Notes under the pieces: generated by a model
Seen by the model: the letters and a program-made list of their open reading frames with translations, nothing else
Databases searched by the model: none
Told to the model about the DNA's origin: nothing
Made by a program: the position numbers and the translations under genes
In this document: positions 1 through 64,000 of the stretch, piece after piece
Layout of the letters: every line of letters begins with the position of its first letter
Numbering within the stretch: position 1 is the first letter of the stretch
Assembly (NCBI RefSeq): GCF_963678975.1
Contig: NC_089275.1
Coordinates: 14,911,682-14,975,681 of the forward strand
Direction of reading: 5' to 3'
Length of the DNA: 64,000 nucleotides
Origin: Dysidea avara
Lineage: Eukaryota; Porifera; Demospongiae; Dictyoceratida; Dysideidae

Positions 1-441
1 AGTCTAACCCATACCTAGCCCTAACCTAATGGCTAAAAACTGTGCCCTAATCCTAGTTGCACGTCTTCCTAATCCAAAGAGCACTGTTTCTAATCCTAGA
101 AGTGCTGTTCCTAATCCTAGGAGTGTTTTTTCCTAATCCTACAGTAGGAATGCTTTTCCTAATCCTAGGAGCGCTGTTCCTAATTCCAAGGGCGCTGCGC
201 CTAATCCTACAACTGTGTTTCTTAACTATATGGTCAAATTCCTAATGTTTATACAACAAATGACCAACTAAATAAATATTTGCACCCTGACCAGCTAAAT
301 ATACACTTCGTTAAATTAATGTATGGTTAACTTGACAATATTAATACGGGACATTTAGTCCAGATCACAGCTCCAGTCTACATCATTAGGCCACTCCAAC
401 AAAATTCCTTGTTTCCCATTTCAGTGACCTTAAAAATACAT
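1..441 (+). repeat. CCTAATCC minisatellite element, copy 1
   Basis: A run of roughly 21-base degenerate units built on CCTAATCCTA occupies about the first 240 bases, followed by about 200 bases of unique sequence. The whole block recurs at 57969-58371 in the same orientation with high identity, apart from a deletion of about 45 bases in the second copy. It may continue to the left of the window. The open frame across it (57-245) only translates the repeat into leucine- and phenylalanine-rich text and is not treated as a gene. The CCCTAACC segment resembles telomeric sequence, but the units are not telomere repeats. Confidence 0.75.
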
Positions 442-1089
442 GCAGGCAGGCGGTTCATTATCCATTATTCATTATAGATATTTCCACTAATTTTCGAAAT
501 TCATAACTACTATGCAGGTGAGAATACAATAGAATTATTACTAAGAATCTTAACAGTGAAAAGCTAGCTAAATGGGCTTTCTGAATGCTAAACTAGTTAC
601 TGCTATGCTGCCTATGCAGTCACAGGATAAATATTGAATATTGACAGCAATAATGAATGACCATGCGGGAAGAGAATCTGCATGCGGGAAACAATGAATT
701 TTCTTGGAGTGGCCTTATCAAGAATTTTAAAGTTTCATGTAACGATTATAGCTACTTAAAATGTCTACAACTTGAAATGCACAGGGTCCTCTGTTCAGTG
801 CGTGTAAGTCACATACCGGCTGAGCCACCTTTTAGTGTACAATACCCCCTCCTCTGAAAACCCTACAAGATCTGCAACTGTACATTTACACTAATATCGC
901 CAGTAGTCAAATTTAAAGGTTTCAAACAAACTGTGTACTCACTTCTCTGAGGTATTCTCACAGCTTGACTGTTTTTCGTTGTCATCTGTGCCGTTCGCTG
1001 TCGTTAATCACGAGTCACACCCTCTATCTCACGTGATACGTTTTTGGTCACAGTACTGGTGGTCCTTACACTTGTAGAGGTCGTATATA
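442..1089. other. spacer, nothing recognised
   Basis: No protein-like frame, RNA gene or clear repeat was seen. The short open frame at 657-857 has no recognisable composition. Confidence 0.5.
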
Positions 1090-1345
1090 TGGTAGTCTCG
1101 CGTGGCCCAGAACCACTTGGGTGGCGCTTATCGATTAGAAGGTGCTTAAGCTTATAGTCTCTAATTGATAAGCGCCAACCCCGAAAGAAAATAGTGGTGT
1201 GGCCGAGGGTGTGGCTATAGATATATTAACCGCTTAGTAGCCAGTATACCGGTATATCTATGGTCTGGCCACGAGAGACTCATTGATGTAGTTCCGCCAA
1301 CTAGTCTCGGTGAGCCAGACCACTTTGCATTTGTGTGGCCCGGGG
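1090..1345. repeat. multi-hairpin foldback region
   Basis: Three pairs of inverted arms are packed here. One hairpin runs from 1123 to 1176 (GGCGCTTATCGATTAGA against TCTAATTGATAAGCGCC). A second pairs AGTCTCGCGTGGCC at 1094 with GGCCACGAGAGACT ending at 1280. A third pairs TGGTCTGGCCACGAGAGACT at 1261-1280 with AGTCTCGGTGAGCCAGACCA ending at 1322. The stretch is GC-rich against AT-rich surroundings. It is probably a compound MITE, possibly two overlapping copies. The edges are uncertain and no target duplication was found. Confidence 0.5.
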
Positions 1346-1522
1346 CGGCCTAAATATTTCAAGGGAGAGGATTTTTCAGGTTTTGACGGTTAAGGTTGCT
1401 ATTATGGAACACTTAAAGATGATCAAATATTACTGCAAGCAGATAGGACTTCAACTTTGGACCAAAGACTCATTAATTAGTGTATTATATTCTGTCAAAA
1501 AATCAGCCCTATAACAATAATT

Positions 1523-2417
1523 CAGGGGCGGATCTAGGATTTATAAAGGGGGGGGGGGGGGGCTAACTCAAGGTACTAATCTGTTTGGGTAGAGGTGTGC
1601 AAAGCACACTTCCCAGCATGCTTTGCATGCTGGAACTAGGGGGGTCTGGGGGCATGCTCCCCCAGGAGATTTTTGAAAAATAGATGCTAAAATACTGCAA
1701 TTTGGAAACATTTCCACATAAAATTCATAATATTTTCTGCCTGTAGATATTTCATATACTGCCTTTAGATTATAGGTATGGCTTTCTAAAGCATTTTGCT
1801 AATCAAAATGTTTGGGTAGGTACAGACAACCAAGTACATGATGCACCCCTCTCACAATTGCACAACACCGAATAGGTGCATGTTAGAATAATATAATGTT
1901 GAGCGTGGAAAATTTTGAAATTTGAACAATACAAGATTGAATCTGAGAGCATCTTCAATGAACATTGTGTACCTGAATTAAGTATTGCCATATATATTAA
2001 CTACACAAGTAGATGAATGAAGCCCTTTAAACAAACCAATGCACTTCATTGTATATATGTATAGGTGCAGGCAGATTTGGAAAAATTCCATAACAGAACC
2101 AACTACATGTTTCCAGTGAATGTTCTATTAGAGTAGTTAGCTGACTGCTCTATTAGAGTATCTCGATCTTGTACACCTCCAATGCTGATCCGGGTCCTTG
2201 TTGCATAAACTTTAGCATAAATCCACTGATAATACCTTGGAAAGATGTTTATAAGGTGGTTTTATGAGTATTTGTATTATTAGTGATCATATAATTATGC
2301 TAAGACAAAATTTCATTATAATACTCAGCATATTGATCAAGTAAAGCCTAAATATGAAGGGGGAGGCTTCAGCCCCCAAAGCCCCCCCCCCCCCCCCCCC
2401 CCCCGGATCCGCCCCTG
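1523..2417 (+). mobile_element. non-autonomous hAT-like element with 5-base target duplication
   Basis: The left end reads CAGGGGCGGATCTAGGATTT followed by a long G run. The right end is a long C run followed by GGATCCGCCCCTG. These ends are inverted repeats of each other. TAATT lies directly on both sides (1518-1522 and 2418-2422), which fits a 5-base target-site duplication. The interior holds no transposase and includes the motif GGGGGCATGCTCCCCCAGGA, which recurs in related elements in this window. CAGGG ends with 5-base duplications fit the lineage known as hAT5; that placement is inferred from ends only. Confidence 0.75.
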
Positions 2418-2422
2418 TAATT

Positions 2423-5400
2423 ATGTATTGTAGCTAGTTAACTGCGAACTGTTTGCTGTGTTTATTGTCTTCGTAGTATCTCTCTATGTGTACTTTATGC
2501 TGTTGTATGTATGTGTGCTCCTCTGGCAGGGAAGAGCGGCCTTGTCCGACTGTTTAGATGTACTGAATAAACAATTAACCAATTGCAATAAATCAATCAA
2601 TGTTTAAACATCTAATGGCGGTTTTAGTAATGCATCTAATAATACCATCATAAAAGACATTACTGCTGTAGTATGATAATATTATGTAAAGCCATTGGAG
2701 TGATCAATGATGTTCAGTGTGATTACCAACAGAATAATGTGTAGAACAACAGCATCAAAAATATTCAGTTGTTCACTTTTAGCTATATGGTATTACTACC
2801 AAATGTATCAGAGCCATTATTACAGAGGCAACCAACATTTGATATTAAAATAGCAATGATAATCTGCCAACATATCACACAAATGCAAACCAACGGAACT
2901 TGTTCTTGTAGCAAGTTCCAACAGTGGCAATGATTCTAATGAAGTTAATTTTGTGGTTAAGAAAATTTAATGGTTGTAATAGCAGTATTGTACCCAATTA
3001 CAATCACTGGTTCACATGCAATGGTTATAGCAACAAAAACCGCATGACGTACATATGAATACTCAACTTTAGGAGATAAGTAAGTATAAATTTGATCAAT
3101 TCTTTAGCGACCTCATCAGCAACAGTGATGTAGATGTTATTGATGTGTAGGATAGTAACAAGATGTAGCATATTGCATTAATAACTCCTCCCCTACTAAC
3201 AAATGATGTTATTTTGGTAGAATACCTTGCAGACATATTGATGATGACTAATATAGACAACACAGCCAGTGGATGTACATGATGAATGTGTTGATCAATG
3301 CCACAGGCACTCAGTCATAGCTACCTTGCACAAAACAATATATGTAGTGCTGAAAATTAATGAGCATGATATTTTAGTGTTCGAATACTCTCTAGAGTTA
3401 ATGATATATAGAATACTAGCTGCTTGTAGTCATACCCATGCATTTGACATGTTTTATAGCTACTGACTTTAAAAATGAACCTGGATGGCATCGTGTGAGA
3501 TTGACTAGCAGGTTTACAGCTATGGGTGTCCAGTTAAATGAGTTGTCCTAAAATGAAAGCAACTGAATTTCAGCAATCTTGCTTCCATGAGGTATCGCAC
3601 TACTAGAAAATTGCAAGCTGATTATTCCATGAGATTTTTGACAATCTATTATACGTAATATGATCACTCAGTAGTGTCTATGGACTATCCACTTCCTGCT
3701 ATAAACAATATATATATAGGTCCTGTGAGGTTTCCATTCACATAATTGTAAACATGCTGGGATACTAACTTGCTGTCCAAGCATTACATCTTGAATATGT
3801 GTATGTACCAGCATTTAGAAGTGCTGTGGAAGTAAGTTTATCAGGTGAGGTTATAAATAACTCATTGCTCAATGTAAAACTTGGGTGATCCATTGCACAA
3901 TTGAGACAAACTGAAATACACCAAATCACCTGCTGTATTATACACGGTCGATCTTAATTAGTTTTGAACTATCAGTAATGGTGGTCAATGAGATCTGTGA
4001 GTATGGCTCCACCATATCTTGCATGATAAATGTGACCTAGAAGCATTCAAAAAGCTTACATATGAACCTTCATCTAGATTGATAGCTCCATGCGTTGTGT
4101 TCTCAAACAATACAGCATATTAATTATGTTTTCATTTTGGCAAAAGACAGAAAAGGCCTGTATACCAAATCATTCTAGTAAACAGGGGGTGTTTATAATC
4201 TCTTATCACAACTAGACAAGTTGCCTACTACATAGGAATAAAATGGGAGAGGTTAATGATTTTCGTACTACACCTCTAGCATTCAATATATTATTAATAC
4301 TAAGGGCTTCATTAACTGGCAGGGCATAACTAGGCTAAAATTTGCTGCACGGGTAGCTCCAGCCTCCAGGAATTTGTTAACAGGTTCCAATTTTTCTGTT
4401 GTGGGCACTCTTACATCTAGGGGGCTCTGGGAACATGCTCCCCAGGAATTTTATCTTTAAATCATGTATTCTGAAATTAAATCTTGAAACAATGTTCGCA
4501 AAAAATTGTTTAAGTAATATAATTATGTTGATATAGGAAGCTTATGCTTGCTCGTGCTAGCATAGTATCAGGAGCGAGATAAGTTAATTAAGAACTGAAG
4601 GCTGGAGCTATTCTAATTTTAATTTGAAGCATACACTAGCAATTCTGAGGGTCTGGGTACATGCCCCCAGGAAAATTTTAAAACTCTGAGGTAGATATTT
4701 TCACCGTGTTGGTACAGGTAAACTATGTCACTTTAAAATATACAAAATTGACAGTTCTATTAAGGTAGTTAGCTACTCTATTAGAGTATACTTTTGATAC
4801 CTTTGCAAATCAATGCAAAATCTTTGTACTTGACCAGTTTCCTGAAGCCTCACAACCCCCTTGATCCCCCTGTGCTACTCATTGCTTGTTAGTAATTAGT
4901 GTAGACATGTTTGTCATACAGTTATAGCCTCTTGGCACCATTCTTTCTTGTTAAGTATGAAGTTCACCAATATTATTATTGTGTATATACACTGTATGTT
5001 ACAAAAAGTTTACAAGCACTTGTAACTAATCATTAACTGAGCATCATTACAATAAAAAGTACTTAAATAAAGGGGAACCTACTTGAAATGCCTTTTGGCC
5101 TAAAGTAGGGCAAAATTTGTACCTCAGCTGGTAATAGCAATTAAGACTTTGTTGTAATGACCCATTCTAGCTTGTAAAATTCCTAATTTTATCTATACTG
5201 TTAAAATTACATATTGGGAAAATGCATATGATAATAATAAGTCATGATTTCTAGTTACATAATTAATGTTCTATCATTACAAAAAATGCAATCATTGTCA
5301 CCTGTATAGTATCAGCAAAAGGCCAATTAATTCTGAAACCTTTAAATTCTTTCAATTCTGAAAATAGTTTTTTGCATCACATCTTATTTTTAGTGCTCCA

Positions 5401-5705
5401 AAATGAGAAAAATTTCTATTAACAATTTGAATACAGAGATATTGAACTATGTTTTATTTACAGCATAGCTACAATTTAATTTTAGCTTTACTACTAATTT
5501 TGCTATAAGGAAGTATCACTGCGTCTGCTATGGCAGACTGCGAAAATTCTACCTGCACTTCTTATGGCATCGGTTGACTCAAAAGTACAATTTTTTTCTC
5601 AGAATAGCTAACCTTAAAAAAACATTCAATTCTCAATCAATATAGAGTATAGAAATTAAAGAAGTCATCCATGCCAAATACGTCCTCCAATAAGTCCTGG
5701 TCAGA
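2423..5705. other. gene-free spacer with decayed element fragments
   Basis: About 3.3 kb of AT-rich sequence without a convincing coding frame. Fragments related to the hAT-like interior occur near 4420-4450 and 4640-4670. A copy of the dispersed TCTAATAGA motif lies at 4754-4790. A fragment at 4928-5000 (GGCACCATTCTTTCTT followed by GTTCACCAATATTATTATT) matches part of the long inverted repeats of the element at 52230-56490. The rest holds nothing recognised. Confidence 0.5.
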
Positions 5706-6600
5706 ACACCAAGACACACGATAGTGTGTCGTGCGGCCCAAAAAGCCGGCGCGCCACACCTTGAGTATATTAACAGGAAGAAAGAAAACGCGATTTTCAC
5801 ACCTTTGTATCTTGATGATCCCTTATCCGATTGGAACCAGATTTGCTACAGAGTTTCCCGCCAGCTAGGGGAGTCTTCATTCCAAATTTTAAGGAAATCG
5901 CTCCAGCCATACATGAGCTGCTAAAGTGTCGATTTTTTTTTCTTCGTTTATTTTTCTTCTTCTTAGTCTTTTCGCACACTTGCAAAAGTTGCTATAAAAT
6001 GCAAACGCGTACTCCGGTCGCCTTGAAATTTGGCACACAGAAAGGGAGTCCAAAGGCGAATCCTAGTATCAACTTTGGTGCAAATCCGATGAATGGTTCA
6101 GGATTTATGACCGATTATTCGCGTAAAACAAGATCGATTTGTTGTCACGCCTACAGGGTTAACCGCTTCATGGAATGAGTTGAAAAGTGCTATGTAGATG
6201 GAGTAACCATCGTAGGAGTGCCTTTTAGTGGTTTGAAAGGAATCGAGATAAAGAACATGGAGATATGACACAAAACCCAACCTGTGTCACAATTACGCGT
6301 TCGATTTTTATGAATTAAAAAGTATAAGTTTTCACGCCTACTAGGCAAACCGCTTAGAGCAATGAGCTGAAAATCGGTATATAGCTAGAATAATCTTCAT
6401 AGAAAGTCCTTGTAGTAGTACAGAAGAATTGGATTATACAAACCACTGAGTTAGGGGGCATCTCCAAACTGATTTTGGTATGCTTAACGTCATAATGACG
6501 TTAGGGGGAGGGGGGTCTGAAGTTAGCGTCATTATGACGTTAAGTATACCAAAATCAGTTTGGAGATGCCCCCTTATGATTCGAAAGCCAACTCCGTGTA
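5706..6600 (+). repeat. satellite-associated repeat module, copy A
   Basis: This block begins near ACACGATAGTGTGTCGTGCGG, itself a small hairpin. It is repeated in reverse orientation at 55150-55965, and in both places it stands directly beside the 31-base satellite. The open frame 5831-6178 (115 residues) matches the frame 55304-55684 of the other copy, sharing the segments LKFGTQKG, DYSRK and CCHAYRVNR. On the opposite strand a second pair of frames also shares AISLKFGM. Conserved frames on both strands suggest DNA-level conservation of a repeat rather than a proven protein. A MITE interrupts it near its end. Confidence 0.7.
6454..6574. mobile_element. 121-base foldback MITE with TA target duplication
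   Basis: Two arms of about 50 bases (outer sequence GGGGGCATCTCCAAACTGAT) pair almost perfectly around a short G-rich loop. TA flanks both ends (6452-6453 and 6575-6576), the target typical of Tc1/mariner-class insertion. Nothing is encoded. The near-perfect arms suggest a fairly recent insertion. The matching position of module copy B lacks it, so it arrived after the modules separated. Confidence 0.75.
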
Positions 6601-6689
6601 GCAAATGCGAGATCGAGATACTCTAATAGAACAGTCACCCTAATAGAGCATTCAGCTAATTTATTTACTCCATTATAGAATTCTATTAC

Positions 6690-8799
6690 ATTCTGTAGAA
6701 AGTTCAGCTGCAAACAGTTAATCTTATAGACAATTCAGCAAGAAGCAAGTCACCCTATAGAGAGTTCAGCTACAAACATATCGCTGTAGTGATTCAGAAC
6801 ATTACAAGTCACACTGAAGAGAGTTCAGCTATAAACAAGTCATGCACCCTGTAGAGAGTTCGGCTACACACTCTCTAGAGAATTCAGCTACAAACAAGTC
6901 ACTGTGGAGAGAGTTCAGCTACAAAGAAACTAGAGTTCATCTATACAAACAAGTTACCCTATAGAGATCAACTGCAAACAAGTAACCCTGTAGAGATTTC
7001 AGCTACAGACAAGTCACTTTATAGTTTATACAATGTTCAGCTACAAGTAAGTCACTCTGTAGAGAATTCAGCTACATACAAGTCACTCTGTAGAGAATTT
7101 TGCTACAAAAAAGTCACCGTGTAGAGAGTTCAGCAACCAAAAAACCACCTTGTAAAGAGTTTAGCTATACAAACAAGTTACTCTGTAGAAAGATCAACTA
7201 GAAACAAGAGAGAGCTCAGCTAGAAGAAGTCACCCTGTAGAGATCTCAGCTGCAAAGAAACCCTGTAGAGAGATCAACTACAAACAAATCACCCTGCAGA
7301 GCATTCAGCTGTAAACAAATCACCCTGTAGAAAGTTCAGATACAAGCAAATCACCCTATATAGAGTTCAGCTACAAAAAATAATCACTCTGTAGAGAGTT
7401 CAGCTACAAAGAAACCATCCTGTAGAGAGTTCAGCTACAAAACAATTTACCCTACAGTGAGATCAGTTTGAAACAAGAGATTTCAGCTACAAACAAATCA
7501 CCCTGTAGAGAGTTCAGCTATGAACAGATCACCCTGTAGAGAGTTCAGCTATACAAGTCACCCTGTAGAGAGATCAGCTAGAAGAAGTCACCGTCTAGAG
7601 ATATCAGCTAGAAGCAAGTCACCTTGTAGAGAGTTCAGCTACAAACAAATCACCCTGTAGAGAGTTCAGCTAGATAAAAGTCACCCTACAGAGAGATCAG
7701 GTCACCCTATAGAGAGATCAGCTAGAAGAAGTCACCTTGTAGAGAGTTCAACTACAAAGAACCCACTCTGTAGAGAGTTCAGCTAGAAACAAGTTACCCT
7801 GTAGAGAGTTCAGCTACAAACAAATCACCCTGTAGAGAGTTCAGCTGCAAACAAATCACCCTGTAGAGAGTTAAGCTACAAACAAATCAACCTGTAGAGA
7901 GATCAGCTAGAGGAAGTCGCCTTGTAGAGAGATCAGCTAGAAACAAGTCACCTTGTAGAGAGTTCAGTGACAAAGAAACCATCCTGTAGAGAGATCAGCT
8001 AGAAACAAATCACCCTGTAGAGAGTTCAGGTACACACAAATCACCCTGTAGAGAGATCAGCTAGAAGCTAGACACAATATAGGGAATTCAGTTACAAGCA
8101 AATCACCCTGTAGAGAGTTCAGCTACAAACAAATCACCCACTGTAGAGAGATCAGCTACAACCAAATCACCCTGTAGGGAGATCAGCTACAAACAAATCA
8201 GTGAAATCACCCTGTAGACGGTTCAGTTACAAAAGAATCACCCTGTAGAGAGATCAGCTAGAAACAAATCACTACGTAGAGAGTTTAGCTACAAAAATTC
8301 ACCCTGTAGAGAGATCAGCTAGAAACACATCACCCTGTAGAGAGTTCAGCTACAAACAAATCACCTTGTAGAGAGTTCACTTACAAACAAATCTACCCGT
8401 AGAGATATCAGTTACAAACAAATCACCCCCTGTAGAGAGATCAGATCACCCTGTAGAGAGTTCAGCTACAAACAAATCACCCTGTAGAAAGTTCAGGTAT
8501 AAAAAAATCACCCTGTAGGTAGTTTTGATACAAACAAATCACCCTGTCGAGAGTTCAGCTAGATAAAAGTCACCCTGCAGAGACATCAGGTCACCCTATA
8601 GAGAGGTCAGCTAGAAGAAGTCACCTTGTAGAGAGTTCAGCAACAATGAACCCACTCTGTAGAGAGTTCAGCTAGAAACTAGTTGCCCTATAGAGAGATC
8701 AGCTAGAAACAAGTCACCCTGTAGAGAATTCAGCTACAAACAAATCGCCCTGTAGAGATTTCAGCTACAAACAGATCATCCTGTAGGTAGTTCAGCTCA
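6690..8799 (+). repeat. 31-base satellite array A
   Basis: About 68 tandem units of roughly 31 bases. The consensus is CACCCTGTAGAGAGTTCAGC followed by TACAAACAAAT. Variants alternate TTCAGC with ATCAGC and CTACAAAC with CTAGAAGAAG, giving loose higher-order groupings. Early units up to about 7200 are more divergent than the middle. The array is preceded at 6611-6654 by the dispersed motif ATACTCTAATAGAACAGTCA, whose continuation CCCTAATAGAGCATTCAGCT closely resembles a monomer. The same satellite appears inverted at 52855-55120. No coding or CRISPR interpretation fits. Confidence 0.9.
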
Positions 8800-9230
8800 T
8801 GATAATATGAATTTTTACATGCTGGAGCTACAAATGCAGTGGATGTACTTTTTGGCATCATTATTTTGTGGATGGAAGCAACTACTTGTATGATACTAGT
8901 ATGCAAATCCTGACAAAAGTGCACCAGCAGTGCATCATTGCAAAGGTGCCAAACATTAATTAGCTACTGTTACAGTATCTTGCATGGTTCTTCAGTGAAC
9001 CCAATTATTATTTAGAGAAAAAGTAAACTACACTTTTACAGGAATGTTCTCTGGTACAAAATTAATGTCAATGACAAAATATATACCACAGTTGTCTCTA
9101 GTAGCTACTGTACATTTTCAGTGTACATACAGTAAAAGAAATCTATATGCAGGGATTGCAATGCAGGGAATCCAGTTTATGTTAACTACTGTCTGCATGC
9201 ATGCAGTCAAAATAGTTATACTGCCAATCT
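8800..9230. other. spacer, 3' flank of the secreted-protein pseudogene
   Basis: No gene or repeat was recognised. No clear AATAAA signal was seen on the minus strand for the adjacent gene copy. Confidence 0.45.
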
Positions 9231-9965
9231 TCACTTTGTGCACACTACACAAGAGAGAGCATATCCATCACTAGGTACATATGACCCAGTTGCTCAAACT
9301 GTGTAAAATAATTGTACAGCTTCAGAACTTCCACTACTTGGTATTTGCTCAAGATTTTTGTCGATACAATAATACATGCTACTTCCTTCATGACTATAAT
9401 GTCCAGCCATAATGTAACCATCATATTCTTTGTGCCAACTATCTGGACACACGTAATGAGATGGAATCATTATCTTACTACTTCTTCCTGTTGCCTCACA
9501 GAGTGAACATGGCATGTTCCGATAGACGGCATGATTTATGGCTCCCCCACTTCGATATTCTACAGCATAAGCCAATGAATCTCCACCTTGATTATTTGAA
9601 TAATGCATTGGATTAGGAGGCAAGCACAGCAAGTTGGAAGGTGCACCTTTGTGATCATAGCGTCCCCCTACAGCAGTTCCTTTGTAAAGAGTATTAGCTC
9701 CATATGGACATGTAGTGTTACCCCATCTGATGTAATTGACCACTTGTGGACAGCCTTTAGTTTTATCATCTTCATTATTAACAGATCGCTCCTCAACTTT
9801 TCTTGTGGTCCTCACACTAATCTCCTTACTCATCATCTTTGATTCCAGTCGCTGTACTCTAGCAAGAAGGTAGGAGACTAGTGGAGAATCAATATCTTCA
9901 TCACTGATTTCCACAGCATCAGCAAGGAAGATGACACAGAACAGTATCAGAAGAAATGTTTTCAT
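9231..9965 (-). pseudogene. short-chain-collagen-like secreted protein, copy 1 (decaying)
   Basis: The single-exon frame from ATG at 9965 encodes a signal peptide (MKTFLLILFCVIFLADA), an acidic stretch, a short leucine-rich coiled-coil segment (LLARVQRLESKM) and a cysteine-rich globular domain with RWGNTTCP, YKGTAVGGRY, CSLC and IPSHYVCPDSWHKEYDGYIMAG. This matches the non-collagenous domain of sponge short-chain (spongin C4-type) collagens, though no Gly-X-Y helix is present. An in-frame TGA at 9294-9296 replaces the arginine codon seen in the copy at 31852. Beyond it the frame continues (ATGSYVPSDGYALSCVVCTK) to the original stop at 9231. Two cysteines present in the intact copy are also lost (tyrosine in YRNMPC; SGSSEA in place of SGGCDG). 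It is probably a recent pseudogene; a shortened functional product cannot be excluded. Confidence 0.8.
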
Positions 9966-10026
9966 TTTGAGCTGAAAGCTGCTGCAAGGATTCTCAAAAG
10001 TCTTGCAGCACTTGCTACTCTACTCT

Positions 10027-10037
10027 CTTATATATGC
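10027..10037 (-). promoter_or_regulatory. TATA box of the copy-1 secreted-protein gene
   Basis: GCATATATAAG on the minus strand lies about 65 bases upstream of the ATG at 9965. The same GCATATATAAG context precedes the remnant at 27057 (near 27120-27130), and a related GCATGTATAAAT precedes copy 3. This supports a shared core promoter in the family. Confidence 0.55.
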
Positions 10038-10260
10038 ATGTGGCTAACCAACCATGTACTGTGTAATGTATGTATTAAATGATGGGGATGTACGTAGTAA
10101 TTCATAATGTGCTGTATAGTGTGTTGTAGCTCGCCAATGGTTGAAGCTATGTGTACCAAATTTTCACACGTTTTACACCAATTCCTTACCTTCCAGAGTA
10201 TCCACTGTGCAAGTAGCCAACAACTAAGTTTCAGATAGTTTTTAAACCGAGGTTGACTGT

Positions 10261-10316
10261 TAGTCTGGCGCGGCCGCCCTTTAATCTCTAATCGAAGGGG
10301 CGGCCGCGCCAGACTA
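10261..10316. mobile_element. 56-base hairpin insertion with 9-base target duplication
   Basis: Arms of about 20 bases (TAGTCTGGCGCGGCCGCCC and its complement, including GGGCGGCCGCGCCAGACTA) pair around a 16-base AT-rich loop. GTTGACTGT is directly repeated on both sides (10252-10260 and 10317-10325), an exact 9-base duplication of the kind made by Mutator-like (MULE) elements. The insert is nearly all terminal repeat. Confidence 0.75.
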
Positions 10317-11110
10317 GTTGACTGTATCAGGCGAGCTGCAAATTGGGTGGGGGGCCCTGGAAGGCGGGGAAGATGGTGTTCAAAAATTGAAAAGGAAGGC
10401 CAAGGGATGAATTAGGCCAAGTTTTGGGCCATTGAGGTCTCAAAACTGGATAAAATGTAAGGAAATTCACAGCAGAGGTACTTATTCAACACCACAGAGC
10501 TGTACAGCCACATACAGTCATCCCCAGGCTGACCAGAGCTCCATTAAGGCCCCACACCACACGTACGGATCGCCAATGGGCTTGGCAAAAGCAGCCAGCA
10601 AAACCAGACCACTCAAGTCTAGCTGATTTTGATTGTGGAATTAGATAGTTTATTCATGTAGCCTTGTGTCCTGCATGGGTGAAAAATCGAATCTGCTGAC
10701 ATGGGCGATAAGACCGGTTTTCTCAGACTGGGTCACATATAAAAAGTACAAGGTAGCTATGTAGTAAATGCATGATGGCTTTTGCTATACCGATAATAAA
10801 TTCCCTGAATAATTGCATCAGCTGAAACAGGTGTTAATAGTGCCTCTCTCATTTGTTATGTGATTTGGTTGAACACATGTGCATGTGCAATTTTTGTACT
10901 GCTTTTTCGGCATCACAAGTACACTAACAATTATTAGAAAACTAATTTTTAACAAGCAGCCATTCTAAAGTTGGCAATGGTGGTAAAGATAAGGTCTGGT
11001 AATTATTACACAGAACCATCACAATCATTATAAAGAGGACAAGTTTGCCTAAACCACATATTAAGTAGTGAAGAAATAGGTATTATTAATACAGATTAAT
11101 ACAGTTAGTA
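10317..11110. other. spacer
   Basis: No gene was seen. From about 10740 the sequence belongs to the duplicated locus described at 10740-14500. The open frame 10432-10626 has no recognisable features. Confidence 0.45.
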
Positions 11111-11638
11111 TAGGTAATCACACACATTTGAGTGCAATTATTGAATAATTGTACGAGTAACAGTCAAAATTGCACGAGGCGAAGCCGAGTGCAATTTTGG
11201 CTGTTACGAGTACAATTATTCCATTATTGCACGAAAATGCGTGTGATTGCCTACTAATCACATAGTGACCACCCTTCGTGGTTTGTAGTACACATCTATC
11301 CAGTTCTATGTGGCCATTAACTTCTACCAGGTGATTGCATCATCCTTCTTTGTATTACATCATTTGTTGTTGCACTTAAAAGGCTTCATGTGTCAGCAAT
11401 TCTGGTCGGCTACTCAAAATGTCTACATATGTTGCACTTAAAAGGCTTCTATTGTCAGCTTCTTTGATTGGCTATTCATTATATCACTTTTCTTGTTGCA
11501 CTTAAAAGGCTTCTGTTATTCCGCTATTTTATTGGCTACTTTACAGTGCAATTACAGAAACAAGACCATGCGATTTGGGATTAATTGCACTCCTACTATT
11601 GAGACTAATGTATGGCAAATTAAATCACTATGTGATTA
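11111..11638. mobile_element. 528-base MITE family, copy 1
   Basis: Nearly identical to 47604-48136. Near the left end a large palindrome centres on GCACGAGGCGAAGCCGAGTGC and is flanked by GTACGAGTAACAGTC and its complement. TAATCACATAGTGA at about 11257 pairs with TCACTATGTGATTA at the right end. Three internal repeats of about 63 bases each begin TTGCACTTAAAAGGCTTC. Nothing is encoded. High identity between the two copies suggests recent mobility or a recent shared source. Confidence 0.75.
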
Positions 11639-12957
11639 TGTACATAATAACAATGTGCAGTTGCAAGTTAAAATTTTTGGCTTAAAGTATTGTTATAAAT
11701 GCAGTACAATTAAAAACTAGGATGCTTGCATAGTCCATGTAGCTACAGTGTACATACAGATATGTATCAATATTTTTATAAGTTGATCAGAATCACAAAT
11801 TAATAATGGTTGCAAAATTTGACACTCATACCTTAACTAACTTGTATGTACTATCTAACTTATTAAGAACACATACATAGCTAATAAACACACATGATGT
11901 ACCTCTGTATTAAGAAAACCATTTGTATTCATTTTGATTTAATTGGCACAGAACAAATTTTTGAAAATCTCTTCTACAATTGTCAAAACCTTCTGCCAAA
12001 AACCTAATAAGATGCACTTGTTGCCTTAACAAAACACTTGCAAGCATGGTACTGTGCATGCATTAACTCTAAATAGCACACCCTTGTACTAATATTTCTG
12101 CCGTATGGGTGTCCATGTACTCCAATAACTAGGTTTAATATTCAGTAGTAAACCTCATATATCTCAAAATGTCAACATTTAAATAACTAAGCAGTTTTTA
12201 GCAGCTCTAAATTCTGCTAAAGGGTATGATTTGTCAGGGAGTAGTAACTGTTAATTTTTCTGCAATTTTTGAGCGAAACAAGTTCTTTAACTTTTACACT
12301 GATCATAAGACAGGAATAACAATATTCAGTACTGCTATTTTTGTGTACACAAGAATTGGTTAAACAACGTAAACTATTTATTACTATAGATCTAGAATTA
12401 ATGTGGCAGAAAACATAATACTGACAGTGACAGCTAGCTACAAGCACAAGTGACCATTTTTCAAGCTCTGCTTATAGTGTTTACACTTTATATAAGTAGA
12501 AAACAAATTATAGAGTTTCATGTTCACTTCAATATTTTTACCCTTATATAGCATTCTCAAGTAATGCCAACAAGTACACCATGCATAACCTGGATTTATT
12601 TGACTGTGACAGCCTGTCCATTAAAGGATCACCATGTGATCATAAGATCCAGTTTATCAGTGTCGTAGATAACCATAATGCTATATAATTCTATTTGTCT
12701 GTTATGATGCACAGTACAAATTACATACACATGCTTGTACACCACATGTGTAGCTAAGATGTAATCTAATCACCTAAGAAACAAGTTAGGCACCAATCTT
12801 CATTCCATGAATATCTTTCTCACAGATATGTACTATACATCAGTATGTTCAGCCAACTTTAACATTATCAGTACTGTGCCATGCATGCACACAAAAATCA
12901 CTTTAAGTAAGCAAGCTACAGAAGCTGTATTTACACACATCATACCTGTACCATAAG

Positions 12958-13137
12958 CAGCTTCATGATAGTTTTGACTTTTGAGAAAGCTTCGTCAATA
13001 GGGTTTAAATTGGGAGAATATGGTGGTAGGAAATTAAAAGGACAAGAGAACTGGTTTCTTCAATATTGTGTTTACTGCTAGGCCAGCATGATGAAAAGGT
13101 GCATTGTCTAAAATGACAACACTATGACTGTTATGGC
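12958..13137 (-). mobile_element. IS630/Tc1-type (DDE_3) transposase fragment
   Basis: Minus-strand translation gives HNSHSVVILDNAPFHHAGLA, then, after a one-base frame change and a stop, LPPYSPNLNPIDEAFSKVKT. These are the second catalytic aspartate block (LDNAPFHH) and the third acidic block (YSPNLNPIDEAF) of the DDE_3 superfamily transposase, in the right order and spacing. The N-terminal helix-turn-helix part and the first aspartate are missing. The fragment is absent from the corresponding place in copy B of the duplication (about 30640), so it entered copy A afterwards or was lost from B. Confidence 0.75.
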
Positions 13138-14500
13138 CATCAAAGGGTTTTAGAACATAGCTATAAGTACTATACATAGTGGGTACTTAACTTTTATTAC
13201 AAAACAAATTACAAAACAATGATGGATAAAACATTGGACAAACTAGTCTGAATTACAGTGTAATGCTGAGCACTGACAGCAACAAAATTTATGCTAAAGA
13301 TGTAGTAATATATGCAGCATATAGCTAGTTGGTTTATTTTGTATTCTATCGCCATTAAATTAAATATGACGTACAATTTGTAGAATAGATTACCAGTAGA
13401 GCCAGAGTGTCCAGGCGTGTCTATACCACTGAAGTAATTAACAAATTTACAAATGCATTTTTGTGTATATTATACTACACTATACAAATGAACTGAGTAC
13501 TCGCAATCTAAGCTAGCCAGGTGGTTGGCATATCCACACAACAAACACAATACAGTACTTACAGTGTACACAACTAGACATGCAAATGGCAAGGTGTGGA
13601 TTTATTTATCATTACGTAACCATACAATAAGCTACAATTAGTAGACAATTTATTTACCCTACTGTTATGTGATCAGGTCTAGCAAGCCTAACACACATGT
13701 ACCCAACTTAAGTAATTGTCCACTACATCATGTATCAGTAAGTAACATTGTATACAACTTTTTGGGTGGAAAGGTTTTATTAATGGATAAGACAATAATT
13801 TCAACAGTTTTAGTATGAGTATCACTTGGATTCCACACTGAATCCTCCACAGTGTATACGATATCCCTGTATGTATACAATTTGATTTGGGTGAGATTTA
13901 GGTTTTCCTGCAAGCTGCAATTAATAACAACAGGATGAGGTGGATTGATCATCTGACCAAGAGTTCAATAAAATTTCACAGTCACATTTAGAAACAAACT
14001 ATACCAGACAAAACATGTTGTAATTATTCCCATAATAGGGAATATAAACCATTAATATAAAATGACATGTGCTGATGGCACTGACTGGTCCATTAAAGTT
14101 TCGTTGATTAGTTTCATAGTAGTTATTCCTACACTAATAAACTATAGAGGATGATCCTTACAATTGTGTGGTTGCTTGATACCATCTTTGACATTTGGGT
14201 ATGTGCAGATATACTCTAAGTATGTATATACATGTAATTATATAAGTATACTTGATCAATATAGAGCTTCAGATTATTCCCTGGTAACCCATGACAAACA
14301 ATCATCTAACAGATCCGCAGTAAGTATATGCAATACAGCAATTCTATCAACCAATACACTTTATGTACTGCGTCAAATTCCCACCCAACTAAGTAGAACT
14401 TGTAATAGTTCCAGTAAAGGACCCACTGACTACAATTCTACAATGCCTGCTAACATAAGGATCTGTAAGAGTTGGACCACTAACACATAGCATTTTTTAA

Positions 14501-15907
14501 ATATTATTCTGAGTGTGTGCAAAAGCAGCAACCTTGGTAAGGGGGTGGTGGGATACCAATACAGTGTTTACTACTAAACACTGGTTAACAGAAATGCGAG
14601 GCACCTAGGGGTGTTACAACTCCCAGATTGAGGTGTATACAGAAGAACTTTAGGATGCCACAATTTACAGAGACGTATTCTCTTTATGGTATATAAATAA
14701 CATCCAGGAGTGTTTGGTTAACATGTTATGGATATAATGGTGTTTCAAAAATCAACATACAAATAGTGTCCCTAAAGGAAGTGCCAGAAAAACAGCACTT
14801 ATAACACCTCTAAAGGTGTTTACCAAACTGTCCATTTTTAACAGTGTAATCTGCGTATACTATAACATCAATTCTTTTGAAAAATGCCTGCGGTTATTTT
14901 CTTCTTGACCTCTGCAGTACTGCTATCTCAATATAGCCTACACAGTGTGTATAGTGGCGGGTATAGGGGGGTTGTAATGGTTTCTGCTGAAGCCCCCTCT
15001 GAAAATAGTACACGTGCCCCAAATTTATATACGATTCATGTGGGTGATAAAATCACCAACTGTCATGCATAGTGTATTATTACATTGGGACCTACCAACC
15101 TTCATACTTTTACCTTTGAAATCAGTGAAAATGCCATTACAACGTTTAAGCATATTAAGCGCCTCTAAAATAATTATCATTTTAACTAGTACAAGTACTG
15201 TTTTGTCTCAAAACTTTCTGCAAAGGCCAGATTCCAGTATGAAACAATGTTGTGGAGTGATTTTTACTGATTCATTGCTAGCTAGTTTAAGTTTTAGATC
15301 TAAGTAGCCACCAGGCCACTGAGCTATCCAGGCTGAGTTAACATTCACCCCAACTGAATTATACACTTCTCAGTCTGGGATCACAGTTATTAAAAACTTC
15401 CTGAACCTGAAACCCCCTCTGAAAATTCCTAGAACTGCCACTGGTGTGCCATGAATATTAACAAGCTTGAAATGCTGACATGGCACGGAATATAGTCCAT
15501 TATGCTTAAAAAATGCAAAAATATCACTAGAGTTTATATCAACTGTCACACTATTGTACAGAATTGTGATGGTACATGATTGGTTAGTTTATCTGTCTCC
15601 ATGGTACCTGTTACCATGACTACATGTATAGTCGTCCATTCGATGGGGAATGTACCTTTTCCACAGGAACAGTAAGTGTTACAGTGTTGTTAAGGATCAC
15701 ATGACCTCTTCTGTGTAACAACTACTCAGAGCAATTGTGTGATTTGATTGCTCAGTGATAATTGTACAAATGGTACCAAGTTAATTATATACTGATTAAA
15801 TGGAACATGTACACATTGTGAAGATTGTAATCAGTAATGCTTGTACCCACTTCAGAGGCGTAGCTGACTTACACTGCATGCACTTTCATCAGTGATCATG
15901 CAACATA
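14501..15907. other. spacer with one hAT-like element
   Basis: No host gene was recognised. The open frames 14884-15072 and 15014-15307 lie largely inside the element at 14951-15443. The remainder is AT-rich sequence with nothing further to call. Confidence 0.45.
14951..15443 (+). mobile_element. short hAT-like element, about 490 bases
   Basis: The left end TAGTGGCGGGTATAGGGGGG pairs with the right end whose complement is CAGTGGCAGTTCTAGGAATT. The segment CCCCCTCTGAAAAT occurs near both ends. The flanks GTGTA and GTGTG agree at four of five bases, compatible with an aged 5-base duplication. The interior does not encode a transposase. Confidence 0.45.
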
Positions 15908-17820
15908 TTATTATTATTATAGGTAATAATTGTAGAACTCACATGAGTGAGTATGTTACAATAGGTGTAATAATTTAGGCTAAGTTACAATCTAGTGTTA
16001 TTTAAATGTTCCTTAAAAGTATCTAAATTGTTATAATTTATAGTATCTATAGATAGATTGTTCCATAATCTAATTGATGTAGGAAAGAAGCTGTACTTGT
16101 ATGCGTCAATAGCTGTGTCTGGCTGTATAAATTTAAGGTCACTGCCCCTGGTATGCCTTGTTCTACGTATGTGTTATATAGCTAGGTAGTGAGACATCCA
16201 CGCTACTATGAATAATTTTGTGCAACATTTGAAGTCTTAGATGTTTGAAGTGTTGTTTCTCCATGGTATTCCAATTAAGACATAATAACATGTTTGATAC
16301 ACTGCTAGTTTGGTAATAATCATGCATCACAAAATGAGCTGCTCGTCTTTGTACAGACTCCAGTTTGTTAATTGACTGTCTGCTATTATATGGTGCCCAA
16401 GGCTGAAGCTGTAGCTGCATGTTCCAAAGTGGATTTGACATAATATGTAGATACAGATCTTCTTTGATTTTACGTGAGCAGTTAGCAAAATTTCTCCTTA
16501 CAAAACTTAATACAGTTTGCCTTTTTGCACGCATTGTCCACGTGCTGGTTAAAAGATAGTAGTCAATTGATATGGCACACTCGACCATAGTAAGTTGTTT
16601 TCCATGAAGGGTGTAATTAGTATGTACTGGGGTTTGTTTAAGAGTTATTGATATAACCATACATTTATCGATGTTGAAAGACATTTTCCACTCTTTCTCC
16701 CATAGTTCCAAAAGTTGCAGGTCGTCTTGCAAGGCTCTAACATCTGTAAAACTGTCAGTTTTCCTATATAGCATGCAGTCATCAGCGTATAAGCGACAAA
16801 TAGAGCTTAATTCCTATACAATATCATTTTTATATATAAGAAATAGAAGAGGACTTAGCACAGAGCCTTGTGGGACACCACTTAAAACATTACAGAGGTG
16901 GAGGTGCATCCACCACACACAACACTCTGTGTACGTCCAGTCAGAAAAGTTGTGATCCAGTTTAGTATATTACCTCTAACTCCATAATAGTTCAATTTTA
17001 GAAGTAAGTGACGGTGTGATACTTTGTCAAAAGCTTTACTAAAATCAAGTAAAATCATGTCTGTTTGGCTTTTTTGATTTAAATTGTAAGTTAGATCATG
17101 GATTGTTTGCAATAACTGTGACTCAGCAGAATGCCGTTTCCGAAATCCAAATTGCATGTCTGATAAGATATTATTTGATTCTATGTGTGACATGATATTG
17201 CTGTATATAATATGTTCCATGACTTTACTACATATGCTAGTAAGAGACACTGGCAGATAATTTGATGGGTCCGTTCTGTTTCCTTTTTTGAACAGTGGGC
17301 AAATTAAGGCTTTTTTCCATTCTGATGGTACTGTACATTGATTTAAGGAGGCAGAAAAAAGTAGCTGGAGACAAGGAGATACCTCAGTTGCTAGAACTTT
17401 CAGTAGTTTGGTAGGGATGCAGTCAGGACCTGAAGACTTGGTGGGATCGAGATCATTTAGTAAGGTGGCAATACCAGATAAATCAAATTCAACAAAAGAA
17501 ATATCTTGATATGGACTATCTCCCATGTGTGGCAACTCTGAACCGTCATCCCTAGTAAACACTGACGAAAATTGCTCATTAAGAATCTCAGATTTGATCT
17601 GATTGTCAGTATAGTTGGTGCCATTCTTGTGCAGTGCTCCCAAGCCACAATAATCTGTTCGTAATGATTTGATATGTCGAAACAGCCGTTTCTTCTTGCC
17701 ATTTTGATACGGGTCATATATGGTGTTAAACATGTAGCTATTTCCTAAATGCTCTTCGGTATTCCCTTTGCATGGTCTTCAGTTTTAAGTTCCTTATAGC
17801 ATGACCAATCATCACTTACT
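15908..17820 (-). mobile_element. 5'-truncated CR1/jockey-like LINE
   Basis: Minus-strand frames carry a non-LTR reverse transcriptase: WKKALICPLFKKGNRTDPSN, YLPVSLTSICSKVMEHII, LLDFSKAFDKVSH, then SGVPQGSVLSPLLFLIY and LYADDCMLYRK, with the catalytic YADD intact. The C-terminal region (LESVQRRAAHFV, LRLQMLHKIIH) ends at 16163. At least one frame change near 16890 and one stop just before the YADD block break it, and another frame change lies near 17750. The endonuclease is missing. The 3' end carries an ATA-repeat tail around 15908-15925. A short copy of the same 3' end lies at 48269-48614. Confidence 0.85.
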
Positions 17821-17829
17821 ACACACAAT

Positions 17830-18224
17830 GCAACCATTAGCGATATACACATTATCCTACGAGTGATCACTTTGCCGGATTGTCATTGGGAGGGAATATA
17901 TCGAGAGGCGGGATGGTCCCGAGAGTCTACAGCTTGATTCAGCAGGCGCGAGCAGGTAAGTAGTGACTAATTCAGATTCGCAAGGGGGTGTCGCTTAGGT
18001 ACGCGCTGTAAGTAGATCTGCGAGTGCGGTCAAAGTCTTTTTCGCTGTGATCGGTGAGTCTTTTCCCCCAATCTTTGACCTGTGACCGCGATATATTATA
18101 CTCTGATATCAAAATTTTCGATTGTGGGTTGGATATTTTTACCCTTGTGGTCGCAAATCTACCTACAGTGAGTACCTGTGTGTCAGTCACCCCCTTGTTA
18201 TCTATTTGATAGAAGAACAAGACG
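17830..18224 (+). promoter_or_regulatory. NLR promoter and 5' leader with a probable leader intron
   Basis: This 395-base gap between the LINE and the NLR start is less AT-rich than its surroundings. A strong donor (GCAG then GTAAGTAG at 17955/17956) and an acceptor after a pyrimidine-rich tract (TATCTATTTGATAG at 18199-18212) would remove an untranslated intron and leave the ATG at 18225 a dozen bases into the second exon. No TATA box was identified. The leader splice is inferred from consensus sites only. Confidence 0.35.
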
Positions 18225-21200
18225 ATGGCTAGTGGGGAAATGAGCTTGCAGGAACAGAAGAGAGTGTTGACTAACAACCATAAATTTATTGTTGATAATC
18301 TGGACGCTGACGACGTGATTGACGAGCTAATTCAGGAGGAGATGATAGGCCGTTATGCCGCGCAACGGGTACAGCTGGTGAGGATGAGTAGAGTAGACAA
18401 GAATAAAATTATTGTTGATCAACTAAGTATCGCTGGACCAGGTACTCTGGAGAAGTTTTGTGAGATTTTGAAGAGGAACAAGCGACAAACGTTCATAGCT
18501 GAAGAATTGGAGAAATGTAGTAAGAAGCCGTAAACATTACAATATCATTTGTACCAAAATTTTCATATTCTTACCTCTTGTTTGTATCCTACAGGTGTCC
18601 GTTCAACTACTAACAAATGTCCTATAGTAAAGTACGGTCCAGTAGGTATTAGCAGATTACAAGCGAGGTATCTCACATACTTGTCCACTGACTGGCCACA
18701 TTATTATGTTCGACTGGCTCTGGTGAAAAGAGAAAAGGTGACAAGAGCAGATAAGAACTTGGAAGAGATCACAAGATTAACATTACAAGGACAAGTTGAT
18801 GAAATATTGTTGAAGAAGGAACAACTTGGTGAGCTGAGGGACATCTTCCACTACCAGAATAAACCTTGTCCTCGACTGATACTAATAATGGGAGGCCCAG
18901 GTGAGTATTACAAAGTATTAGTATAGTGATGTATTATGAGTTATGCAGGTATAGGCAAGACAACCCTTGCCAATGAGATCTGTGTGAAGTGGGCTAAGAG
19001 GGATGGGTTTTTATCTGAGGACTTTGATATTGTGATCTTGATACCATTAAGGTCAGTCCAACAAAGGTCAATTGAAGAAGTGATGACGGAGCACATTGGA
19101 GAGGAGACATACAAGCAAGTGAAGAAGTCAGCAGGTAGCAGATGTCTAGTGATATTGGAGGGATTGGATGAGATGGCAGCTGAACATCGGGAGAGTGATC
19201 CATTTTTTGTACGCCTGGTAAAGGAGTGTACATTGTTGGAGAAAGCCATAATAATAATTACATCAAGACCACATGCTTGTGAGAAGCTGGATGCAGGCAG
19301 GAGAGTAGAAGTGGTAGGATTTGGTAAAGAAGAAATCCGAGAGTTTGTGGAGAAGTCATTTACCAACAATGTGAAAAATGTTGAGGAGTTTTCACAGCAG
19401 TTGAAGGAGTATCCTCATTTAGCAAGTTTGTCATATGTTCCTATGAATTTAGAGATGATAGTTGATATATTTGAGTGTAGTGAGAAGAAGCTTCCATCCA
19501 CCATTACTCAACTGTACCGACTGTTCATTGTGATGACACTAGAAAGACAATTTAAGAAGGGGAATGAGAGGAAACTAGTGTGTTCATCTGTAGCAGCAGT
19601 TAATAGTATTGAGGGGAAATTGTGTAAAGTGTTAGCAGGTGTGCCCAAAGAAGCAGTGAGAACAGTATTGTTATTGTGTAGGCTAGCGTATCATGGTTTC
19701 TTTGACTGGTACTCTGAAAGAAAATGGACTAAGTGGAAGGATCCAAAGATCATCTTTACTGTGGCAGACCTGAAGGAGTGTGGTATAGAGGTGACAGCTG
19801 ACTGGGACGGGTATGGTCTTTTCAAAGCTACACACACTCGTCAGTTACCCACTAGCACTATTACATACACTTTTTCACACTTAACCATCCAGGAGTTCTT
19901 GTGTGCTGTTTATATTTCATTATTATCACAAGAAGAGCAGCAACATCTATTGAGTAAACACTTTAGTAACTATCCTAATGTGTTCATATTTTTGTGTGGA
20001 GTAATAGGAGTAGTGTCCAGTGAAATGTTCCAGTTTGCATTTTTTGGAGAATGTAGTGATTGTATAACAGCAGTAAAGTGTTTGTATGAGAGTCAACAAA
20101 CTAGTCCACCTCAACTAGTTATACCCATCAGATTGGAGATAAGAGGCAGTTTACTACCTTATGACATTGTGTGTATCTCCTATGTGATGTCATGTTATCC
20201 AGTTTCAGAGTTGCACATGATTGAGTGTCACATTGGAGACAAAGAAGCTGAATTGTTGGTAAAACATTACCCCAGCAAGGACGCTACACTACTGGAAGTA
20301 TTACACCTAAGGCACAATAACAATCTCACTATTGATGGGCTGGTACACATAATGAAGATTGTGAAGACAAGTAAGCCCCACTATTAGCTGTTGATACACA
20401 GAGTGACCATTATGTGCTAAGTGAATTGACTACACCTCACCTCACTGTACGTGTCTGTGATGTCTTGTGCTATCATTACAGGTAGTGCCTCATTAAGAGT
20501 GCTAAAATTTCGTGTTAATCCTAATATTGGTGATGATGGGATATCATTAATATCAAGTGAACTCCAATACAATAACATTCTGACTGAGCTAAGGGTACCA
20601 GTCTGTGGATTAACAGCAAAAGGTAGTGTGTGTAGACTGGTAGTGTTTGGGATTACAACAGATTGTGTTGTGTGGTTTCCTTAATTATTACTGTTATAAT
20701 CACTACAGGTGCCATTTGTATCAGTGAAATGTTGGGAAAGTATTCACTACAAGTCCTTGAGATGACAGGCAACAATATCGGTAACAATGGCATCACAACC
20801 ATTGCAGGAGCACTTTGTAATAGTCATATTAGTGAATTGTATATTAGTGATTGTGGCATTACCCTTACTGGAGCAAGATCACTTGCAGCAGGATTACTAG
20901 TCAACAACAGTATTAGGATATTAAATGTGTCGGGTAATTCCATCGCTGTAGAAGGAGCTTGTCTGATATTACAGTCAGCTGTGGACAACGGCATCTGTCA
21001 AGAAGTTGTTATTTATGATAAGGGGTTCGGTAAACTAAGGGGTGATGAAGACTACCGGAATGATGATGAAGTGAAGAGGATGATGATAATATTGGAACAG
21101 AGAAAGATACAAGAGGTAATAAGAGGTTGTGCTACATGTTGTAATACAGATTGTAATGGTAACAGACATCAAGACTAAAAGAGACTACAGAGCAGGTGAA

Positions 21201-21478
21201 TGATGAAGAATATGTTACATGCAGTGAAGATGATGATCAACTTGTAAGACAAGAGGTTGTGTTGTGTTGTGTGATGTACATATTGATTACTGTTATGGTA
21301 ACAGCAATTACAACAAGAGAACACACAACTCAACAATACTAGTAGTGAAGATGATGATCAACTTGTAAGACAGGAGGAGATCACAGGTAAGAGGTTGTGT
21401 TGTGTGATGTAATAATGAGTTACCATGACAACAGGTCAGAATGTCCAGGTGAATAGTGGAGTATCCAGGTATGGGTGA
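18225..21478 (+). CDS. NOD-like receptor: CARD-NACHT-LRR
   Basis: Exons are 18225-18519, 18595-18900, 18949-20370, 20482-20622 and 20709-21115, then probably 21305-21386 and 21435-21478, with an optional 30-base exon at 21166-21195. All junctions are GT-AG and keep frame, giving about 898-908 residues; reading through exon 5 instead stops at 21178 (877 residues). Exon 1 encodes a helical death-fold domain best read as a CARD. NACHT follows: Walker A GGPGIGKTT near residue 198 (split by a 48-base intron), Walker B LVILEGLDEM near 267, sensor IIIITSRP, and a winged-helix region with FSHLTIQEFL. The C-terminus holds ribonuclease-inhibitor-like leucine-rich repeats (LQVLEMTGNNIGNNGITTIA). Family knowledge: cytosolic innate immune sensors that oligomerise through NACHT; large NLR families occur in sponges. 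The ligand is unknown. Confidence 0.9.
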
Positions 21479-21636
21479 ATGTGTCACTGTTTTCATGGTA
21501 ATTGCTGTTGTAGGACATGTCACTATAAAAACTGCAGCATTATATAAATGGACCACTCCCGTGTGAGCTACACTATTAACAGCTACTAAAATATTAACAT
21601 GTTTTAAGTAATTTACAATTATAATGGAGCAAGTAC

Positions 21637-22010
21637 AAGGAGAAAATTAGGAATTTTAAATTTGATTAGGGATCATAGTGGAAAGAAAAAGTAGTGAAAC
21701 AGGGAAGATTGCCTACACCTGCAGTAATGCTAGTGGACATTCAATGCCTAATTCAGACTATGCCTTGCATAAATGATTTAGGGATTGAATGTCCACTAGT
21801 ATATCTGCAGGTGTAGGCAGCCTTCCTTGTTTCAATAATTTTCTTTCCATGATCTCTAATTGAACTTAAAATTCCTAATTTTCCTTGTACTTGCTTGTTT
21901 ACCTGTTGTAACATTATTATTACTGGTGAACCGGTATCTATCGACATCTAAAGAAAGAATGGAACAGGACTTGGTGTTTTATCTCATGCCCATACCCTAT
22001 TTCCTGGTGC
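21637..22010. mobile_element. foldback element of the AAAAAGTAGTGAAACA family
   Basis: AAATTAGGAATTTTAAATTT at about 21646 pairs with AAAATTCCTAATTTTCC ending near 21890. TACACCTGCAG and GTGGACATTCAAT in the left arm likewise pair with ATTGAATGTCCAC and CTGCAGGTGTA in the right. The sequence from 21885 to about 22010 (TTATTACTGGTGAACC, AAAGAAAGAATGG) continues outwards into the inverted repeat shared with 56200-56310 and 43470-43560. It therefore looks like a small deletion derivative of the larger family at 52230-56490, with one arm shortened. Confidence 0.6.
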
Positions 22011-24899
22011 TTCGAGGGCAGATTTGGGGGGGGGGGGGGGGGGGACTGCATGGGGAGCTACCCAGTACCAGTGTAATTGTATCTTATGCATGCATACATA
22101 AGCAATGAAAATAAGATAGAAAGAGTAAGGGGAATAACTAACTTCTTCTAAGAATTAGCAAGAGGGGTTCAAAATTATGCATTGGGAGTAAGACTTAATT
22201 TATAGCTGCTAAAAATTGAAATACTCTAATAGAACAGTCAACTACTCTAATAGGGCATCCATCTATATAAGACCAGTGTGTAAGCTGAAATTAAAACTAT
22301 TCATCTTGACCTGTGCACTGCTATCTTACCATTGTGCCAACTGTCCTCCATACTAATTGTTTAAAATTAAAAATTTATAGTTACTTTTTATGTACTGAAT
22401 CATATGAAACATCAATTCAATAATTCTTGAAAATATATTCTAAAACAACATATTATAGAGGGTAATTTAAGATACAAGCTTGAATCATGAGTTAAACTGC
22501 TTCCTCTTTCAAATAAAAAGTAGTATCTCTATTAAAGCTACAGTGTCGGAGAGCTGCACCCTCACTTTCATGCTACATTTATCTAAATCTCTATTTAAAA
22601 TACAGTTGTACCACAAACACAATGTGACCACTGTATATAGGTATCCTTTGTATACTTGTATGTAATATATAATATAGTTCTTTATCAACATAAGCAAAGA
22701 AAGTACTGTAAATCCTCCTAGATACTCTACAATGACCGCATTACCATAAATGATTCTAAAGAGGGAATTTCCCTTCCCTGGTGAAAATATATTTGTAACA
22801 TATATTCAGTGGATGCGGTTTGCATTCTTTTAGTGTTATCAGTGTCAATTTAAGCTACAACCTCCGGGGTTTTCACTCCCTCACCACTTGAAAATCAACT
22901 TTTAGCTCAAACCATACTGCAGCATTTATACTGTCAGTGTGCAAAGGAGGGTTAGTTGTGGCCATGTGAAACCTAGTTGTATATGTAAATAACTTTGGAA
23001 TAGTTGTAGTCAGATTGAGATAGCAACTTGCACCACAGAACAGTGGCACAAAGTTAAAATTATGTACATGTGCATTTTAAATATCTACATGTGATAAAAT
23101 GACCTCAAGATCCAATCCTGTGTTTCTGAAAATTTCTTCTTCCTCCACCATTTGACCTCACAATTCAGTCTAATCATGGTGTATATATAGCTACTCTTTA
23201 TTCTGTTTGGCAGTCCACTATATACATTGCCTTAACACAGTACAGCGTAGTTCTGTTTATTACTTAAAATTGTTCTCAACCGATTATATAACTCCATCTT
23301 GTACCCACTATGTAGTTCTTGAAATTCTTCCAGATTTCAACCTCTTTTCACAATCATTTTTATTTTTAGTACAACATTTAGTTTAAAATAGTTTCTAGAT
23401 TCAACCTGAGATAGCTGTTTTCCAAAATTTCATGGGAGAGCATGCTCCCAGAATCCCTAGCTGGAACATGCTACACATCCTGAGCATGTACATGAGGTAC
23501 TCCTCTGACACTTAACCACACAACCCTCTCCTTATATTTACTTTGTGGACATTTACAATATAGTTTGAGCCATCCATGAGACTAAAGCATAATATTATAC
23601 TACACAATGGCAAATTTGTTTACATGTGCAGCCAGCTGATACAAGAGTTCATAATTTTATAAAGGGGATTATAAGGAACTCTTGATAATAATACAAAGGG
23701 ATATTTTATTTATTTATTTATTAAGGCTTTACAGAAATTAAATAAATAAATAAATAAAGGGATATTATTATGAACTCTTGCTGATACCCATTTCTCTCCC
23801 TTTCTGTTCTTTAAGATGCTATATAACTATTGTGAGTCACTTAAACAACGTGACATATCATTTTAAAATCAAAATTATTACCAAATTCAATCTCTGTCAG
23901 TAGACTAAATTTGCAAAAAAAATTCCTCTGTGTGTGTGGGATGGGGGTATGCCCCTAGATCCCCTAGATAGAGCATGCTCGACATGCTGAGTGTGCTTTG
24001 CACACTACTAGTTGTTTCAACCAGTTGTCGCTTTTCTTACCCACCCATTATAAATGCCCCTGTTAGTATCCCTTTCTGAAATCCTAGATCCACTCCTGCA
24101 TGGACCTGCACTGCATTTTATTTAGAGTACCAATGGAAACTACCAACTATAAAATAATTGCTTATATTTTTACTGGTTACTAAGCTATTTTTCTACATGT
24201 ATAATTGTGTTATGTAAGTACAGCGTCAATTTTTTTGTGCTAAAAGTCCTATTGCAATTAAACAAAGAAAAGTTCAGAAAGAAATATATCAAATAGCAAC
24301 TTTTGGTCTTGCAAATGCACAGTAAATTCAAATGGATCAATTCAACCTCCATGGGTAAATTTAAACTACAAACCTTTTTGTTAAAATGACCATCTAAAAG
24401 TGGTTATAGCTAGGGTAGGCTTTTGGACTAAATCGGTCAAAATAACTAGGGTAGGTCAATATAACTGTTCACTTAGGATGTCGAAACAACATATCTGGGT
24501 AATTTCAGTGTGTATGGTCAAGTCTACTATAGCACAGATTAGATGACCAGCTATGTGGTTAAATGTACAGTACACTGGCCGTTATAACATTTGTGTTACA
24601 TCCCACAATCAAAAGTGAACATGGAGAACATAGGTTTTATATACAATTTGAAAACTCTATAAGATCAGGTATGTTTAAAGTATTAAGATGCAGTATGTAA
24701 CAATTATTGTGAATATGTGTCATAGATAGATTAATGTATGTTATTACTAGTGATGACGGACTTGTTAATTAATGTAAACAAACAAATAAACAAATATTTT
24801 GTGATGTGAGTTAATATTACCACAGATGGTTAAAATAACCATGATGGCAAGGTTATTTCAAACACTTGGCTAGAGGTTGAAGAGACTTCAGGGCATTTG
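22011..24899. other. gene-free spacer with hAT-like fragments
   Basis: A G-run start like an hAT left end (GGGCAGATTTGGGG) lies at about 22018. A right-end-like sequence (AATCCTAGATCCACTCCTG) lies at about 24083-24101, with core fragments near 23440 and 23940-24000. They may be the two ends of one decayed 2-kb element, but no matching target duplication was found. A copy of the dispersed TCTAATAGA motif lies at 22221-22262. No coding exon was recognised. Confidence 0.45.
23636..23785. repeat. small foldback with ATTT/AAAT core
   Basis: CAAGAGTTCATAA near 23643 pairs with TTATGAACTCTTG near 23767, and an ATTT run (about 23705-23722) pairs with an AAAT run (about 23740-23757). It is probably a miniature foldback element of about 150 bases whose core is a paired simple repeat. 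Confidence 0.5.
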
Positions 24900-24907
24900 G
24901 GTAATAG

Positions 24908-25690
24908 CAAGAGTTAATAATAGTAGGGAGGGAGAGTGTCTAACGCCCAATAGGCCTGTATAAAATGAGCGCGTAAGACAATCTGGCTTCCTAGCCAGAC
25001 GTGTTGATTGCATGAAGGGAGATGTGAAATGAGGCAAGCCGCAGAAGGACATTATCGATACTACTAGCTGTTCACGAATCAGTCTCATGAGCAACGTGCG
25101 AGGCAGCGTGTGCAATCAAACATGTCGATTTACGATGAACAGCCCTCGGCACTGGCCAAAATTGAAGCAGAAACAGCTCAGCATAACAAGAAGAAGCGTC
25201 AGAGAAGATCAATGAGGAAAGCTGAGATGAAGCACACTCGGAAGCACAGGTAGAATTGCATCACGAATCTACCGTTCAGCCACGTCCCGAGGTAAGGCCC
25301 AAGAAGAAGCGTCGGTCGAGGAGTGATGAGCTGGAAGCAACCAAGAAGAAGTGTCAGACGAAAGCAATGAATGGCAAGGAAAAGAAGCGGCGCCGATGAA
25401 ACACAGCCTGAAGAATCCCAACCTAAGAAAAAGCGCCAGATGAAAGTTATGAACGATTTCTCTCTGGTTCTTCCATCACTCACTGGAGTAGCCATCTTCG
25501 CATCACTGCTTTCTCACCAACTATCGATTTTGCAAGGCCATACAAAATGTGACATAACGTGTTTATTGCGGTCATCAACACTATAGGAAATTACAAAGAT
25601 ATACGATAATAAGCGGGGTGCTCTACACGCTCATTTTATACAGGCCCATTGAGCGTTAGACACTCTCCCTCCCTACTATTATTAACTCTT
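24908..25690. mobile_element. 783-base TIR transposon with 8-base target duplication
   Basis: Inverted repeats of about 70 bases begin AAGAGTTAATAATAGTAGGG and continue through GAGAGTGTCTAACGC to TGTATAAAATGAGCG, with few mismatches. GGTAATAG stands on both sides (24900-24907 and 25691-25698), an exact 8-base duplication as made by hAT or P elements. The interior is more GC-rich than the surroundings and holds short lysine-rich frames but no transposase. It is a non-autonomous element of young or moderate age. Confidence 0.8.
25122..25253 (+). CDS. possible 43-residue lysine-rich frame inside the TIR element
   Basis: A frame starting MSIYDEQPSALAKIEAETAQ and ending in a KKKRQRRS basic stretch. 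A second basic frame in the same element (25371-25586) repeats the theme with QPKKKRQMK, and KKKRRS-like text lies between. The repeated basic segments could be leftovers of a captured host exon or of a transposase DNA-binding region. Nothing supports expression. Confidence 0.15.
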   Translation: MSIYDEQPSALAKIEAETAQHNKKKRQRRSMRKAEMKHTRKHR

Positions 25691-25698
25691 GGTAATAG

Positions 25699-26872
25699 GA
25701 CTATATCTTACAAAGTTAAAATAACGAAGCACATCCTTGGGTCATTATTACCAAAAAATCGGTCGTTTGAATTGCAGGTAAAACAACCCAAAACTTTGGG
25801 TCATTTGTACCCATTTGAATTTACAGTGTGGCCTATTGCAGAACTACTTTTCGATTAGATAGCAATCTTACCTAAATTGGTGGGAAGATTCTATTCACAC
25901 CCTCTAGAGGTGCCATTTTATCATCTGCTGCAGCTGCTCGGAAGTTCCAAAGTATTGCTAAGTTTGCTACTGCCAAGGTCCAGAGGATGGAGATATGGTG
26001 GGCTGTGCTGACTCTCCCTACACTGCCCCTGTGCACAACTCTGATTCTGGGAAACATGAAAGTTTCAAGCACTTCAAATGGAAACACTGCCAGGGAAGTA
26101 ATGGCCACTTTGCTATTTCAGTAATTGATAGTTGGGCTGCATATTTAGACGTCTGGCACCATTCTTTCTTTTAATGTAGCATAAGACACACTAATATAAA
26201 TCATGAAACAAACATATATATGCACAGATTACTACTATTCAGCCATTCATGTATGATTACAGATTCAACACTATAATCACTGTTATAAAAATACAGCTGT
26301 ACTGTACCAGAAGCCCATAAGTGCCACAAGGCGCAAACCTTCGGTGCTTATAAGTCTGACTGTCAACTATCATTCAAATGGTACTGCTGAATTGTACAAG
26401 TTTACTAAGTACACATACTAAAGTGCACACCATACTTTGATCTTGTTTGACCATCAAAGTCATTTGGTTGCATGGCAAAGGAAATTTCTGATGGGTATTT
26501 CCTATATCATCACGCCCAATGTGGATGCAGACATTGGCTATAATACATATGTCTTGTGTGCTCTCTTCTTCTGTACCACAAAGTTGGATATACGTTGGCA
26601 ATAGCATCTTCAGTGTCACACAAAGTAAACCAACTGATTCCCAAATATCAAAACCATGTGCATGGTCAGCAAACACAGTGTGTAGCTTCTTCAATATTCC
26701 ACTGTTGAGTGTCAAATGTTTGCCACTGAATCTTCCCCCTCACCATTTTGACACTCCAATTAAATATGTGACCAGATCTGCAAGAACTGTGCTAAATGGT
26801 GCAAGCCAAAATTTACAGCATAAATCATTGATTGTATAGTGTGTATATAAAATACTTGCATATACAACGGTG
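25699..26872. other. spacer with one protein-like open frame
   Basis: On the plus strand about 25880-26123 stays open for some 80 codons (from IGGKILFTPSRGAIL to EVMATLLFQ) after an upstream stop, without an early ATG. It could be an exon fragment, but no family was recognised. The frames 26374-26715 (minus) and 26519-26839 (plus) overlap each other and neither is recognisable. GGCACCATTCTTTCTTTT at about 26155 is a fragment of the long-TIR family. Confidence 0.3.
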
Positions 26873-27057
26873 GTCAGATCATACCTCAATTTCTCTTGTG
26901 ATCCTCACACTGATCACTTTGCTCATCATCTTTGCTTCCAGTTGTTGCACTTTAGAAAGAATGTAGGAAACTATAGTGTAGAATCAGTATCTTCATCAGT
27001 GACCTCCACTGTGTTAGTAAGGAAGATGACACAAATTATCAGAAGAAATATTTTCAT
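26873..27057 (-). pseudogene. short-chain-collagen-like secreted protein, 5' remnant
   Basis: Only the signal peptide and coiled-coil part of the gene survive. ATG at 27057 starts MKIFLLIICVIFLTNTVEVT, then a two-base insertion after the ACT-GAT-TCT codons shifts the frame. Beyond it VSYILSKVQQLEAKMMSK is still readable, ending with a TGA where the intact copy has the arginine of EERS. Homology stops at about 26873 and the whole globular domain is gone. The upstream TATA context (27119-27130) is kept. This remnant heads copy B of the segmental duplication. Confidence 0.8.
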
Positions 27058-27849
27058 TCTCAGCTGACAGCTAGCTACAAAAGCGTTCTGCAGTATATAC
27101 TAGCTAGCTACTCTGCTGTCTTATATATGCATGTGACTATACGATCAACTATGCACTGTACATCTATGATAGGCCTGAACCTATTATGCCTGCATAATTT
27201 GAAGAATAATGGGTTGTTAGTTTTGCTAGAATATAATGAGAAGCTATCGAAAAACAATTGGCCAACTTGGTTGGAGATATCCTTGAGGATTCAAGGGGTA
27301 AAAATTTTGATGAAATAAAGATTCTGATTCATATGAAACTCATGTATGTTTACAGTTACGTAGCTGTTTTTGATTGTTGCATTTCTTCAATATGACAGTG
27401 GAAACTTCCTAAACTTTTTATCTTTCATTAGTTGATATCACATACTGTTTACAAATATATAAAGTGCTAATAATAATAATAAATACACATAAACAGCAAG
27501 AATAATTATGTAAGAATAATAGGTCTCATGTTTGGGAATAATGGGTAATAATTTTAAGAAATTCTGGAAAGAATAATAGGCAAATTTGAAAGCATAATAA
27601 GCTCGGTCCTAATCTATGATGATGTGCTAATTGATAACATCTGTCAATTGTTAAAACTGAATTGGGAAGCACCAACAGATGCATCCCAGCCACTGTTCTG
27701 AGATGATACAATGCATTGTTTAGTCCAAATTAACTTTCTATGTCCACAGCTACTATTAGTTCATGCTTTTTTATCATATGTGTTAGGTAATTCCAATTAT
27801 AGGCATGCGTTTAAGCTATACACCATTTTCTTTGTGATATTATATGTAA
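27058..27849. other. spacer between gene remnant and duplicated flank
   Basis: The first 75 bases match the promoter region of copy 1, including the TATA context. The rest holds no recognised gene; the frames at 27127-27318 and 27526-27711 look random. Confidence 0.4.
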
Positions 27850-30700
27850 GCACAAGGTACAGTATAGATAGTGCATGATACCTTTGCTATACTGACAATA
27901 AATTCCCTGAAGAATAATAGTCAAGCAAAACAGACGTTAATGGTGCCTCTCTAATTTGTTAGTGAACATAATTATGTGTACAACATGTGCAATTTGTACT
28001 GTTTTTTACTAATGTTTAACAAGCAGCCATACTAAAAAAAACAGGAGTTGTTTGACAATGGTAGTAAAGATAAACTCTGGTAATTATTAAACAGTGCAAT
28101 CACAATCATAATGTACAATTGTAAAAAAGGACAAGTTGCCTATAAACTATAAGTAGCAAAGAAGTAGGTATACATAATAATAACATGATTTTAAACATTT
28201 CAATTTACTTGAAAATTGTGTGGGAATATTGTTGGAAAAGCACTAGCATGATTCACATAATATAAAAGTATGCATGGTTATTTTTAATTCCTTTGCATGC
28301 ATAAGCTGGTCATGCAGGAATCACAACTTAAATAGCTAAATTTGACGTTATTAATTGCCTAGTGTTTAAATTGTATCATAAACATAGCAACAGGGAGGGG
28401 CTTTTGGTGGCTAGAGCCACCCACTCTTATTTTTATTAGCCCCTCCACTGTTAAAGATCTATAGAATAGTCAAGTACTCTGATAGAGCAGTCAGATACTA
28501 AATTCATGTATTAAGTAAAGCAAAGTTTAAAAATTTAATCCCAAAAGGACTTTTTAAAATTTTCCTATGGAGGGATGCGCCCCCAGACCTCCTATAGAAA
28601 GTGCATGTTTGCATACTGAGTGAGCTTTACACGTTGTACAAATTGTATCAGTCACCACTCTGTTTAACAACTTTTTTACCAAGCTGTTTAATAAGCAAAC
28701 ACACATGATGTACCACTGTATTATATTAAGGCAACAATGTAACAAACTGTAGTGAGCATGTGCTCTACAACGCTCACAGCCTTCTTCCAAAGGCCAGAAC
28801 AAAATGTTACCATATCAATATCTCAAAACTTCAACATTTAAATGACTAAATAGTGGGTTAGCTCTAAATTCTGTGAAACTGAACGATTTGTCAGGATATA
28901 GTAACTGTTAATTGTTCTGCACTTTCGGAGTGAAACAAATTCTTGTGTGATTATTTTTATATGTACCTTGGCACTGATCATAAGATGGAACAACAGTGTA
29001 CACTACTGTTATGTGTCATAATGTGTGCATGAAAATTGGTCCAACAACTTTGCTATAGTGGCAGAAAACAGGAATGTTAGCAACATCATCATAGTATTAG
29101 TGACAGCTATAGCTATAGAGCACAAGTGACAGATTATCTGTATTATTTTGTATAATATTATGTAAAGAAAAATTATAGGACTTAATGATGTCTACTAATA
29201 TCATTTCAGAATAACTTTGATTCAGCTACAAGCTTGCTAGCTACACCATAAAATATGTCTTCTGTAGTACAAAATGATAACAATCGAAATTATACATTTG
29301 AAATTTCCATACATACAGGTTTACACTACTAAGTATATAATTGTGCAACATCTAAATATCTACAGTTAGAAAGTTCAGAATACTGGAGATTTATGGCAAA
29401 GATCCGGAATAAAAATCAACATGGACTCCAGGTGGTGGTGGATCACAGATTAGTCAATTACAGTCATTAAAATTAGTCTCAGAAGGATTTTCTCTCATCA
29501 TATTAACACCACGGCCAAGGTAATCTTGCAACTCAAATGTGCTTCCTTGTAATGTTATCAGTGTACAATAAATACAGAGGAGGATCGTGGAGTGTGTGGT
29601 AAGTGAACCAAGCATTATATATTTGTAAGTACTCAGCAATTGAGAACATCGGACAATATGGTTGTGCTAGAAGCCTCTGTGAAAAGTGTAGTAAATGTAT
29701 GGAAGGTTTGTGTCTGAAGATAGGTGATTGCTTCTGAGATTTGGCATACAAGGTACCTTATATGAACATCATTAAAATCAATATTCATTGCCATGGAGTA
29801 CAGCATCGCCCAGAAATGTGTGACATCTTTACACATTGGTGAACTTAGTTGATCATAATGCTGCTGGAGTGCTGGTGGTAGAGGATGGTGTATTTTACTA
29901 CATGGGGTTACCTATAGTAAAAAGTTTGTTAATACACCCTTCACATCAGTCGAGGAACATGAGTTACCCGAACTTTGCGTAATGGATGAACTTATGGACA
30001 TCATGTGAACTTCCTCCCAAGCTCTCAGAAATAATACAGACGACAATGATAATGACAATTAAATCTGCCAATGTGGCTGACAGTGAGCAAGCTGTTTTAA
30101 CTTGAACTGCAAACATCTGTTCTTTTATAGCTTGCTACTACTGCATGTAGAAATTCACAATCCTCACCCACAACATTCCAGTGTCCGAGGTTAAGGTAAG
30201 ACTGTCACATTGACATACAAATATTAATTCTTTCACCCTGACTGCATGGTTTTATGATTTCAAAAGTAATGTCAATACTTAATTTGAAAGACTTTTCTGG
30301 ACTTATTTGACTGTGACAGCCTGTCTATTATAGGATTATGTGTGAGGCATCAGCTCCAGTTTAATGTATCAATGTAGTTTAACCATAATTATGCTAGTTG
30401 TCTGTTATGATGCACAGTACAAATTACACGTGCTTGTGTGTCAGATGAGTATGTAACCTAAGGAATAATTTACGAACCAATCTTCATTCCAATTACATCC
30501 TTCTCACATTATATGTTAGCATAATATGTCAGCAGACTTAAAATTATATCGGTATCATGACCACACAAGGGCCAGTTTAAGAAAGCAAACTACAAAAGCT
30601 GTATTAACATACTGTATACCATATACCTGTAGCTACTGTATAAGTAGTACACAGTGAATACTTATATAATTAAGAATGAAACAGTGGTAGACTAGCCTGA
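27850..30700 (+). repeat. segmental duplication, copy B flank (first part)
   Basis: Collinear with about 10740-13260. Recognisable pairs include TAAATTCCCTGAA (10799 and 27900), TTTGACTGTGACAGCCTGTC (12599 and 30307) and the sequence around the site of the transposase fragment (12955 and 30640). It lacks the 528-base MITE present in copy A. It contains an extra block of about 1.05 kb (29200-30260) with no counterpart in A, and a hAT-like core with dispersed motif at 28390-28650. Confidence 0.7.
29633..29911 (-). CDS. candidate orphan exon, unknown product
   Basis: Within the block private to copy B, a minus-strand frame follows a plausible acceptor (pyrimidine-rich TTTTTACTATAG). It reads VTPCSKIHHPLPPALQQHYD, LSSPMCKDVTHFWAMLYSMA and FNDVHIRYLVCQISEAITYL before a stop at 29633. 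Composition and length are protein-like. A second possible piece lies downstream at 29454-29550 (ELQDYLGRGVNMMRENPSET). No family was recognised. It may be a fragment of a host gene or transposon gene carried in with the insertion. Confidence 0.25.
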   Translation of the reverse strand, partial: VTPCSKIHHPLPPALQQHYDQLSSPMCKDVTHFWAMLYSMAMNIDFNDVHIRYLVCQISEAITYLQTQTFHTFTTLFTEASSTTILSDVLNC

Positions 30701-31851
30701 ATTACATGTAACAATTCAATTCTGAACAAACATGGTAAATGAAGTCAGCAAAAGTGCATGTTGCATAGCTACGTACATAGGTGACCTATTTTCAAACGGT
30801 ATCAATTATCGAACATTAAAATAATGCAATATATTTAGAGGTTTACAATATTATTCCACATACTCGTAAGGTGTTTATATGGAGAACTCCAATATATGGT
30901 GTAGCTTTGTCAAGAGCACTTTTGCACCACAGGGTGGTACAAAGTAACATTAGTTGTTCTGACTGTCGTCGAATTCAAATTATGTACATACAATAAGCCC
31001 TGTTGTACTTCCATAAGGAATTGATGTAAACACAGAACTTCATAATTTGGCAGTGGATTATAAACTTATAGAAATGCCTTTATCTCAAGTGTCAGCTACT
31101 AGGATACCCAGTGCACTTTTATTGCTTGAATTTTAAAATCATGAGTCTTGATTTGCTACACAACCCAAAGTGATGGTTCATAATCACCTAGCCAAGGTGG
31201 TCATTACACAATTCCTAATGATTGTTAGTGTTAATCCACTGAAGAATCCTAGCAATGTGACTAGAATTTTGTTATAGGAATTCACAAAATATGCAGTCTG
31301 TTTGTCAAATTTACATTACTGGGTTTACTGAATAGTTTTCATAAATCAAAGCATTTTTTGCATGGTACTGTTTAATAATAGGAAATTTTATTATAACTGA
31401 TCTATGGTGAGATGGAGACTAGTTTGAATGGAGGAGGATGGACACTAGTATAGCAGTACTCTTACTTTTGTGCTATTGTGCTTTGTGGTTAGTGTGGTTA
31501 ATGATTATACGAGCAAAATCCATAATAACAAAATATGCACCTATCACCTATGCGCTTGAACCAGGAAAATACATGCATATTTGGTGATAAGACTGAAATC
31601 TATTAGGACTTACAACTACGTGCATATATGGTTTTAGTTGAAGGTGAGTAACAAATACACCCATAGAGGGACACTCCAGCACAAAGCATTTAATAAAATT
31701 ATACCAATTATGTAATGGAATGATGCAGCTACAAGACATCTATGTAATGCGGATGGCAAGTATATATGATACAAGTATAATTATACATAAAGGGTAAGTA
31801 CACTGGCTATGCAGTTTTCTATGTACATACAGGTAAATGCACAGTCAACAG
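30701..31851. other. spacer
   Basis: No gene, RNA or strong repeat was recognised between the duplicated flank and the intact secreted-protein gene. Confidence 0.4.
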
Positions 31852-32601
31852 CTACTTTGTGCACACTACACAAGAAAGAGCATATCCATCTTGAGGTACA
31901 TATGATCCAGATGCACGGACTGTGTAAAATAATTGTGCATTACCATCACAACCTCCACTACTTTTTATTTGCTCAAGATTTTCATCAATACAGTAATACA
32001 TGCTACTGCCTTCATGAGCATTATTTCCCGCCATAATATAGCCATTGTACTCTTTATGCCATCCATCTGGACACACATAATGTGAGGGGATCATTATTTT
32101 ACTGCTTCTTCCTGTTGCTTCACATAGAGAACAAGGCATATTCCGACATGTGCTATGATCAATGGCTCCACCAGTGCGATATTCTACAGGAAAAGCATAT
32201 TCATCTCCATGTTGATTATTTAAATAGCGCATTGGATTTTGAGGCAAGCACATTAAATTAGATGGTGCACCTTTATCAGTGTAACGGCCTCCTACAGCAG
32301 TTCCTTTGTAGAGAGTATTGGCTCCATATGGACATGTAGTGTTGCCCCATCTGATATAACTGACCACTTGTGGACAGCCTTTTGTCTTCATGTCATCTTC
32401 ATTAGTGGCATTGTTAACAGATCGCTCCTCCACTTCTCTAGTGGTCCTCACACTGACCTCCTTACTCATCATCTTTGCTTCTAGTCGCTGCACTTTAGCA
32501 AGAAGGTAGGAGACTAGGGGAGAATCGGGGTCTTTATCAGTAACCTCCGCTGCATCAGTAAGGAAGATGACACAGGACAGTATCAGAAGAAGTATTTTCA
32601 T
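31852..32601 (-). CDS. short-chain-collagen-like secreted protein (intact copy)
   Basis: A single-exon gene of 249 residues. The signal peptide is MKILLLILSCVIFLTDA. A 45-residue stalk follows with a leucine-rich coiled-coil stretch (YLLAKVQRLEAKM) and a dibasic-acidic linker. From about residue 80 comes a cysteine-rich globular domain: GCPQVVSYIRWGNTTCPYGA, YKGTAVGGRY, NLMCLP, CRNMPCSLCEATGRS, SHYVCPDGWHKEYNGYIMAG, YYCID and a final GYALSCVVCTK. The order of motifs matches the C-terminal domain of sponge short-chain (spongin C4-like) collagens, which is homologous to collagen IV NC1-type domains. The coiled coil stands where those proteins carry Gly-X-Y repeats, so it is probably a secreted oligomeric matrix protein. 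All family cysteines are present, unlike in the other copies here. Function beyond the family resemblance is inferred. Confidence 0.85.
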   Translation of the reverse strand: MKILLLILSCVIFLTDAAEVTDKDPDSPLVSYLLAKVQRLEAKMMSKEVSVRTTREVEERSVNNATNEDDMKTKGCPQVVSYIRWGNTTCPYGANTLYKGTAVGGRYTDKGAPSNLMCLPQNPMRYLNNQHGDEYAFPVEYRTGGAIDHSTCRNMPCSLCEATGRSSKIMIPSHYVCPDGWHKEYNGYIMAGNNAHEGSSMYYCIDENLEQIKSSGGCDGNAQLFYTVRASGSYVPQDGYALSCVVCTK

Positions 32602-34708
32602 TTTGAGCTGACAAAATAGTCCCAGTCCCTATAGCAGTAAAATAATAGCTACTTTCTTAAATACTGGCCTGTGTATGGGTATGGCTAGTCAGGTGTGTAA
32701 TCTGCAATTTATATATTCAATAATGATGAACTAACTGACATATGTGTATACACCAGAGTATGTGTACTAAGAAGGGCTAACAAATATATCCTCCTTTCTT
32801 ACAAATGCAGCATGATGGCATCTTTGTTGTAGTAGCTTTAAGTAATTAATTGAGTTGTTTTAAAACTGGCTTGTTATTTCAGTGTTACATATATTGCATG
32901 AAATGAAACAAGTTCTTTATTTTCATAAATAAACTACAACACTATACAGGGAGAACATACTATAATATAGTAAAATAGAAAAGTGAAATTCTCTACCACC
33001 CTAAATTCATTAATTACGTGGATTGTGACAAATGGACATTATGATTATGGCTTGATAGAATTACTTTAGCACCACTGTAAACAAAATATCTCCTATACTA
33101 ACCGTCATATTTATCTTTACTTTAAGCAGAAAAATGTGGCAATGTGAACTTCTGGATGTCTGCATAGCTGTGCTGTACCTCAAGTATTTTATATAAAACT
33201 CTTTTTGAAATATCTATAATTTTCATGCTGGTTTCTATCAACAATTACATCAAGATAAGTACACCTCTTCTGTTCAAAGTAGCTACCTGAAAACACCATA
33301 TCACATACATCTTAATTTTGCATGACTCATGTGTTTTCATAGAATTTTGGTAACTTCATGCAGTGCTCATGAAACTTTATTATGCTGTATAAGATGTTAG
33401 TTACATAATCATGCAGATATTGATACTAGATATATATATACAGTACGTAACTTAGGGTGTAGTTTGTGCTGACATGCTCAGTGCCCATGGTCAGTCACAC
33501 CAATAATGCAATCACTGTTTTGTAAATATATACTAAAGTACAAGACTGTATATGGTGGCAGTTGGCAGCTCTGATAATAAGTTCACTGAATGGTATAAAT
33601 GCTAACATCTGTTGAACACATGTTAATAATGGTGTTTCTCTTGATTTCAACAGATTGTGAAATGAAATATACAAGTACATGCATATAGATGTGTGATAAA
33701 GTATGTACTGTTATTCATTCACAAGTGGTAGGCCTGTGTCAGTGCAATAAAAGCATAATAGGCTAGAGTGCTATGCTATCATAATGCTAGTATATTAGGT
33801 GGATATTACAAACTATGGAGCTTAATTCCTTGAAAACAGATAGATTGATAGATGATTTTACCTCTTTGCAGACGATCAGCAGCCAGAACCACTCTTCTTC
33901 ATTGGAGGGTCACAAACACACACATGCAAACATACAGACACAGTAGAGCACACATACACAATGACAGGTACAATACACACATAGCTACACATGACAATAT
34001 GTACAAAATCATTCAACAAAATTAATAAAATATAAATATTAGATCAATACTCCCTAATAGAACAGTCAGTGGAAGAGCATTCAAACAAGGTTATTGTAAG
34101 AAATGTTGCTAGCCTATATAGGAGCATACTGAAGAGCATAATAGGTGGAAATTTAAGCTGAAAGCATTTTGGGTTAAATTTTGAACATATTTTACTTAGA
34201 AATACAGCTGTAGCACCAGAATAAGCAGCCATACTAATAGTAGGGATGGTTGGCAATAGTCGGTGATGAATTAAAGTACATATAAAGCTAGGTAAATATT
34301 CATACAAAAAGTTAGGTTAATTAAGCTATATCGTACAGTTCAGCATAGTGCTGTATAGTAGGGAATATAGTGCTTTTCACAATCAAAATTGTTACTAAAT
34401 TTAATCTCAGAAGGCTAAATTTTCAGTGCAAATTGGGGCATGCCCCCATACAGACTCCTAGTTAGAACACCCTTCGTGTATTGAGTGTGCTTTTTTGAGT
34501 GACTTCCACCATATGACCCCTAAGCAAATTCAGTGTCCTGTTGTATAAACCTGAAATTCCTCTGATAATTTCTAGATCTGTTACTGTGCTGGTCAAGTTA
34601 TGCTTGGCTGAAGGCATCAGGTAGTCAAGTCAGTTGATATAATATATGTAGAAAATTCAGTTTAATAACAAAAATTAATAACAATACATCTTTCAAAACT
34701 TATTGTGG
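32602..34708. other. spacer
   Basis: AT-rich sequence with no convincing gene. It holds a copy of the dispersed TCTAATAGA motif at 34047-34082 and a hAT-interior fragment at about 34430-34500 (GGGGCATGCCCCCATACAGA). The immediate upstream of the secreted-protein gene lacks the clear TATA box seen in the other copies. Confidence 0.4.
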
Positions 34709-34762
34709 CAGGGGCAGATTTAGGGGTGGGGGGGCTAAGGGGGCTGTCCGTCTTTCTTTTCT

Positions 34763-36073
34763 CAAGGCCGGAGGAGACGGTCCGGTTGGTCAGGCCTGAG
34801 CCGGACCAATAATCTGGAGTTGAACCAACTAGCTGACCAGCTCGAACTACATTACTTTCATGCAATCTTTGGACGATCACATCTACATGTAGCTACGTAC
34901 ATTTTACAGATGTTATTGAAAATGCATGACACGAGTAGTTACCTAGTTTCTCAGCCTAACTAAAGCACAGAACTACACGTATAGTACCTCCAATTACCTT
35001 ACAGTACAGCATTGCATTCGTATCGTTTTGTACAGAAATGATTGTGGGTTCTACGTACAGTATCACGTGTGCTGACAGTTTGCATTTATCACGTGTAAGG
35101 CAGGTATCTTCTTTGATTCTAAACCAACACACTTATATCACAATTCAATCTTCATAAAATAATCATTAGCATTCCTTGGCTTGTCTCTCTTGGCTTCCTT
35201 TACTGGGCGAAGGGCTGGCAGTGACAAACCAGATGACTCATTCCTCGGCAAGAAGCTGCACACTTATACATTACATGGTGGCCATCTGGATGAGATGTTG
35301 AGTAGAAATCACTCCTCTTCAACTACCCACTTGTCCTGTCGAGATACCGAGCAAAATCTCAGTCTCACCCACATCGCGCCATTTTCGAATGCTGATTGGT
35401 CTCGTGACTGTCCACCAGTATATTTACGTGATGATCCGTTCACTTCATACAAACCAGTATAGTAGTATACAGCTGTGTAGAATTTTATTGTAGCTGTGTG
35501 AATTCACTGTATAGTAATTATATCCTAGCTAAAGGGGGCCATGCTGCATGGGTTCCCTGTGAAATTTGGGGGGAAAGTTGCAATTTGCTAGCTAGTTTTA
35601 CTTTAAAATTTAGCATCAATTTTAAATTTTAAGGCATTTTCAAACCTTTAAATTGCAAAAATTCTGCAGCTCCTGGGGGTTGCACCCCCAGATCCCCCTT
35701 GAACTTCTAATTGCTAGCTATAACTAAATGAACCATACAGCAAGTTTCATGCTGTGTCCCCTGCTGTAGCTATGTCAGGTCTACAATTATACATAGTATA
35801 GAAAGTCTGAAGAACAACAGATAGACCTGAGCATATTTATATAGCTAACTAGCAGTGAAATATTTTTAAAATTGCATATCTGAGTGTCTAATTTTCAAAA
35901 ATTTCCTGTGGGGGCATGCCCCCAGACCCCCCTAGAATGCTTGTGCTTCGCACTTCGCAGAGTGTGCTTCGCACACTGTGCAACAGCTCCTCTCTCATTG
36001 GCATGTATACAGTAGCAATTTCATCATTATAGTCAATGGCCTGACCAACCCAATTTTCCCTCCTCCGGCCCTG
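34763..36073 (+). mobile_element. hAT-like element (inner, 1.3 kb)
   Basis: The left end CAAGGCCGGAGGAG continues GACGGTCCGGTTGGTCAGGCC. The right end complement is CAGGGCCGGAGGAG, with GGGTTGGTCAGGCC further in. TTTCT is directly repeated at both edges (34758-34762 and 36074-36078). The interior holds hAT-core motifs (GGGGGCATGCCCCCAGACCC near 35910) and a GC-richer stretch around 35170-35460 with a 93-residue frame of unknown nature. It inserted into the outer element, so it is the younger of the two. Confidence 0.7.
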
Positions 36074-37168
36074 TTTCTAAGTTAGTACTTGGTCAATAAA
36101 ACCCTAAATCTTCTATGTGCATCAAAAGCAGACTTATTTCAGGAACTATGCATCACTACCAACACAAATAATGTCTACGTAACTATACCTATTATTCAAC
36201 TCTGCTCCAGGAGAATATAGCTTCCTTTTCCTCAAGAGTTCTTCAAAACAAGTTTCGATTGTTGGTTGCATCTCCAGTTACAAAAGTTTTAATTGTGGGT
36301 TTAATTTTGTTTTATTCAGATGATTGGCAGTGTTTTCCACTATGGCTATGAGAGGTGATTAGTGTGGTTATTATATTTTAAAATGAATTATATGATTCAA
36401 AAGTGTTAGTTGGTTTAATAGGTAAGGTTAGATATATCAGCTTCAGTATATTATGTAGCTAGCTACCAACTCAGCCATTTAGCAAACTGTATAGTCTTTT
36501 GGTAATTTGCAGTTTTATACTATAGCATATTCACCCACTTTTGTCTTTGAATGTAAAATCTGTACCAGTTACCTTCTGATATGACCCTATGCTGTTGGTT
36601 ATGGTGCTGGCATTTGTAGCTAGCCTATAGTTCAGTCTTCATAACCTGGCAGATATAATAAGTTGACTATCACAACAACATATTCAGAAAACCTATAAAT
36701 GCAAATATAGTTGCACTTTGCTAAGGATTTCCAATGGACTAGCTAATAGCTACTAGTACCCTTCACTGCATTCTGCTTTTCAGTACACATGGCTAACAAA
36801 GTGTCACTAGGCTAAGTAGCATGCATACTAATAATTGTGACATTCAACACCACTACTACTTAGCTATACATGTTTCTGCCTCACAGATTTAGCTGATTAG
36901 AAGAGGAGCTGATACATTATGGCATATACCTATAGCTATATCTAAATGCTTGGTAGCAGAAAAGATTATCATGCATGCATGATAGCTATACTCTGCATAT
37001 TGCAATCAGTCTTGATTTAATGGAAAAGTAAAATTTGAATGATATATAATAAACTGAAATTCCATTATTTTCCACTGACAAACTGTTTAAAATACTCTCA
37101 GATTCACCTTTAGAGGGCCTAATTATCAAAAATTTCCTAGGGGGCATGCCCCCAGACCCCACTACGTT

Positions 37169-37252
37169 GGCATGCTTTGTATGCTGGCATGCTTTGTATG
37201 CTGGCATGCTTTGTATGCTGGCATGCTTTGTATGCTGGCATGCTTTGTATGT
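37169..37252 (+). repeat. 17-base tandem repeat, five units
   Basis: About five near-perfect units of GGCATGCTTTGTATGCT lie inside the outer hAT-like element, next to its GGGGGCATGCCCCCAGACCC core. Single units of the motif occur in related elements (for example GCATGCTTTGCATGCTGG near 1618), so this is a local amplification within one copy. Confidence 0.85.
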
Positions 37253-37914
37253 AGTGTGCTTTGCACATTAATGTAGTCACTATTCCAAATAGCTAATTTG
37301 ATAATGGATACTACATGATCTTACAACTAGGGCCTTGTGAGAAGGATGGGTATTTTCTAATGTCTGGCTAGTTACCTTTGTCCCTTAGCCCCCCCTTTCA
37401 AAAAATCCTAGATCCTCCCCTGTGTGGGGTACTCTGAAGGAATTTGGGCTCCATTATGCCTAACCAATCCTGCCAAGCTAGCATGGAGGAAAATAAATTA
37501 TTTGAGGGTGGTAGTTTTTATAAATGAGTAAACATGTACGATTTGTAGAGAATGGATTACCAGTAGAGCCAGAGTGTCCAGGTGTGTCTACCGCTGGAGT
37601 AATCAACAGATTACAAAATTAATACAGTCACAAGTGTTATTATACTACACTACAAATGAACTGAGTACACACAACCTAGTCAGGTGGTTGGCATATCCAC
37701 ACCACAAACACAATACATACAGTGTGGCAAATTGGGAATGAAAATGGCAAGCATACTGTATGTCGGGAAACACATACAATTTATCATTACATGACCATAC
37801 ATTAGCTATAGTAGACAATTCATTTATCCTATCGTTATGTGATCAGGACTATATAGCAAGCCTAACCCACATGTACTCAAATTAGGTGATTGTCCACTAT
37901 TATCATGTAAGTAA

Positions 37915-38309
37915 CATTGTAGGGGAGGATCCAGGAGCTGGCAAGGGGAGGCTGGGGGAGACTAGATCATTAGCTAAATTTTGTTAGTTGCTGTATTTTT
38001 GAAGCAGCAGATAATCACTTCTTAGTAGTGTCTCACTGTTGATATTTGCCATTTTGGCCTTTGCAGATGGTCTATAATATATTATGCAATAATTATTTTA
38101 GAGGCGCTTAGTATGCAAGAAGGTGCTGGATGACTGTTTAACAGTTGCTTTCAGCAATAAATGGTAGTAACATACATATTTTTCATGTTAAAATTTTATT
38201 TTAATCTGACTAGGTTTAGTATGTCAATCAAAAGAAGCAACTATGGTTCAAGGATGGGGGGGGGGGGGATTTTCCCCCAATACCCTATCCTAGATCTGCC
38301 ATTACAGCT
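37915..38309 (+). mobile_element. decayed hAT-like insertion
   Basis: It starts AGGGGAGGATCCAGGAG and ends CCTATCCTAGATCTGCC with a G run just inside the right end, like the hAT-like family. Comparison with copy A, where CATTGTA runs straight into the following sequence, shows that it is an insertion. Its ends are eroded and no target duplication was settled. Confidence 0.5.
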
Positions 38310-38342
38310 TTTTGGCTGGAAAGGTTTATAAAGCAATAATGT

Positions 38343-38972
38343 GACCCTATTTTGGAAAACCATACATTTGAGCACATACAAAATTTGTGGGAATGCTCAA
38401 TTGAAAATTTCAGTGATTTTTATAAAATTAACTTTTTTGCATATTCTGATAAAGCAACTATTAAGCCTTCTTGCTGTGAAATTTCACACCCATGGCTTCT
38501 TTATTCTAGGAGATATACTCAATTATATCAGGCCATGTAGTAGTTTCACAATGCGTGGGACAGCAATTAACTTACAAATTTGGTGATTTGTTCATTCCCA
38601 AAACCAAACATTTTCTTGTCTTTAGACAATAATACAAGTGATTTAATTGAGGAAAAGCACAATAACACATGATTAAATTCTCAAGGATCTCTTTTCATCC
38701 ATTTTAGATTGTGAGAAAGGAGATCTTTGTCAACAAAGTAATTTATCATCAATTTGTCACACCTGATCGTGATCACTATACACTTCTATAAACTGATAAT
38801 GAAAAGTTAGTTTGTTATGTATTAGATAGTAAATTAGCTGTATCTTTGGAATACTTCAATGTATCAGCACAAAATTTTCACACGAAGTAGATAACCACTC
38901 AGTGCTTCTTTGTAGCTATAAAAAAGAAAATTGGTCTATGTGCCCAAATGTATGGTTTTCCAAAATAGGGTC
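38343..38972. mobile_element. 630-base TIR element (GACCCTATTTTGG ends)
   Basis: Inverted ends of about 34 bases (GACCCTATTTTGGAAAACCA, then TACATTTG, then GCACATA) lie at 38343-38376 and 38939-38972 with one or two mismatches. Comparison with copy A confirms an insertion. It encodes short frames only, and no transposase was recognised. The superfamily is not assigned because the flanks do not give a clear duplication. Confidence 0.7.
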
Positions 38973-39159
38973 TTTGGTATGAGTATCACTCGGATTCTAC
39001 ACTGAGTCCTTGTAATTGTTTTCATAATGGTAAAACCATTAATATAAAATGATCTACGCTGATGGCACTAACCAGTCATTCAAAGTTTCGCTGATTAGTT
39101 TCATAGTAGCTATTTCTACACTGATAAACTAGAGGATGATCCTTACAGTTGCATTAATG

Positions 39160-40560
39160 TTTAGTTACGGTACCACTCACCTACTTAAGTGCTGTGTTCC
39201 TTGGACCTTCATTCTTCACCTCCAACAATCCATTGATTGAGGAGGGGTTTTGTAAGTGTTAGGGGCCTCTTCTGCATGGTATAAGGCCTTGGCAAGGTTT
39301 TGTAATTCTAGTGGGGCCAAAGTAGGAAGTGCATTTGGTTTATTAATGCTTGGGTAATAGAAGAGTTTAGAGCAAAGAAACGTCTCCGTCTCTCTAAACT
39401 CTTTACAATAGAGGCAAACGGGGGAATCTAGTGGATGAGGCAGATATCCTAAGTGAGATCTAGACCCCCTGCTGTCTCAGACTCCTCTAAGGAAAATGGA
39501 CAAACTGCTTATAGCAGCAGTAGGTGATGTGCTGACCTTGCTGGTCACCAATAATTTGTGTCACGTGGCTTTTAGTTTTAACCAAATTGTGACAGCATTA
39601 ACACCTGTGTCCAGGTGATACAATGGTCAGGGTGTGACCATTGTTCTCAGAGTTATCAATATCCACTATTGAGAGTGGCACGGTGTAAAGCAGTATCAAC
39701 ACTTAAGTTCAGTACTAGTGATAGTAGCAATGTAGTCCCTCTATGGTGGTTAGCTGGTTGGTACTCTGTATATAGCTATTGTCACTGAGTTTGAGGTTTG
39801 ATGGTGCTCAGGGCAGAGAGTGTCTCCTGATAGATGGGAGAGTATCTCCAGCTAGCAATCTGGTTGGGAGAGTATCTCTTAGTTAGTAATTTGGATGGGA
39901 GAGTGTCTCCTAATACTGATCTGGATGGAAGAGGATTTGATAGCAACCCCATTTTCTGAACTGGAGTGGCTGCCCATGACTTCCATCAGGATGAAAGAGA
40001 ATCTCTTGACAAAGATCTAAACTGCAAAGCAAAAATCTGGGCTGGAGAACATCTCCCAATGTAGCATGCAAATTATAGCAAATTGGCTGAAACATCTCTA
40101 CTTCTGCTACCGCAGTGAAGGAGTCCAGTCGGTCAGAACTGAAGAACTCACAACAAAGTGCATGTTAATATAGCAAACAGTCCTTCATGTAAAGGTTTCT
40201 GAGTAATTGAATGCAAGCACAGCAAAATAGAAAGTACATTAACCAAATTTTGTGTCTACTTACTCCACTGCTTACGTACACTACAGAAGTACAGAAGTAC
40301 CACTATTGACAGTGGAATACTAACTAGAGTTGTTATCAGCACACCATGCCAATTAACATAGAACACTTGCATGTGTTTGTCTTGTAAACTGTTCAGTGGG
40401 TAGGGGTAAGATTTCTTACAACAGGTATGCCAACGTGTTCAGCACATGGTGCTGTGCATGCATTGTTCTTGTTAGAGCCCACTGTTGCATGCTAATATTT
40501 TGGGGACTTGCACAGCCTACACTTTACAACATTGACCGTGTTTAATATATTAAGCTTCAT
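39160..40560. mobile_element. 1.4-kb insertion of unknown type with internal tandem repeats
   Basis: Defined by comparison with copy A, where the flanks are joined. It contains GAGGCAGATATCC and CCCCCTGCTGTCTCAGACTC near 39440-39485. At about 39820-40060 there are six or more degenerate repeats of GATGGGAGAGTATCTCC. No terminal repeats or coding frame were recognised. Confidence 0.4.
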
Positions 40561-40885
40561 TTATTGCTTGATGCCATCTTTATGGCATTTGAGTATGTGT
40601 ATATTATACTCTAAGTATGCATATGACCGTCTCGATATAGAGCTCCAAATTATTCCCAGTAACTCATGACACACTATCATCTAACAGATCTGCAGTAAGT
40701 ATTTGCAATACAGCAATTCTATCTACCAATACACTTTATATTCAGTATCAAATTTCCACCCAACCAAGTAGAACTTGTAACTGACTACAATTCTGCAATG
40801 CCTACTAACATATGGATCTGTAAGAGTTCTATGATGCATACACAGCATGTGCCTTTAGGCAGTACGTAAGTTTAAATGAGATGAT

Positions 40886-40905
40886 TGTGTGTGTATGTGT
40901 GCGTG

Positions 40906-40970
<65 letters not shown>

Positions 40971-40980
40971 GTGTGTGTGC
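40886..40980 (+). repeat. GT microsatellite
   Basis: Almost uninterrupted GT dinucleotides, with occasional GC and AT variants at the edges. Confidence 0.95.
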
Positions 40981-41573
40981 ATCTACTGTATGTATCTAGC
41001 TAAAATTTACACACTTCTGTTTCCGTGTAATACTACTATTGTAATATCAATAGTATTACTGTAGTTGATTTTTATTTGCATAGGTTTAGCATACTGCAGA
41101 CAGCCATACAATATCAGCCTCCTCCACACCAGCATCCTTCTTTTAGCAATAGGCTTTCTCCCAAGCATAAACATTATTCATTATTCTTAGCTCTCCTACT
41201 GATGACCAGAAGTAGCTCTGGACAGATTGTACTTATATTTGTTTGCCAAGGTCCCTTGACAAAAATATGTAATGCTAATGTGGTTGGTTAAATAGTGTGG
41301 TGTGTTTCTATGGAAGTACATGACAACCAGTGTTACCGTAATGATGGATTCCCCCAAAACCCAGCAATAATATGGTTGCTTAGCAATGTTTTCTAGGTAA
41401 CCGTTGCTAAGGAAAATATCATTTTGGGACTTTAGCAATGGTTACTAAGTGTGATTGGTCTTTTGCGTTGTCATTATTTGAAATTCTCTGTTGCTAAGTA
41501 ACAGTTGCTATGGTCAACAGATTAATTTGTAATAGGATGGCTGACTGTGATATTCAGAATCTAGTCCGCACTA
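40981..41573. other. spacer
   Basis: No gene was recognised. Around 41350-41520 several TTGCTAAG and GTTGCTATGG motifs are arranged as loose inverted repeats, possibly a decayed MITE. Confidence 0.4.
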
Positions 41574-41885
41574 ATAGTTCTCGCATTGTACAGTAAACAG
41601 GAAGGAAATTTACTGTACAATGCAAGAACTATCAATAATGAAATTTGAGGTGGTAAGGTGAAAAGTAATGTGAGTGGGATGAGAAACAGTTTGAAATAGT
41701 GCTCAGCTTTGCTTCACATTATTTTGCTCCTTCCTGTTTACATTGCTCACACTATTAACCCTGAATACCACAGCCACTTGTCCTGTTATATACGTACAAA
41801 AATATGCACTATTAGGCCAGGAAAACTTTATTAACTGTTTCTCACATTACTTTTCACCCTACCACCTCAAATTTCATTATTGCTG
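41574..41885. mobile_element. pair of foldback elements
   Basis: A tight hairpin at 41574-41632 pairs GCATTGTACAGTAAA with TTTACTGTACAATGC. Directly after it, AATAATGAAATTTGAGGTGG and GTGAAAAGTAATGTGAG (41634-41693) pair with CTCACATTACTTTTCACC and CCACCTCAAATTTCATTATT (41835-41885). The second looks like an independent MITE of about 250 bases with arms near 50 bases. Confidence 0.6.
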
Positions 41886-42615
41886 TTTTTAATCACATGC
41901 ATCTATATTTTGATGCTGAGAAGATTGACTGCCATTTTGCCGCATTGTAAATGTCTGTTGCAGCTCAACGAAGGTACTGTGTAGTACAATATTTTTAAAA
42001 AGGTCTGTATATAGTAACAGCTATCCTGCTGTTGCAGTGATTTGGTTCAATAATGAATTAAGCTATGTTATGAAGTTATGTTTCAATAAGTTAAAGAAAA
42101 TCAATATTACAGGGCTTAAGCCTTAATGTAAGTAGTTTTTACATTAGTCAACACTACTAATAGTATCATGCAACATTGCATCACCTTAATTTTAGTGCAA
42201 AAGAGAGTAAACTGTTGAATGAAATTGTTTAATGTTTATGAACATGAGACAAGCGCATGATGTCTTGAATATATTGGATACTACTAACTAATTGCTTGAT
42301 GCATTTCAGAACAATATATCAAGGTAGAGGTGAATATTGCTTTCTACAAATTACAGTAAAATTATTTTATTTCAATCTATATATATAGCTAAAATACTCT
42401 ATGTCCCTCACCTCAGGTACTCGAATTGTAACTTGTAATATACTACTAGCACACACCTGTACAAAGCTAAAGAAATGTGTGCACTCATTAAAACGTTTCT
42501 CCATAAACAGTATTAGTATCCATAACAAATGGTAGCCATTTATTACTAGTATGAAACTATATAAACTACATAGCTAGTATGTACGTATATTATTTGTCAC
42601 AGTGGTTAGTCACTT
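41886..42615. other. spacer upstream of copy 3
   Basis: AT-rich sequence with no recognised feature. Confidence 0.4.
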
Positions 42616-42616
42616 G

Positions 42617-42628
42617 CATGTATAAATT
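42617..42628 (+). promoter_or_regulatory. TATA box of copy-3 secreted-protein gene
   Basis: GCATGTATAAAT lies about 60 bases upstream of the ATG at 42686, at the same spacing and with the same GCAT context as the GCATATATAAG boxes of the other copies. Confidence 0.5.
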
Positions 42629-42685
42629 AATAGAGTAACAAGAACTTTGCAGAAGTGAGACTGTACTACTAGCAGCCTGCTTAGA

Positions 42686-43183
42686 ATGAAAATGCTTCTA
42701 TTGATATTCTTTTGTGTCATCTTTGCCACTAATGCTGCAGATGTTACTGATGAAGATGTGAATTCTCCACTAGTCTCCTACCTTCTTGCTAAAGTGCAAC
42801 GACTAGAAGCAAAGATGATAAGTAAGGAGAACAGTGTGAGGACCACAAGAGAAGTAAAGGAGCGATTTGTTAGCAATACCACTAATGAAGCTGACATGAA
42901 GACCAAAGGCTGTCCACAAGTGGTCAGTTACATCAGATGGGGCAACACTACATGTCCATATGGAGCTAACACTCTTTACAAAGGAACTGCTGTAGGAGGT
43001 CGTTACACTCATAAAGGTGCACCATCTAATTTAATGTGCTTGCCTCAAAATTCAATGCGCTATTCATATAATCAAGGTGGAGATACTGTGGCTATAATCC
43101 AGTAGAGTATCGTACTAGTGGAAGCATTAATCATGTGGATTGCAGGAATGTGCCTTGTTCTCTATGTGATAGCATGTGATGGC
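42686..43183 (+). pseudogene. short-chain-collagen-like secreted protein, copy 3 (broken)
   Basis: The frame opens with a signal peptide (MKMLLLIFFCVIFATNA), the coiled-coil segment YLLAKVQRLEAKM and the first half of the globular domain (RWGNTTCPYGA, YKGTAVGGRY, NLMCLP). A one-base frame change near 43100 ends the main frame at 43105. The other frame then continues PVEYRTSGSINHVDCRNVPC and SLC until 43175, where homology stops and sequence of the long-TIR family begins. The last third of the gene, with four or more cysteines, is missing, apparently through that insertion. It keeps the CRN cysteine lost in copy 1. Confidence 0.85.
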
Positions 43184-43820
43184 ATGTGATGGCTTCCCTT
43201 CAAAACGGAAATCGTCTACATTTTTCATAATAGCTACTCTGATTGCAGAGGTGCTTTTCAAACAGTTCTTGATTTGTACTGCTGTGTAATAGTCAACAAC
43301 GAAGCATAATGGATACTTCACTTTTCAGACAATAATTGATATAACTGGGGCACGTCATGGGCACCATTTCTTTGTTTTTTGAACAGTCCTTGATCCGAAA
43401 TGCTGTGTGACGGGTTGGAAATAGCTGACAACGAAGCATAATGGATACTTCACTTTTCAGACAATAATTGGGGCGTGTGGCACCATTATTTGCATGGGTT
43501 CACCAAGTAATAATAATTATTTACAAAAAAAGTTAACAAACAAGTACACAGAAAAATTTGAACTGAATTTTCAACTAGAGTAGGGACCATAGCACATCGA
43601 TAAAAAGTACTGAAACAAGCTGGAGTAGTGCATGATATTAAATCACAGTAAAACAATAAGAAGTGTTATATCCCTACTGTGCTCAAGATACCATAATGGA
43701 AATGCACATTAGGGATATAACACTTCTTATCGTTTTACTGTGATTTAATATCGTGCACTACTCCAGCTTGTTTCAGTACTTTTTATCAACGTGCTATGGT
43801 CCCTATTCTAGTTGAAAATT
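43184..43820. mobile_element. long-TIR family member with 110-base foldback core
   Basis: 43184-43560 carries the outer TIR sequence of the family (GCAGAGGTGC, GAAGCATAATGGATACTTCAC twice in tandem, GGCACCATTATTTGCATGGG). 43569-43679 then pairs with about 43706-43820 almost base for base (AGGGACCATAGCAC, AAAAAGTACTGAAACA, TAAATCACAGTAAAAC). The spacer between the arms is under 30 bases. The outer part of the right arm was not found. This insertion truncates copy 3 of the secreted-protein gene. Confidence 0.65.
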
Positions 43821-44533
43821 CCAAAACTTTCTGTGTACTTGTGAGAATAGGAAGATATGTTCTTTCATTATCAAATGTACACCTATTATAGTTGGAAAGA
43901 GCTATGATTTATCAAGCTATCCATATAATTATCTGTTGACAGGAGTTTCATCAAATTTGCATTAGAAATATAACTGTAAAGCTAAAATATGACCGAATCT
44001 GCGAAAGGGAGTCTTATAACCTTTCCGATTGGCTTCACATAACTTCACTCATGAAAGTGGTACTACTCTGAAATTTGATCACATTTTAGTCCTATCATAA
44101 CACTATTACTTGATGTAGTATGAAGGTGATAGGTTGAATACATGAGGAGTTATGAATAGTTAAACTTGGGAATTTGGAAAAGCTATAAGACCCTTTTTTG
44201 CAGATCCAATCACAAATATTGGTCCTTCTAGCAATAGCTTTCATGCCATTGGCACACATTCCAAACACCCTGAAACATTCCACAATATTCAAATTCAATT
44301 ATATATTTGCCAATGATAGCATTACAATAAATCAAGAAAAATGACAATAGTTTCTTTCACCAGCAAAGTTTGAAATGTGATTACTTTTGTAAAGGAAATT
44401 TTATGCATGGCATCAATATGGAGAATTTTGCAACACTTCATAGCATTTATTTGCAGACAGAATAGCCATAAAATACATACAGAAAAATTAAATACAACTT
44501 AGAGTAGCTAAACTACAGTATACATGTCAGCTG
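43821..44533. other. 3' flank of the Death-NMT-like gene, weak foldback
   Basis: ATCTGCGAAAGGGAGTCTTA at about 43996 pairs loosely with AAGACCCTTTTTTGCAGAT near 44188-44206, suggesting an old MITE of roughly 230 bases. No coding frame was recognised. Confidence 0.35.
44446..44451 (-). terminator. polyadenylation signal of the Death-NMT-like gene
   Basis: AATAAA on the minus strand lies about 83 bases past the stop codon at 44534. It is the nearest canonical signal. Confidence 0.45.
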
Positions 44534-47486
44534 TCAACAACAAGAAAACAGACAACATTTTTCCTCATCAATTTCAGGATAGCCATAGTTGTAGAAGTGC
44601 CAGTAGTATGCACCAAATTGTAAAAATAAATCAAAGTTATCTTTTTCAAGTCCAAATTGAAGAGTTGCAACTTTAACAGCTTGTTCTTGCTTGGCACAAA
44701 GTAGTAGATCAATGACAAGTTGTTTTGCTGGTATTTTAGTAGGAATTATTGCAATGGCTGTAGCTACTTTTTTGTCCAGTTCATAATCCAGGTTAAACCC
44801 AAACATATCAGTTATAGCACCAGTGGCAGGGTCCTCAACAACATACGTGACTATATAGCCTGGTACTGATGAAAATAGGAAATAGTGTGAGAACTCTTCT
44901 TCAGTTTGGAAGATTTGCCCAAACTCAAACTGCAATACATACTGGTTGGTGAGAGTGCATGCCTTAGGAACATCTTTGGATGTCATCCTTCTCAATCCAG
45001 CTGTTTTGGGAGTGTTGTAGGGTAGAGGAAGATGAAATGGACTAGAGAGCCAATAACAATAAGTAGCTAGAACAGTCACAGGTTTTATAATGAAAGGTTC
45101 TTCGCTGACTATTATGCCTTGAGATATTCCAATTAAGTTACCTTTTCTCATTATTTCTCTGACTACTGTATTGTGCATTTGTTCACTGTGCAGAAATTTC
45201 CTACCAGTATAATGCAAATGCAAAGCAGTTAAAACTTTTCCTCCAATACTAATGCTAATTGGAAAGCTAAAAAGTACTGAGGCTAGCTTACCATTTGATT
45301 TTAATCTAGTTCCAAATAAAAATTCTGATTTAAATTGAGGATGCAAAGTGTACCACCACAGGTAGTTCTTATGTTTATACTGTCTGATTGTATTATCAAT
45401 ATCGAGTAGCTTCACCATCTCATCAACATTGTCATAGGTCAGATTGGCCCATTTTAACTCTTCACGTAAGATATATGGCTCCTTTCTCACATGCCCTGTT
45501 AATTTTACAATAGAGCCAATCTGTACTTCTTGTCCACGCCATAAAACAGGCAGCCCCAGCCACAACACAACTTTAGGAATTGTTAAGTAAGAGATTGCCT
45601 GTGGTGGGAGTTGAGATTGCTTCTTACTCAATGATAGGTACGCCTGAAAAACATGATCAACATGAATTTGCCATATAATTTTCACTGATCCAAGTACAAT
45701 TTTGCAAATTGTACATGTGTCTGAGCCAATTTGGAAGAGTTCGTTCTCCAGGTAAAACCAATGCTTGTGTAATTCACCAATGGTCATTTTCTGGGGGTCC
45801 TTATTAAGAATCTCCTGAATTACAACATGACCAGGCTTTTCACGCACTATTACTGGAAAGTATGGTGCTGCTTCCTGAAGAGTCATGGAGAAGAATGTTT
45901 CTTTGAAATTTTTCAAAGACTGTTGTGCAGCAGGTACCATAGAAGCATTCACCATAGCCTCTAGCATTCTGGTGTCCAAGAAGTTCCAATATGAAGTTTG
46001 TGCTAACATTGTGCACAGAGATTGAAATGATAAAGCTGCAGTAACCATAGGAAGGATTTCATGTGACTTGGGAAATCGTTGTGACTTGGCACTCTCAATT
46101 GCGGCTCTTTGTATGATGGGAAAATGACGATTTTCTATAGCTGTTGTTACAGCACTTGAGAGTCTTGAGAAAGCTAATTCAATATCTTCATCCTTTGAAA
46201 ATGTAAGTGGTGAGGCAACAGTTAAAGCCACTGAATCTTTACAAAATCGTTGCACTAATTGTGAACCTAATTTAAACAAGACAAGCAACATAAGTTGTGT
46301 AGAAATCCAGTATATTAGTAGAGCGGCATAGCACCAAAAAATGAGCATTTCGTGCACTTTGTGATACAATTATGAAACTTTCCACACAAATTGTGCTCCT
46401 TGTGACATATGTTTTTTGATATAGAGCCATCACGGATTTGACCTTTGGTGACCTTTTCAGCCATTTTTCATAGAAAATAAATTATTATTGTCTTTATCTC
46501 CCTAAGGCATTATTTTACACTCTTAAAACATGGTATCAAATTAAAGGTGTTGATCTAAGAACTACATTGACTTTTTGTTTGAAGTTAGTAACTCATTCCA
46601 CTACAACCTATGATCATCATAAAATTCGTTGCCCTTGGGGTGTAAATTACTAATGGGCAAGTAATTCATAGAATTTCATGGCTAATAGAAATGATCATAA
46701 CTTTGGAATGCAATCACCTATCAACTTCAAATAAAAGCCGAGTAGGTTGTTTTAGCAGCACCTTTAATTTGAAACTGTGCAAAACAATGCCTGAGGGAGA
46801 CAAAGACAAAAATGATGAATTTTCAATACAAAAATGACTGTAAAGGTCACTAAAGATCAAGTATGCAATGGCTCTATATCAAAAAATGTATGACACAAGG
46901 AGTATAACTTAATATATGGAAAGTTTCATAATTGTATCAAAGAGTGCACAACTACCGCACTATGCTGCTCTACTAGTGTAGCAAATCAATGAGCAAAAGG
47001 GAGATTTGCAATACCTGAGGTCGTCCTGCTAGCAGGTGTTTAAATAATTTAATACCCTGCTAGCAGGTCTTTTAGTCAATTTTAAAGACCTCGTTATCTC
47101 CCAAAGATCATAGCATTTTATGGATACCATTTTCTAAGCTATAATAGTTTTAAAGCTACACATTTTTTTTTCAGTAAACTGCTAAACCTTACCTTCAGTG
47201 GAAGACACTAACATTCCCTCAATCTTAGATGCTACATCATTTAATTCAATTCCAGGTTCCCTCAGTGTTTTAATTAACTGGCTCCATGTAGCCTCAGGAT
47301 GCTTGCGTAACCATAACTCCAACATCTCCTCACAAGCCTTACTGGAATTTGTAGCATGATTTGTTTTGATGATGTGCAAGTCCTTTACATCTTCTTCATC
47401 TAATAGCTCCAACCCAACATCGTACCATTTTGGAGCAATCAATACTCTGACATGTCTCAAATGTTTATGAGTTGGATGATCAGCAC
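44534..47486 (-). CDS. Death domain / novel domain / N-myristoyltransferase-like fusion
   Basis: Two exons are supported: 47486-47193 and 46266-44534, spliced in phase 1 (CTGAAG then GTAAGG; AAATTAG then GTTCAC). The first encodes a Death domain (LIAPKWYDVGLELL, CEEMLELWLRKHPEATWSQL, ASKIEGML). The second gives 577 residues. Its first ~270 (MVTAALSFQSLCTML, ILNKDPQKMTIGELHKHWFY, LTIPKVVLWLGLPVLWRGQE) match no family I can name. The last ~295 follow N-myristoyltransferase: LWWYTLHPQF, ISIGGKVLTALHLHYTGRKF, TPKTAGLRRMTSKDVPKACT, TEEEFSHYF, YVVEDPATGAITDMFGF and YYWHFYNYGYPEI. The acyl-CoA loop of known enzymes (KKLRSKR) is replaced by GRKFLHSEQM, and the C-terminus, whose carboxylate is catalytic in NMT, is extended to CCLFSCC. 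Activity is therefore doubtful. The true start lies in an upstream exon not identified. The N-terminal 34 residues of the long frame are intron and MITE sequence. Confidence 0.75.
46311..46981. mobile_element. 670-base long-arm MITE in the intron
   Basis: Arms of about 240 bases (TAGTAGAGCGGCATAG, GATACAATTATGAAACTTTC, TTTTTTGATATAGAGCCAT, TCTCCCTAAGGCATT) pair with complements in 46740-46981, at roughly 80-85 percent by eye. The spacer is about 180 bases. TA-rich edges suggest a TA target. It fills most of the 926-base intron of the Death-NMT-like gene and creates a spurious N-terminal extension of the second exon's open frame. Confidence 0.75.
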
Positions 47487-47603
47487 CTACAACATGTAAT
47501 GGTAGTGAAGTAACTTTTCTACAGGGACAAATTACACAAATCTTGAAAAGGGCTGGGGTTACAAAGAAGTGGATAATTTGCTTGTTCTGCACTTCAATTT
47601 GTA

Positions 47604-48136
47604 TAGGTAATCACACACATTTGAGTGTAATTAGGGAATAATTGTACGAGTAACAGTCAAAATTGCACGAGGCGAAGCCGAGTGCAATTTTAGCTGTTAC
47701 AAGTACAATTATTCCATAATTGCATGAAAATGCGTGTGATTGCCTACTAATCACATAGTGACTACCCTTCATGGTTGTAGTACACATCTATCCAGTTCTA
47801 TGTGGCCATTATAACTACCAATCTACCAGGTGATTGCATCATCCTTCTTTGTATTACACCATTTGTTGTTGCACTTAAAAGGCTTCATGTGTCAGCCATT
47901 CTGATTGGATACTCAAAATGTTTACATATGTTGCATTTAAAAGGCTTCTATTGTCAGCTTCTTTGATTGGCTATTCATTACATCACTCTCTTGTTGCACT
48001 TAAAAGGCTTCTGTTATTCCGCTATTTTATTGGCTACTTTACAGTGCAATTACAGAAACAAGACCATGCGATTTGGGATTAATTGCACTCCTACTATTGA
48101 GACTAATGTATGGCAAATTAAATCACTATGTGATTA
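47604..48136. mobile_element. 528-base MITE family, copy 2
   Basis: Nearly identical along its whole length to 11111-11638, including the GCACGAGGCGAAGCCGAGTGC palindrome and the three GCACTTAAAAGGCTTC repeats. It lies about 110 bases upstream of the Death exon on the gene's 5' side, so it may separate that exon from the missing first exon. Confidence 0.75.
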
Positions 48137-48184
48137 ACATAGCCAATCATACTTTTCTTGTACTTAACAAAGAATTACTTAAGT

Positions 48185-48750
48185 ACTAGTATATTAAAAA
48201 TTATAAATTTATAAATGAAGTAGGAATCCAAGCAATAAAAAGTAGTGAAACAAGAGATGAACAATTATATTATTATAGGTAATAATTGTAGAACTCACAT
48301 GAGTGAGTATGTTACAATAGGTGTAATAATTTAGGCTAAGTTACGCTATTTAAATGTTCCTTAAAAGTATCTAAATTGTTACAATTTATAGTTTCTATAG
48401 ATAGATTGTTTCATAATCGAATTGATGTAGGAAAGAAGCTGTACTTGTATGCGTCAATAGCTGTGTCTGGCTGTATAAATTTAAGGTCACTGCCCCTGGT
48501 ATGCCTTGTTCTATGTGTTATATAGTTGGGTAGTGAGACATCCACGCTACTATGAATAATTTTGTGCAACATTTGAAGTCTTAGATGTTTGAAGTGTGGT
48601 ATAACAGTGGTATAACAATTATCAATGCCAAAGTAGGATTTCCTACTGAGTTATACTGTAATAGCTACCATTGTTCATCTCTTGTTTCACTACTTTTTAT
48701 CGCTTGGATTCCTACTTCATTTATAAATTTATAATTTTTAATATACTAGT
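48185..48750. mobile_element. foldback MITE split by a LINE insertion
   Basis: The left arm 48185-48264 (ACTAGTATATTAAAAATTAT, GAAGTAGGAATCCAAGC, AAAAAGTAGTGAAACAAGAG) pairs almost perfectly with 48671-48750. The interior is interrupted by the LINE fragment at 48269-48614. The AAAAAGTAGTGAAACA segment links it with the foldbacks at 21637 and 43569. Confidence 0.75.
48269..48614 (-). mobile_element. short 5'-truncated LINE copy with 8-base target duplication
   Basis: Matches the last ~330 bases of the LINE at 15908-17820, including the ATA-type tail and the end of the C-terminal coding region. ACAATTAT is repeated on both sides (48261-48268 and 48615-48622). About 15 bases at the 5' junction (TATAACAGTGGTATA) do not match the parent and may be filler added during insertion. 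Confidence 0.8.
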
Positions 48751-51700
48751 TTGTTTAGTTTTTTGATAAAGCATACAGCTAGCTATAAACATGTGACTGT
48801 TCTATTAGGGTGACTGCTGTATTAGAGTATCTCGAATCAGCCTGCCAACTTGAAGATGTGTGGTCACAAATACAGCTAGCGTAAAAGGAGTGTGGTCATG
48901 GTGGTCTCGATTAATAGATCGATAATACGTAAAATAAAGAATGGGCATGATGTTATGATCTAACATGGAGTACTGGTACCTCCGTACAGTAGCATAGTCT
49001 AAGCGCCTTAAATAATTTTGTGGCGTCTATTATGCTGCTTAAAGAAAGATATGGAAAATTAATGCCTCAATATGGTTTCGTTGGATGAAGAAGAAGACAA
49101 GCAGTCTGACTGAAGATAAAAGAGAAGACAAGGCGCACAGGGCATACACTCGTCGGAACCCCAAAAGGCACATCCCATCGGTGAATTTGTTGTTGTGGCG
49201 TAAAATTGTGACCGTGCGCTGCTTTGTTTGGGCTCTAGGCTTGCAACTGTGATCAGTGAGTGAGTGAGACAATGAATGAGACAAAATATCGAATTTTGAC
49301 TATTTTTTTAAAATTCTATACCCAGCCGCCAGTAAGCATTTTTTTAACACTACATTTGATGCTAGATGGACTAATATTATTCCGTAAAGGTGATTTTCGT
49401 CACATAAGAAGTTTCTAAGCTGGTTTTTATAAGAGATATTGTAGGCGGCACGTGTCATTTCGGTGGAATTCCTACTTAAACAGTACTACCGTACTGTTTG
49501 ATTAAAAGGATCTATGTACCGCATCTTATAATACTAAGCATATATATCTGTCTGCAAATATTATACACACACTTATGTAGGCTTCAAGTATTTGTGATCA
49601 TACATGATGAACTTGCATAGAATTAGATGCATGGGCATTATTATGTGACATAATATTCTTGGTTGAACACTAAAAAGGGCACTGTACTGTATGTACAGTC
49701 AATACCACAAAGTATTTTACCTACGTACACCAATGTGTAAGGTTTGCTGAGCAAAATAGGTTTCTATACCTGTGACATAGGGGTGGCAGAACTGGGTAGG
49801 CAGGGTAGGATTAGGAGCAGGGGTATCAGAGTAAAACTGAAAGTGGTAAGGCTCACTCTCCCCTGGAAAATTGCACATTTTATGCTATTTGAAGGTAAGT
49901 TTTGGACTGTAGTATTGTGTGCAAGGTGCTAGTTAGCTAGCTCCAGTCCCTGACAAGTGCTCAATAATAAAATTGCACATTGATCAAATGGCACATCAGT
50001 CTGAGTCCATATTACTGTTTACCACTTAGCTAAACCTTGCCATTTGAGTTGGAATGCTTACAAAGTGGCTACAAAGAAAAGCAAAGCCTAAGCTAAACAT
50101 ACCGAAATTTATTTTTAGAGGCGTTTAATATGGACGAGGTCGACCTGAAGCTAGTCTGAGTGACAAATAGGTTAGATAAGTGTTGTTTCTGTCAATTGTT
50201 GCCATTAAATAAATGCTAATTACTGCATGTTCACTTCTTAAAGCATTGACTTAATCAAGTTTGAAAGTTTTTTTATTTCAGCCAAAAAAGTGGTGAGAGT
50301 CTGGCCTCACTGGTTGCACCAACTCTGATGCCATTGATTAGGAGACAATATGAAAAGACACAATAAAGACAAAATGTTTGGTGCCAACAAGTCCAACTCA
50401 ATGCAATTTATCCCTTAGGGAGGAATGTTACTATAATGTTACAAAATGGATCATATTTTAGTTTTACATAGTCTCAATGCACCTGGTATAGAGAAGCTCC
50501 ACTATACAAAGACAGCTACATTTGCCCACATGAGCATAAGAATGTGTAAAACTTCTTATACCTACTGTTTAGTACACCAATCCTACATTATGTACTGCAT
50601 GCAGCAGAAAACTTACATTCATAGTGTAAGAAGAATAAAAAGAGGTTGCTTTCATAAGTGACCTATAATGTGGGAAAACCATCTATGTACAAACATTAAT
50701 AGATTGTGAGATACGTATCTATAGCAATCCACATGTGAAAAGCAACCCAAGTAAATCAGTAGCATGGATGTGTTGTGTATTGATGTGGCTATCCATTCAT
50801 AGTGAAAAGTCAAGTTAAACTGTGTGTGCATAGTTCAACAGTTTTCAAAAATTTGATCACATGTAACTTTTAGGATAAGGCTACTGCATACTGTAAGTGA
50901 CTGGATTCGCCAAAACCCAACATGTCAGTACTAAGAATAATTCATACAGTAACTATGTAATTACTGTCAGTTTCTGTAATTTGTAGCTGTATTCCATACA
51001 GCAACCACTTCTATACTTTTCGTTCCACTTTGTTTTCCAGAACCGCTTTTGCACAAGGCTAACTGTAAAAATATGAATGGTGATGATATACTATTGACTC
51101 TAGCCCAAACAGGTGGAATCTGAAAAAAAAAATCAATCTCATGTTCAGTTGGATTATTAATCCGTAGAAATGTATTCAACCACCACCACATGCACCAGTG
51201 AGGTTAATGTTCAGCCTTGTGCTAATAGCCACACTATGATATAATGACACCACTGAAAAATTGGCAGGAAGGTTTATCAGCAGCTCTATGCACCTGGGAT
51301 GATTCGAAAAATAAAAAAAATTGGTATACTGTATAAGCGGTAGAGGGCCACAGCTTCACAACTGCTGGAAAGCACTTTAATATGTCATACATGTCTGACA
51401 TTCTCACTTGACATTCTCCCTTATAGTGGGTTTTCCTGCACATATACCAACAGTGTTTCCAAGTATGTGACATCGATGTGAATGTTGTGCATTTAATGCA
51501 GTAAGGAGTACATCAGGGTGGCTATTAATTTTTTACAGCAGCCATAATAATGATGAATAATGAATATTTTTTTACTATTCTACAGCAGTAAATCCATTAT
51601 GACTCAGCTATCAAACACACTAAAGTAAGTTTATGGTGAGTTCAAGGTGAGCATTGAATTGGAGGGCACAAAATATACTCCAATAGAACAATCAAATACA

Positions 51701-52229
51701 ATAATAGAGCAGCGCAGCCATGTGTATATAACACCGTACACTAAATGAGTTCTACAAATGCATTTGATTTACATAATTTCAAAATTGCTGGTAAGTGTAC
51801 CTTTTATCACTGCTGTAAAAGTAAGCTTTCATTTGAGCTGAGCCATGACCATCCTGATATGCATGTCACAATTTACTTTTCAATTGCATGGGTTTGCCAT
51901 TCACTCATCACTTCTCCTTAGAACCCACGTTTAGTGAATACCACACAGAATCAACATAATTTTATTACTACAACTTATTTCAGCTACATAATCAATTGGC
52001 TATTGCTAAAGGGCAATTACAAATTGTTTAGATGTTTGATCATAAAGGGTGCACCAACGAGACTGGTTATTGTTTGATTATCAGGAATTATACATCCCAA
52101 GCCACTTCTTCCCCTTATTCTTTTGTCAAAAATGAAGCATGTTTGATTGATTAAGCTAATGACTTGAAAACACACCATTAATACAAGTACACGTGTATAA
52201 GGAAAAATGAAGTTCGAATAGAGATCACA
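48751..52229. other. gene-free spacer
   Basis: About 3.5 kb with no convincing coding exon. Copies of the dispersed TCTAATAGA motif occur at 48794-48836 and 51674-51715. A less AT-rich stretch at 49050-49270 with a short acidic frame (MVSLDEEEDKQSD) may be an old promoter or first exon, but nothing supports it further. The frames at 50967-51191, 51234-51473 and 52017-52376 were not recognised. Confidence 0.4.
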
Positions 52230-52854
52230 TTGAAATTTACGGTAGTGCCTGATGGCTTCCCTAAAGTTGTAAATGGAAACCGCTGTAGTGAGTGGATTAA
52301 CTGCAGAGGCACTATATACTAGTTTTCTTCCTGTGTAATGAGTTGAACATAGCTGAAAGCAAAGTGTAATGCCCACTTCACTTTCGAGTCAGTAATTAAT
52401 ATTTGAGGCATGTGTTCAGAAGAAATTGAAGTAGGGATTAAATGAAGGGGTCAGTGGAAAAACTACATTTTGACATTTGCCATTTTGTAAAAACAAAATT
52501 GTTGGTTAGGCATGTTAATGATATCTAATCCAAAACAAACAAGCAGCACAAAAATTCACCTGAATTGTCGTTATTAAATTTTTACCATTAAACTACCATC
52601 ACAGCCATTTCTTGGCCGCCACCTTGGATTTCACATCTTTTTTCACCATTGTCTTTTTGAGGGCCGCACACTTTTTTTACAGCTTAGCTGTTCATTTCTT
52701 TTTGTATTTGTATACCCCAAAGGCCGGCTTTGGGACTTTTTTAACCTACCTTTTTTTTACCACAGGAAGAAGAAAAGATGAAGTAGATGTACTTTAAATA
52801 TTTTATCAGTAAATGTACAAATTATATATATAATACATATATTGATTACAGAAA

Positions 52855-55120
52855 TCTCCATGGTGGTTTCTTTGTAACTGAACACTCTACAAGGTGACTT
52901 CTTCTAGATGCTCTCTCTACAGGGTGAATTATTTGTAGCTGAACGATCTACAAGGTAACTTCTTCTAGCTAATCTCTCTACAGGGTGATTTGTTTGTAGC
53001 TGAATTCTGTACAGGCGATTTTTTTGCAGCTAAGCTCTTTACAGAATGGTTTCTTTGTAGCTGAACTCTCTACAAGGTAACTTCTTCTAACTGATCTTTC
53101 TACAGGGCAATTTGTTTGTGGCAGAATTTTATACAGGGTAATTTCTTTGCAGCTGAATTCTCTACATGGTGGTTTCTTTGTAGCTAAACTCTCTACAAGG
53201 TAACTTCTTCTAGCTGATCTCTCTACAGGGTGATTTGTTTGTAGCTGAACGATCTACAAGGTAACTTCTTCTAGCTGATCTCTCTACAGGGTGATTTGTT
53301 TGTAGCTGAACTATCTACAAGGTAACTTCTTCTAGCTGATCTCTCTACAGGGTGGTTTGTTTGTAGCTGAATTCTGCACAGGTGATTTGTTTGCAGCTGA
53401 GCTCTTTACAGAATGGTTTCTTTGTAGCTGAACTCTCTAAAAGGTAACTTCTTCTAACTGATCTTTCTACAGGGCAATTTGTTTGTGGCTGAATTTTCTA
53501 CAGGGTGATTTCTTTGCAGCTGAACTCTATACATGGTGGTTTCTTTGTAGCTGAACTCTCTACAAGGTAACTTCTTCTAGCTGATCTCTCTACAGGGTGA
53601 TTTGTTTGTAGCTGAACGATCTACAAGGTAACTTCTTCTAGCTGATCTCTCTACAGGGTGGTTTGTTTGTAGCTGAATTCTGTACAGTGATTTGTTTGCA
53701 GCTGAGATCTTTACAGAATGGTTTCTTTGTAGCTGAACTCTCTAAAAGGTAACTTCTTCTAACTGATCTTTCTACAGGGCAATTTGTTTGTGGCTGAATT
53801 TTCTACAGGGTGATTTCTTTGCAGCTGAACTCTATACATGGTGGTTTCTTTGTAGATTAACTATCTACAAGGTAATTTCTTCTAGCTGACCTCTCTACAG
53901 GGTGATTTGTTTGTAGCTGAATTCTGTACAGGTGATTTGTTTGCAGCTGAGCTCTTTACAGAATGGTTTCTTTGTAGCTGAACTCTCTATAAGGTAACTT
54001 CTTCTAGCTGATCTCTCTACAGGGTGGTTTGTTTGTAGCTGAATTCTGTGCAGGTGATTTGTTTGCAGCTGAGATCTTTACAGAATGGTTTCTTTGTAGC
54101 TGAACTCTCTAAAAGGTAACTTCTTCTAACTGATGTTTCTACAGGGCAATTTGTTTGTGGCTGAATTTTCTACAGGGTGATTTCTTTGCAGCTGAACTCT
54201 ATACATGGTGGTTTCTTTGTAGATTAACTATCTACAAGGTAATTTCTTCTAGCTGACCTCTCTACAGGGTGATTTGTTTGTAGCTGAATTCTGTACAGGT
54301 GATTTGTTTGCAGCTGAGCTCTTTACAGAATGGTTTCTTTGTAGCTGAACTCTCTACAAGGTAACTTTTCTAGCTGATGTCTCTACAAGGTCACTAGTTT
54401 GTAGCTGAACTCTCTACATGGTGGTTTCTTTGTAACTGAACTTTCTACAAGGTGACTTCTTCTAGCTGATCTTTCTACAGGGTGATTTGTCTGTAGCTGA
54501 ACTCTCTACAAGGTAACTTCTTCTAGCTGATCTCTCTACAGGGAGATTTGTTTGTAGCTGAACTCTCTACAGGTGATTTGTTTGAAGCTGAACTCTCTAA
54601 ATGATGATTTCTTTGTAGCTGAACTCTCTACAAGTTAACTTCTTCTAGCTGATCTCTCTACAGGGTGATTTGTTTGAAGCTGAACTCTCTACAAGGTAAC
54701 TTCTTCTAGCTGATCTCTCTACAGGGAGATTTGTTTGTAGCTGAACTTTCTACATGATGGTTTCTGTGTAGCTGAACTCTCTATAAGGTAACTTCTTCTA
54801 ACTAATCTCTCTACAGGGAGATTTGTTTGTAGCTGAACTCTCTACATGATGGTTTCTTTGTAGATGAACTCTCTGCAAAGTAACTTCTTCTATTGATCTC
54901 TCCACAGGGCGATTTGTTTGTAGCTGAACTCTTTTACATGGTGGTTTCTTTGTAGCTGAACTCTACAAGGTGATTTCTTCTAGCTGAACTATCTCTTTCC
55001 ATAGTTGCATGAACTCCCTACAAGGTAACTTCTTCTAGCTGATCTCTCTACAGGGTGACTTGTGTGTAGCTGATCTCTATACAGGTTTCTTGTTTCTAGC
55101 TGATCTCTTGAATTCTCTTC
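52855..55120 (-). repeat. 31-base satellite array B
   Basis: About 73 units of the reverse complement of array A (consensus here TCTACAGGGTGATTTGTTTG then TAGCTGAACTC). Unlike array A it shows clear higher-order structure. A multi-monomer block beginning CAGAATGGTTTCTTTGTAGC and containing TACAGGGCAATTTGTTTGTG recurs near 53043, 53409, 53715 and 54085, so blocks of about 300-370 bases were duplicated. The end nearest the module (about 55060-55120) is the most degenerate. Confidence 0.9.
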
Positions 55121-55123
55121 AGG

Positions 55124-55965
55124 GTGACTGCTCTTAGGATGACTACTCTATTAGAGTATCTCGATCTCGCACTTGCTGCACCAAGTTGGATTTCGTGTTA
55201 TAACTCCGTGGCTTTAAGTCTGATTCTTCTACACCATTGATGAGCCTTTCTAAGATGATTACTCCATCTGTACAACAATTTTCAAAGCATTACCCCAAGC
55301 GGTTTATCTGGTAGGCGTGGCAAGCAGTCGTTTTTTATTAGCTAATCTCGATTGCGTAATTGTTACATACTGTTGGTTTTTTCGTTGTATCTTCCTGTTT
55401 TTTAGCTCGATTTCTTTCAAACCACAAAAGGTTTGAGGTTCACTAGTTAACCTATTCACCCACCGCTTTTCATCTTCTTCCCATACGCGGTTTACCCTGT
55501 AGGCGTGACAACATATTGGTGTTATTTTTCGTGAATAATCGCTTATAACTCTTTGCCTGTTTATCGTATTCCAGCCAACGTTAGTACCGAGATGCGCCTT
55601 TATACCCCCCTTCTGTGTGCCAAATTTCAAGGAAATCGGATATGGCGTTCGCGTTTTATAGCAGTTTTTGTAAGTTTGCGACAAGTAAAAGAAAAATAAG
55701 AAGGAAAAAAAAAACCAAGAAACTGAGCCAATTTTTGAAGTCGCATATCTCGGGAACGCGTGAAGCGATTTCGCTCAAATTTGGAATGTGGAGTGCTGCA
55801 GTTGGAGGGCATGTCCACAGCAAAAATCGTCTTGTTTCATCAAGGAAGCACAGAGCTACGGAGGTGCAAAAATTGCGTTTTCTTTCTTCCTGTCAATATA
55901 CTCACGGGTGTTACGCGCCGGCTTCTTGGGCCGCACGACACACTACCGTGTTTCTTGATTTCCAC
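55124..55965 (-). repeat. satellite-associated repeat module, copy B
   Basis: Reverse-orientation counterpart of 5706-6610. It begins at the dispersed motif (55124-55168) beside the satellite and ends at the hairpin with CACGGTAGTGTGTCGTGCGG. Its minus-strand frame 55304-55684 (126 residues) shares LKFGTQKG, DYSRK and CCHAYRVNR with the 115-residue frame of copy A. The opposite-strand frame 55615-55986 shares AISLKFGM with copy A's opposite strand. The copies have diverged with several indels. Confidence 0.7.
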
Positions 55966-56490
55966 AAATTTAACAACAAGACTTAAAAGTTCAAGTCACA
56001 ACCAAATTCAAATTTGCAATATTTTACGACAATTCAGGAATGTCTGAAATTTCTATTTAATGTCCACTATAGACCCATTTTATTTTTCAAATGTGGGTTA
56101 CCCCCTTTTCCACTGACCCCTTCAAATGTTCACAAGTACATCTGCAGGTGTAAGTGACCACCCTTGTTTCCCTACATTTTGATCCTAAGATCAAACCTAA
56201 ACTTCCTAATTTTTTACTTTTTGTAACATGATTATGACTGGTGAACCCACACATACCACATCAAAAGAAAGAATGGCACCAGGCTTAATGTTTTTGTCTG
56301 AACACACGCCCCAACTATCAGTTTACTGAATCGAAGTGAAGTGGCCACTTTCAGCTATGTTCAGTCCATTACATGGCATTACAAATGAAGAAAAGTAGAA
56401 GTGCCTTTGCAATCAATCCAGTCACTACAGAAAAAGCGAACAATTTCCATTTACAAGTGTAGGATAATCATCATGTGCTACCACAAATTG

Positions 56491-57852
56491 ACACCTTGGA
56501 CTGTCAGAAAAAGAAATCAAACACAAAGGAGGACAAAGGTAAGCACATGGTGCATGCATTATATGTACTGCAGTATGCCAAAAGGCACCTATCGGGCTGA
56601 AGCGACATTGAACAGTAAAATAAGTCAAGCCCATAGCTTTAGTCATTATTGAGTTACACTTGTCCGAAGGTATTAGTAAGTCAGTCCATCTGTCCGTTCA
56701 TTTAGTCAATCAGTAAAAAAATTCATTGAATAAATAATTAAAAATTTTGTAGCAATCTGTGGAAACGTTTAGGTCTACAAACCTCCATGATACCTAGTAA
56801 CACCGTAAAACTAGTCAATTAATCAGTTAATTAATAAATTAATGGACAATCAAGGCAATAAAACTAAACGTTAAGGCATTAATCAACTGGTGTAGCTAAG
56901 GAGTTGTCAATAATTGACAAAAAAGCAATTGGGAGCTGTCAAACAAAATAATTTTAAAATGTCAAAGCAATTCTTTAAAATACCACATGTGCATAACCCT
57001 CAACAAGAATGTGCATAAACAAAAGATACGTAGAATTCAATTTCCACTTGTACTATATACTTCACAAGTTTAAAAAGCAAAAATGGAATAATTGCTGTCC
57101 CTATATATGTAACTGCCTGTATTCCCGCCTCTCAAAAACAATTGCAGATTTTATTCCTCAATATCTCTACAGCAATCTACACCATAAAACAAAGCTCCTT
57201 CATTGTTCTTTCTAATGTCACCCGAATCATTTTGATAGTGCTGCCATGGCTGGCACATGTTGCCAACAAACCATTGGTATAGCTATAACATACTGAAAAG
57301 TCTGCAGACATTTGTTGATGGCAAAAATTCCAGCTGGAACAGGTATTTCCACTACATTTTGATTGAAAAACCATTAAAAATTTAATTGATTGTCTATCTC
57401 GAGTCTGTTTAGTAACTTCTGGGTGTGATATATACATGTAGAGTAACTGTCTACGAGTACAATGTTGCCAGAAGAAGTCCGATTCATGGAAATTTTGGCG
57501 CGTTATAATAGACCCAGTGTAGCAAGTTCCCCAGTTTTTATGGCAAACTGAATGGTAGATATTTGGAAGGGAATGCTTTGAAGCTATGTCAATGTGTTGA
57601 CCTTCACTACAGTAGTGTTACAATGAAACAAAAGCATTGTAAATTAGTTCTACAGGTTAGTTTGTGAAAATTACAGTGTTTCCGTGATTAAGTACAACTA
57701 TTATGCCCGTTTCATGTAGCATACTTCTTCATATGATTAAATTAACACTGTTGACATTTTGCCGGTCATTGCTATTAAAAAAATAAATCATGACACAAAA
57801 GGTATAAGAAAATTAATATTTAACGAAGAAGAAAAAAATCTTGAAGCAACCA
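56491..57852. other. spacer
   Basis: No gene was recognised. The frames at 57009-57215 and 57177-57437 lack recognisable features. AATTAATTAATAAATTAATG-type simple sequence occurs near 56815-56840. Confidence 0.4.
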
Positions 57853-57925
57853 AGGTTCGAACCCACTGGAGTACCCACGTTCTACCACTGTTACAGTACC
57901 ACCAGTGTTTGCTGGCTACTCCCCT
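57853..57925 (-). repeat. tRNA-like (pol III) fragment
   Basis: On the minus strand GGGTTCGAACC is a B-box match. It is followed after about 20 bases by a run of seven T, a pol III terminator. Upstream, GTGGTACTGTAACAGTGG and GTGGTAGAACGTGGG give only a rough A-box and no good cloverleaf. It is probably a decayed tRNA-derived SINE rather than a working tRNA gene. Confidence 0.35.
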
Positions 57926-57968
57926 TGTTTTTGTAACATTGAAATGTTACAAATATAAAATATTATAT

Positions 57969-58371
57969 AGTCTAACCCATACCTAACCCTAACCTAATGG
58001 CTAAAAACTATGCCCTAATCCTAGTTGCACGTCTTCCTAATCCAAAGAGCACTGTTTCTAATCCTAGAAGTGCTGTGTTCCTAATCCTAGGAGTGTTTTT
58101 TCCTAATCCTACAGTAGGAGTGCTTTTCCTAATCATAGGAGCGCTGTTCCTAATTCCAAGGGCGCTATTCCTAATCCTACAACTGTGTTTCTTAACTAAT
58201 GGTCAAATTCCTAATGTTTATATATACAACAAATGACCAACTAAATAAATATTCGGTTAACTTGACAATATTAATACGGGACACTTAGTCCAGATCACAG
58301 CTCCAGTCTACACCATTAGGCCACTCCAACATAATTCCTTGTTTCCCATTTCAGTGACCTTTAAAATACAT
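57969..58371 (+). repeat. CCTAATCC minisatellite element, copy 2
   Basis: Direct repeat of 1-441 with the same unit order and the same unique tail (GGGACACTTAGTCCAGATCA). This copy lacks about 45 bases present in copy 1. The frame across it is repeat-derived and rejected as a gene. Confidence 0.8.
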
Positions 58372-58396
58372 TATTATTATTATTATTATTATTACT
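58370..58396 (+). repeat. ATT microsatellite
   Basis: Nine ATT units directly follow the minisatellite element, at its junction with unrelated sequence. Confidence 0.85.
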
Positions 58397-59404
58397 AGGA
58401 CCGCGTCACATACAACCAAGTACATACACCAACGTGACAGCCCCCCGGTGAGGCTATTAGGTGGTGAATGCATTATCCCCAAATCAACACAATATGTCAC
58501 AGTAGTGACAGATATAACACAATAGTGGCATCGTAACTAAAGGCCACCAGTAGCTAAGTGCCAGTACATCATTGGTGTGGTAATGGCGCAGTGATGTGTA
58601 CAAAGTATATGTATACAAAACATACAGGAGAGAACTATACATTATTGCAGTATTGTAAGCAGCAATACATTATAGGCAACATCACCATGCAGATAAAAAT
58701 TATTAGCCAATATACAGCAATGCATATCAACATCAACTAGAGCTAAGTAAGGTTCATCAGTGGTGTAGCAATGGCACAGTGATGGGTGACACACTATAGT
58801 TATGCATACACAACTTTCAGGAGATAGCTACACAATGCTGTAGGCGTATGCAAGCCAGATGAACCAGATAAAGGAAGACAGCCAAGCCACTAGAGCCTAG
58901 TAGCTACGCCGGCCAGGTGAAGGCAAAAAAGATTAAGCACGTATTGAATTGCCTGACACCAACACAAAGAAAATTCGCCATGCCAGCTGCACAAGACAAA
59001 ATTGTTTACTTGTATTTTACTTGTAAGCTTATTGTAAAGAGCGTGGCATATGTCAGTTTAATGTTTTCTTGTATCGTTTATTTACGTGAATGAATCCACT
59101 GGCAGCTGGCATGGAGATTTGAGATGTTACAAACATAAAAACTTACTTGTAATCTTCTTGTTTACACAAGTGGCTTCTGGCTCTCCTGCACGGGCATCAC
59201 TAATCTTCTTCGCTATTCTTCTTCGCGCAATATGTAAGTAATTAAGCAAGGGTGTGGTACTGGGCGTTATATAGAATTACACGTATGGTCAGGTCATCAG
59301 CACAAACAGGAGCGACGATTATACGTTTGTGCCTTCATTCACAGGCGAATCTATCCCCGGTTAGTTCATGTCTCTAGGCCTCGTAGTTTTCTCAAACATT
59401 AATT
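58397..59404. other. spacer
   Basis: No gene was recognised. GCCATGCCAGCTG at 58978 and CAGCTGGCATGG at about 59104 form an inverted pair around 125 bases, possibly a small MITE. Confidence 0.4.
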
Positions 59405-62390
59405 ATTAATTATTTATTTATTTATGACGTAATTTTAACCGCGTTTCGTATTATTCTTAGTACTTGGTTGTATAATTATATATTGTGTACTGTGCAGGAA
59501 TCATGTATGATTATAATGCACAGGTGTAATTATAAAAGTGTCCAAATCAATACAAAACTCAGTGTATGTGGGAGCATTAACAATGTTCTGGGGTAGATTA
59601 TTCCATAGTTTAATCACTGAAGTGAAGAAGGAAAATTTAAAACTATCCACTCTAGTATTTAGTTGATTAAAATAGCCACTTCGTAAAAAGGAGGGAACGG
59701 GAGTTAAACAATCATCTGGAATATCAGCTAAACGATGAATGATTTTATACAGCATTTGTAATTTTAATTTTTTCTTTCTGCTCTGCAGGGTGGGCAGATT
59801 AAGATCAGTTAACATTGTGGAAACACTGGAGAATCTAGAAAAGTCTTTATAGCACATTCTTTCAGCAGATCTCTGTACAGCTTCTAATTGATTAATATTA
59901 ACACATGTGTGTGGGTCCCAGACTGAGGAAGCACACTCCATAATAGGGCGAACCATTGCTTTATAAATATTACATTTAATCGTGGGAGGGCATTGATAAA
60001 GATTACGATGTAGGAATGCATTAATTCTGTTGGCTTTACTAGCAACTTGTTTTGTGTGTTCATTCCAGTTAAGATGTTGATCAATGACTACACCTAGATA
60101 TTTAGCATGAGTGACTTCTCGGATTGTGGAGTTGTCAATGTGGTAAGTAAATGGTATGATGTTTATCTTGTTTGTTATTCGTAGGAATTCCTATTTAATT
60201 GGATTAAAGGTCATAAGCCACTTGTGTGCCCACTGTGTTAAGGAGTCAAGATCACGTTGTAGTTGATGGCAGTTCTCCACGGAGTAGATATTTGAGTAAA
60301 GTATAACATCATCAGCATAAAGTCGAACTTTACTTGAGACATGTAAAGGAAGGTCATTGATGTAAATCAAAAATAATAATGGAGCCAGAACAGTTCCTTG
60401 TGGTACACCAGATAGCACGTTACAGGAGTCACTTTGTTTGTTATCTAACACTACTTGTTGTGATCTATCAGAAAGGAAATTCTTAATCCAAGACAAAAGA
60501 GGTCCTTTAATACCATAAAATTGTAACTTGTGGAAGAGACGGGAGTGGGGGACCTTGTCAAAGGCTTTACAGAAGTCAAGCAGTAACACATCACATTGCC
60601 TTCGTTGGTTTAAGCATTGTGCAAAGTCATGTACTGTTGTAATTAGTTGTGTCTCACAACTCCTATGCTGCCGGAAGCCATGTTGTTCATCTCTTAAAGC
60701 TTGATGATGATTCAAGTGTTCAAACATGCTAGAGTAGATAACGTGTTCCATGATTTTTGAACATATACATGTGAGTGATACAGGACGGTAGTTGGCAGGG
60801 TCCTCCTTACTGCCTTTCTTATATACTGGAACTATCAGAACAGATTTCCATATGTCAGGTATGGCTCCTTGGTTCAGTGACACTTGAAAAATTATAGAAA
60901 GGGCAGGGGAACATTTGCTACCTCTTTGAGAAAATAAGATGGAAGATTGTTTGGGCCTGCAGCTTTGTGGGCCTTTAAGGTGTGAAGCAATTGAGATACC
61001 CCGTCAGAGTGTATGTGAATCGGTGGAATTTCAGGGAGAGGGTTACCTTCTAATACTGGTACATTAGTAGTGTCTTCTTGTGTAAAAACCGATGAGAAAT
61101 ATTCAGCTAGAACATTTGCTTTAGACAAAGAGTCGGTGTAAGTTGTTCCTTGGTGTTCAAGTGTACTAATACCAGTACGATCTTGTTTTCTATTTTTAAT
61201 AAAAGACCAAAGTTTCTTTGTAACATTATTATTTTCATCAATAAAACTTGATACATAATTATTAAATGCTGAACAACATTCCCGTTGAGAAAGTCTTTTG
61301 AGGTCTTGATAAGTAGCCCAGTCACTTAGACTGTTGGTTAAATGAGCACGTTTGTATGCTCGTTGCTTCTTGCGAGTTAGTTGTTTGATTTGTCTGGTTA
61401 TCCAAGGTTGCTTTTGTTTGGTTGTGCTCCACTTAGTTGGTATCAGATTTAAACATTGTGTACAGATATCAGAAAACTTATTCCATAAGATGTTAATCGG
61501 AGTAGTGGGTGGGTAAGTGATGACAAAATCTTCGCAAAGTGACTGAATGGATTGTCTAATATGATTGAAATCAGCTTTGGACCATAAGTAAATACGTCTC
61601 CTAGCAGGGGGACATAGTTGAGCTAATATCATGGACTTCGTAAGTACAACTTCATGGTCACTGATACCACCAACGCTTTCGCAAGATTCAACCAAGGAAG
61701 GTCTGTTTGTGACAAAAATGTCTAATATGTTGGATCTCCTAGTTGGAAAGTCTACAATTTGACTGAGACCATTATCGTAAAGGAATTCAAGAAATGTGTT
61801 GTTAATAGTAAGGGAATACTGGTGACCCTCAACACAGTTGTCTTCCCAGTTGATATCTGGGAGGTTAATATCTCCAGATACCCACATTGCTGAGTTAGGA
61901 TGATTACTCTTGATAGCTTCTAAGTGGTTACACAACTGGTTGAGGTATTCATCACTGCTAGATGGGGGATGGTAGGCTGAACATACTATTAAGTTACTAT
62001 TGTTTAAGAGTTTAACCTGACAAGCAACTAATTCACAATGATTGTTTGCAATTTCTAAACTACATGAAATTAGAGGTTCACAACAGGCGACAAAAACACT
62101 ACCATAGCCATCACTACGGTCTCTACGATACACAGAGTAACCTGCTGGAAAAACTTCACTTGATAATATGTCAGGTTTGAGCCACGATTCTGTGCCAAAG
62201 ATAATGTCTGGGTTATATGTATCAAGCAAGTTAAAAAAGGATTCCTTCTTAGCTAATAAAGATGGACAATTAACAGTTAGGGATGTTAAAATAGGAGAAT
62301 CATTTGCAAGGGGTAGGTCAGCAAGGGGGTGATTATCAGTGCGGGGAACACTTAGCGTGGTGATCTCCGGTATGGCAAGCCGTTTGTTTC
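59405..62390 (-). mobile_element. nearly complete CR1/jockey-like LINE: endonuclease plus reverse transcriptase
   Basis: The minus-strand frame runs from about 62390 (in-frame ATG at 62229). The APE-type endonuclease comes first (GTESWLKPDI, YSVYRRDRSDGYGSVFVACC, VSGDINLPDINWED, GGISDHEVV). A linker (QPWITRQIKQLTRKKQRAYK) leads to the reverse transcriptase: VYKKGSKEDPANYRPVSLTC, LLDFCKAFDKVPHSRLFHKL, SGVPQGTVLAPLLFLIYIND and VRLYADDVILYS. The C-terminal part (LEAVQRSAERMCYKDFSRFS) ends at 59501. Only two defects were seen: a one-base frame change near 60900 and a TAG after FNPIK at about 60191. The 3' tail is TAAA-like near 59405-59430. No ORF1 was found. This is a distinct family from the LINE at 15908. 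Confidence 0.88.
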
Positions 62391-62437
62391 ATAAATACGT
62401 CCTTACGACCCAACCTTAATAAATTATACTGTTATAT

Positions 62438-62709
62438 GTCAACCTTATGTTGGCTGGTTGAACCTTACATTGTCTGGTTGAACCTTACGTTGTCTGGTTG
62501 AACCTTACGTCAGTTGGTTACATGAACCTTACATTGTCTGGTTGAACCTTACGTTGTCTGGTTGAACCTTACGTCAGTTGGTTACATGAACCTTACATTG
62601 TCTGGTTGAACCTTACATCGGTTGGTTGCATGAACCTTACGTTGTGATGACCAAACTAAACCTTACGTTTTACAAGTCAATCTTAGTCAAACCTTATGTT
62701 ATGAGTCAA
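62438..62709. repeat. 20-base minisatellite at the 5' end of the LINE
   Basis: About a dozen units of TTGAACCTTACGTTGTCTGG and variants. Every third unit carries GTCAGTTGGTTACATG, giving a higher-order block of about 64 bases that repeats at 62461, 62525 and 62589. It lies just upstream of the LINE's coding region as the LINE is read, so it could be LINE 5' sequence or a chance neighbour. Confidence 0.8.
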
Positions 62710-62935
62710 CCCCAGCTATGTATGTAGAGCTCACTTAGCTAGGTGATTCCTAATGCATAGTCTATATATAAGCATGATTATGTCTCAGTGATTTATATTG
62801 GTTGGGTCGATATTGGTAGTGGATACTGTACTGAACCTAAAGTCGGTTCAATAAGCCGTACTCGCTATTGAACTGACAGTAGCTAGCTAAAACTTAGACA
62901 AAAAAGGGTCACTAATTGAAAAAAACCACAAAACT

Positions 62936-63005
62936 CATCCAGGGATCGAACCCTGGACTACTGATGTGATAGGCATCCGATGCTAGCTACCCACTGCCTC
63001 TACTT
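62936..63005 (-). repeat. tRNA-like pol III unit
   Basis: On the minus strand GGCAGTGGGTAGCTAGCATC resembles an A-box/D-arm, and CCAGGGTTCGATCCCTGG is a perfect B-box hairpin at tRNA-like spacing. GATGCCTATCACATC can form an anticodon-like stem-loop. A T run follows about 25 bases later. The T-loop is one base short and the acceptor stem does not pair, so a tRNA-derived SINE head or tRNA pseudogene is more likely than a working tRNA. Confidence 0.45.
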
Positions 63006-64000
63006 TTCTATCTTATAAATGTTATTCATGTAGTAGTCTCAGTATGTATATAGTAAGAAGAACATAACCTAAAGGTGAAGAAGAAACAAGGCTAAGAAAC
63101 AAAACCTTTCGGTTCAGTAACCACTTCCTATTATATTTTACAGCCCTAATGGCACTCTCTTCCACCCTCCATGTCTTTCTTTAAACTAAAGAATGTTTTT
63201 CCTATAATAGTCACTAGCTACAGATAAGACACCTAAAACCTACTAATCTATATTAGGATCAGGGAGGAGTCTCAACAACAGCAAGATCAATGGCAGTGGA
63301 GCTTCTGGAGACTTAGCAGTCATGTGAACCTCTGCATGAGACAAAAAGGACCAGTAAAAACTCCAAACAACATCTGAGCCAGCCCAGTACCCACTCTGTA
63401 CTTTACAAATATACATAAAGTGCTTGTGGTATTGTCAGCCATACACAGCCATATACATAGCTATACCATCAGAACTCTGGAAAAATAAGAGGGTAGCTAA
63501 CTATACATGCAATGCTTCATGCATACGCTCTTCATAGGCCCGACAACACTTGATTTTGATTTGATCTAACTATTTGTTTAAATTCTAGAACTTGTGTTCT
63601 ATGCTTCTCACATTCATACCAACAATAGGTAACAGCAAAGGTGGAAGAATGATTATAGTTACTGCAAAATAAAGCTGTCAAGCACACATACGTACATTGA
63701 AAAAAGTTTATGATGTGAGCATTCTAAAAAGTCACACTTATTCCATTGAACCCTCTGTCATTTTCATTTCTGATCTTTTGTTGTAAATTCATATAATCCT
63801 GTTGTTGTAGTTCTATACAGTAGTTTCATTTTCTTGTAATGTCTTGTGTTACTGTATGTAGCTATGCACTTGTCAGGAGTACATTTACAGACTTGCATGT
63901 CCTTTTGTACAACCCATGCAGTCTTTTTACAAAAAATGATAATAAATAATCACCATAATCTGGCAGCCGGATATATACTCTTGCATCATCTTCGACTACA
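63006..64000. other. spacer to the window edge
   Basis: No gene or repeat was recognised in the last kilobase. Confidence 0.4.

Follow-up and report, generated by a model that had tools for sequence, protein, structure and literature searches.

What is the fold of N-myristoyltransferase (NMT) doing behind a Death domain in a sponge? The question is raised by one gene in a 64,000-nucleotide stretch of the Dysidea avara genome (hereafter the window, meaning that stretch at its full length), in which an earlier note had seen a Death-domain exon spliced to a longer exon with NMT-like features. In an early-branching animal, a housekeeping enzyme fold appears here to have given rise to many copies coupled with death-fold signalling domains.

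Exons and splice join of the window gene

The gene lies on the minus strand. Exon A (47193..47486) encodes 97 residues in a symmetric 1-1 phase and was delimited by splice signals and by its match to Pfam Death (PF00531); this match (E 2.1e-7, 31.4 bits) exceeds the curated cut-off of 22.6, as do those of the Death domains at loci L014, L016 and L018. A phase-1 intron of 926 bases (46267..47192, GT...AG), recognized by its splice signals, separates exon A from exon B (44534..46266), in which the open frame and the family matches define 577 residues, comprising a domain designated X and an NMT domain, followed by a stop codon. The sequence TTGTAG/GT precedes 47486, GAAG/GTAAGG is found after 47193 and AAATTAG/GTTCA precedes 46266. 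The exon A-exon B junction is in phase 1 and the frame stays open across it. With these consensus splice signals and the open frame, the joining in phase 1 of a Death exon (47486-47193) to a 577-residue exon, as described in the earlier note, is upheld. Since exon A itself starts in phase 1, at least one further 5' exon belongs to the gene. On the minus strand from 47490 to 57000, the only Pfam matches (E <= 0.01) fall inside a tandem array and none is to NACHT.

The splice signals of exon A are retained in the near-identical copies L002 and L003, and its phase-1 donor is common to L014 and L016. The nearest copies are 0.949-0.955 identical to the window in the intron and 0.956-0.969 in the exons, a similarity so close between intron and exons that these copies tell little about the link between the two exons. 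Compared with L002 and L003, 19 and 27 window positions are gapped in the intron and none in either exon, and exon B of both copies holds a 9-base in-frame insertion relative to the window. Differences at first, second and third codon positions number 22/11/39 (L002) and 23/12/41 (L003) in exon B, while those in exon A (4/1/5 and 3/1/5) are too few to carry much weight.

Three trivial explanations were considered. A pseudogene in the window is rejected, exon B being open with dN/dS values of 0.25, 0.25 and 0.48 against three close copies. Chance similarity or a wrong reading frame is ruled out by the Pfam, PDB sequence and fold matches given below. A wrong splice join is unlikely in view of the splice signals and their phase, the upstream association of Death and CARD-like exons relative to controls, and an uninterrupted CARD-X-NMT open reading frame (ORF) in a relative.

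A complete NMT domain and a module without known family

The NMT domain spans 44537..45586 on the minus strand and contains both GNAT halves, with a shortened connector between them, as judged from Pfam, Foldseek and alignment. Exon B matched Pfam NMT (4.5e-11) and NMT_C (2.1e-15), both above the curated cut-offs, and a phmmer search of PDB sequences retrieved human NMT2 (E 3.4e-19). An AlphaFold2 model of exon B, built on an alignment of 34 family members, reached a mean pLDDT of 86.5, and its top Foldseek match was human NMT1 (5npq_A, E 8.8e-27, TM-score by target length 0.84). Structure prediction with fold search and an HMM search had been proposed as checks on the NMT similarity; the former led to human NMT1 and the latter returned NMT and NMT_C as significant. 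Based on these Pfam, PDB sequence and predicted-fold matches, the modelled NMT part is complete, at approximately residues 228-577. Hence the NMT likeness reported earlier holds, but not its restriction to a C-terminal half, since both NMT halves are present.

Module X (45587..46216, minus strand) was delimited on the AlphaFold2 model and the lack of a Pfam family. The model (pLDDT 87.2) places a helical part first and then an alpha/beta part in the order beta-alpha-beta-beta-alpha. X had no Pfam match over the cut-off, and a fold search of the PDB gave no match with E <= 0.001 (best 0.23), so that no known fold can be assigned from it. The description of this region as a novel domain is thus right in that X has no known family or fold, but X is not unique: it is a repeated module, with at least 25 loci in the same genome matching X alone. 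These X-only loci have the X module in common with the window gene, and 13 of the 25 show a Death match upstream on the same strand within 40 kb and none downstream, among the matches listed. Unlike in the window gene, the match stops at X. Downstream DNA was read at one such locus (C6:34848820), where a small ORF without family and then a second X-like module follow (L063, 64-420 and 976-2049); the latter aligns with X at an hhalign probability of 94.7% (E 5.8e-8). An X-only locus running into a second X-like module suggests a wider family of Death/X proteins.

A multigene family beside one ordinary NMT

The window's own assembly (550.8 Mb, 108 contigs) was searched with exon B. Among the best 76 of 158 candidates, at least 41 loci were found to bear NMT and at least 25 X only, while 10 were fragments; because only the best candidates were scored, all family counts are lower bounds. 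The NMT-bearing matches are 31-100% identical to the query, and 37 of the 41 are free of internal stops, which the other 4 contain. NMT_C alone gave at least 48 matches in the assembly. Across the 23 pairs computed, dN/dS of the whole exon ranges from 0.18 to 0.53. A multi-exon, ordinary NMT is located at C3:760426-775676, taken as one gene as its family matches and exons share one strand, and is the sole genome match to a DNA pattern for KFG[FILMV]GDG. From these searches, the genome apparently encodes one ordinary NMT and about 40 X-NMT loci, most of them with a death-fold exon upstream.

A maximum-likelihood tree of the NMT domains resolved clade A, which has 17 members including the window copy, and clade B, with 16; A, B and A+B each received 100% UFBoot support. 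A single locus, L034, falls outside both clades and adjoins human NMT1. It consists of a 681-codon X-NMT-like ORF (C1:63389139-63390206) that retains HKKYGGKR and is the member nearest to the ordinary NMT. Its NMT part is nearer to the enzyme (PDB E 4.9e-54), and an X-like region is visible by eye in the same ORF. Consequently, the union of X and NMT is probably older than the split between the two clades, and L034 is a candidate for an earlier state of the family. Another member, L011 of clade A, has an 895-codon open frame (4005-6689) with an upstream part made of a long SQGPxQS-type repeat entering X. A bacterial or viral origin was also considered and set aside: pattern scans for relatives returned 69 stretches in prokaryote contigs and 37 in IMG/VR, none of which was confirmed.

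Death exons precede most of clade A, and CARD-like exons most of clade B

To examine which exons accompany the X-NMT exons, we used 21 clade-A and 22 clade-B exons, L034 belonging to neither clade. Loci absent from the tree were assigned to a clade by identity in the exon B search; of the 10 fragments, 4 were omitted and the other 6 combined into 3 clade-B loci. Among the best 150 of 704 Death candidates and the best 150 of 416 CARD-like candidates, at least 16 of the 21 clade-A exons have a Death match in the 15 kb upstream of them on their own strand, compared with 2 that have one downstream and 0 with one on the opposite strand; for CARD-like matches and the 22 clade-B exons, the corresponding figures are at least 15, 3 and 0. 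At random places on the same contigs (2000 draws), the mean was 0.09 of 43 for Death or CARD-like matches, with maxima of 3 and 2. Among the matches listed, 5 of the 21 clade-A exons are without a Death match and 7 of the 22 clade-B exons without a CARD-like match within 15 kb; one of the latter, L028, has a Death match about 5.5 kb upstream instead, and 5 clade-A and 6 clade-B exons have neither head. Death was rejected as the head of clade B, being found upstream within 15 kb of 1 of 22 exons among the matches listed.

The N-terminal exon of clade B was found by comparing upstream ORFs of 7 paralogues. On contig C11 (24711442-24713532), a clade-B member reads uninterrupted through the CARD-like domain, X and NMT in an ORF of 696 codons in the DNA read (711 in the exon B search) with an ATG at codon 27. 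This single ORF is direct evidence of an intron-free CARD-X-NMT fusion in clade B. The assignment of this head to CARD is itself weak. The domains of L024 and L023 scored 17.4 and 18.0 bits, below the curated Pfam CARD cut-off of 23.9; at E up to 1, 9 of 12 clade-B exons match Pfam CARD, with a best value of 0.0018. In two stretches upstream of clade-B loci, nothing matched Pfam at E <= 0.01, and the comparison of clade-B CARD-like exons with PDB sequences found no CARD.

Non-conserved Thr282 and loss of the CoA grip in clade A

In the window copy, the CoA-binding loop (45179..45202, minus strand) reads RKFLHSEQ where human NMT1 and NMT2 align with HKKLRSKR, in agreement with the changed loop pointed out earlier. 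The CoA-holding residues K253/Y254/K257/R258 are lost in clade A, the window copy included. In clade B, by human NMT1 numbering, K253 is kept in 15 of 16 members, position 254 (L in the human enzyme) is Y in 16 of 16, K257 is kept in 14 of 16 and R258 in 16 of 16. Because clade A is without the residues that grip CoA, an acyl-CoA-binding role for the window copy, one form of the acyl-binding module suggested earlier, finds no support. Judged on these residues, such a role would better suit the CARD-bearing clade B, which may still hold CoA.

Both NMT signature motifs are absent from 34 of 34 aligned members. Relative to human NMT1, the alignment also indicates a shortened Ab-loop in addition to the shortened connector. 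The available text of PMC7048800 describes Thr282 of NMT as the catalyst platform. The corresponding position is V in the window copy and F in L034; in clade B, 2 of 16 members (L037 and L039) have threonine, and in clade A none of 17. With the CoA loop lost, Thr282 replaced and the connector shortened, the window protein is most likely no working NMT.

The C-terminal tail CCLFSCC (44537..44557, minus strand; family alignment) had been read as an extension. The window copy has 13 residues after NYGYP, and human NMT1 has 12; the tail is thus only about one residue longer. Tails of 10-13 residues are found in 30 of 34 aligned members, and L017-L020 have 33-66. All 17 clade-A tails share C[LV]F, and 15 of them share CC[LV]F.

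Fast change in the former peptide pocket

Peptide-pocket positions of NMT were taken from the accessible text of PMC7048800 and PMC10380619, hence independently of the family data. The strict set comprised the clearly mapped positions 190, 192, 282, 296 and 405, of which 4 were usable in clade A. Positions 188, 298 and 311 (gaps or deleted connector) and 495-496 (beyond the aligned human core) were left unused; positions 180 and 246, which map uncertainly, were kept outside the strict test, and tests including them were also significant. Codon changes were counted by parsimony on the clade trees, with 15 of the 17 clade-A members (without L003 and L035) and 16 clade-B members. In both clades the pocket positions rank among the fastest sites: in clade B they averaged 17.0 nonsynonymous changes where the NMT domain averaged 6.1 (p 1e-5, 5 positions), and the clade-A averages were 13.0 and 5.4 (p 1.2e-4, 4 positions). 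Sliding the pocket columns by 14 offsets gave lower means in both clades, an offset of +2 giving 16.8 (B) and 11.7 (A). Of the 40 fastest NMT sites in each clade, 16 are common to A and B over 325 shared columns (p 1.2e-6).

When sites are picked for fast change in one clade, dN/dS at them in the other is 0.76 (in B) and 0.61 (in A). At pocket columns with their immediate neighbours (+-1), it reaches 0.51 and 0.63, compared with 0.41-0.42 for the rest of NMT and 0.25-0.30 for X, which is more strongly constrained than NMT. Positive selection at the pocket is unsupported, since pocket and fast-site values, although above the rest of NMT, stay below 1. Synonymous changes are also raised in the clade-B pocket columns (5.4 versus 2.9, p 0.008), which suggests that older or exchanged segments may account for part of the clade-B excess. 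With dN/dS below 1 and synonymous changes raised in clade B, relaxed constraint, or copies exchanging segments, is a serious alternative for the pocket. In the clade-B alignment, synonymous changes per site are roughly 2-4 times scarcer in the well-kept framework blocks than in the variable ones, a hint that copies may have undergone gene conversion or exchanged segments.

Other features of the window

An NLR-like gene lies about 23 kb from the Death-X-NMT gene, where, at 18930-21178 on the plus strand, an ORF encoding NACHT (Pfam E 4.2e-18) precedes one with LRR (LRR_6 1.5e-11). Three related ORFs with signal-like starts (9294-10019 minus, 31852-32628 minus, 42659-43105 plus) look like sponge short-chain collagen C4; the one scanned, at 31855-32628, had no Pfam match. 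Remains resembling a non-LTR retrotransposon occur on the minus strand at 59501-62388 and 16163-17778, with an endonuclease domain (1.5e-9) in 60895-62388 and what we take to be reverse transcriptase. Two large arrays of a related unit of about 31 bp (6693-8797 and 52855-55108) stand in opposite orientation about 44 kb apart and flank the Death-X-NMT gene.

What the NMT fold may do

For the family, the architecture, the predicted fold, the loss of CoA residues in clade A, the non-conserved Thr282 and the fast-changing pocket are established. The proposal in the earlier note that an NMT fold was recruited beside a death-signalling domain, probably in non-catalytic form, agrees with the sequence, the structure prediction and some 40 paralogous loci. 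The accompanying domains and the variability suggest an immune function. We put at roughly even odds (probability about 0.5) that the window copy is a dead NMT acting as a variable sensor that feeds a death-fold signaller. Its NMT fold would no longer transfer myristate; instead, its variable surface would bind a peptide, an acylated ligand or some foreign protein, and either that binding or its loss would cause the Death domains to cluster and set off a death or immune response. X would probably be a relay or oligomerisation module, and clade-B copies could have retained (acyl-)CoA as a cofactor. We favour the sensor reading because a death-fold front, a relay module and an NMT, dead or CoA-filled, with a groove that varies among copies together have the look of a sensor and its read-out. 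A broader claim, tentative and possible rather than probable, is that an animal lineage made the NMT fold into a diversified family of intracellular receptors with a variable groove, formed in one clade around bound acyl-CoA, and with Death- or CARD-driven assembly. On this broader claim, the family would stand next to leucine-rich-repeat receptors and integrated decoys as another kind of variable sensor with a death fold, and might read the N-termini or the acylation state of foreign proteins. The CoA grip of clade B offers a direct way to test whether such sensors read acyl-CoA or protein acylation.

Alternatively, the pocket may simply have drifted after catalysis was lost, the fold persisting as a structural or oligomerisation platform and its variation having no role in recognition. 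The dN/dS values below 1 at fast sites fit such a relaxed pseudoenzyme, as do the retention of Thr282 in just 2 of 34 aligned members and the absence of both signature motifs from all 34. Yet drift alone would not lead one to expect the near-invariant CoA-holding residues that clade B keeps beside a variable pocket, and the fast sites common to both clades and the 37 of 41 NMT-bearing matches without internal stop also speak against it; we regard it as rather unlikely. In another reading, clade B at least still consists of active acyltransferases, each copy acting on a different acceptor, with CARD or Death governing these effector enzymes; the CoA loop kept in clade B speaks for it. In 30 of 34 members the tail is of a length that would leave the C-terminal carboxylate close to its normal position, and changes in the pocket need not abolish the enzyme, since the available text of PMC7048800 reports that NMT Tyr180Phe/Asn246Ala retains 89% of relative kcat/Km. 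Against this stand the rarity of threonine at position 282, the shortened Ab-loop and connector and, in the window clade, the missing CoA grip; we consider this reading improbable.

The NMT module could also be a decoy that mimics host NMT as bait for pathogen proteins attacking myristoylation, much as integrated decoys act in plant NLRs. In its favour, a host enzyme has multiplied into copies that sit behind signalling domains, while a single ordinary NMT stands apart from them. Features that are mimicked ought to stay, whereas here the fast sites include the old pocket, and no attacking protein is known; this explanation is the one we consider very unlikely.

Comparison with known systems

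Human NMT1 and NMT2 share with the window gene both NMT domains and, in the predicted model, the fold over about 350 residues. They differ from the family as a whole in that the latter is joined to X and a death fold, does not conserve Thr282 and has a shortened connector, and from clade A in particular in that the CoA loop is lost there.

In plant NLRs with integrated decoys, a host enzyme-like domain is fused to a signalling receptor. The X-NMT genes likewise combine an enzyme-like domain with a signalling part, but this part is a different one, no effector is known, and the fast sites include the active-site pocket.

A Death-NMT architecture had been thought undescribed, and none was found in the open-licence literature, where no paper came up that combines myristoyltransferase with death domains in sponges, with sponge genomes, with CARD in invertebrate domain architectures or with gene-family expansion in innate immunity; titles pairing N-myristoyltransferase with pseudoenzymes concerned other subjects. 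The closest parallel in sponges is with the NLRD and NLRC genes, the Death- and CARD-NACHT-LRR genes described in the available text of PMC12909245, whose main text contains no word beginning 'myristoyl'. As far as that text describes them, these NLRs resemble the X-NMT genes in having a Death or CARD-type domain on the N-terminal side and in forming a multi-gene family. Unlike them, the X-NMT genes have no NACHT or LRR in the stretches scanned and carry an NMT fold on the C-terminal side. If the pocket of this fold is a recognition site, sponges would own intracellular sensors that are invisible to NACHT, LRR or TIR searches.
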